Assembly (NCBI GenBank): GCA_903873185.1
Contig: CAIQNN010000009.1
Coordinates: forward strand, 1-34,724
Source: an uncultured Actinomycetes bacterium
GTDB taxonomy: Bacteria > Actinomycetota > Actinomycetes > Nanopelagicales > Nanopelagicaceae
DNA: 34,724 bases
Reading direction: 5' to 3'
The translations under genes and the position numbers were made by a program. The notes beneath the pieces were generated by a model, which worked only from the letters and a program-made list of their open reading frames with translations, did no database searches and was not told where the DNA came from. Shown piece by piece: positions 1-34,724 of the stretch. Position 1 is the stretch's first letter. The number at the start of each line of letters is the position of its first letter.

Positions 1-435
1 CCAGTTATTTGGTGGTTCGTTACCGTCAACACCGCGTCCATCGTAAAAATGAAAGCGAGCGCGTTCGCGCGATCCTGGCTCTGAATGCAGGGCTGCTTGA
101 AACCAAATGTGATCACTAGAGAAATGATTTGGAACGATATCGAAAATAATGCGAATTCCGATTTCGTGAGCGGCAGCAATTAGCGCTTCGGCGTTTGCTA
201 GCGTTCCAAATCTGGGATCTACTTCGCGCGGATCTGCTACGTCGTAGCCGCCATCGCGGTTAGGCGAACGATAAAAGGGGCTAAGCCAAATGGCATCAAT
301 CCCCAAGTTCTTTAGGTAGGGCAACCCTTGAACTACACCTGCAAGGTCGCCCTCGCCATCTCCGTTTGTATCTTTGAATGAGCGCGGGTAGATCTGATAA
401 ATCGCGGCATCTCGCCACCATGCTTGTGAGGACAT
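1..435 (-). CDS. GH13 alpha-glucosidase, N-terminal part (runs off window)
   Basis: The reverse strand is open for 145 codons from ATG at 435 to the window edge, so the gene is cut off rather than broken. The N-terminus has the family-13 start: WWRDAAIYQIYPRSF at residues 6-20, then NGDGEGDLAG, then a barrel strand reading IDAIWLSPFY and the conserved IIFDIVPNH near residue 100. This arrangement is typical of oligo-1,6-glucosidase/alpha-glucosidase (trehalose synthase and sucrose isomerase share it), which hydrolyses alpha-glucosidic bonds of short maltodextrins in the cytoplasm. The catalytic Asp/Glu lie beyond the window, so specificity cannot be read. No signal peptide is seen. There is no Shine-Dalgarno; TAGACT lies at 448-443 with 7 nt to the ATG, which suggests a leaderless transcript. 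Confidence 0.93.
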   Translation of the reverse strand, partial: MSSQAWWRDAAIYQIYPRSFKDTNGDGEGDLAGVVQGLPYLKNLGIDAIWLSPFYRSPNRDGGYDVADPREVDPRFGTLANAEALIAAAHEIGIRIIFDIVPNHFSSDHIWFQAALHSEPGSRERARFHFYDGRGVDGNEPPNNW

Positions 436-479
436 GGTGACGAGTCTAAAGCAAGCGTCCTGAAATGGCTTTAGTCAGT

Positions 480-1595
480 TTAATTCGATGGCGCGGAGCC
501 CAAGACGATGGTAAATACCTTGGTGCCGCCGGTTGGAAGCGTTGCCGTCACTGAAACTGTCGAACCTGGCTTGTAGGCCCGGATTCGAACAATCGCTTCA
601 ACGTAATCGGCCAGCTTTGCAGAATCAATTTGGGTGATGATCGAACCAATTGGAAGTCCGGCCTTCTCAGCACCGTAGCCAGGGGTAATGGCAGCTACTT
701 TTGCGCCCTTGCCGGTGTATGTCTGATCGAAAGAGACACCTAGAACTGGGCGAGTAGATTTTCCGGTGGTAATGATTTCGTTGATGACCCGTTGTGCCTC
801 ATTAAACGGAATCGCAAAACCCAAACCAATACTGCCAGTCGAAGATGTACTAGAACCCAACGAGGCGATGGCCGAGTTAATCCCAACAATGCGCCCAGAA
901 GAATCAGTAAGTGGGCCGCCAGAGTTTCCAGGATTAATCGCAGCGTCAGTTTGAATAGCATCGATATATGACTCGGAGCCAGTGCTTCCCGTTATAACTG
1001 GACGATTTAGTGAGGAGACGATTCCGGCCGTGACCGTGTGGGCTAAACCAAGAGGGGAGCCAAAGGCAATAACTTGATCGCCAATGCTGATCGAAGACGA
1101 ATCACCATATGCAATAACTGGTTCATTGCCGATATTAATCTTTAAAACAGCTAAGTCATAAATTGCATCGCGCCCAACAATCGTGGCTGGAACGGTATCG
1201 CCATTATTTAGATCCACGGAGATTGTTCCGGTGCCAGTGGCAGCGGCATCAATAACGTGATTGTTGGTAACGATATAACTGGAAGTTGCATCGGTCTTAT
1301 AAATTGAACCAGAGCCAGTGTCGCCACCACCTGGGATGGTGACATTTACGGAGACCACTGAAGGCGAAACTTTTTGCACCGTTGTCTTGATGGAGCCCGA
1401 ACCCACCGAACCAAGATCAACAGCCGTTCGAGTTTTGGCGCAAGTACCATCGGCGGAGGCATAGAGGGCTTGGGTCCGATTATCCATACAGGCTTTCACA
1501 ACCGGACCGCTGAAGGTGCCGGCTACTGCGACCCCACCAACGACAGTCGCACCTAAAACAAACCCAATTAATACTTTAGCGACGGTACTTCGCAT
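480..1595 (-). CDS. HtrA/DegP-like trypsin-family serine protease with PDZ domain
   Basis: 371 residues. A single N-terminal hydrophobic helix (about residues 7-28) acts as signal anchor or signal peptide. A short Cys-containing segment (CMDNRTQALYASADGTCAK, about 36-54) follows and then the S1C protease domain. The catalytic triad is visible: His113 in TNNHVID, Asp147 in YDLAVLKI and Ser225 in NPGNSGGPL. A PDZ domain fills about 283-365 (PVLGVSF, AGLPIGSIITQID). The protein should act outside the membrane in envelope protein quality control. A start with GGAGAG 7-8 nt upstream supports ATG at 1595. It is divergent from the acetyltransferase gene and precedes the GH13 gene by 44 nt on the same strand; the GH13 gene seems to have its own promoter. 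Confidence 0.95.
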   Translation of the reverse strand: MRSTVAKVLIGFVLGATVVGGVAVAGTFSGPVVKACMDNRTQALYASADGTCAKTRTAVDLGSVGSGSIKTTVQKVSPSVVSVNVTIPGGGDTGSGSIYKTDATSSYIVTNNHVIDAAATGTGTISVDLNNGDTVPATIVGRDAIYDLAVLKINIGNEPVIAYGDSSSISIGDQVIAFGSPLGLAHTVTAGIVSSLNRPVITGSTGSESYIDAIQTDAAINPGNSGGPLTDSSGRIVGINSAIASLGSSTSSTGSIGLGFAIPFNEAQRVINEIITTGKSTRPVLGVSFDQTYTGKGAKVAAITPGYGAEKAGLPIGSIITQIDSAKLADYVEAIVRIRAYKPGSTVSVTATLPTGGTKVFTIVLGSAPSN

Positions 1596-1703
1596 GAAAC
1601 TCTCCGTTCGATTTAATAGTCCCTGATTTTTATAGAACAGGGTTGAGATTCTAAATGGATTTTCTAAGAGTTAACTGAGAAAAGTGCAATACTTTGCCTA
1701 CAT

Positions 1704-2279
1704 ATGGAAGATCTCGACCTATTAATTCGCACTCCTCGCCTAGACCTCCACACCGTGACCCCCCGCGACTATGAACTCTTGGCCGTGGATCGGGCTGATT
1801 CAAAGCTCTGGCAGGGCCGTGGCTTCTCTAATCCTTATGGCCACTTAGTTGATGACCCCGGGCCACTGCCCTTTCGAATCCCTCGAATTGAAAAAGACCC
1901 GACCTTGGCTAAATATCTGCTTCGAATGGCGGTCTATCGCCCCACTAACGAGATCATTGGAAGTGCTGGTTTTCATGATGCCCCCGATAGCGAGGGAATG
2001 ATCGAAATCGGCTTGGGGCTCGTTCCAGAATTTCGCGGCCGAGGCTTAGCACAAGAGCTCCTGCATGGGATGTGGGGATGGGTCGTCGATGATCCCAAGG
2101 TGAAGGTTCTGAGGTACACCGTTTCACCCGAGAACGCACCATCTCAAGCAATCATCAAGAAGTTCGGTTTTACCTATCGTGGCCAGCAAATTGATGAAGA
2201 GGACGGACCCGAAGATATATTCGAAATGAGCGCCAATCAATATCGACTAAAATTCCGAAATGGCAGCGTTGCTGAGTAA
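1704..2279 (+). CDS. GNAT-family N-acetyltransferase
   Basis: 191 residues with the RimJ/RimL-type GNAT layout. LIRTPRLDLHTVTPRDYELL is at the start. The acetyl-CoA-binding strand and loop are at about 100-122 (GMIEIGLGLVPEFRGRGLAQELLHG; the RGRGLA turn is motif A), and a late SPENAPSQAIIKKFGF segment near 140-156 is typical of the family. It transfers an acetyl group to an amine; the acceptor cannot be inferred. No Shine-Dalgarno precedes ATG at 1704. A TACTTT box at 1690-1695 lies 8 nt before it, fitting a leaderless start. The last 20 nt overlap the start of the following MFS gene, so the two are probably co-translated. Confidence 0.9.
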   Translation: MEDLDLLIRTPRLDLHTVTPRDYELLAVDRADSKLWQGRGFSNPYGHLVDDPGPLPFRIPRIEKDPTLAKYLLRMAVYRPTNEIIGSAGFHDAPDSEGMIEIGLGLVPEFRGRGLAQELLHGMWGWVVDDPKVKVLRYTVSPENAPSQAIIKKFGFTYRGQQIDEEDGPEDIFEMSANQYRLKFRNGSVAE

Positions 2280-3520
2280 CTTAAATCTGCGAGAGCGCAT
2301 TCGCAAAGCCCTGCCTAATTCACAAGTCCTCAAAGTGATGTCAATTAGCACCTTCATTAATACTTTCGGTAATGGTCTTTTTTTTTACGATAGAAATTAT
2401 CTTTCTGACTAGGTCTGTCGGTTTAACCCCTCACCAGGTTGGATTTGGATTCACTCTCGCTGCGCTCTGTGCCTTCCCGATGAGCCTCCCAGCCGGGCAG
2501 ATCGCACATCGAATTAACATCAGGAAGTTTGTGGCCGTTTCGCAAACTCTTCAAGGTATTGCTGCTGCCTCATTTATTTTCATTCACAGTTTTTCAGCAT
2601 TCTTGATGTTGACAATCTCGGTCGAAATTCTGGTTTCCTTCACTCAAACATTTCGCATGGTCTTGATTAACCAAGTCGGGGGTGCAGGAGAGGAGAGAGT
2701 TAGTTTCCGCGCTTACCAGCGAGCAGTCACCAACTTAGGTATCGGTATGGGCACCGCTTTTGCTGGTATTGCCTTAATCATGGACACCCATGCCGGTTAT
2801 GCAACCATCGTTGTTATCAACGGAATTACCTTCATAATTGCTGCTTTAGTCTTTCTTAAAGTGCCGTACACCGGGTCTGAAAAGATTGACGAGGAGCCCC
2901 AAGTCGGTGACCGGTTCATTGCCTTAAAGGACAAAAAATACATCTCAGCCATGCTGCTCAATGCCATTTATTCCAGCCATTTTATTATTCAAGGAGTGGC
3001 GCTTCCGCTGTGGATCATCAGATATACCAAAGCTCCACATTGGACGATTTCTGTTGTCTTTCTGATAAACACGATCGCTTGTGTGTTTTTTTCAGTACGA
3101 GCCAGCAAGGGCACCAGCAATGTTGTGGTTGCATCGAAAGTTTTCTTCAAAGCAGGGCTATTCGTGGCTGCGGCCTGTGCTTTATATGCACTTGCGCAAG
3201 GAGCGAGCGTGTGGGCAGCATGCGGATTATTGTTTGTGGGAATGGGTCTTCACACCGTGGGCGAACTCTTGGGTTCAGCCGCTGGCTGGGGATTGGGTTT
3301 TGGACTAGCCGACGAGCGCTATCAAGGGCAATATCAAGGCATCTGGCAAATGAGTTGGAGCTTAGGTGGCATTGCAGGTCCGGCCCTCATCACGGCTGCG
3401 GTGGTAGATCTTCATAAAGTTGGTTGGTTAATTCTCGGCGTCGTCTTTACCGTTTCAACTTTCCTCTTCATCCCGTTGGTTAAATCAATGAAGAATCGTC
3501 ACCACTCACATCTTGCTTAA
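2260..3520 (+). CDS. MFS transporter with 5' frame interrupted at a T9 run
   Basis: The protein is a 12-helix major facilitator type. Only the part from 2372 (382 residues) is open in one frame. The missing N-terminus is present upstream in another frame: ATG at 2260, inside the end of the acetyltransferase gene, reads MAALLSNLNLRERIRKAL and on through FINTFGNGL. That last piece matches the TM1 start of the neighbouring MFS protein (SAVGNGL). It then hits a run of nine T at 2378-2386 and stops at 2412. Dropping one T joins FGNGL to FFTIEIIFL and restores a normal TM1. Loop 2-3 has the LPAGQIAHRINIRK variant of motif A. The run could be a sequencing or assembly slip, a phase-variable tract, or a transcriptional slippage site. 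If only the 2372 start were used, TM1 would lack its beginning. The 3' end overlaps the opposing MFS gene by 41 nt. Substrate unknown. Confidence 0.8.
2378..2386 (+). repeat. T9 homopolymer at the frame break of the MFS gene
   Basis: Nine consecutive T follow GGTC. With nine, the reading frame from 2260 ends 26 nt beyond the run (stop codon 2410-2412). With eight, it joins the 382-residue frame without any stop. This position is exactly where the two halves of the MFS protein meet. Confidence 0.9.
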
Positions 3521-4730
3521 GCGGAACAAATTGCATGTTGCGGACGTCGGCAAATGCCAGCGTGCCGATCGCAATAACTAAACTTAAAGCTGCCCCGATT
3601 TCCAAACTTCTGGTTATTCCAATCGAGTTTGCAAGCGGCGCGGCGATTGCCAAGCCAATCGGCCGGAACATCATCGATCCCATCGCATCGAAGGAAGAAA
3701 CCCTTGAAAGGGATTCGCGCGGAACCAATCGTTGCAGTGCGGTAGACCAGATAGTTCCCCAGAGATCCAACGTGATACCCCAAAGGAAAGCGCAAAAGGC
3801 AATGAAGGTTAATGATCGCGGCGCCGCCATTGACCACAAGTAAAGTGAAACTGAGCAAGTTAAAATCATTAGCACCCGCATTGGGTATTTGAATTTGACG
3901 CGCATTGCTATGAGTGAACCGCAAACAAAACCAATGGATTCGGCGGTCAGAACGAAGGCCCAAGATTTCGGGCCATTGAAGTGTTTTAGGGCTATCAGCG
4001 GGCCCAACACATTCTCGCCAGCTGCCCAACACATGACTATTAGGGAGAACCCAGCCACAATTACAACAATCCAGCGAAAAGAGAGAAAGACTTTCCAGCC
4101 ATGCTTTAGATCATCGAGCATACTGTCTTCATTCTTGGCTCGCGCTGGAACAATATGTCTGAAGCTGTAGACCAACGCGCCAGCGACCAAGAAGGTTCCA
4201 GCATCAATTCCTAAAGCAATCGTGCTCCCGTAGGCGCTAACTAAGAAGCCAGCGATAGCCGCACCTGCTATAGCTGAAACATTAGAAATAAAGTTATTGA
4301 CGGCATTGCCTTTTTGCAGCGCCTCTTCTGGCAAAATCGCCGGCAGCACGCCAGAAAAAGCGGGCCACCAAATCCCCCACATAATTCCAAAATTAATATT
4401 TACGACCAGCATTAGCCAAAGCGGAACGTTGCCGGTTGCGAAAAAGCCAACCTGAACAAATAGCCCAATTGCCCCCCACGTATCGCATAGTCCGACCATT
4501 CGAACTCGGCCATATTTATCTGCTAACACGCCACCAAATGGACTCATGACAATCATGGCCAAAGTTGAAGACCCAAGTACCAATCCAAGTTCAGTAGCGC
4601 TGCCATTTTTTAAATGCAGAATTCCAAAAGCCAACGCAACGGGGGAGATGCCATTGCCGAAATTTGAGATGAATCGACTCAGGTAAAACCTTTTGACATA
4701 GCGATAGCCAAAAAGCTCTTTAAGCGTCAT
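3480..4730 (-). CDS. MFS transporter (MFS_3/EntS-like)
   Basis: 416 residues with about 12 hydrophobic segments. The first reads NFGNGISPVALAFGILHL, and loop 2-3 carries the motif-A-like GGVLADKYGRVRMV (about 65-78). Helix 4/5 residues such as NAVNNFISNVSAIAGAAIAG are typical of the MFS_3 group that includes enterobactin exporter EntS and macrolide efflux proteins. A drug or metabolite exporter of the plasma membrane is the natural reading; the substrate is not deducible. It is the last gene of the minus-strand operon, starting 2 nt after the amidase stop (TAG TC ATG) with no Shine-Dalgarno of its own, so translation is probably coupled. Its last 41 nt are antisense to the end of the preceding plus-strand MFS gene. 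Confidence 0.9.
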   Translation of the reverse strand: MTLKELFGYRYVKRFYLSRFISNFGNGISPVALAFGILHLKNGSATELGLVLGSSTLAMIVMSPFGGVLADKYGRVRMVGLCDTWGAIGLFVQVGFFATGNVPLWLMLVVNINFGIMWGIWWPAFSGVLPAILPEEALQKGNAVNNFISNVSAIAGAAIAGFLVSAYGSTIALGIDAGTFLVAGALVYSFRHIVPARAKNEDSMLDDLKHGWKVFLSFRWIVVIVAGFSLIVMCWAAGENVLGPLIALKHFNGPKSWAFVLTAESIGFVCGSLIAMRVKFKYPMRVLMILTCSVSLYLWSMAAPRSLTFIAFCAFLWGITLDLWGTIWSTALQRLVPRESLSRVSSFDAMGSMMFRPIGLAIAAPLANSIGITRSLEIGAALSLVIAIGTLAFADVRNMQFVPLKQDVSGDDSSLI

Positions 4731-4732
4731 GA

Positions 4733-6145
4733 CTACTTCCGAAATGTAGGAATGAGAACGCCAAGACCAAGAGCGGACTCGATCCGGGACATAGCTCGAA
4801 CTAAGTTGGCCTCGTCATTGCGCCGCGAAACAACTCCCATACCTACTGGCAGGCCATCGACTATCCCCATTGGTAGACATCCGATTGGAGTTCCAGCGAC
4901 CGAAGGGGCGGTAGTTATCCAACTTGCGGCGCCATAATCATCGCCGCCACCAAGATTACTCTTCCAAGATGGGGCGTAGGCGGCGCCAATTAAGAGGTCG
5001 ACGCCATCTAGAGCTTTAGCCAACGTGTTTTCGGCCCAAGCCAAATTCCGGGCACGAATCTCGCGGTAGGACTCGTTTCGACCACCAAGGGTAAGCGCTT
5101 GATCAAAGAGTTCTTGAGCGAAATATTCCATTTCAAAATCCGAATTAGCCAAATTGTATTCAACTACATCTCTTAAGGACTTTGCGCCCTCGCCATCCCG
5201 AGCCAATAGATAATCACCTAAATCATCATGTAGCTCGTGCATCAATACTTTGAACTCATCATCAGAAATACTTTCAGCGGGCTCCGGAATCTCCACTTCA
5301 ACGAGAACAATTCCACTCGCGCTCAAAAGAGATAGCGAATCTTCGAAACGAGCATTTGTCCCATCGTGCTTGGTTAACCAGCTACGAACTACGCCAATAC
5401 GTATTGGGTCTTGATTTTCAGCGGCGACAAGAAAGCCTGATTGCGCGGTCATAACCTCGAGCAATAGCGCTACATCTCGGACACTTCGTCCCATTGGGCC
5501 TGGTGAGTCTTGGCTAGAACTTATTGGAATCATCCCGTCTCTGGGAACTGATCCGACGGTTGGTTTAATACCAACACAACCATTAACTGAGGCCGGGCAA
5601 ACTATGGAGCCATCAGTCTCGCTTCCTACTACTAATGGAACAATGCCAGCAGCGACGGCTGCACCAGCTCCGGAAGAAGAACCGCCAGCACTGTGCGCAT
5701 GAATCCACGGATTAGCGGTCAAGCCGCCAACCGCGGACCACCCACTAGTTGATTTACTAGAACGGATATTTGCCCATTCTGAAAGATTGGTAGCGCCTAA
5801 AATGACTGCGCCCGCTTCACGGAGCCTGGTGACCAGGGTCGAATCACGTACCGTCGCACGACCAATTAAAGCTAACGATCCCGCCGTCGCCGGAAGGCCC
5901 AGCGCTTCAATATTGTCTTTAATTAGAATTGGTAATCCTTCTAACGGCCGAGATTTACCATCAATATCAATTGCCTGCGCCTGTTCAAGCGCATCTGCAT
6001 TTTGTGCCAGAACGGAATTGAGTTCGTAGCCTGATTGATCAATTGAATTTATTAGCTCGATAGCAGACTGAACTAGTTCCGCGGAAGTCGCTTCACCCGT
6101 GAGGACGCAAGCCCGGGCATCAATCGCTGAAGTAAATTGCCCCAT
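4733..6145 (-). CDS. Amidase-signature family amidase
   Basis: 470 residues, the usual length. The Ser-cisSer-Lys triad of the amidase signature family is complete: Lys76 in LPILIKDNI, cis-Ser156 in HSAGGSSSGAG and nucleophile Ser180 in SETDGSIVCPAS, followed by GCVGIKPTVG. It hydrolyses a carboxamide to acid and ammonia in the cytoplasm. GatA is unlikely because no gatB/gatC lie nearby and the C-terminus (PIGCLPMGIVDGLPVGMGVVSR) fits stand-alone amidases. The start codon shares one nucleotide with the stop of the upstream small membrane protein gene (TAATG), so the pair is translationally coupled within a four-gene operon with two MFS transporters. The coupling suggests that the amide substrate or product crosses the membrane. 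Confidence 0.94.
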   Translation of the reverse strand: MGQFTSAIDARACVLTGEATSAELVQSAIELINSIDQSGYELNSVLAQNADALEQAQAIDIDGKSRPLEGLPILIKDNIEALGLPATAGSLALIGRATVRDSTLVTRLREAGAVILGATNLSEWANIRSSKSTSGWSAVGGLTANPWIHAHSAGGSSSGAGAAVAAGIVPLVVGSETDGSIVCPASVNGCVGIKPTVGSVPRDGMIPISSSQDSPGPMGRSVRDVALLLEVMTAQSGFLVAAENQDPIRIGVVRSWLTKHDGTNARFEDSLSLLSASGIVLVEVEIPEPAESISDDEFKVLMHELHDDLGDYLLARDGEGAKSLRDVVEYNLANSDFEMEYFAQELFDQALTLGGRNESYREIRARNLAWAENTLAKALDGVDLLIGAAYAPSWKSNLGGGDDYGAASWITTAPSVAGTPIGCLPMGIVDGLPVGMGVVSRRNDEANLVRAMSRIESALGLGVLIPTFRK

Positions 6146-6537
6146 TATTTTTTGTTACCTTCAAAATCTTGAAGTAGCTGTTTCATCTCTTTCGCAATCT
6201 CCTTCAATTCAATCAATTCTTGCTTGGCAATTTCGCGAGCCTCTTTAGCGAGTTCAAACTCACCCAAGCTCGCGGTATGAGTCTCGGTAATTTTCTGTTC
6301 TACCGAGACCGAAGCGACATTCTGCCCCACCATTATTATTGACAGCAAAACCAACTGCAGGAAGGTTTGAGCTACCCAAGCGACGATCGTGATTGCATCA
6401 CCGGACTTAAGAGCCGCAGGTAGCGATATCAGGGCAATCGCAGCAAAGGCATAAGCGCACCACATGGTGGCGACACCAGAAGTTATCTTGGCTGCCAATT
6501 TGGTATTGAAATCAGTCACTTTGCTCACGCGACCCAT
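6145..6537 (-). CDS. Small two-helix membrane protein, DUF1003-like, with C-terminal coiled coil
   Basis: 130 residues. Two hydrophobic helices lie at about 22-44 (VATMWCAYAFAAIALISLP) and 50-73 (IVAWVAQTFLQLVLLSIIMV), followed by the GQN motif and a charged helical tail (about 92-125, rich in Glu, Lys and Leu) likely to form a coiled coil. The WIAQTFLQ...IIMxGQN pattern resembles DUF1003-type proteins of unknown function; I recognise the pattern from memory only. It lies 14 nt after the MFS gene and overlaps the amidase gene by 1 nt, so it is the second gene of the operon. No clear Shine-Dalgarno precedes ATG at 6537. Confidence 0.82.
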   Translation of the reverse strand: MGRVSKVTDFNTKLAAKITSGVATMWCAYAFAAIALISLPAALKSGDAITIVAWVAQTFLQLVLLSIIMVGQNVASVSVEQKITETHTASLGEFELAKEAREIAKQELIELKEIAKEMKQLLQDFEGNKK

Positions 6538-6551
6538 ACTAAAGCAACCGT

Positions 6552-7778
6552 CTAGATTGAACTATCTAATTGGCTTACTGGACGCTCCGGAATCTTTAGT
6601 CGCAGCGCAAAGGTCGCCACCAGTCCTAATCCCACAATCAAGATCTTGATCCAGAGCCAATGAAGGTGTGCGCCCAGGAGAGTGCCGGCCATTGCGGGAC
6701 CCATGATCAGGGCAAATTGCCAAGCATTTCCGGCGGCGGCGTTATAGCGACCTCTTAGGTGGTCGGGCGCTAGCTGATTCACGATCGACGGTAGCGAAGG
6801 CGACCAGAACATTTCACCGAAGCTAAAGATGACCTGACAGAGAATCACCATTATTAAGGCAATATTTGTGAAGAGGCCAGCGAAGCTCAGAGTCAACCAG
6901 GCTAAGGCCCAAAATGAAGCAGCCACTGCCATCGCTTTGCCGCGATGCATGTGCTCAATTTTTCGAATTACCCACAGCTGGAAAATCGCAATAATCATCG
7001 TGTTGGCGGCGTACGCCCATGCGATATGTGAGGGTGGAAGCTTGGCAACCGTTGTTGAAAATGCTGCGAACCCAACTTCCAATTGGCTATATCCAAAGAG
7101 AATCGCGAAAAGGGCAACAAACCAGATCTTCACAAAGGTGCGATCGGCGATGACATCCTTCCAACCACCTTCAAGTTTCTTATTTTCTGCCCGCTCCTCT
7201 TTATTACGATGACCGGCGCCTTTAAGAGTTAGAACCACGAAAAGATAAACGATGTAAGAGGCGCCATCGCCCCAATAAAGATGTTCGAATGTTCTTGCGT
7301 TGTGTAATGAAATAACACTCGAGGAGATCAATCCGCCAACACCTAAACCTAAATTCATAACGGCAAATTGAGAGCCATAAACTCGTTCTCGCAAGTGATC
7401 GGGCGTTAGTTCGGTATTTATAGCTCCTTGTGCTGGCCACATGCCGGATTGTCCCCACGAACAAATTGTTATGACAACCAAGGCGCTGGCCGCGGAGTGA
7501 ACTCTACTTAGGCTGGCATAGCCAATTCCGGAAACTACCAGAGAGAACATTAAGACCGGCTTTGGACCCCAATGGTCGATCATATTTCCGACCAATGGTG
7601 AAATCGCCAACGAAGCTAGGGCTCCGTATCCGATAATAATTCCAGCTAGCGCCGAACTAATTCCACGAATGCTGTGGAAGTAGATAAAGAGGTAGGGCAA
7701 GACCAAGCCATTGCCAACTGCAGAAAGCGAGATGCCAAAGAGCATCACTCTTACTTTTGTGGGTAACCGGTTGGACAT
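6552..7778 (-). CDS. MFS transporter (MdtH/YajR-like drug-efflux type)
   Basis: 408 residues with 12 predicted helices. TM1 reads SAVGNGLVLPYLFIYFHSI, loop 2-3 has SPLVGNMIDHWGPKPVLM (motif A region) and helix 5 has GLGVGGLI. The second half has LPSIVNQLAPDHLRGRYNA, the MFS loop 8-9 equivalent. The family exports small molecules using the proton gradient; the cargo is unknown. It is the first gene of the four-gene operon. There is no Shine-Dalgarno; a TAGACT box at 7790-7785 sits 6 nt before the ATG, so the operon mRNA may be leaderless. Confidence 0.9.
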   Translation of the reverse strand: MSNRLPTKVRVMLFGISLSAVGNGLVLPYLFIYFHSIRGISSALAGIIIGYGALASLAISPLVGNMIDHWGPKPVLMFSLVVSGIGYASLSRVHSAASALVVITICSWGQSGMWPAQGAINTELTPDHLRERVYGSQFAVMNLGLGVGGLISSSVISLHNARTFEHLYWGDGASYIVYLFVVLTLKGAGHRNKEERAENKKLEGGWKDVIADRTFVKIWFVALFAILFGYSQLEVGFAAFSTTVAKLPPSHIAWAYAANTMIIAIFQLWVIRKIEHMHRGKAMAVAASFWALAWLTLSFAGLFTNIALIMVILCQVIFSFGEMFWSPSLPSIVNQLAPDHLRGRYNAAAGNAWQFALIMGPAMAGTLLGAHLHWLWIKILIVGLGLVATFALRLKIPERPVSQLDSSI

Positions 7779-7822
7779 TTGGTCAGTCTACTTAAGCAGC
7801 GGCTCCTGGGGTTGTTATATTT

Positions 7823-8932
7823 TTATGGCGGGCCTGCGCCTAAAAGCCATAGGGCACCGTAGCTCGCTGAAGCGATAAAAAAGAGTGAAAATATGAGCAA
7901 TAGGACTCTAGGTTGTAATTTTGCAATTCGAACTGCCAGTGGAATTAGAAGGCCAAAAGCTGGCAGAAGATATCTGGGCTTCGAGCCAAAATAGCTCGCG
8001 GTAGTGAGTGACATTAGAAGTATTGAGGAGGAATAAATTAGCAACGCTAGGGGCTGGCGATCTTTAATTGAGGATCGCAATAAGAGAATTAGGAACCCCA
8101 GGCCAACTAGAATTGAAAGCCCCGCAAGCAATGAATCGCTGGTCAGTAATTTCCAAAGCCACTGTAGGAAATTTAGACCGCCATCAAATCCATTTTTCCA
8201 GCCAGTAGCAACGTCAAAATAACCGAAGAGGCTTTTCTGTTGGTATCCAACTAAACCTAAGTAACCAACTAGACCCATTGGCGCAATTGCAATTGCTAGA
8301 TATGGACGTTCTTTCTTATAAATTGCACAAATTACGACCGCAGCTACAACTGCAATACCGATCGGACGGGTCAATCCAGCGCCAACTGCAAGAATTGCGG
8401 CCGGTATCCAATTCTTTTTTAAGATATGAAATAGCGCCCATGCCGCAAGCGCGGTAAATAGGGATTCGGAGTAAGCCATAGATTGCACAATTCCGACCGG
8501 AACCAACGCCCAGAGCATGGTTGTGATGAATGCGACGCGTTCACCGAATGTGAGTTCGACTGTTCGATAGATGCCAGCCGCAGCAATAATTGATGCGACC
8601 GCGCTAATAACTAACCCCGAATTAACAGCAGATAGCCGGGTAAAAAAATGAAGCAGGCGCTCAATGGCGGGAAAGAGTGGAAAAAAGGCGTAATCCGATA
8701 ATTGTCGACCGTCACTTGCGACAACGATGTGCCCATAGCCATGGTCAGCGATTCGCGAATACCACTGCGAATCCCAGCGGACCAAGACTGAATAAGCCGA
8801 ACGATTCTTGAGATTAGATATCGCAAACAGAACCAGAAGGATCGCTGCGCGAACTGCAACAAAGACCAGAAGTGCTTGGAGAAGTGATGCGGTTAGCGAG
8901 TTACGAGCAACCCTCGATTTCGCACTCACCAT
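7823..8932 (-). CDS. PIG-V-like mannosyltransferase, polytopic membrane protein
   Basis: 369 residues with about 9-10 hydrophobic helices. The luminal/extracytoplasmic loop after TM1 has the PIG-V (GT-C, mannosyltransferase) features RWDSQWYSRIADHGYG (about 53-68) and YAFFPLFPAIERLL (about 81-94); the Asp in RWDSQWY is the expected catalytic position. In actinobacteria such proteins use polyprenyl-phosphate-linked sugar to mannosylate envelope glycolipids or glycans. No partner gene is nearby. The ATG at 8932 follows a clear promoter with a 7-nt leader, described separately, so this is a leaderless gene with its own promoter inside the end of the E2 gene. Confidence 0.85.
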   Translation of the reverse strand: MVSAKSRVARNSLTASLLQALLVFVAVRAAILLVLFAISNLKNRSAYSVLVRWDSQWYSRIADHGYGHIVVASDGRQLSDYAFFPLFPAIERLLHFFTRLSAVNSGLVISAVASIIAAAGIYRTVELTFGERVAFITTMLWALVPVGIVQSMAYSESLFTALAAWALFHILKKNWIPAAILAVGAGLTRPIGIAVVAAVVICAIYKKERPYLAIAIAPMGLVGYLGLVGYQQKSLFGYFDVATGWKNGFDGGLNFLQWLWKLLTSDSLLAGLSILVGLGFLILLLRSSIKDRQPLALLIYSSSILLMSLTTASYFGSKPRYLLPAFGLLIPLAVRIAKLQPRVLLLIFSLFFIASASYGALWLLGAGPP

Positions 8933-8939
8933 AGCGATA

Positions 8940-8968
8940 ATTCTATTTCTTGGTTGCTAAACCACCAA
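8940..8968 (-). promoter_or_regulatory. Promoter of the PIG-V-like gene, leaderless
   Basis: On the minus strand TTGGTG (8968-8963) is followed by a 17-nt spacer and TAGAAT (8945-8940), then 7 nt to the ATG. The -35 box lies in the last codons and stop of the E2 gene. Confidence 0.6.
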
Positions 8969-10186
8969 CCACATCGGATTTTCAAAGCGCTTCACGAATG
9001 CCGCTAACCACTCGGCAGCCAGCGCCCCATCAATTGCGCGATGATCCACTGATAGCGTGAAGTTAATAACTGAGCGAATGACAATTGCTCCGTCAATAAC
9101 AACAGGTTTCGGTTTCGCCGCGCCAACTGCCAATATCGCCGATTGTGGTGGATTTAGAATCGCCGCGAATTCGTCGGTGCCATACATTCCCAAGTTGGTT
9201 ACTGAGAAGGTACCACCTTCGATTTCATTCTGCTTTAGGCGACCGATTCGAGCCCGCGCGATTAAATCTTCAGTTGCTGCTCCCAATTGTGCCAAATTCA
9301 TTTGGTTGACTCCGCGAACGACAGGAGTCACTAAGCCATTTTCGGCAGCAACTGCGATTGCAATATCAACATTTTGATATTGTCGAAGCTCTTCTGGCGT
9401 CCAAATAACGTTGGCTTTTGGTACATCAGAAAAAGCTGCGGCCACCGTCTTTAGGATGAGGTCCGTTACCGAGATCTTCTTCTCTGACCATTCATTCAAC
9501 TTCTTGCGCATGTTCAGCAAATCATCAGCTAATACTGGCGCTGTTAAATAGAAATGAGGGACCGTCGATTTACTCTCGGTTAACCGGCGGGCGATTGCTT
9601 TACGCATTGGGGTATGAGCGGTCGCCGTGTAAGCACCATCGCCACTAATTGCAAGAACTGGGGCTGGCGTGCTCTTCTTTGCACCACCGCTAGCTATCTC
9701 AGCCAAAACATCGTTTTTAACAATTCGACCACCCGGGCCGGTGCCTTTTAATAAGTTGGCGTTGATTCCATTCTCGCGGGCTAACCTTCGAGCAAGCGGA
9801 CTGGCAAATAACCGCACTCCGGTGAATTCGACTGGTACGGCCTCGACTGGTGCGGCTGCACTTTGAACAACTTCAACTGCGGCAGAAACTGGCGCAACTT
9901 CAATTGCTTCAGCGGCAAGCGCCTTAGCAATATCGGCCTCGCCTTCGCCAGCCGATAGCAGTACTGCAATCGGTGCACCAACCGCGGTAGTTGCACCCGT
10001 CTTTGCTAAATACCGACCCAAAATTCCATCGGTTTCAGCGGTTACTTCAACTATGGCCTTTTCGGTTTCTACTTCCGCGATCGGTTGACCAACGGTAAAG
10101 CTGGCACCTTCGGCAATCAACCACTTTGAAATAATAGCTTCGGTCGCGTTGGCCAAGACTTCTGGCATTCTCATTACGGTTGCCAT
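8957..10186 (-). CDS. 2-oxoacid dehydrogenase E2, dihydrolipoamide acyltransferase
   Basis: From ATG at 10186 the protein has 409 residues. A lipoyl domain (1-76) carries the lipoylated Lys43 in VETEKAIVEV. An Ala/Val/Pro-rich linker follows, then an E3-binding domain at about 124-162 (ASPLARRLARENGI, GTGPGGRIVKNDV), then the catalytic domain ending in DHRAIDG (381-387, His382 and Asp386). It moves the acyl group from E1 to CoA. A frame 11 codons longer exists, but it would overlap the E1 gene; ATG at 10186 lies one nucleotide after the E1 stop (TAA C ATG), so I chose it. The pair forms an operon with E1. No E3 (lipoamide dehydrogenase) is in the window, so E3 must come from elsewhere. Pyruvate, acetoin or branched-chain oxoacids are all possible substrates. 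Confidence 0.93.
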   Translation of the reverse strand: MATVMRMPEVLANATEAIISKWLIAEGASFTVGQPIAEVETEKAIVEVTAETDGILGRYLAKTGATTAVGAPIAVLLSAGEGEADIAKALAAEAIEVAPVSAAVEVVQSAAAPVEAVPVEFTGVRLFASPLARRLARENGINANLLKGTGPGGRIVKNDVLAEIASGGAKKSTPAPVLAISGDGAYTATAHTPMRKAIARRLTESKSTVPHFYLTAPVLADDLLNMRKKLNEWSEKKISVTDLILKTVAAAFSDVPKANVIWTPEELRQYQNVDIAIAVAAENGLVTPVVRGVNQMNLAQLGAATEDLIARARIGRLKQNEIEGGTFSVTNLGMYGTDEFAAILNPPQSAILAVGAAKPKPVVIDGAIVIRSVINFTLSVDHRAIDGALAAEWLAAFVKRFENPMWLVV

Positions 10187-10187
10187 G

Positions 10188-12377
10188 TTATTTAGCACCG
10201 CCAAATCCAGCTTTAACAATCTGAAGACCGGCTACAACTTCTTCTACTCCAGCAATCGCAGCGCGTTCAAGGACCTTTGAAATACTTGGTGAAGCTTCCC
10301 CGCCCGTTACGCGTTGTATTGGTTGATCTAACCAATCAAAATATCGGCGCTGAATTTCATCGGCCAACCAGGCACCATAAGAAGTTCCTCTTGAACCCTG
10401 CTCCACTATCAAAACGTTATTGGTCTTCTTAATACTGGCTTCAATAGTGTTCCAATCCAAGCTGGCGCGATCAAGCCAACGAAGATCGATTACCTCACCA
10501 TCAATTCCCACTTGTTCAACTGCAGTCAGAGAATGTTTCACCATTGATAGATAAGTCAGAATTGTAACCTCGCTACCAGAGCGTCGAACGTTAGCCTTCC
10601 CAAATTCGATTTGATAATCCAAATCAGTCTCTGGAATCTCGCCCATATCTTGGTACAGATCAACATGCTCTAAAACTAGAACTGGGTCTTCCAATTTGAG
10701 TGCAGCGTTCATTAATCCAATGTAATCGGCAGGAGTAGAAGCAGCGACAATTCGCCATCCTGGAGCAGTAGCAAAGATGCCGGCCGGATCCATTAAGTGC
10801 TGCGAGCCGTAGCCGCTACCCATTGCCACTTTGGTGCGAAGTACCAAAGGAACCGGATTCTTGCCGCCGAACATATGCCTAGCCTTACCAACTTGGTTGA
10901 AGACCTGATCGGCTGCGACCCACATAAAGTCGGGATACATAAACTCAACGACCGGGCGATAGCGACCATCCAGTGCCATGCCGCCACCTAAACCCATGAA
11001 GGCATTTTCGCTTATTGGGGTTCCCAAAATTCGGTCTGGATATTTCTTCGAAAGTCCTTTAGTAGCGCCATTTGTGCCACCATTTAATCGGTGGATATCT
11101 TCACCAAGGATGATGATTCGCTCATCTTCTTCCATGCGGCGATCGAGAACAGCGGCCACGGCATCAACGAATTTAACGCTCTTGGTTGCACCGGCATGGG
11201 TAGTCGGTTCCAAGGTGCGCGCTCCGTGCAATTCGCTTGCATCGCCACGAACTCCAATATTTACAAAGTTCACATCTGGCCAAAGTTCTGGACGAATCCG
11301 GCGCTTTCCAGGTAGATCGGGATTGGCTTCCACCAGAGCAGCAACTGCAATCTTGTTCGCTGCGATCGCTTGCTCTCTAACTGAGTCAACGCCTGCTTGA
11401 TCAATCAATCCCAATGCAATCATCTCAGTTGCAACTCGCAGCAATGGATCACGAGCACGCCAATGCGCCTCTTCCTCTTTGGTTCGATACCCAAACGCAC
11501 TTCCTGGGAATGGACCATTCTGATGGAAGTAGCGATAAACCTCAGCTTCAATAACCGTAGGACCCTCGCCAGCACGCATGCGAGCATTTGCTTCCTGCAT
11601 TGCTAGATAGACGGCTAGTGGATCCATACCATCAACGCGCCAAGACGGAATCCCAAACCCAAGCCCGCGAGCAGAGAGCCGCGCTTCACCAGTAACTTCA
11701 CTGACGTGAGTTGAAACTGCATAAAGATTATTTTCGATAAAGAAGCAGAGCGGTAACTTCCAAGCAGAAGCTAAGTTCATGCTCTCTAAGGCTGAGCCAA
11801 TATTTACCGCACCATCACCAAAATATGTGACTGTTACATTATTTGTACCGGCACGTTTTTGCGCCCAAGCATTTCCGGCAGCCAGTGGAACGCCACCGCC
11901 AACAATTGCGTTGGTTCCCAATGCGCCAGCTTCGAAGTACTGCAAGTGCATCGAGCCACCACGACCCGCGCAGTAGCCTTGCTCTAGCCCCAAAATTTCA
12001 GCGTGAGTTCGCTGCAAAACAACTTGCAGATCCGGCGTCACTAGATTATTCAGATCCAACTTTCCCTGTGAAACATATTCAATAACTTTTGCTAAGAATT
12101 GGTGATGACCGCGGTGCGTTCCATTAACGCCATCTGCACTCGACATTCCAACAATGGACCCGACCGCACCACCTTCTTGACCGATGCTGCTGTGAGCGGG
12201 ACCATGAACTAAACCTTCACCGGCTAATTCCAAAACCGCTTCTTCAAAGGCGCGAATTAAATGAAGTTGCCCAAGCATCGTTGCAAGCAATTGCGGGTCG
12301 GCCGCTTTCCAATCTTCGGCAGTGGTACGAAGTTCCACCCAAGGTTGGCTTGGTGTCAGCGCTACATGTTCAGTCAT
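10188..12377 (-). CDS. 2-oxoacid dehydrogenase E1, fused alpha-beta subunits
   Basis: 729 residues, equal to an E1-alpha joined to an E1-beta. The alpha half (about 1-360) has the thiamine-diphosphate motif from GDG at 187-189 to ENN at 215-217, with HRGHHQ and GRGGSMH upstream. The beta half (about 400-729) has LGEDIHRLNGG, the ThDP-activating Glu in TPISENAFMG (Glu457), and GSGYGSQHLMDP, where His527 is the usual catalytic His. It decarboxylates a 2-oxoacid and passes the acyl group to the lipoyl arm of E2. ATG at 12377 has GAGGAG 8 nt upstream. The promoter region contains operator-like sites shared with the divergent VOC-GntR genes, so this complex is probably an inducible catabolic one rather than the housekeeping pyruvate dehydrogenase (often the AceE type in actinobacteria). 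Confidence 0.93.
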   Translation of the reverse strand: MTEHVALTPSQPWVELRTTAEDWKAADPQLLATMLGQLHLIRAFEEAVLELAGEGLVHGPAHSSIGQEGGAVGSIVGMSSADGVNGTHRGHHQFLAKVIEYVSQGKLDLNNLVTPDLQVVLQRTHAEILGLEQGYCAGRGGSMHLQYFEAGALGTNAIVGGGVPLAAGNAWAQKRAGTNNVTVTYFGDGAVNIGSALESMNLASAWKLPLCFFIENNLYAVSTHVSEVTGEARLSARGLGFGIPSWRVDGMDPLAVYLAMQEANARMRAGEGPTVIEAEVYRYFHQNGPFPGSAFGYRTKEEEAHWRARDPLLRVATEMIALGLIDQAGVDSVREQAIAANKIAVAALVEANPDLPGKRRIRPELWPDVNFVNIGVRGDASELHGARTLEPTTHAGATKSVKFVDAVAAVLDRRMEEDERIIILGEDIHRLNGGTNGATKGLSKKYPDRILGTPISENAFMGLGGGMALDGRYRPVVEFMYPDFMWVAADQVFNQVGKARHMFGGKNPVPLVLRTKVAMGSGYGSQHLMDPAGIFATAPGWRIVAASTPADYIGLMNAALKLEDPVLVLEHVDLYQDMGEIPETDLDYQIEFGKANVRRSGSEVTILTYLSMVKHSLTAVEQVGIDGEVIDLRWLDRASLDWNTIEASIKKTNNVLIVEQGSRGTSYGAWLADEIQRRYFDWLDQPIQRVTGGEASPSISKVLERAAIAGVEEVVAGLQIVKAGFGGAK

Positions 12378-12425
12378 TTAACTACTCCTCATTGAGCCGC
12401 GCAGGGGGCGCACCAGCAAGGCTCA

Positions 12426-12455
12426 ACTGTATTGGCAGATTGAGTCCAATCACAA
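12426..12455 (-). promoter_or_regulatory. Promoter of the E1-E2 operon with a degenerate GntR operator in its spacer
   Basis: On the minus strand TTGTGA (12455-12450), an 18-nt spacer and TACAGT (12431-12426) form a plausible promoter. The spacer holds ATTGGACTCAAT (12450-12439), which differs at two central positions from the perfect palindrome at 12501-12512. A repressor bound there would block RNA polymerase. Confidence 0.55.
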
Positions 12456-12500
12456 GGTTTTTGGCAATAATTCTCCCCTTTTTTGCCATTTATGCCTAGG

Positions 12501-12512
12501 ATTGGATCCAAT
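12501..12512. promoter_or_regulatory. Perfect 12-bp palindrome, likely operator of the FCD/GntR regulator
   Basis: ATTGGATCCAAT reads the same on both strands. It lies 20 nt before the VOC start, in the region shared by the divergent VOC-GntR and E1-E2 operons. From memory, the same 12-mer is the core of the operator of Caulobacter VanR, also a GntR regulator with an FCD-type domain. The gene for a regulator of this family is second in the operon downstream, so autoregulation is expected. Confidence 0.7.
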
Positions 12513-12531
12513 ACCAACAAAGGAGCGCACA

Positions 12532-13059
12532 ATGGCCGGACTTCCTGGGCTTCGCGGCACCGAACATATTGGCTTTACCGTCCCTGATTTAGAACAGGCG
12601 ACTCGGTTTTTTGTAGATGTAATTGGCTGCGAATTGGTCTACGCACTCGGGCCATTTGTTCGCGAGGACGATTGGATGTTGGAACATTTGAATGTACATC
12701 CTCGGACCGTAATGCGAGAACTCCGGTTCTTCCGATGCAAAACTGGTCCAAATTTTGAAGTCTTCCAATACGAACCATTCGATGTCGCCGCGCCACAACC
12801 AAAGAACAGTGATATCGGCGGTCATCATCTGGCTTTCTACGTTGATGATTTTGATGCTGCCCTCGACTACCTAAAAGCGAATGACGTTCAAATCCTAAGT
12901 GAGCCAACTTTTAGCAAGAACGCCAGCGAAGGACAGCGTTGGGTCTACTTTTTATCACCTTGGGGAATGCAATTTGAATTGGTTAGCTTTCCTAATGGTA
13001 AGGCTTATGAAAAAGATGCCACCGTTAAACTGTGGCATCCCAGCCAGCCAGAGAAGTAG
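12532..13059 (+). CDS. VOC (glyoxalase/bleomycin-resistance/dioxygenase) superfamily protein
   Basis: 175 residues from ATG at 12532, chosen because AAAGGAG lies 8 nt upstream; a TTG 30 nt earlier has no ribosome site and would overlap the operator. Two beta-alpha-beta-beta-beta units carry the metal ligands in the normal places: His12 (TEHIGFTVPDL), Glu76 (NFEVFQY), His99 (GHHLAFYVDD) and Glu149 (QFELVSFP). Such proteins are metal-dependent lyases, isomerases or dioxygenases in the cytoplasm. It is followed 9 nt later by the GntR regulator gene and is divergent from E1-E2, which suggests that it prepares a substrate that ends as a 2-oxoacid. The exact reaction cannot be inferred. Confidence 0.88.
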   Translation: MAGLPGLRGTEHIGFTVPDLEQATRFFVDVIGCELVYALGPFVREDDWMLEHLNVHPRTVMRELRFFRCKTGPNFEVFQYEPFDVAAPQPKNSDIGGHHLAFYVDDFDAALDYLKANDVQILSEPTFSKNASEGQRWVYFLSPWGMQFELVSFPNGKAYEKDATVKLWHPSQPEK

Positions 13060-13068
13060 GAGCAATTA

Positions 13069-13740
13069 ATGTCGGTAAGTTCCGAGGGTGATCTAGCTAC
13101 TAGCCACCGAATCGCTGCTGCCTTAAAAGAGGAAATTCTTTCGGGTGAATATCCACCCGGCACTCGAATTCGACAGGAAGATATTGCGACGCAATTTGGC
13201 GCCAGTCGTTCGCCCGTTCGAGAAGCGCTTCGAATGCTAGAAGCGGATGGCCTTATAAATCTGGTGGCTCACACCGGTGCGTGGATTTCGGAATTGAGTT
13301 TGGCTGAATGTGAAGAGATGTACCAAATTAGAGAGCGAATCGAACCGTTGCTTCTTAGATTGAGTATCCCGGGGTTAACTGATGATCAAATAGCCGAGCT
13401 TTCAAAGATAGTTAAGGAACTAGAAAAGAATAAGGAAGTTGAAGTTTTTCTAAAGCTCGATCGCGAATTCCATCTACTTACTTATGCAGGTGCCCAAACT
13501 ACGCTTCTAAGTGAGATGGTTCATCGACTCTGGAACACGACTCAACATTATCGCCGGGCTTACACAAAACTGCTGGCAGCCGATGGCTTCAAACCAGCAC
13601 ATTACGAGCATCACCTAATGCTTTCGGCAATTAAGAAGCGAGATTCCGAAGATGCCGAACGTATTTTGTATGGCCATATTCGGCGGACACGACTGGAACT
13701 TAGCAACCATCCGGGAGTGTTTACACCAAATAATCAATAG
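13069..13740 (+). CDS. GntR-family regulator, FCD (FadR/VanR) subfamily
   Basis: 223 residues. The winged helix-turn-helix spans about 10-78 (LKEEILSGEYPPGTRIRQED, then FGASRSPVREALRMLEADGL). The all-helical FCD ligand domain spans about 83-210, with likely metal/ligand residues Asp131 and His135 (LDREFH), His181 and His203 (YGHIRRTR). It should repress or activate genes in response to a small carboxylate. ATG at 13069 has AGGAG 7 nt upstream. It is co-transcribed with the VOC gene. The palindrome 570 nt upstream and the degenerate site in the E1 promoter are the natural targets. Its last 20 nt overlap the opposing Dabb gene. Confidence 0.94.
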   Translation: MSVSSEGDLATSHRIAAALKEEILSGEYPPGTRIRQEDIATQFGASRSPVREALRMLEADGLINLVAHTGAWISELSLAECEEMYQIRERIEPLLLRLSIPGLTDDQIAELSKIVKELEKNKEVEVFLKLDREFHLLTYAGAQTTLLSEMVHRLWNTTQHYRRAYTKLLAADGFKPAHYEHHLMLSAIKKRDSEDAERILYGHIRRTRLELSNHPGVFTPNNQ

Positions 13741-14020
13741 CGACGCGATCGCTAATGTAATCCGCCACCCATTTTACAAATTCTTGGTGAAGCGGGTGAA
13801 CTTGGTAAGCATCCAAAGCTGCCTGGGTTTCATAATCACCAACGAGGACGACCTCCCAATGAAAGTCAACTAACCCCATACCGCGATACACATCGAGGCA
13901 TTTGATGCCCTCATGTGCCACGGTTAGCGCTTCCAGCTTGCTCTTAATGTTTCGAAAATCAGTTTCAATTTGGTTCTCTTCAGTCGCTTTTAAGTGGAAG
14001 ACCACAATATGCCGAATCAT
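13721..14020 (-). CDS. Dabb (stress-responsive alpha/beta barrel) domain protein
   Basis: 99 residues, a single Dabb domain. MIRHIVVFHLK at the start, a GIKCLDVYRGMGL segment, the DFHWEVVLVGDYETQAALDA core (about 52-71) and HPLHQEFVKWVADYI near the end are the family's hallmarks. These form dimeric ferredoxin-like barrels; some are enzymes of small-molecule metabolism (for example olivetolic acid cyclase) and most are uncharacterised. ATG at 14020 has AGGGAG 5-6 nt upstream. It is convergent with the GntR gene (20-nt overlap) and divergent from the ketopantoate-reductase-like gene (68-nt gap). Confidence 0.88.
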   Translation of the reverse strand: MIRHIVVFHLKATEENQIETDFRNIKSKLEALTVAHEGIKCLDVYRGMGLVDFHWEVVLVGDYETQAALDAYQVHPLHQEFVKWVADYISDRVAIDYLV

Positions 14021-14088
14021 TTTTCTCCCTATGGTTTAGAACTATATTACCGTTAAGCAACTAGCTTCAGTTATGAATCGAGAGAAGA

Positions 14089-15117
14089 ATGAGCGCCAAA
14101 CGAATCGCGGTATTGGGTACCGGAGCTAATGGCGCCGCAATCGGCGCTGACCTAACTCGCGCTGGTGAAGATGTGGTCTTTATCGAACAGTGGCCCTCGC
14201 ATGTTGAAGCTATGCGAAAAAATGGGATCCAGGTGAATATGCCTGGTGAATCCCTGACCACCAAAGTCCAAACCCTCCACCTTTGTGAAGTAGCCACTCT
14301 GACCAAGAAGTTCGATGTCGTGTTGATGCTGATGAAAGCTTACGACTCCGGTTGGGCTGCCCAATTTATCGAGCCGCACTTGAAATCAAATGGCTTATTG
14401 GTTGGCGTCCAAAATGGCATGAGTGTTGATGCAATTGCTAGCGCAGTTGGAATTCACCGAACTATGGGAGCAGTAATTGAAATTACTTCGGCCATGTTTG
14501 AGCCTGGAGTTGTTGAACGGCATTCGAACCATTCCCGATCATGGTTCGCTGTGGGCAGTCTCGATAATTCAACCGTTGGCAGAGAGGAAGAGATTGCCTC
14601 CTTGCTTCGGTATAGCGGCGCTGTCGATATCGTTTCAAATATTCGCGCAACGAAATGGATGAAAATCGTAAGTAATGCCACAACATTGGTTCCCACAGCA
14701 ATTCTTGGAATTCCGATGCGTGAAGCTGTCTTAATCCCGGCCATGCACCAATTCATGATCAAATGTGGTCAAGAAGCGCTGGCTGCCACCTTGTTAGAGG
14801 GAAATCCGATTCTCCCAATTTTTGGACTCACCGCTAAAGCGGTTGAATCAGAAGAGCAAGTTGTAGAAACGCTCCTCGACACTTTAATGAGTGGATTTGT
14901 ACTACCAAATTCCACAACAACAATCCTGCAGGATTGGCAAAAATCCAGGCACAGTGAGGTCAATGAGATAAATGGGCTGGTAATCCAAACCCGAAATAAA
15001 CACGGTTTGGCATCGCCAGCTAATTCGAAGGTTCTCGAATTAGCTCAGCGGATCGAGAGCCATGAATTAACTCCCTCGATGGAAAACTTAACTTCGTTAA
15101 TTTCGGTTATGGAATAA
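14089..15117 (+). CDS. Ketopantoate reductase (ApbA/PanE)-family oxidoreductase
   Basis: 342 residues. An N-terminal Rossmann fold has AVLGTGANGAAIGADL (the GxGxxG at 10-15). QNG at 108-110 supplies the conserved Asn, and the C-terminal helical domain opens with KWMKIVSNATTL, where Lys192 is the expected catalytic Lys and Asn196 the substrate-binding Asn. Classical members reduce 2-dehydropantoate with NADPH, but many homologues in catabolic clusters act on other 2-oxo or 2-hydroxy acids. At 342 residues it is longer than typical PanE (about 300), and the oxidoreductase neighbours argue for a catabolic role. GAGAGAAG just before ATG at 14089 supports the start. The 3' end overlaps the opposing PRISE gene by 11 nt. 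Confidence 0.88.
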   Translation: MSAKRIAVLGTGANGAAIGADLTRAGEDVVFIEQWPSHVEAMRKNGIQVNMPGESLTTKVQTLHLCEVATLTKKFDVVLMLMKAYDSGWAAQFIEPHLKSNGLLVGVQNGMSVDAIASAVGIHRTMGAVIEITSAMFEPGVVERHSNHSRSWFAVGSLDNSTVGREEEIASLLRYSGAVDIVSNIRATKWMKIVSNATTLVPTAILGIPMREAVLIPAMHQFMIKCGQEALAATLLEGNPILPIFGLTAKAVESEEQVVETLLDTLMSGFVLPNSTTTILQDWQKSRHSEVNEINGLVIQTRNKHGLASPANSKVLELAQRIESHELTPSMENLTSLISVME

Positions 15118-16168
15118 TTTTTTCCGCTCGAAGTTGTGCGAAGAGTTCCGTGAATGAATCCGGCGTTACTTGTACTTCTCTAAATCCAGCTTTGCGAGAC
15201 TTACCCATGTCGGCGAAAGTTTCAACTTGACGGCCAAGGTCGGCATCGGAATGCCACCAAGATGCGATTTCAGATGCTTTGTATGGCGCTAAATTATATT
15301 TGGCAACGATCTTCTCCCAGATTTGATCGGCATCTTTCATTCTTGGCTCTAGTGGAGAAATTTCAGCTGGGTATCCTGGATCTGCAATTTCAAAGAAATC
15401 AGCGAGTAACTTCCAAAGTTGACGCCAACGAAATACATCGCCATTAACGGTATTAAACGCTTCATTTTTCGCGCTAGGCGAAGTTGCTGACCAAACCGCA
15501 TGACGGGCCAACAGTCTGGCATCCGTTACATCGGTAACGCCGTTGTACTGCTCTTTTGAACCTGGAAAAATAAATGGCGCGCCGGTCTCTTTACAGATTG
15601 AGGCATATACGGCGAGGGTGACTCCCATATTCATTGCATTTCCTAGCGCCCATCCAATCATCGTGTGTGGGCGATGAACCGACCACGAATATCCTTGCTC
15701 GGCGGCAGCTTTAAAAAGAATATCCTCTTGGTTGTAATAGAAGTTTTCAATTGGCAAACGCGCTTGGCTCTCTTTAAATGGCGTCTCCATTGGAGTTGCG
15801 GCATAGGATTCGAATGGTCCGAGGTAATGCTTAAGGCCGGTGATTAGAACTGCATGCTCCATGCTCTTCATAACCTTCAGGGCATCAACAGTGTTTTGAA
15901 TCATGGCACTGTTCACTTTTATATTTTCAGCCTCGGTCGCTTGACGCGACCAGGTACAGAAGAAGAGGTGAGTGATATCGAGCCCAACAATCGCAGCGCT
16001 GACGCTTGCTGGATCAAGAACGTCGCCATAAATATGGTTTACCCCAGGAATTGAGATTCCAGCCTTTCGCGAGAGTCCGTAAACAGTGAAGCCCGCTTTT
16101 AGTAATTCATGGGCAATGTTGTTTCCCGTGATTCCCGTAACGCCAACTACTAGCGCGTTCTTAGCCAT
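15107..16168 (-). CDS. PRISE-type extended SDR (progesterone 5-beta-reductase/iridoid-synthase-like)
   Basis: 353 residues. The N-terminal Rossmann motif is ALVVGVTGITGNNIAHELL (5-23). Instead of the classical YxxxK, the protein has TGLKHYLGPFE (110-120, Lys113) and ENFYYNQEDILF (141-152, Tyr144/145), the Lys and Tyr signature of the PRISE family, plus SVHRPHTMIGW. Plant members reduce the C=C bond of enones such as progesterone and 8-oxogeranial with NADPH; bacterial members are little studied. The role here is probably reduction or oxidation of an enone/ketone in a catabolic route, which is inference. ATG at 16168 has GAGGAG 6 nt upstream. It is divergent from the SDR gene and overlaps the end of the ketopantoate-reductase-like gene. 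Confidence 0.87.
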   Translation of the reverse strand: MAKNALVVGVTGITGNNIAHELLKAGFTVYGLSRKAGISIPGVNHIYGDVLDPASVSAAIVGLDITHLFFCTWSRQATEAENIKVNSAMIQNTVDALKVMKSMEHAVLITGLKHYLGPFESYAATPMETPFKESQARLPIENFYYNQEDILFKAAAEQGYSWSVHRPHTMIGWALGNAMNMGVTLAVYASICKETGAPFIFPGSKEQYNGVTDVTDARLLARHAVWSATSPSAKNEAFNTVNGDVFRWRQLWKLLADFFEIADPGYPAEISPLEPRMKDADQIWEKIVAKYNLAPYKASEIASWWHSDADLGRQVETFADMGKSRKAGFREVQVTPDSFTELFAQLRAEKIIP

Positions 16169-16202
16169 AATTCACTCCTCGTTCTCGCCTTGAAGTTTCC
16201 GC

Positions 16203-16226
16203 TCTCACTACTGATGTTATGTGAGA
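16203..16226. promoter_or_regulatory. Inverted repeat in the PRISE/SDR divergent region
   Basis: TCTCAC (16203-16208) and GTGAGA (16221-16226) form 6-bp inverted arms with a 12-nt spacer, 35-58 nt upstream of the PRISE start. The spacing fits a dimeric regulator, but there is no second copy in the window and no regulator gene adjacent. Low confidence. Confidence 0.3.
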
Positions 16227-16280
16227 CTACACAAAAAGAGAAGAGTCTGCCCAATCGGTACGCTCAATGTTAAGAGTTGC

Positions 16281-16309
16281 TTGACGCTCTGCCGCCGCGG
16301 TGCTTAAAT
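16281..16309 (+). promoter_or_regulatory. Promoter of the SDR gene
   Basis: TTGACG (16281-16286), a 17-nt spacer and TTAAAT (16304-16309) make a good sigma-70/SigA-type promoter, with a leader of about 40 nt before the SDR start. Confidence 0.6.
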
Positions 16310-16355
16310 TTGCTCAGAGTTAACTTCTTCATCGGTTCCATCAAAGGGGATGACC

Positions 16356-17138
16356 ATGGGCAGAGTTTCTGGGAAAGCAATTATCGTCACTGGCTCTGGC
16401 AGTGGCATCGGCAAGGGCTTCGTCAAAATTCTTGCCGCCGAAGGCGCAAAAGTCGGCGTAATGGATCTAAATAGGTCCGCGGCCGATGCTGTTGTTGCCG
16501 AAATTGCTGCCTCCGGTGGCCAGGCGATCGCGCTGACTGGCGATGTCTCCAAGCGGGATCAGGTTCAAGCTGCCTTCAAAACCTTTGTTGAGTGGGCTGG
16601 CCGACTAGATGTTCTCTTTAACAACGCCGGATTCAACAAGCCAATGCCACTTCTGGAAGTGACAGAAGAAAATTGGAACGCCATCATGAACGTTAACGGC
16701 CTGGGAGTTTTGATCTGCACGCAAGAAGGTGCCAAATATATGATTCCTAATAAGAGTGGAAAGATTATTAATACCGCCTCGATCGCCGGCAGACAGGGCT
16801 ATCCAGCATTCACCCCTTACTGCGCTAGCAAATTCGCTGTTAATGCCATTACCCAAGCAACTGCCCGCGAACTCGCAAAATATGACATTACTTGTAACTC
16901 ATTTGCCCCCGGGGTTGTAGATACGCCGCTTTGGACTGCGCTCAACCAAGATCTCTTCGATATCGGAGAGGCGAAAGAGCCAGATTCGGCGATGAATGAA
17001 TTTGGCGCGGGAATCCTGAAAGGTCGAGCCGCCCTGCCGGAAGACCTCCAAGGCATGGCGCTTTTTCTGGCCTCTAAGGATTCCGATTACATGACCGGGC
17101 AGACGATCATGATTGATGGCGGCATGGTTTTAGTTTAA
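16356..17138 (+). CDS. Classical short-chain dehydrogenase/reductase
   Basis: 260 residues from ATG at 16356. I prefer this to ATG at 16350 because AAAGGGG lies at a usable distance only from the second. The nucleotide-binding motif TGSGSGIG is at 12-19, Asp in VMDLNR (about 37) suggests NAD(H) preference, NNAG is at 89-92, and the catalytic Ser142, Tyr155 and Lys159 (YCASK) are present. The C-terminus SDYMTGQTIMIDGGMVLV is typical. It oxidises an alcohol or reduces a ketone; the substrate is unknown, with sugar/polyol dehydrogenases as the nearest type. It is the first of four plus-strand oxidoreductase genes; a 76-nt gap separates it from the next. Confidence 0.93.
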   Translation: MGRVSGKAIIVTGSGSGIGKGFVKILAAEGAKVGVMDLNRSAADAVVAEIAASGGQAIALTGDVSKRDQVQAAFKTFVEWAGRLDVLFNNAGFNKPMPLLEVTEENWNAIMNVNGLGVLICTQEGAKYMIPNKSGKIINTASIAGRQGYPAFTPYCASKFAVNAITQATARELAKYDITCNSFAPGVVDTPLWTALNQDLFDIGEAKEPDSAMNEFGAGILKGRAALPEDLQGMALFLASKDSDYMTGQTIMIDGGMVLV

Positions 17139-17214
17139 AAAAGTGACCTATTTGTACGTTATATCCAGATATTTTCCCAATTAATCCTGCAACTTCGACC
17201 GAATGAGAGTGAAA

Positions 17215-18192
17215 ATGAAAGCCCTTCAGTTCACCAGCCCAGGCGCCATGGCCGTCAATGAAATCGCAATTCCGCAAATTGCCGATGACGAGGTTTTGCT
17301 CGCCAGCCGCTCCGTTGGAATCTGCCATTCTGATATCGAACTGCTCGAAGGTCGCTACATAATTCCCTTCGAATATCCAGTCATCCCAGGACACGAATGG
17401 TCGGCTGAAGTAATCGAAATTGGCAAGAAGGTCAACAAGTTCAAAGTTGGCGACCGTGTCGTTGGTGAATGCGTAATTGGCCAGGAACATTTTGGTTTCA
17501 GTATCAGCGGTGCAATGGCTGAATTCTTCGTTGCAAAACAAGATTGGTTGCACAAGCTTCCAGATAATGTCTCTTACACGCAAGGCGCACTAGTTGAACC
17601 TTTCAGTTGCGGTTACTACGCCACTGTTCGTGCCGACAATATGGATGCCAGCGACACCGTAATGGTCTTCGGTGCTGGCCCTATCGGCCTTGGGGTTATC
17701 GCCGCCTCGGCAGCGAAAGGCGCCCGCGTTATTGTTGCCGAACCATCCGAAGCCCGAGCGAAAATTGCACTCGGCCTTGGTGCTGAAGTTGTTGTCGATC
17801 CAACCAAAACAGATTTCTTGGCTCAGGTCAGTGAGGTAACCAAGGGTGCCGGCGCATCAGTTGTTATTGATGCCAGTGGAAAACCACAAGCTATGGCAAG
17901 TACTTTCGAAGTTGCCGGTTTTCGCGCTCGAATAGTAATTATTGGAATCAGCGTCGGTGGCGAAGCGCCAGCTAAGTTGGGATTGATCCAATCTAAGGAA
18001 CTGCAAGTTCGAGGAATTATTGGCTCTCCTGGGGTTTGGCCAGAAACCATTCGCTTTATAGCCCGTACCGGAGTTGATCTCTCATCGATCGTGACATCTT
18101 CATTTGATCTTGCCGATGCTGATAAGGCCTACCAAGCGGTCTATAACGATAAAAGTCAGATCAAAGTTCACGTCACAAACAAGGCCTCTTAA
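17215..18192 (+). CDS. Zinc-type MDR alcohol/polyol dehydrogenase lacking the structural-zinc lobe
   Basis: 325 residues from ATG at 17215, chosen over ATG at 17203 because GAGAG precedes it at ribosome-site distance and MKALQF is the normal MDR start. Catalytic-zinc residues are present: Cys37 (GICHSD), His60-Glu61 (PGHEW) and Glu128 (LVEPFSCG). GAGPIG at 153-158 is the NAD(P) motif. The four-Cys structural-zinc loop of typical members is replaced by GECVIGQEHFGFSISG, so this protein binds one zinc at most. The short length agrees. It fits sorbitol/threonine-dehydrogenase-like enzymes of sugar catabolism. Its stop overlaps the start of the next MDR gene by 1 nt (TAATG), implying coupled translation and perhaps a shared pathway. 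Confidence 0.92.
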   Translation: MKALQFTSPGAMAVNEIAIPQIADDEVLLASRSVGICHSDIELLEGRYIIPFEYPVIPGHEWSAEVIEIGKKVNKFKVGDRVVGECVIGQEHFGFSISGAMAEFFVAKQDWLHKLPDNVSYTQGALVEPFSCGYYATVRADNMDASDTVMVFGAGPIGLGVIAASAAKGARVIVAEPSEARAKIALGLGAEVVVDPTKTDFLAQVSEVTKGAGASVVIDASGKPQAMASTFEVAGFRARIVIIGISVGGEAPAKLGLIQSKELQVRGIIGSPGVWPETIRFIARTGVDLSSIVTSSFDLADADKAYQAVYNDKSQIKVHVTNKAS

Positions 18193-19250
18193 TGTCAACA
18201 ATGCGCGCGGCTGTTTTGTATGACTTGCACGATCTGCGAGTTGAAGATGTACAAAAACCAACTTACGGTGAGAACGATGTGCTGATTGAAGTTTCTTACA
18301 ACGGTCTTTGTGGAACTGACGCTAGCGAATTTGCAAAGGGTCAGATCATGGTTCCGCTAAAGAGTCCACATCCCAACAGCAAACATGTTGGGGCAACAAT
18401 TTTGGGCCACGAATTCATTGGTACCGTCGTTGAAGCTGGAGTAAATGCGAAAGCGCTTATTGGTAAGCGCGTAGCTTGCGGTGCTGGAGTTGCTTGCGGT
18501 CAATGTAAACGTTGCAAAGAAGGTCGTACCAACCTCTGTGCCCATTACTACACACTGGGATTGAGTCTTCACGGTGGCTTAGCAGAGTTTGTGGCAGCTC
18601 CTGCCAATATATGTATCCCCATTCCAGATGATATTTCGGATGAACACGCTGCTCTTGCTCAACCACTAGCTGTCGGCATTCATGGAGTGCGCCGTTCCGG
18701 TGTTCAAAAAGGTGACACTGTGATTGTTCTTGGTGTCGGCGCAATTGGATCTTTCGTATGCGTTGCCCTTCAAGAATACGGCGTAGAAGTTATCGCCGTG
18801 GATATCGATGCCAATCGACTCAAGACCGCAGAACAACTTGGCGCAGGTAAAACAATTTTAATTGATCGTGATATTACGCCGGCTGATATCAAGGCGCTGT
18901 ATCCGGCGCAAGCCGATGTGGTATTTGAAACGTCAGGCGCACCCGGTGGACTAGCTCGAGCTCTGGGCCTCACCAAAATGGGCGGCACCTTGATGATGAT
19001 GGGTCTCAATAAGACGCCACAAGAACTCATTTTTGCCGATGCGGTTTTGCGTGAGGTAACTATGCAGACCACGGTCGCACATGTGTGCGCCGATGACATT
19101 CCAGATGCTCTGGATTTACTCAGAAGCGGAACTGTTGCCGAGCTTCTTACCGAAAAGATTATTCAACTGGAAAACGTTGCTGAAGCGTTTGAAGAGTTAG
19201 CTGCCGGCAAAGCAACCGGAAAGATTTTGGTAACCCCTAAACATGTATAA
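18192..19250 (+). CDS. Zinc-type MDR dehydrogenase (butanediol/sorbitol dehydrogenase-like)
   Basis: 352 residues. The catalytic-zinc site has Cys40 (GLCGTDASEF) and His73-Glu74 (LGHEF), while the Glu expected in ALxEPLAVG is Gln157 (LAQPLAVGIH). The structural-zinc cysteines are present at 102, 105, 108 and 116 (ACGQCKRCKEG...C). GVGAIG marks the NAD-binding fold (about 181-186). It oxidises a secondary alcohol of a diol or polyol. It is translationally coupled to the upstream MDR gene and overlaps the following dehydrogenase gene by 8 nt, so three genes act as one operon. The Gln substitution may affect zinc geometry. Confidence 0.92.
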   Translation: MSTMRAAVLYDLHDLRVEDVQKPTYGENDVLIEVSYNGLCGTDASEFAKGQIMVPLKSPHPNSKHVGATILGHEFIGTVVEAGVNAKALIGKRVACGAGVACGQCKRCKEGRTNLCAHYYTLGLSLHGGLAEFVAAPANICIPIPDDISDEHAALAQPLAVGIHGVRRSGVQKGDTVIVLGVGAIGSFVCVALQEYGVEVIAVDIDANRLKTAEQLGAGKTILIDRDITPADIKALYPAQADVVFETSGAPGGLARALGLTKMGGTLMMMGLNKTPQELIFADAVLREVTMQTTVAHVCADDIPDALDLLRSGTVAELLTEKIIQLENVAEAFEELAAGKATGKILVTPKHV

Positions 19251-20115
19251 AGTTGCAATCTTAGGAACTGGAAAAATGGGTTCCGCCATGGCCCGCGAAT
19301 TAGTTAAAGCCGACGTTCGCCTCTCACTGTGGAATCGAACTAAAGCGAGCGCTGATTCACTTTCTGATTCGCTTGAAAGTAATCTGGTCACGGTTGCCAC
19401 AACGGTCTCGGATGCCTTAAGGGATGCCGACATTGCAATTTGCACCTTTACTGATGGCAAGGTCACTCAATCTGTTCTGCTTTCCGATCCATCGATCCTT
19501 GAAAAAGCGGCGAGCAACTTAGTAATTGTTGACATGGGAACCAGTGGGGTTGAAGCAGCTAAGGCGCTTTCTTATTCAATTTCAACGACTGGCCTTCGAT
19601 TCGTTGATGCTCCAGTTTCTGGGAGCACGGCCACCATCGCCGCCCATCAACTCCTCGTGATGGCCAGCGGCTCAGTAGATGGAATTGAAGTGATCCGACC
19701 AATTCTGGAAATATTCGCAAAAAAGGTTGTCTACCTCGGCGAAGCTGGTGCCGGGCAAGCCATGAAATTAGCGGTGAATTTGATCGTGCACAGCCTCAAT
19801 GCCGCGGTCGGGGAAGCCCTAGCTTTAACAACAAAGTTTGGGATTGCGCCCGAGGAGGCCTATGACGTCCTCGAGGAGAGTGTGGTGGCAGCCCCATTTG
19901 TTAAATACAAGCGTTCAGCCTTCCTTGACGCATCCACCCCTGTTGCCATGCGAATTGATACCGTCGTCAAAGATATGGGCTTGATTCGAAACTTTGGCAT
20001 GAGCAGTGGAGTCTCACTCACCGCCGCCTGGGCGGTGGAGGATCTCTATCGTCAAGCCTGTGCTGCCGGATTTGAGGCTCAAGATATGGCCAACCTCTTC
20101 CGTTTTCTGCGCTAA
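19243..20115 (+). CDS. 3-hydroxyisobutyrate dehydrogenase-family oxidoreductase
   Basis: 290 residues, the family's normal length. The N-terminal Rossmann motif is VAILGTGKMGSAMAREL (4-20), with NRT at 31-33 favouring NADP(H). The substrate region reads VDAPVSGSTA (121-130), and the catalytic Lys175 and Asn179 lie in GAGQAMKLAVNL. Family members oxidise 3-hydroxyisobutyrate, tartronate semialdehyde or related beta-hydroxyacids, or reduce small aldehydes. The canonical DxST is DMGTSG here, which leaves the substrate open. The start overlaps the upstream MDR gene by 8 nt. No strong terminator follows; the next gene begins with its own promoter. Confidence 0.92.
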   Translation: MYKVAILGTGKMGSAMARELVKADVRLSLWNRTKASADSLSDSLESNLVTVATTVSDALRDADIAICTFTDGKVTQSVLLSDPSILEKAASNLVIVDMGTSGVEAAKALSYSISTTGLRFVDAPVSGSTATIAAHQLLVMASGSVDGIEVIRPILEIFAKKVVYLGEAGAGQAMKLAVNLIVHSLNAAVGEALALTTKFGIAPEEAYDVLEESVVAAPFVKYKRSAFLDASTPVAMRIDTVVKDMGLIRNFGMSSGVSLTAAWAVEDLYRQACAAGFEAQDMANLFRFLR

Positions 20116-20168
20116 GAGCCGCTTTTTCACCTTTATAACGAAAACGTAGTCAAACCGTTACTCGTAAT

Positions 20169-20201
20169 CCCTTGTTAACACTGTGTAGCCATGTGTAAAG
20201 T
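20169..20201 (+). promoter_or_regulatory. Promoter of the ABC-transporter operon with shared operator motif
   Basis: TTGTTA (20172-20177), an 18-nt spacer and TAAAGT (20196-20201) form the promoter. The -35 is embedded in CCCTTGTTAACACTG (20169-20183). A 14/15 match lies at 26718-26732, and the reverse complement (CAGTGTTAACAAGGG) matches the -10 region of the M24 promoter at 27531-27545. A repressor at this site would hide the -35. Confidence 0.6.
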
Positions 20202-20233
20202 CTCAGTGAACAAGACAAGTTGAAAGGCAGTGA

Positions 20234-21256
20234 ATGAGCTCTGTAGATCGCCGCGATGTCAAGAAATCCTCTCGCATTCAGATCTCTCGTGGAATGCGTA
20301 CGGTTTTAATTGGCCTTGCCGCTTTATACCTAGCAAGCGCTCTAATAGCTCCAACAAGTGTGAGTCGAATCGCTCAGATGGGAATGCTTCCTTTTGCGGC
20401 CGCATTGGCAATCGTTGGTTTAGGGCAGACCATGGTTATTCAACAAGGCGGCATTGATCTATCAGTCGCCGGCTCCGTCTCACTTGCTGTTGTGATCGTT
20501 ACATGGGGACCTGATCGTCATGATAATCGATTGATCCCAGCAGTCTTGGCTGCATTTGGCGCTGCGATCATCACTGGACTTATAAATGGCTTTCTAATTA
20601 CTCGGACCAAACTAAATTCAATCGTTGCCACGCTTGGAACTAATGCCATTCTCTACGGCGTAATGATGGGGCTATCCGGTGGCAGCCCGCGACGCACGAC
20701 AGAACGTCTTTCAAACTTTACAAACAACAAAATTTTCGGATTACCACATTCGATTTGGTTCGGTGTGATTGTCACGATCATCGTGACGGTAATTCTGAAG
20801 CGCACCGTTTTCGGTCGCCGTTTTGAAGCGGTCGGCGCAAATGCTCGCGCCGCTCGGGCCGCCGGATTAAAAGTCGGCCGTTACCAGATGAGCGCCTATG
20901 TCAACGCTCAAATTCTCTATTGCATCGCCGGAATAATTTTGGGTGGCGTAATTTCGCAACCTACGGCATATCAAGGCGACGATTATGTCTTGCCTTCCGT
21001 TGCTGTCGTAGTTCTCGGCGGTACTTCACTTTTAGGTGGTCGTGGCTTTCCTGCAGCATCGGCAATATCAGCGCTATTTCTTAAGCAACTAGATATGTTC
21101 GTACTTTCGCTTGGCGTGCCATATGGCGTTCGCACACTAGTAATTTCACTGAGTTTGATGATTGGCATCGCAATCTATGCCGTCAATTGGAGTTCGATTC
21201 GCCAAAAGCTGATGCGAAATTCCAAATCGAGAACTCTGAGTTCCGCAAGCGCGTAA
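20234..21256 (+). CDS. ABC sugar-type importer permease (RbsC family)
   Basis: 340 residues with about 9 hydrophobic segments, the size of RbsC/XylH permeases of the CUT2 group. GLGQTMVIQQGGIDLSVAG (about 62-80) is the family's strongest signature. The cytoplasmic coupling loop reads FEAVGANARAARAAGLKVGR (about 196-215), and GGTSLLGGRGFP lies near 265. It should pair with the permease half of the downstream fused ATPase protein to form a heterodimeric channel. AAAGGCAG upstream supports ATG at 20234. It is the first gene of the operon permease, binding protein, ATPase-permease fusion and dehydrogenase. Substrate unknown; five- or six-carbon sugars or polyols are typical of the family. Confidence 0.93.
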   Translation: MSSVDRRDVKKSSRIQISRGMRTVLIGLAALYLASALIAPTSVSRIAQMGMLPFAAALAIVGLGQTMVIQQGGIDLSVAGSVSLAVVIVTWGPDRHDNRLIPAVLAAFGAAIITGLINGFLITRTKLNSIVATLGTNAILYGVMMGLSGGSPRRTTERLSNFTNNKIFGLPHSIWFGVIVTIIVTVILKRTVFGRRFEAVGANARAARAAGLKVGRYQMSAYVNAQILYCIAGIILGGVISQPTAYQGDDYVLPSVAVVVLGGTSLLGGRGFPAASAISALFLKQLDMFVLSLGVPYGVRTLVISLSLMIGIAIYAVNWSSIRQKLMRNSKSRTLSSASA

Positions 21257-21263
21257 ATAGATT

Positions 21264-21285
21264 TCGGAGTCTGCGAGGACACCGA
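21264..21285 (+). other. Small intercistronic hairpin before the binding-protein gene
   Basis: TCGGAGTC (21264-21271) and GACACCGA (21278-21285) pair except for one A-A mismatch around a 6-nt loop. It lies between the permease stop and the binding-protein start, and may stabilise the downstream mRNA. There is no T-tract, so it is not a terminator. Confidence 0.35.
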
Positions 21286-21328
21286 TTAGTGCGTCAATGG
21301 TTGCCGCACGACTACGAAAGGAAGTAAG

Positions 21329-22417
21329 TTGATACGGTTTAAATCTCGAGCCGCTGTCGTGGCCAGTAGCATTGGTTTAGTTGCGGTTATGGCCGCATCT
21401 ACTCTTACTGCAACCGCCAGCAGTGCTGCTGGGCTACCTTCTTGGTGCGGCCCTAAGAAAATCACAATGGGATTCACCGATGGTTTTGGTGGAAACTCAT
21501 GGCGTCTAGTAACAACCGCCGCTGTTCGCGAAGAAGTTAAGCTCTGTCCAAATGTAACCAAGCTTTACTACGCAGATGGCCAAGGCAAGACCGACAAGGC
21601 AATTTCAGATATCAAGGGAATGGTTGCTAAGGGCGTAAAGGCTCTCGTTGTATTCCCAGATTCTGGACAAGCAATGCTTCCTGCACTTCGATCTGCTTAC
21701 AAAGCAGGCGTTGTAACCGTCCCTTACCGTGTGTGGGCTGGCGGCGTAGCTGGTAAGGATTACAACATCTTTATCGGTTCCGACTTCGTACTTGCCGGCA
21801 AGCTTTGGGGTAATTGGATCAAGAAGAACCTTCCAAACGGTGGAAACATCCTTTCACTCTCCGGCCCAGCTGGTAACAGCCAAGGCGTCGATGAGGCCAA
21901 GGGTCTTCAAAGCGTTCTTGGAAGCGATCCAAAGTACAAATTCATTGGAACACAACCATACGAAGTAACCAACTGGGATCCAGGCAAGGCACAGGAAGTT
22001 TTGACTGCTGCTATTGCTAAGTATCCAAACATTGATGTAATCACAACCGACTTCGGTCCATCAATTGTTTCAGCTCTTCAAGCCGCTGTTTCATCTGGTT
22101 GGAAAGTACCTGCAATTGCCGGTTCTGACGGAAACGTCCTCGGTTGCTTCTACGCAGACAACAAGGCTACCCAGCCAAACTTCAAAATGATGACTGTCTC
22201 TACACAGAACGACCACTCCCGTTTGGCAACAGACTGGGCGATCGCTCTAGCAACTGGTGGAAAGGTTCCTGCACAAAAGGCCTACCCATCAACAGCCTTC
22301 GAAGATTCCGTCTCTGGCAAGCCATCACCTGTCCAGTGCCGCAAGGATCTTCCTGGCGATGTCTACCTCTCAGCAAAAATGAGTGGTGCAGCACAAGCTA
22401 AGTTGAAGACCAACTAA
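21329..22417 (+). CDS. Periplasmic-type sugar-binding protein of the ABC importer
   Basis: 362 residues. A secretion signal (MIRFKSRAAVV then a hydrophobic run to about residue 25, ending ATASSAAG) is followed by a Periplasmic_binding_4-type domain: KKITMGFTDGFGGNSW at the start, IKGMVAKGVKALVVFP near 97-112 and NIDVITTDFGPSIVSALQAA near 235. No lipobox Cys is seen, so it may be released or held by another means, unusual for a monoderm binding protein. The start is TTG at 21329, supported by AAAGGAAG ending 5 nt before it; no ATG fits. Codon use is more uniform than in the neighbours, as expected for an abundant protein. It lies between the permease and the ATPase fusion gene and is followed by a strong hairpin. 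Confidence 0.93.
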   Translation: MIRFKSRAAVVASSIGLVAVMAASTLTATASSAAGLPSWCGPKKITMGFTDGFGGNSWRLVTTAAVREEVKLCPNVTKLYYADGQGKTDKAISDIKGMVAKGVKALVVFPDSGQAMLPALRSAYKAGVVTVPYRVWAGGVAGKDYNIFIGSDFVLAGKLWGNWIKKNLPNGGNILSLSGPAGNSQGVDEAKGLQSVLGSDPKYKFIGTQPYEVTNWDPGKAQEVLTAAIAKYPNIDVITTDFGPSIVSALQAAVSSGWKVPAIAGSDGNVLGCFYADNKATQPNFKMMTVSTQNDHSRLATDWAIALATGGKVPAQKAYPSTAFEDSVSGKPSPVQCRKDLPGDVYLSAKMSGAAQAKLKTN

Positions 22418-22430
22418 TAATAAATCGGAG

Positions 22431-22464
22431 TCAGATTGGCCATGGATTCCCGTGGCCAATCTGA
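22431..22464 (+). terminator. Strong hairpin after the binding-protein gene, partial terminator or mRNA stabiliser
   Basis: TCAGATTGGCCATGG (22431-22445) pairs with CCGTGGCCAATCTGA (22450-22464): 15 bp with one G-U pair and an ATTC loop. Only TTT follows, so termination should be incomplete. The likely role is to keep binding-protein mRNA more abundant than that of the downstream ATPase-permease gene. Confidence 0.7.
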
Positions 22465-22520
22465 TTTCCAATTTCCAAGTACCTGCATAATTGGTTAAAC
22501 ATAAGTATCAAATCAACGGA

Positions 22521-25004
22521 ATGGTGACCTCTGTGTCTAGCTCAGCTCTTCTCCTCTCAAACATCTCTAAGAATTTTTCTGGCGTGGCAGCATTAACTGA
22601 TGTCTCGTTTGAAGTTAATCCCGGAGAAGTTCATGCGCTATTGGGAGAAAACGGCGCTGGTAAATCAACGTTAATGAATGTGGCATCTGGAACTCTTAAA
22701 GCCGATGGCGGGCTGATCGAAATCATGGGAACCCAAATTGCTAATATCACGCCTGCGTTAGCTACTGAGCTTGGTCTAGCAATCGTCCATCAGCATCCAG
22801 CGGTATTACCGGATTTAACGATCGCCGAAAATATTATGATCTCGGTTCCTGAAAGTCTTTTGATGTCTGAAGGATCAACCGAAAAAACAATGCGCAAGAT
22901 CCTTGATGAATTTGGATTTACTGCCAGTCTCCGCGATCGCGTTGAGACCCTAACGGTCGCCCAGCAACACTTATTAGATTTAGCTAAAGCTTTTGCCATC
23001 AACCCTAAGATCCTAATTTTGGATGAACCAACCGCACCTTTAGGGCAAGAATCGGTCGAAATTCTCTTTAAGAAAGTACATGCCATCGCCCAGGCTGGTA
23101 CAGCTGTTATTTACATTACCCACCGCTTGGCGGAAGTTCGTGAGATCGCGAATCGAGTCACGATTCTTCGCGATGGAAAAGGTCGCGGAACTTCTAATGT
23201 CAGCGAAATATCTGACGATGAAATCATGACCAAGATCGTTGGACGGCAATTAGAGTCGACCTTCCCGCCAAAGCATGATGGCTCAATCAACGACGGCGAA
23301 TTTGTAAAGATTGAAAACCTCTCCAGCAATGATTTCCACGAAGTTTCCTTTGCCGCCTCCAAAGGTGAAATCATCGGGATTTCCGGTGTTGTAGGAAATG
23401 GTCAAAGCCAATTGATGAGGTCCTTGGTCGGTCTTGATTCCCACGCCGGAAAAATTATCGTCAATGGTAAAGAGATCGGCAACAAAGAGTTACTTCTAAA
23501 GACCGCCTACCTTCCTGCAGATCGCCATGGTGAGGGCCTCATGATGACACTCTCAGTTCGGGAAAATGCATCAGTCAGCGCGCTAGGAAAATTCAGCCAA
23601 GGGTTATTCATCAGCCGCAAACGTGAAGACAATGTGGTTTTGGCATCGCTAAGAGAGCTGGAAGTTAAAGCTCCGTCAATGGACTCACCGGTTTCGGCAC
23701 TTTCAGGCGGTAATCAGCAGAAGATTGTTATGTCTCGTTCGCTGCTTTCAGAGCCGATCATGATCATCGCAGATGAGCCAACTCAAGGTGTAGACGTGGG
23801 AGCTCGCGCTGAGATCTACAAGATTTTACGCAATGTTGCCAACAGCGGTATTCCCGTAATTGTTAACTCCTCTGATACCAAAGAGCTCGAGGGTCTATGC
23901 GATCGAGTTTTGGTGATGTCCCGGGGACACATTGTTCAATCGCTCGAGGGCGATCAAGTAACCGAAGAGAGAATGGTAGCTGCCGCGATTCAATCAACTG
24001 CGCTGAAGCGTCAGGAAATTGATGATGCCGTTGCCGCTTCTCAAAAGCGGACAATATCTAAAGTACTTCAATCTGATTTTGTACCACCCATAGTTCTAAC
24101 TGGAATGATTTTGGCGTTGGCGCTATTTATCTTCTCTAAGAATCACCTCTATTTCGGCTCCTACAACATAAACGCGGTGTTGGGCTTGGGCACCGGTCTT
24201 GGTTTCATTGCCTTGGGTCAAACTATTGTTTTGATGACCGGCGGAATTGATTTATCAGTTGGTCCGGCATCGGGAGTATTGCTTGTAGTCGCGTCGTTCT
24301 TTGTTAATGATGGCAAGTCTTTTTGGATAATTGCCATTGGATTCTTACTAATTCCAATTGTTGCAACAGTTATCGGCACTGCTAATAGTGCGTTGATTCG
24401 ATATGCGAAATTCACACCAGTCGCCGGAACGCTCACCGTCTACATCGCATTAATCGGTATTGGATTCCTACTTCGGCCCGCACCGGGTGGCTATTTGAAC
24501 GCCTCTGTCACTGACTTCCTGTTACGAAAGGTGGGTCCGCTGCCTGATGCTTTTATCGTTCTGGCAATTGCAGCGGTACTTCTTGAAATCGCACTTCGTA
24601 AAACTAAGTGGGGAATTCGCTTACGCGCCTCGGGTTCAAATGAAGAGTCGGCCCGCCGACTCGGAGTCAATATCAATCGAACGGTTTTTGGCGCTTATAT
24701 AGCATCCGCACTTTTTGCTGGAGTTGGCGCCATCATATTTATGGGACTGATTGGTGTGGGTGACCCAGCTCAAGGAACTTCATACACGTTGCAGTCCATC
24801 ACAGCAGTTGTACTTGGCGGAACAAGCCTGCTGGGTGGTCGCGGTTCCTTTGTTGGATCGCTGTTAGGTTCAGTCCTGATGGTGCAAGTTTTGAACGCCT
24901 GCGTATTTCTTAACCTTTCGCAGACTTGGCAGTACTTGTTCCAAGGTCTTTTAATCGTAATTGCAGCACTCTCTTACACATTAACTCGCAAAACCAGGAG
25001 GTAA
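22521..25004 (+). CDS. Fused ABC ATPase (RbsA-type, two NBDs) and permease (RbsC-type)
   Basis: About 827 residues from ATG at 22521; a TTG at 22491 and GTG at 22533 are alternatives. The first nucleotide-binding domain has GENGAGKS (42-49) and ILILDEPTAP, with the degenerate signature VAQQHLLDLA usual in RbsA. The second has a degenerate Walker A (VVGNGQSQ), a full LSGGNQQKIVMSRSLL signature and IMIIADEPTQGVD. From about residue 525 a full RbsC-like permease follows with no stop: GLGFIALGQTIVLMTGGIDLSVG, RASGSNEESARRLGVNI and GGTSLLGGRG. In most organisms these are two proteins. The fusion, with the separate permease upstream, implies one tethered and one free permease per transporter. Two nt separate its stop from the dehydrogenase gene. 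Confidence 0.93.
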   Translation: MVTSVSSSALLLSNISKNFSGVAALTDVSFEVNPGEVHALLGENGAGKSTLMNVASGTLKADGGLIEIMGTQIANITPALATELGLAIVHQHPAVLPDLTIAENIMISVPESLLMSEGSTEKTMRKILDEFGFTASLRDRVETLTVAQQHLLDLAKAFAINPKILILDEPTAPLGQESVEILFKKVHAIAQAGTAVIYITHRLAEVREIANRVTILRDGKGRGTSNVSEISDDEIMTKIVGRQLESTFPPKHDGSINDGEFVKIENLSSNDFHEVSFAASKGEIIGISGVVGNGQSQLMRSLVGLDSHAGKIIVNGKEIGNKELLLKTAYLPADRHGEGLMMTLSVRENASVSALGKFSQGLFISRKREDNVVLASLRELEVKAPSMDSPVSALSGGNQQKIVMSRSLLSEPIMIIADEPTQGVDVGARAEIYKILRNVANSGIPVIVNSSDTKELEGLCDRVLVMSRGHIVQSLEGDQVTEERMVAAAIQSTALKRQEIDDAVAASQKRTISKVLQSDFVPPIVLTGMILALALFIFSKNHLYFGSYNINAVLGLGTGLGFIALGQTIVLMTGGIDLSVGPASGVLLVVASFFVNDGKSFWIIAIGFLLIPIVATVIGTANSALIRYAKFTPVAGTLTVYIALIGIGFLLRPAPGGYLNASVTDFLLRKVGPLPDAFIVLAIAAVLLEIALRKTKWGIRLRASGSNEESARRLGVNINRTVFGAYIASALFAGVGAIIFMGLIGVGDPAQGTSYTLQSITAVVLGGTSLLGGRGSFVGSLLGSVLMVQVLNACVFLNLSQTWQYLFQGLLIVIAALSYTLTRKTRR

Positions 25005-25006
25005 CA

Positions 25007-26071
25007 ATGAAAGCGGCTCGTTTCCATGGACAAAAAGATATTCGGATTGAAGATGTCCCACGCCCCGGCGCTCCGCTTCCTGATGAAGTTGTAGTAGAAC
25101 CGCTCTTCTGCGGTATCTGCGGTACTGATTTACACGAATATTCCGTCGGTGCAATCGTTACACCTACCAAACCACACCCACTTACTGGTGTAACTAATCC
25201 ACAAATTCTTGGCCATGAATTCTCGGCTCGCGTTATTGAAATTGGTAGAGATGTTCGCGATGTTGCTGTCGGCGATCGCGTTTCGATAATGCCAGCCATC
25301 GTTTGTGGTCGGTGTATCCCTTGTCGAACCGGGCGTGGGCACCTCTGTGAAGTATTTGCTTGTACTGGCTTATCTGCACCAACCGGTGGCTTAGGCGAGA
25401 TCGCAGTTCTTAAGGAATACCAGGTTGCAAAGCTACCTGACAGCATCTCCGATATTGCTGGCGCGGTTGTAGAACCTGCATGTGTAGCGGCTTACGGAAT
25501 TGATCGAGTAGGAATTTGGGGCGGGGATGTTGTCCTGGTGACTGGTGCCGGACCAATTGGTGCACTTAGCGCAATGTATGCCTGGGCGCTTGGAGCCTCT
25601 CAAGTAATCATCTCCGATCCAAACCCACACCGTTCCGCTTTCGCAAAAACTCTCGATGTCGGTCCAGTTCTAAATCCAATGGATCCAGGCTTTGACGATC
25701 AAATTCGTGAAATCACCCAAGGACGGGGAGTTGATGTCGGCGTGGAATGTTCTGGCTCAACACCTGGCCTCACAGCTCAAATGAATCACATCCGTCGAAG
25801 TGGAAAGATCGTTCAAACCGGATTGCATACCAAGCCGGCAACCATCGATGCAATGCGCCTTTCCGAGCGCGATATCTCCTATGTTGGAAGTTGGTGCTAC
25901 TTGCTAACCGATTGGCCACGAATAATTCGACTGGCCGCTGCTGGCAAATACCCAATTGAAAAAGTGGTCTCATCTACTATCGATATCGATGATGTCGTTA
26001 CGAAGGGTTTTGATGTTCTAATCGATCCAAAGGGCGATCAGATGAAGGTCTTGGTCCAAGTAAATAAGTAG
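25007..26071 (+). CDS. Zinc-type MDR dehydrogenase, (R,R)-butanediol/sorbitol dehydrogenase-like
   Basis: 354 residues from ATG at 25007, preceded by AGGAGG at ideal distance; the frame is open further upstream but would overlap the ABC gene. Catalytic zinc residues Cys38 (CGICGTDLHEY), His70-Glu71 (ILGHEFSA) and Glu156 (VVEPACVAAYG) and structural cysteines 100, 103, 106 and 114 are all present. The HPLTGV segment before LGHEF is typical of 2,3-butanediol dehydrogenases. GAGPIG at about 180-185 is the NAD motif. It ends the ABC operon, so it probably oxidises the imported compound or its first product. A bidirectional terminator follows. Confidence 0.93.
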   Translation: MKAARFHGQKDIRIEDVPRPGAPLPDEVVVEPLFCGICGTDLHEYSVGAIVTPTKPHPLTGVTNPQILGHEFSARVIEIGRDVRDVAVGDRVSIMPAIVCGRCIPCRTGRGHLCEVFACTGLSAPTGGLGEIAVLKEYQVAKLPDSISDIAGAVVEPACVAAYGIDRVGIWGGDVVLVTGAGPIGALSAMYAWALGASQVIISDPNPHRSAFAKTLDVGPVLNPMDPGFDDQIREITQGRGVDVGVECSGSTPGLTAQMNHIRRSGKIVQTGLHTKPATIDAMRLSERDISYVGSWCYLLTDWPRIIRLAAAGKYPIEKVVSSTIDIDDVVTKGFDVLIDPKGDQMKVLVQVNK

Positions 26072-26078
26072 TTAAATT

Positions 26079-26119
26079 AGAAAGGCCACCAAATAAATTG
26101 GTGGCCTTTCTTAATTTTT
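26079..26119. terminator. Bidirectional rho-independent terminator
   Basis: AGAAAGGCCACCAA (26079-26092) pairs perfectly with TTGGTGGCCTTTCT (26098-26111) around a 5-nt loop, followed by TAATTTTT. It lies between the convergent dehydrogenase and VOC genes and ends the ABC operon. An A/T-rich tail on the other side lets it serve the VOC gene too. Confidence 0.9.
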
Positions 26120-26123
26120 GAGA

Positions 26124-26648
26124 TTAATAGTCAAAAGACTCTAGGGCCGGCCGATTCTTTAAGTAGAGCGCAGAGGCTGCTACTCGTTCCGATTTTAGGT
26201 AGTAGGCCACTTCAACTAGTTCTAGCGCTAAGCCATCTGGGTCGCTGAAATAGCACCAGCGCCAGCCAGCCAATGGTCCTTCGTCAACCACATTTACATC
26301 GCTATAGAACTTGACGCCTTTGGCTTCGAGTTCGGCCTTGGTCTTATGAATATCATCAACGTTGAAACAGACGTGCGCTGCCCCAAGATGATTGTTTGGA
26401 ACCAGTTTGTTCTCAGCCGGTAAGTTGCCATATTCAATTAATTCCAAAGTACTGGTGTCATCCACCCACATGGAAACTTGGCGCAGTGTGGCAGCGGGAA
26501 CCCCAACCCCTTTAGCTAAATCTGGCCCCTCGAACCAGCCAGTCGGTTCATTGGCAAATTGCAGACCCAAAATGTCATGGTAGAAGTAAATTGAACGGTC
26601 CAAGTTTTTACAGACCAAACCAACGTGATGGACAAAATTTAACTTCAT
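26124..26648 (-). CDS. VOC-superfamily metalloenzyme (glyoxalase/dioxygenase fold)
   Basis: 174 residues. MKLNFVHHVGLVCKNLDRS opens the first module. Ligand positions are His8, Glu69 (TLELIEYGN), His92 (AAHVCFNVDD) and Glu143 (LALELVEV), a complete metal site. It resembles methylmalonyl-CoA epimerase/lactoylglutathione-lyase-type members, but the reaction is not identifiable. GGAGAT 6 nt before ATG at 26648 supports the start. It is transcribed divergently from the XRE-cupin regulator, and its likely promoter (TTGATT, 17 nt, TTTACA) has the shared motif at the -10. It is therefore probably part of the same regulon as the ABC operon and the M24-eboE pair. Confidence 0.88.
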   Translation of the reverse strand: MKLNFVHHVGLVCKNLDRSIYFYHDILGLQFANEPTGWFEGPDLAKGVGVPAATLRQVSMWVDDTSTLELIEYGNLPAENKLVPNNHLGAAHVCFNVDDIHKTKAELEAKGVKFYSDVNVVDEGPLAGWRWCYFSDPDGLALELVEVAYYLKSERVAASALYLKNRPALESFDY

Positions 26649-26706
26649 TCTTATCTCCGTGTTCAGTAGTAGGAAACGGTAGCCGCAACAATACGCGGAC
26701 TGCTAG

Positions 26707-26732
26707 GGGCTGTACAGCCCTTGTAAACACTG
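26707..26732. promoter_or_regulatory. Palindrome and shared operator motif between VOC and XRE-cupin genes
   Basis: A perfect 14-bp palindrome GGGCTGTACAGCCC (26707-26720) is joined to CCCTTGTAAACACTG (26718-26732), a 14/15 copy of the site upstream of the ABC operon. On the minus strand the motif covers a TTTACA -10 box (26726-26721) 17 nt from TTGATT, a plausible VOC promoter. The position suits both autoregulation of the XRE gene and control of VOC. Confidence 0.6.
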
Positions 26733-26821
26733 GAATACTAGGAAAATCAAAGACAATAAGCCAAAATTAAGTTCTTAACATTGCCTAGCTTTGCTAAAGC
26801 TCCTAACTGAAAGAGAGGGTC

Positions 26822-27475
26822 ATGAGAGATCCCGTCGCGTATTTAGGACCACGTCTAAAAGAGATCCGCTTAAAAACTGGCTTATCCCTTCGAGAGGTTG
26901 CGCGACAACTAGAAGTCTCTCCTTCCTTCGTTTCACAAATTGAAAATGGAAAATCGCAACCTTCTGTTGCCACCCTTTACGCCTTGGCGAAACTGCTCTC
27001 CGTACCCGTCGATGTTCTCTTCGAATCACAATGGGGCGGTAGTAAACCAATCGCAGATACTGAAGACAGTGAGCAAGTAAGTCGCGATAACTTCGACACT
27101 CCGACTGACGCCTGGGACGAGTCAAAGGCGCGGATTTCATCAGTTAATCCTCATAACCGAAGTGTCATAATCATGGACTCTGGTGTCCGGTGGGAGCGCT
27201 TGGCGGCCACTGCAGAGCAAGGCGTTAACTTCATGGAGATTGTTTATGAGCCAGGTTCTGAATCAAATTCCAGCGGCGAGATGATGATTCACTCCGGATA
27301 TGAATACGGTTACGCCCTCGAAGGTGAAGTTGAAGTCACTATTGGGGATTTAGTTTTGACACTCTCAAAGGGCCATTCAATTGGCTTTGATTCCTCGATC
27401 CCGCATATGTTCCGAAATAACGGCCTGCTGCCCTTCCATGGCATCTGGTTTGTAAACGGCGCCCAAAACCACTGA
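26822..27475 (+). CDS. XRE-family regulator with C-terminal cupin domain
   Basis: 217 residues. The helix-turn-helix covers about 9-65 (LKEIRLKTGLSLREVARQLE, then VSPSFVSQIENGKSQPSVAT). A linker of about 60 residues follows, then a cupin_2 domain at about 140-212 (VYEPGSESNSSGEMMIHSGYEYGYALEGEVEV in part, GHSIGFDSSIPHMFRN). In this family the cupin binds a small ligand and the protein controls nearby transport and catabolic genes. Of the usual cupin metal ligands, His157, Glu161 and His195 are in suitable places. AGAGAGGG precedes ATG at 26822. The gene sits centrally between all the genes that carry the shared upstream motif, so it is the prime candidate for their regulator. Confidence 0.94.
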   Translation: MRDPVAYLGPRLKEIRLKTGLSLREVARQLEVSPSFVSQIENGKSQPSVATLYALAKLLSVPVDVLFESQWGGSKPIADTEDSEQVSRDNFDTPTDAWDESKARISSVNPHNRSVIIMDSGVRWERLAATAEQGVNFMEIVYEPGSESNSSGEMMIHSGYEYGYALEGEVEVTIGDLVLTLSKGHSIGFDSSIPHMFRNNGLLPFHGIWFVNGAQNH

Positions 27476-27512
27476 CCGAGCTCCCGGGGAGCGAATAACC
27501 AGCTGAAAAACC

Positions 27513-27545
27513 TTGACACCCCCTGATGGCTAGTGTTAACTAGGA
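27513..27545 (+). promoter_or_regulatory. Promoter of the M24-eboE pair with shared operator motif at the -10
   Basis: TTGACA (27513-27518), a 17-nt spacer and TTAACT (27536-27541) form a near-consensus promoter. The -10 lies inside TAGTGTTAACTAGGA (27531-27545), which matches the reverse complement of the ABC-operon site at 12 of 15 positions. Binding of a repressor would cover the -10. Confidence 0.65.
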
Positions 27546-27583
27546 GAGAACATCATCCGAAACTAACTTAACGGGAGTGAACA

Positions 27584-28963
27584 ATGGCGATCCCTACCTA
27601 TGGGACTACAGGCGTCGATTGGGAAAATCGGCTCGATACCGAGCGATTGCGTACCGAGCGCTTGGCACGCCTCAAGGCGGAGCTAGAAAAATCCAGCCTA
27701 GGCTCGCTACTTACCTTTGATTTCCACAATATCCGTTATATGACCTCGACCCATATCGGTACCTGGGCGATGGACAAGATGATTCGCTTCTCGATTCTTC
27801 CTCGCGGCGGCGAGCCAGTTCTTTGGGATTTTGGCTCCGCTGCAAAACACCACACCTTGCATACCCCTTGGTTGGATAAGGCACATGCCGACGCGAGCGC
27901 AAATGGCCATGCTCCGCACCACGATGCCGGTCCACTTATTGGTTCACGTGCGGGAATTTCAACGCTTCGCGGTGCAATCAATCCTGCAGCTGGGCAAGCC
28001 GAAGCCGTCGCAGACAAAATTTATGAAGTACTCAAGATTTATGGCTTAGAGAATGAGCCGCTCGGCGTAGACATCATCGAACCGCCAGTTATGTTCGCCT
28101 TGCAAGCAAAAGGCATTCGCGTCGTTGATGGCCAACAAGTCTTTTTGGCTGCTCGCCGAATCAAAACCAAAGATGAACTAACGCTTCTTACATCAGCTGC
28201 ATCGATGGTTGATGCCGCTTACGACCAACTTTATGAATTCTTGCGCCCAGGCGTGAAGGAAAATGAATGCGTTGGGTTGGTAAGCAAGATTCTTTACGAC
28301 ATGGGTTCTGAGCATGTCGAAGGTGTTAATGCAATATCTGGCGAACGTTGCTCACCACATCCACATGTATTTAGTGATCGCGTATTGCGCCCTGGCGATC
28401 CAGCATTTTTTGACATCTTGCACAGTTACATGGGTTACCGAACCTGTTACTACCGAACGTTTGCCATTGGTAGCGCCTCACCTGCACAGCGCGATGCTTA
28501 CACAATCTGCCGCGAATATATGGACAAGGCGATTGCGTTAGTAAAGCCGGGCGCTACCACGGCAGATATCGTAAAAGTCTGGCCTACTGCCCAAGAGTTT
28601 GGCTTCGAAAATGAAGAAGCAGCTTTTGCGTTGCAGTACGGTCACGGCGTCGGACTTTCAATCTGGGAACGACCAATCTTTAGCCGAATGATTTCCCTTG
28701 ATCATCCCGAGGTTCTCGAAGAGGGCATGGTCTTTGCGCTAGAGACTTACTGGCCAGCAAAAGATGGTTGGGGAGCAGCTCGAATTGAAGAAGAGATCGT
28801 AGTAACTGCAACTGGTTGTGAAGTTATTACAAAGTTCCCAGCAGAAGAATTGTTAGTTGCTGGGCAGCGTTATTTCACAACAGGGGGCTGGTTAAACACG
28901 ACTCGCGATTCCCAGTCTCATCTAAATACTTCCACCTTCAATCACATCGGCAATGGCAAATAA
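27584..28963 (+). CDS. M24-family (aminopeptidase P/creatinase/DddP fold) protein with altered metal site
   Basis: 459 residues. A creatinase-like N-terminal domain (about 20-190; LTFDFHNIRYMTS, LAARRIKTKDELTLL) precedes the pita-bread domain (about 200-420). Of the five usual M24 metal ligands, Asp277 (FFDILHSYMGY), His354 (GHGVGLS), Glu387 (ALETYW) and Glu402 (RIEEEIVV) are present, but the second Asp is Cys288 (GYRTCYYRTF). The start and end resemble DMSP lyase DddP and creatinase-like proteins more than Xaa-Pro dipeptidases, so it need not be a peptidase; it may cleave a C-N or C-S bond. GGGAG 8-9 nt before ATG at 27584 supports the start. It is the first gene of a pair with the EboE-like gene, 4 nt apart. 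Confidence 0.9.
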   Translation: MAIPTYGTTGVDWENRLDTERLRTERLARLKAELEKSSLGSLLTFDFHNIRYMTSTHIGTWAMDKMIRFSILPRGGEPVLWDFGSAAKHHTLHTPWLDKAHADASANGHAPHHDAGPLIGSRAGISTLRGAINPAAGQAEAVADKIYEVLKIYGLENEPLGVDIIEPPVMFALQAKGIRVVDGQQVFLAARRIKTKDELTLLTSAASMVDAAYDQLYEFLRPGVKENECVGLVSKILYDMGSEHVEGVNAISGERCSPHPHVFSDRVLRPGDPAFFDILHSYMGYRTCYYRTFAIGSASPAQRDAYTICREYMDKAIALVKPGATTADIVKVWPTAQEFGFENEEAAFALQYGHGVGLSIWERPIFSRMISLDHPEVLEEGMVFALETYWPAKDGWGAARIEEEIVVTATGCEVITKFPAEELLVAGQRYFTTGGWLNTTRDSQSHLNTSTFNHIGNGK

Positions 28964-28967
28964 TTAG

Positions 28968-30188
28968 ATGGATTTAGGTAACGGCTACGGCCACCTGACT
29001 TACTCCACCCTGGTTCACCCTGGTGACACTTGGACTGACATGAAGACCAGTTTGATCACCTATTTGCCTGGTGTGAAAGCTAAATTCAGCCCTAATGCAC
29101 CTATGGGCGTCTCCCTTCGCTTAGCCAACGCTTCAGTTGAAGAGTTACTTGCTAAACCAGAAGAGCGACAGTGGCTCAAAGATTTTTTAATAAAGGAAGA
29201 ACTCTACGTTTACACCGTTAACGCCTTCCCTTATGGGCCGTTCAAGGGTCAAATAGTTAAAGCGGAGGTCTACGAACCAGATTGGACCACTGAAGCCCGA
29301 ACCCGCTACACCATGAATGTGGCAGACATCTTGGCTGAGGTAACAGGCTTGGACGTGGAGCCAACAATTCAAACTGCGCCGCTGGCATTTCGCCCAAAGG
29401 TGACCACGCCAGAATATGAAGCGGCATTTAATGAGAATATCTATCGAGTTATTGCGCACTTAATGACTTTGGAAAAGAAGACTGGCCACCGAGTAAAGCT
29501 AGCGCTAGAGCCCGAGCCATTCTGCTTCCTTGAAACCATCCCAGAAACTGTTACCTATTTTCAGGAAAAGATTTATAGCTTGGAAGCGGCAGAACGAATC
29601 TCTAAACTTTCTGGCCAACCGTTAGCTGAAGTATTTAGTGCAACTCGTCGCTACCTTGGGGTTGTTTTAGATATCTGCCATCAATCAGTTCAATTCGAAG
29701 ATATTGCCGATGATATAAATCAACTTTCAAAAGCTGGTATTCCAATTTTTAAACTTCAAGAAGCAGCAGCATTGTTAGTTGAGAATGTGACCCCGGAAAT
29801 CGTTGAAGAGCTAAAGAAATATACGGGAACCATTTATCTTAGCCAAACAACCGAACTTCGAAACGGCGAGATTACACGATTCTTGAATTTAGAGGATGCG
29901 ATCAAAGCGTGGGAGGCCGATCCCGGCCCACGCGAGTGGCGAACTCACTTCCACGTTCCGGTCTTCCTAAAAGATCTTGGACCGTTTCAAACCACCAGAG
30001 GTGGAATCGACGCAGCGCTCAAAGTGCATGCAAAGACGCCGCTTTCGACCCATTTAGAGATTGAAACATATACCTGGGATGTATTGCCCGATCATTTGAA
30101 GACCGGTGACATTTCTGAATATGTGATTCGCGAATTGGAATATGTTCGCGATGAACTTTATCGTCAGGTTGATGCGCTGAAGAAATAG
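28968..30188 (+). CDS. eboE: EboE-like TIM-barrel protein (xylose-isomerase-like fold)
   Basis: 406 residues. The N-terminus GHLTYSTLVHPGDTW (8-22), the LYVYTVNAFPYGPFKG stretch (79-94) and VYEPDWTTEAR (101-111) match, from memory, the EboE proteins of the ebo metabolite-traffic operons of cyanobacteria, algae and other bacteria. The fold is that of sugar-phosphate isomerase/AP-endonuclease-2 TIM barrels. Possible metal ligands are Glu181/Glu183, Asp235 and His238 (VVLDICHQS), His327/His329 (THFHVPVF) and Glu364/Glu366 (HLEIETYTW). None of the other ebo genes (UbiA-like, TatD-like, EboA, EboF) is in the window. It is coupled to the M24 gene by a 4-nt gap without a ribosome site of its own, and a terminator follows. 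Role: probably isomerisation or cleavage of the imported compound. Confidence 0.85.
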   Translation: MDLGNGYGHLTYSTLVHPGDTWTDMKTSLITYLPGVKAKFSPNAPMGVSLRLANASVEELLAKPEERQWLKDFLIKEELYVYTVNAFPYGPFKGQIVKAEVYEPDWTTEARTRYTMNVADILAEVTGLDVEPTIQTAPLAFRPKVTTPEYEAAFNENIYRVIAHLMTLEKKTGHRVKLALEPEPFCFLETIPETVTYFQEKIYSLEAAERISKLSGQPLAEVFSATRRYLGVVLDICHQSVQFEDIADDINQLSKAGIPIFKLQEAAALLVENVTPEIVEELKKYTGTIYLSQTTELRNGEITRFLNLEDAIKAWEADPGPREWRTHFHVPVFLKDLGPFQTTRGGIDAALKVHAKTPLSTHLEIETYTWDVLPDHLKTGDISEYVIRELEYVRDELYRQVDALKK

Positions 30189-30205
30189 ATTTACTGAATA
30201 CAGAG

Positions 30206-30235
30206 AGCCGATCGCAACGGGGGGATCGGCTTTTT
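30206..30235 (+). terminator. Rho-independent terminator of the M24-eboE operon
   Basis: AGCCGATC (30206-30213) pairs with GATCGGCT (30224-30231) around a 10-nt loop and runs into TTTTT (30231-30235), 17 nt after the stop codon. Confidence 0.9.
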
Positions 30236-30240
30236 CAGTT

Positions 30241-30981
30241 TCAAAGCTCGATGCGAGCGCCTTCTTCATATCGATGCGTTGGCCCACCCTTGAGAATATG
30301 AACCCCGGCCATGCCATGAACCTCCCAAGTCCGCGATTCAAAGGCGATGCCTTTATCTAAACCGGTGACTAAAGCAGTTCCTTCATCGATTCCAATTATG
30401 TAAGTTCCATCAGGGGCGTGAAGCACTAACTTGGCCGCGCTGTCTGGAATCCAACCAAAGAATTTGTTGTAGTGCGGGATAGTCCGAATGTATGGCGTGA
30501 TTGCTAGCCCCGGAGTTGGTTCGCTATGGCGTTTCATAAAGCTTGGAACTTGGTCAGCCATCGCCATTGCACCGGCGCTACAACCCGCCAACGAAGAACC
30601 AGCCTGCCAATTGCGGACAATCGCCTCCCAGACCAAAGTTCCTTTGAGGGTGGTTGCCAAGTAGTTGGGATCCCCGCCTGAAAGGTAGATCAGCGCCGCG
30701 CCTTCGAGGGCGGCAGCATGTTCTGGATTCATTGCATCTTCCCGAGTAAAAATTGGGAGAAAGAGAGTGGGCGTGGATAGCCGCACTCCTTGTTCGGCGC
30801 CGATCTGCTCCCAGTAAGCCAAGCTCTTTGCGCCCTCTTTCCCGGCGGCAGTTGGCAATTGCACGAATAGCTTCTTGCGGCCCCGATTTAATCCTTGATT
30901 TATGAGGGCGCCCTCGAGCGGCTCCATAACGGGTAAATATTCGCCAGATCCGACCAGGGCCAGGGCACCAACTTCGCTCAT
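30241..30981 (-). CDS. Peptidase S51 (dipeptidase E/cyanophycinase-like)
   Basis: 246 residues from ATG at 30981; a longer frame starts at 31053 but would reach almost to the LCP start, and the MSEVGALALVGSGEY start is natural for the family. The class-I-glutamine-amidotransferase-like fold shows LIYLSGGDPNYLA (97-109) and the nucleophile Ser135 in LAGCSAGAMAMAD. It hydrolyses Asp-X dipeptides or related beta-aspartyl bonds in the cytoplasm. A TACAGT box at 30993-30988 lies 6 nt before the ATG without a Shine-Dalgarno, indicating leaderless expression. It shares an 89-nt region with the divergent LCP gene and converges on the eboE terminator. Confidence 0.9.
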   Translation of the reverse strand: MSEVGALALVGSGEYLPVMEPLEGALINQGLNRGRKKLFVQLPTAAGKEGAKSLAYWEQIGAEQGVRLSTPTLFLPIFTREDAMNPEHAAALEGAALIYLSGGDPNYLATTLKGTLVWEAIVRNWQAGSSLAGCSAGAMAMADQVPSFMKRHSEPTPGLAITPYIRTIPHYNKFFGWIPDSAAKLVLHAPDGTYIIGIDEGTALVTGLDKGIAFESRTWEVHGMAGVHILKGGPTHRYEEGARIEL

Positions 30982-31070
30982 GCAAGAACTGTACGCCCGA
31001 AGTAACGCGCGATACTTAAAATTTAGTGAGATAGAAAGGTCACCTGATTTCAATCGCTAGGATTAGGCAT

Positions 31071-32231
31071 ATGCGTGGAAAACCCTCAAAAATAGCGGCC
31101 GGGTTCTCCGTAGCGATCGTTTTAGCTTCAATGGGCTTTGCCTTTTTTACCAATACTGCAACCTCTGCGATCCCACGCTCTAAAGCGCTCCAAGGCGCAA
31201 AACAATCAGTGCATGGTGATACCAATATCTTGTTGCTGGGGCTAGATAGCAGGCGCGATGCAAATGGCGCCGACCTACCAAGGGCCCTGTTGGATTTAAT
31301 GCACGTCGGTTCCACTAGTTCGGTTGGTGGCTACAACACCAACACCATGATTGTGATCCATATTCCGGCCAATGGAAGTGCCGCCACTGCTATTTCTATT
31401 CCTCGTGACGACTATGTAAATGTCCCCGGTTTGGGAATGAAGAAAATTAAAGAGGCATACGGCTACGCCAAGTATGCCGAAGACATGAAACTCTATAAAG
31501 CAGGGGTAAAAGAGCCACAGCGCGAACACTTAGCTCGCGAAGCTGGTCGAACCGCAACAATCGGTGCGATCACAGCCCTGCTAAACATTCCAATTGATCA
31601 CTTTGCAGAAGTTAACTTGGTGGGCTTTTATGATTTGGCAACCGCACTTGGTGGTATCCAGGTCTGTTTGAATCACGCAGTTAACGATTCCCAATACTCT
31701 GGCGCTGTCTTTCCTGCCGGTTTACAAACTATTTACGGTGTAGATGCGTTGAAATTTGTTCGTCAACGTCACGGTCTACCAAATGGCGATCTCGATCGAA
31801 CCCATCGTCAGCAAGCTTTTATTACTGGTGTGATTACTAAATTCCGTAGCCAAGGGATCTTCGGTGATCTTGGAAAATTGCAGGCGCTACTAAATGTGGC
31901 AAAGAAAGATGTGGTTATCGATAGCGGTTGGGATGTCTTGGGCTTCTTGCCACAGGCAAAAGCGCTAACGGGCGGTCACATTACTTTCCATACCTTGCCA
32001 ATTGAAGGTTATGTCATGCGCAACAGCCAGAGCGTGAATTTAATTGATGTCGCCAAAGTTCGAAAATTTACTAAAGATATTTTCTTTCCACCTAAACCAA
32101 CTCCAAAGCCAACTGCTACTGGCACTTCATCAACTGCACCAAAGCCAAAGCCAAAGCCTTCCAAGATTAATTATGCCAACTTAGCAAATGGCAAAGCCGT
32201 AGACGGTGGGACTATTCCCTGCGTCAACTAG
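31071..32231 (+). CDS. LytR-CpsA-Psr (LCP) family glycopolymer ligase
   Basis: 386 residues. A signal anchor lies at about 7-30. The LCP domain follows (about 50-340): NILLLGLDSRRD (52-63), NTNTMIVIHI with AISIPRDDYVNV (about 108-118), FAEVNLVGFYDLATALGGI, and DALKFVRQRHGLPNGDLDRTHRQQ (in part, about 225-248), carrying the conserved Arg residues. A Pro/Lys-rich tail (about 343-365) precedes the C-terminus. The family transfers glycopolymers (arabinogalactan or teichoic-type) from lipid carriers to peptidoglycan outside the membrane. No Shine-Dalgarno; TAGGAT at 31058-31063 is 7 nt before the ATG, another leaderless start. Confidence 0.94.
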   Translation: MRGKPSKIAAGFSVAIVLASMGFAFFTNTATSAIPRSKALQGAKQSVHGDTNILLLGLDSRRDANGADLPRALLDLMHVGSTSSVGGYNTNTMIVIHIPANGSAATAISIPRDDYVNVPGLGMKKIKEAYGYAKYAEDMKLYKAGVKEPQREHLAREAGRTATIGAITALLNIPIDHFAEVNLVGFYDLATALGGIQVCLNHAVNDSQYSGAVFPAGLQTIYGVDALKFVRQRHGLPNGDLDRTHRQQAFITGVITKFRSQGIFGDLGKLQALLNVAKKDVVIDSGWDVLGFLPQAKALTGGHITFHTLPIEGYVMRNSQSVNLIDVAKVRKFTKDIFFPPKPTPKPTATGTSSTAPKPKPKPSKINYANLANGKAVDGGTIPCVN

Positions 32232-32272
32232 GATCGCATCGTTAGCAGTTCCCAATTGAAACGAGTCCCACC

Positions 32273-33193
32273 TTGCTAGGTCTTTTAACGGTAGTAATTG
32301 GCGCTCTCGTAGCGCTGCAATCAAGGCTAAATGGTCAACTAGCAACTGCCGTTCATAACGGAATTGGCGGGGCAGTACTCTCTAACTTAGTCGGCTTCTC
32401 GCTGCTTTGGATCTTGGTATTTAGCATGAAGCGCGAGCGCGCTGGCTTGAAGCGGGTCTTTGCAGCTTACCGCGCCAAAGAGGTAAAGATTTGGGAATTC
32501 TTTGGTGGTTTTGGCGGCGGCTTCTTCTTAGCAATTCAAAGTATTGCGGTTCCGCAAGTTGGTGTTGCAATCTTCACGATTGGCACCATCGGTGGACAGA
32601 CTGTTACCTCTTTAGTTGTAGATAAAATTGGAATCTCGCCCAGCGGCAAGAAGCACATCACAGTGCCTCGGGTGGTAGGCGCCGCGGTTACCTTAATTGC
32701 TGTGACTATTGCAGTGTGGCCGGAATTAAATGGTAAGAATTTGAAATTCCTGCCGATTATTCTCTCAATTTTGGTTGGCGTAGTTGTTGCATTCCAACAG
32801 GCACTTAATGCGCGAATTAATGTTATTTCTACGAGGCCACTGGCCACCGCTTGGTTTAACTTCACTGTTGGAACCTGCGTACTTTTAATTGTCTTCGCAA
32901 TCAATTTGCTCGGAGGTGGCCACTTGAGTCATTTGCCCAGCAATCCTTGGCTATACCTCGGTGGGCCACTCGGTCTGATCTTTATCGCGGGTTCGGCCTA
33001 TGTCGTGAAATCGCTCGGGGTGCTGAACTTTATAATCTTCAGCGTCACCGGACAGTTGATTGGCGCCTTGTTACTTGATTGGTTAGCTCCGGCCACAAAG
33101 GGTGGACTCAGTAGTTACCTGGTCTTTGGAACCTTGATGACTTTGGTATCGATCGCAGCTTCGCAGCTGTATGAGCGAAAGACGACCGTTTAG
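32273..33193 (+). CDS. DMT-superfamily transporter, YdcZ (DUF606) type
   Basis: 306 residues with about 10 hydrophobic helices in two repeated halves. Each half opens with the same kind of helix: VVIGALVALQSRLNGQLATAV near the start and SILVGVVVAFQQALNARINV near 166-185, the QxxxNxxL pattern of DUF606 proteins. The two halves correspond to two copies of the short YdcZ protein. Substrate unknown. No ATG is available; TTG at 32273 is the best start because LGLLTVVIGALVALQ must be included. The ribosome site is weak. It starts 41 nt after the LCP gene, on the same strand. Confidence 0.85.
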   Translation: MLGLLTVVIGALVALQSRLNGQLATAVHNGIGGAVLSNLVGFSLLWILVFSMKRERAGLKRVFAAYRAKEVKIWEFFGGFGGGFFLAIQSIAVPQVGVAIFTIGTIGGQTVTSLVVDKIGISPSGKKHITVPRVVGAAVTLIAVTIAVWPELNGKNLKFLPIILSILVGVVVAFQQALNARINVISTRPLATAWFNFTVGTCVLLIVFAINLLGGGHLSHLPSNPWLYLGGPLGLIFIAGSAYVVKSLGVLNFIIFSVTGQLIGALLLDWLAPATKGGLSSYLVFGTLMTLVSIAASQLYERKTTV

Positions 33194-33399
33194 TCGTCCT
33201 CGCCTCCAGCGGAGCCAAGAACAACGGGCTTAGTAGTAGCGAGGTTCGCTACCGGAGCTGATTTTGTAGCGGTCACGGTCGAAGCAGTCGAAGCGGAAGA
33301 AGCGCTTAGCCCAGGCGTCGAATTGCTAGGAAGCTGGGTATAGGTAACGCCACCGGCGAGGATTAAGCCAAAGGCCAAGATTGCGATATGTCGTTTCAT
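33190..33399 (-). CDS. Small secreted or membrane-anchored protein
   Basis: 69 residues. MKRHIAILAFGLILAGGVTYTQ is a good signal/anchor helix, followed by a low-complexity Ser/Thr/Ala-rich segment and an acidic end (GSAGGEDD). It resembles no family I know. Positive N-terminus, helix and disordered tail make it a plausible exported peptide. A CATAGT box 6 nt before the ATG fits a leaderless start. Its last 4 nt overlap the end of the YdcZ-type gene. It could be a chance frame, but the signal is convincing. Confidence 0.5.
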   Translation of the reverse strand: MKRHIAILAFGLILAGGVTYTQLPSNSTPGLSASSASTASTVTATKSAPVANLATTKPVVLGSAGGEDD

Positions 33400-33496
33400 G
33401 CCCTAACTATGGGAGACCCGCCTGCGACGAAGGTGGGAAGTTTCTGAGAGTCGGCTGGTAATACTTTACTAGAGGGATGCGTGGGAGAATCTCTCC

Positions 33497-34084
33497 ATGC
33501 CCAAAATCCAGGCTCCAAACCTCGCCGCCCACCGGGAATTTCGGCGCCAGCAGTTAATGGCTGCTGCGATGGAGTTGGCTCTAGCTGATGGCGCACAGGC
33601 GATCACGGTAGCCGCAGTCGCCGCTAAGGCGGGTTTGGCAAGATCATCAATCTATGAATATTTTTCTAGCTCTGCCGACCTAGTCGCTGACTTAGTAATT
33701 GAAGAGCTGGATTACTACACCTTGCGATTAGCAGATGCCATTAAAGGCGCTGAAGATCCATTTGAAAAGTTATCGCTTTGGATCGCTGAAGGGCTTCGCT
33801 ACGTTGCCGATGGCCGCCACATGTTGGTTAAGTCTTTAAATACCATTACAACTCCCGAGTACCGTAAAGAAGAGATCGCCTTGGGCCACCGGAAATTAAT
33901 TGCGCCGCTTAGAGAAGCGCTCGTTGCCACCGGAATAAAAGATTTGGCAATGGCTTCCGCATTTATATCAAGCATCACAGATGCTGCAAGTATTCGAATT
34001 GAATCCGGAAATGCAGCAGAGCCCGAAATCCACAACGCGACGCTATTCGCGATCGCTGGACTTCGAGCCCTGGCTACTATCTAG
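33497..34084 (+). CDS. TetR-family transcriptional regulator
   Basis: 195 residues. The N-terminal helix-turn-helix is at about 15-65 (RRQQLMAAAMELALADGAQ, TVAAVAAKAGLARSSIYEYFSS), with the family's ITVAAVAAKAGLARSSIYEYF recognition region. The rest is a helical ligand-binding domain with no recognisable effector motif. GTGGGAG 9 nt or so before ATG at 33497 serves as ribosome site. Targets could include the divergent small-protein gene (97 nt away) or its own promoter. It abuts the opposing secreted-protein gene with no gap: its TAG ends at 34084 and the other stop begins at 34085. Confidence 0.92.
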   Translation: MPKIQAPNLAAHREFRRQQLMAAAMELALADGAQAITVAAVAAKAGLARSSIYEYFSSSADLVADLVIEELDYYTLRLADAIKGAEDPFEKLSLWIAEGLRYVADGRHMLVKSLNTITTPEYRKEEIALGHRKLIAPLREALVATGIKDLAMASAFISSITDAASIRIESGNAAEPEIHNATLFAIAGLRALATI

Positions 34085-34723
34085 TTATTTAGTAACTGCC
34101 AACGAGATCTTGGCCGAGTATGGGCCAAACAAACCGTTGCGCGCGCCAGCTGTGGCGCTCAAAATACAAGTTCCACTCTTGAGAACTTTTACATTGTTTG
34201 CTGCAACTGTGCAGACCTTTGGCGATGAACTCTTATAGGAAATTTTCTCACCGAAGTTAGTTAATTTAGCCAATACAATTTTCTTGGCTCTGACGCTCTG
34301 TGCCATAGAGGAAGTTGAAGTCTGAACTCCCGGCGCTAAGTTAAATGGGTAGTGCGAGGTCTTTGGTGCCGCTGTCGCACCACCTGGTGAGGTAACGGCG
34401 ATATCGCATTGGCCAGCGCCCTTGAGCGCAGTAATAGTGGTTCCTGTTAGTGCACATTCTGGGGTGTATGACTTCAATGTAACCGCGGCACCAGAACTAG
34501 TTGTGATTACAAAAGTGATCGGGCTTCGATAGTTCAGGGTTCCTGGGACGTTAGGCGCAACAACGACACCGTTTACGGTTACGGAGATGGTGTCCGAAGG
34601 AAGCGCCGCCGTCGTAGGAACAGCGCTGGCGGCTGCGAAGGTGATTGGTATGAACTGATCTTGTGAAGTATCAGTAGATGCGGTGTGATCTAGTCGGACA
34701 AAGATGCCACAGACAACTTTGGA
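34085..34723 (-). CDS. Secreted/surface protein, C-terminal part (runs off window)
   Basis: The frame is open from the stop at 34085 to the window edge (about 212 codons), so the gene begins outside. The visible part is Thr/Ser/Val/Ala-rich and beta-type: TISVTVNGVVVAPNVPGTL, FVITTSSGAAVTLKSYTPEC and VCTVAANNVKVLKSGTCIL are repeated Ig-like/bacterial surface-domain strands. Paired cysteines (for example in PECALTG with GQCDIAV, and KVCTV with GTCIL) probably form disulfides, which fits export. No cell-wall anchor (LPXTG) is present at the C-terminus. The function is unknown. A TTG inside the frame (34477) is not the real start because the reading frame continues upstream. Confidence 0.75.
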   Translation of the reverse strand, partial: SKVVCGIFVRLDHTASTDTSQDQFIPITFAAASAVPTTAALPSDTISVTVNGVVVAPNVPGTLNYRSPITFVITTSSGAAVTLKSYTPECALTGTTITALKGAGQCDIAVTSPGGATAAPKTSHYPFNLAPGVQTSTSSMAQSVRAKKIVLAKLTNFGEKISYKSSSPKVCTVAANNVKVLKSGTCILSATAGARNGLFGPYSAKISLAVTK

Positions 34724-34724
34724 A

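Follow-up and report, generated by a model that had tools for sequence, protein, structure and literature searches.

What does an EboE protein do when it stands outside an ebo operon? Cyanobacteria, Bacteroidota and some plastids are among the lineages in which EboE is conserved. Papers on the ebo genes (PMC5133447, PMC6282210) assign it no reaction; they describe it as a xylose isomerase-like (XI-like) protein from which no activity can be deduced, and treat it within operons, with dispersed ebo genes in some cases. The 34,724-nt stretch of DNA analysed here (the window: contig CAIQNN010000009.1 of assembly GCA_903873185.1, Nanopelagicaceae; its own genome is labelled G000) carries an ORF at 28968-30188 that the initial annotation took for an EboE-like protein apart from any ebo operon, perhaps marking a catabolic branch of the family.

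The 406-aa product of this ORF (ATG start) matched the curated model NF035939 (TIM_EboE) over its whole length (391.4 bits, E 3.3e-117, model positions 1-379 of 379, curated cut-off 250), which bears out the proposed family identity. Because bit scores of the stand-alone group (about 381-430) and of ebo-operon EboEs (about 383-426) overlap, neither the equivalog rule nor any bit cut-off can separate the two, and NF035939 probably over-annotates the stand-alone clade, for which "metabolite traffic protein EboE" is a misleading name. Pfam returned no match to the window's EboE, an XI-like Pfam family was weakly touched by 22 of 62 EboE homologues, and sequence searches of solved structures, with the single sequence or a profile, yielded nothing for EboE. 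The 50 best Foldseek matches in the PDB to an AlphaFold2 model (62-row alignment; pLDDT 91, pTM 0.91) were sugar isomerases, epimerases and related XI-like barrels, including UlaE, Art22, IolI, the D-allulose and D-tagatose 3-epimerases, AtHYD, and xylose and rhamnose isomerase. In its predicted fold, EboE is thus an XI-like TIM barrel near UlaE, IolI and AtHYD.

Ten residues that could form the active site (E181, E183, D235, H238, K262, Q264, H327, H329, E364 and E366) are common to 62 stand-alone sequences and are also conserved in both groups of ebo-operon EboEs. Four of them (E183, D235, H238 and E366), which had been proposed at the outset as a metal site, are invariant in the 62 homologues and conserved in ebo-operon EboEs, making them a plausible ligand set on the strength of the alignment; E181, Q264, H327, H329 and E364 are conserved equally well. 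HHalign with an XI-like set of ten sequences paired E181 with the EPEP motif and D235/H238 with the DxxH motif, and a three-sequence XI set was uninformative. The third ligand position falls by alignment on Q264, which a second alignment places near the position of a UlaE His that binds the metal.

The genes around EboE in the window, with candidate control sites, are as follows.

8957..10219, minus strand: 2-oxoacid dehydrogenase E2
10188..12377, minus strand: 2-oxoacid dehydrogenase E1, alpha-beta fusion
12502..13059, plus strand: VOC-family protein VOC2, next to E1 in many loci
15107..16168, minus strand: PRISE-family reductase (PF22917; 264 bits to plant progesterone 5-beta-reductase)
16350..17138, plus strand: SDR dehydrogenase
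17203..18192, plus strand: Zn-dependent dehydrogenase ADH1 (best NCBIfam match IolM, 190 bits, cut-off 450)
18192..19250, plus strand: Zn-dependent dehydrogenase ADH2
19243..20115, plus strand: HIBADH-like beta-hydroxyacid dehydrogenase (PF03446, PF14833)
20169..20183, no strand: shared site CCCTTGTTAACACTG, upstream of the importer (2 window matches, 0.02 expected)
20234..21256, plus strand: ABC permease, ribose/arabinose type (PF02653)
21329..22417, plus strand: sugar-type binding protein (PF13407; YtfQ and ribose-binding protein in the PDB)
22491..25004, plus strand: ABC ATPase fused to permease, ribose/xylose type (PF00005 twice and PF02653)
25007..26071, plus strand: Zn-dependent dehydrogenase ADH3 (best NCBIfam match IolM, 206 bits, cut-off 450)
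26124..26648, minus strand: VOC-family protein VOC1 (PF00903)
26718..26732, no strand: shared site CCCTTGTAAACACTG, between VOC1 and the regulator (2 window matches, 0.02 expected)
26822..27475, plus strand: HTH-cupin regulator (HTH_3 and Cupin_2)
27534..27552, no strand: palindrome TGTTAACTAGGAGAGAACA, candidate operator/promoter element of M24-EboE, just downstream of a TTGACA box
27584..28963, plus strand: M24-fold protein (PF00557, 141 bits; DddP model 110.7 bits, cut-off 600)
28968..30188, plus strand: stand-alone EboE, XI-like TIM barrel (NF035939, 391.4 bits; AlphaFold pLDDT 91; Foldseek)

A gap of 4 nt separates the end of the M24 gene from EboE, and in the M24 product the second Asp metal ligand is replaced by Cys288, a Cys in all 37 homologues examined. 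On the other side, convergent with EboE, lies a cyanophycinase-like protein (30241-31053; 44.5 bits, below the 126.6 cut-off), and an Rfam search returned no match. The ribose-type ABC importer spans 20234-25004, and its last gene encodes two ATPase domains and a permease domain in a single 837-aa protein. ADH3 was listed as an ORF from 24926, with the ATG at 25007 the likelier start; both ADH1 and ADH3 fall below the cut-off of 450 of their best match, NF041097 (IolM, scyllo-inosose 3-dehydrogenase). The PRISE protein also scores highly to iridoid synthase, and PRISE-type reductases can function in synthesis. The window has two copies of the motif CCCTTGTWAACACTG, against 0.02 expected: one precedes the importer, and the other lies in the gap that separates VOC1 from the HTH-cupin regulator. 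The two are perhaps a shared operator. In the window alone the palindrome TGTTAACTAGGAGAGAACA is not significant (1 match against 1.03 expected, one mismatch allowed); its value as a candidate operator comes from its conservation, together with the TTGACA box, upstream of M24-EboE in close relatives.

When 84,980 species, each represented by a single genome, were scanned, 451 relatives were confirmed, and the 80 best of them (57-91% identity) belong to Actinomycetota, Pseudomonadota and Acidobacteriota. Neighbours were counted in these 80 loci by tblastn with panel proteins, and the counts include distant family members. A Gfo/Idh or Zn-ADH enzyme was present in 67 of the 80 loci (a Gfo/Idh protein, GFO, in 24, adjacent to EboE in 18), a HIBADH-like dehydrogenase in 51 (adjacent in 35), an importer in 51, the HTH-cupin regulator in 35 (adjacent in 19), and 2-oxoacid dehydrogenase E1 and E2 in 27 and 26, respectively. 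M24 was found in 33 of the 80, mainly in Actinomycetota; the pairing of EboE with an M24-fold gene and a sugar-type importer, as initially described, holds in the window, but M24 is not a general partner on the scale of the dehydrogenases and importers. The common core in Pseudomonadota and Acidobacteriota is GFO-EboE-HIBADH, to which subsets of these loci add DoxX, SnoaL or a MetE-like protein, and other importers. Importer types differ by phylum (sugar-type ABC, TRAP-TAXI and MFS, with the galactonate type also in other phyla), so that an acid is a possible substrate, as are different substrates in different lineages. The GFO proteins have inositol 2-dehydrogenase as their best match (116-126 bits, below the cut-off of 355 of the IolG model TIGR04380), with levoglucosan dehydrogenase also among the matches, and one of them matches DgpA and scyllo-inositol dehydrogenase in the PDB. 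The MetE-like protein (Meth_synt_2) near EboE in Acidobacteriota and some Pseudomonadota (L039, L054, L062, L070, L072, L079, L080 and L083) is 72-85% identical between loci. Formaldehyde release, considered for the Fae/H4MPT-type genes beside one acidobacterial locus, was dropped, as Fae occurs in that locus only.

With dehydrogenases, importers and 2-oxoacid dehydrogenase recurring in three phyla, the stand-alone EboE is probably a catabolic enzyme; against this reading, a biosynthetic role has been described for the other members of the EboE family (PMC5133447, PMC6282210). Specifically, we favour, at a probability of roughly 0.6, a metal-dependent isomerase or lyase whose substrate is a keto-sugar or keto-cyclitol and which serves an oxidative route of catabolism not yet characterised, for which we infer the metal, substrate class, type of reaction, order of steps and products as follows. 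A sugar-like or cyclitol-like compound would be imported by the ribose-type ABC system, and NAD-dependent dehydrogenases would oxidise a hydroxyl to a ketone, a step that may fall here to the Zn-ADHs and the SDR and in Pseudomonadota and Acidobacteriota to the IolG-like Gfo/Idh enzyme adjoining EboE. EboE, with a divalent metal probably held by some of E181/E183, D235, Q264, H327/H329 and E364/E366, would then isomerise, dehydrate or beta-eliminate the keto intermediate, and the HIBADH-like and PRISE enzymes, followed by the 2-oxoacid dehydrogenase complex, would complete the oxidation. By analogy with the levoglucosan and glycoside pathways, in which a dehydrogenase makes a keto ring and a sugar-isomerase-like TIM barrel then carries out an elimination or hydration (PMC7676230, PMC10628242), isomerisation, dehydration or elimination of a keto-sugar or keto-cyclitol appears the most likely role. 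A cyclitol is favoured a little, since EboD has been proposed to be a sugar phosphate cyclase (PMC5133447) and inositol-3-phosphate synthase homologues occur with ebo genes.

The same type of pathway could instead be directed at a plant or microbial glycoside, with EboE as a 3-keto-glycoside eliminase or hydratase and the other genes degrading the aglycone. The likeness of the GFO partners to levoglucosan dehydrogenase and DgpA, the presence of AtHYD among the fold matches, and the PRISE, OYE and cupin proteins of some loci, which would suit an aglycone, all agree with such a substrate. However, the best family match of the GFO proteins is inositol 2-dehydrogenase, neither a DUF6379-like protein nor a second isomerase partner was seen adjoining EboE, and aglycone-type enzymes are missing from many loci, and we regard a glycoside as possible but unlikely.

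A different question is whether the protein is simply an ordinary EboE, left over or displaced from an ebo operon, that performs the same biosynthetic or traffic job with its partners elsewhere. It scores as an EboE equivalog, and some genomes are known to have their ebo genes dispersed (PMC5133447). However, tblastn with eboA, B, C, D and F queries from one authentic ebo operon found none of these genes in the window's cluster, in agreement with the initial reading that EboE is here without other ebo genes, and none around EboE in the best 80 of the 451 loci (stretches of up to 10 kb on each side, shorter at contig ends); the same queries did match in the ebo loci that were fetched. At the level of the genome (G000; 1.63 Mb in 65 contigs, 97.7% complete), where searches covered EboA, EboB and EboF, the EboA domain was absent (positive controls G043, G052 and G055 matched), EboF had no match (strong in both ebo-bearing controls, G043 and G055), and the sole match for EboB, in another ORF on another contig, was partial (20 bits, 36%), against strong matches in G043 and G055. 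The window's EboE is the single EboE of the genome; with neither a second copy nor EboA in G000, we found no normal operon elsewhere, and the placement of this EboE outside an ebo operon stands. Likewise, 42 of the 46 carrier genomes lack EboA, and in three of the four carriers that have it (G073, G078, G081 and G097) a second, divergent EboE accompanies the ebo genes: where both types are present, the ebo-type copy stays within a separate ebo locus.

Phylogeny argues against an ordinary EboE as well. In a tree of 60 rows without cyanobacterial EboEs (IQ-TREE, LG+C20, midpoint root), the 41 stand-alone proteins form one clade (100/100) apart from 18 ebo-operon EboEs; nine ABCDEF-type EboEs adjoin this clade, and nine actinobacterial ebo-type EboEs form another group with one Kribbella paralogue among them. 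This paralogue (L103, 9173-10198), a second EboE at 33% identity, lies in a genome without EboA, and its surroundings gave no match to eboA, B, C, D or F; it is a further ebo-free case outside the stand-alone clade. In nine actinobacterial-type ebo loci and that of Gemmatirosa (together L102, L104-L108, L111 and L114-L116), the ebo genes are accompanied by an inositol-3-phosphate synthase homologue and a sugar-isomerase-like protein, apparently in place of the cyclase EboD. Across all EboE groups 48 residues are conserved, the putative catalytic set included, and about ten positions are fixed differently between the stand-alone clade and ebo EboEs, among them S13 (Cys in ebo EboEs), L15 (Asn), A86 (Gly), K93 (His), Q135 (Ser), V233 (Cys), A266 (Ser) and N307 (Asp). 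Several of the switched positions lie at or near strands predicted in the AlphaFold2 model, and fixed switches around retained putative catalytic residues would fit a changed substrate. In comparison with close relatives, synonymous sites are saturated whereas pN is 0.06-0.13, which indicates strong purifying selection on the EboE gene. Among 396 genomes drawn from the phylum the stand-alone type was present in G000 only, pointing to sporadic occurrence. Cumulatively, these sequence comparisons indicate that stand-alone EboEs are a separate, ebo-free branch and not a lone oddity, and the suggestion of a catabolic branch gains support from the single clade and from neighbourhoods that recur across phyla; that this EboE is an ordinary ebo-operon member is very unlikely.

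Also very unlikely is a biosynthetic cluster in which EboE and the dehydrogenases would make a modified sugar or cyclitol as part of a product that is secreted or placed on the cell surface. Other members of the family are described as biosynthetic, and reductases such as PRISE are able to act in synthesis, but no exporter, transferase, kinase or ligase recurs, whereas importers, dehydrogenases and 2-oxoacid dehydrogenase do, and the adjoining regulator gene, together with the sites in common with the importer promoter, suggests that uptake is inducible.

The catabolic reading bears on the whole family. The stand-alone clade offers a way into the function of EboE proteins: its importer, its regulator and the named isolates that carry it (Kribbella, Cryobacterium, Paraburkholderia and Terrabacter) turn the question of EboE function into a growth assay, and the NCBI equivalog rule "metabolite traffic protein EboE" is seen to name proteins with a catabolic context. 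Text searches of the open-access literature found no paper on a catabolic EboE, and the main text of PMC5133447 and PMC6282210 makes no mention of inositol. More speculatively, and with rather low probability, EboE enzymes in general may act on keto-cyclitols, the stand-alone clade being the catabolic counterpart of ebo biosynthesis that would allow feeding, by an undescribed pathway, on a widespread cyclitol or cyclitol-derived natural product such as a microbial sunscreen or an ebo product.

Several known systems resemble parts of this locus. The M24 protein shares its fold with DddP and other M24 enzymes, and its D277, H354, E387 and E402 align with the prolidase metal ligands, but it has Cys288 in place of the second Asp ligand and scores 110.7 bits against the cut-off of 600 of the DddP model NF043017. 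Similarly, the IolG-IolE/IolI route of inositol catabolism combines a Gfo/Idh enzyme (the family whose members here are nearest IolG), a barrel near which the predicted EboE fold lies (IolI) and a sugar ABC importer; however, the GFO partners reach 116-126 bits against 355, EboE has no detectable sequence similarity to IolE or IolI, and no other iol gene was recognised. The levoglucosan and glycoside pathways (LgdA/LgdB1, AtOGE/AtHYD, DgpA) likewise have a Gfo/Idh enzyme adjoining a sugar-isomerase-like TIM barrel (PMC7676230, PMC10628242), but EboE has no detectable sequence relation to their proteins and is accompanied here by HIBADH-like and 2-oxoacid dehydrogenase partners. The ebo-operon EboE itself, known from scytonemin export in Nostoc punctiforme and from eustigmatophyte plastids, scores above the same family cut-off and shares 48 residues with the stand-alone proteins; unlike it, these proteins have no eboA-D or eboF nearby and form a clade of their own, set apart by about ten fixed switches and by neighbours of a catabolic type.
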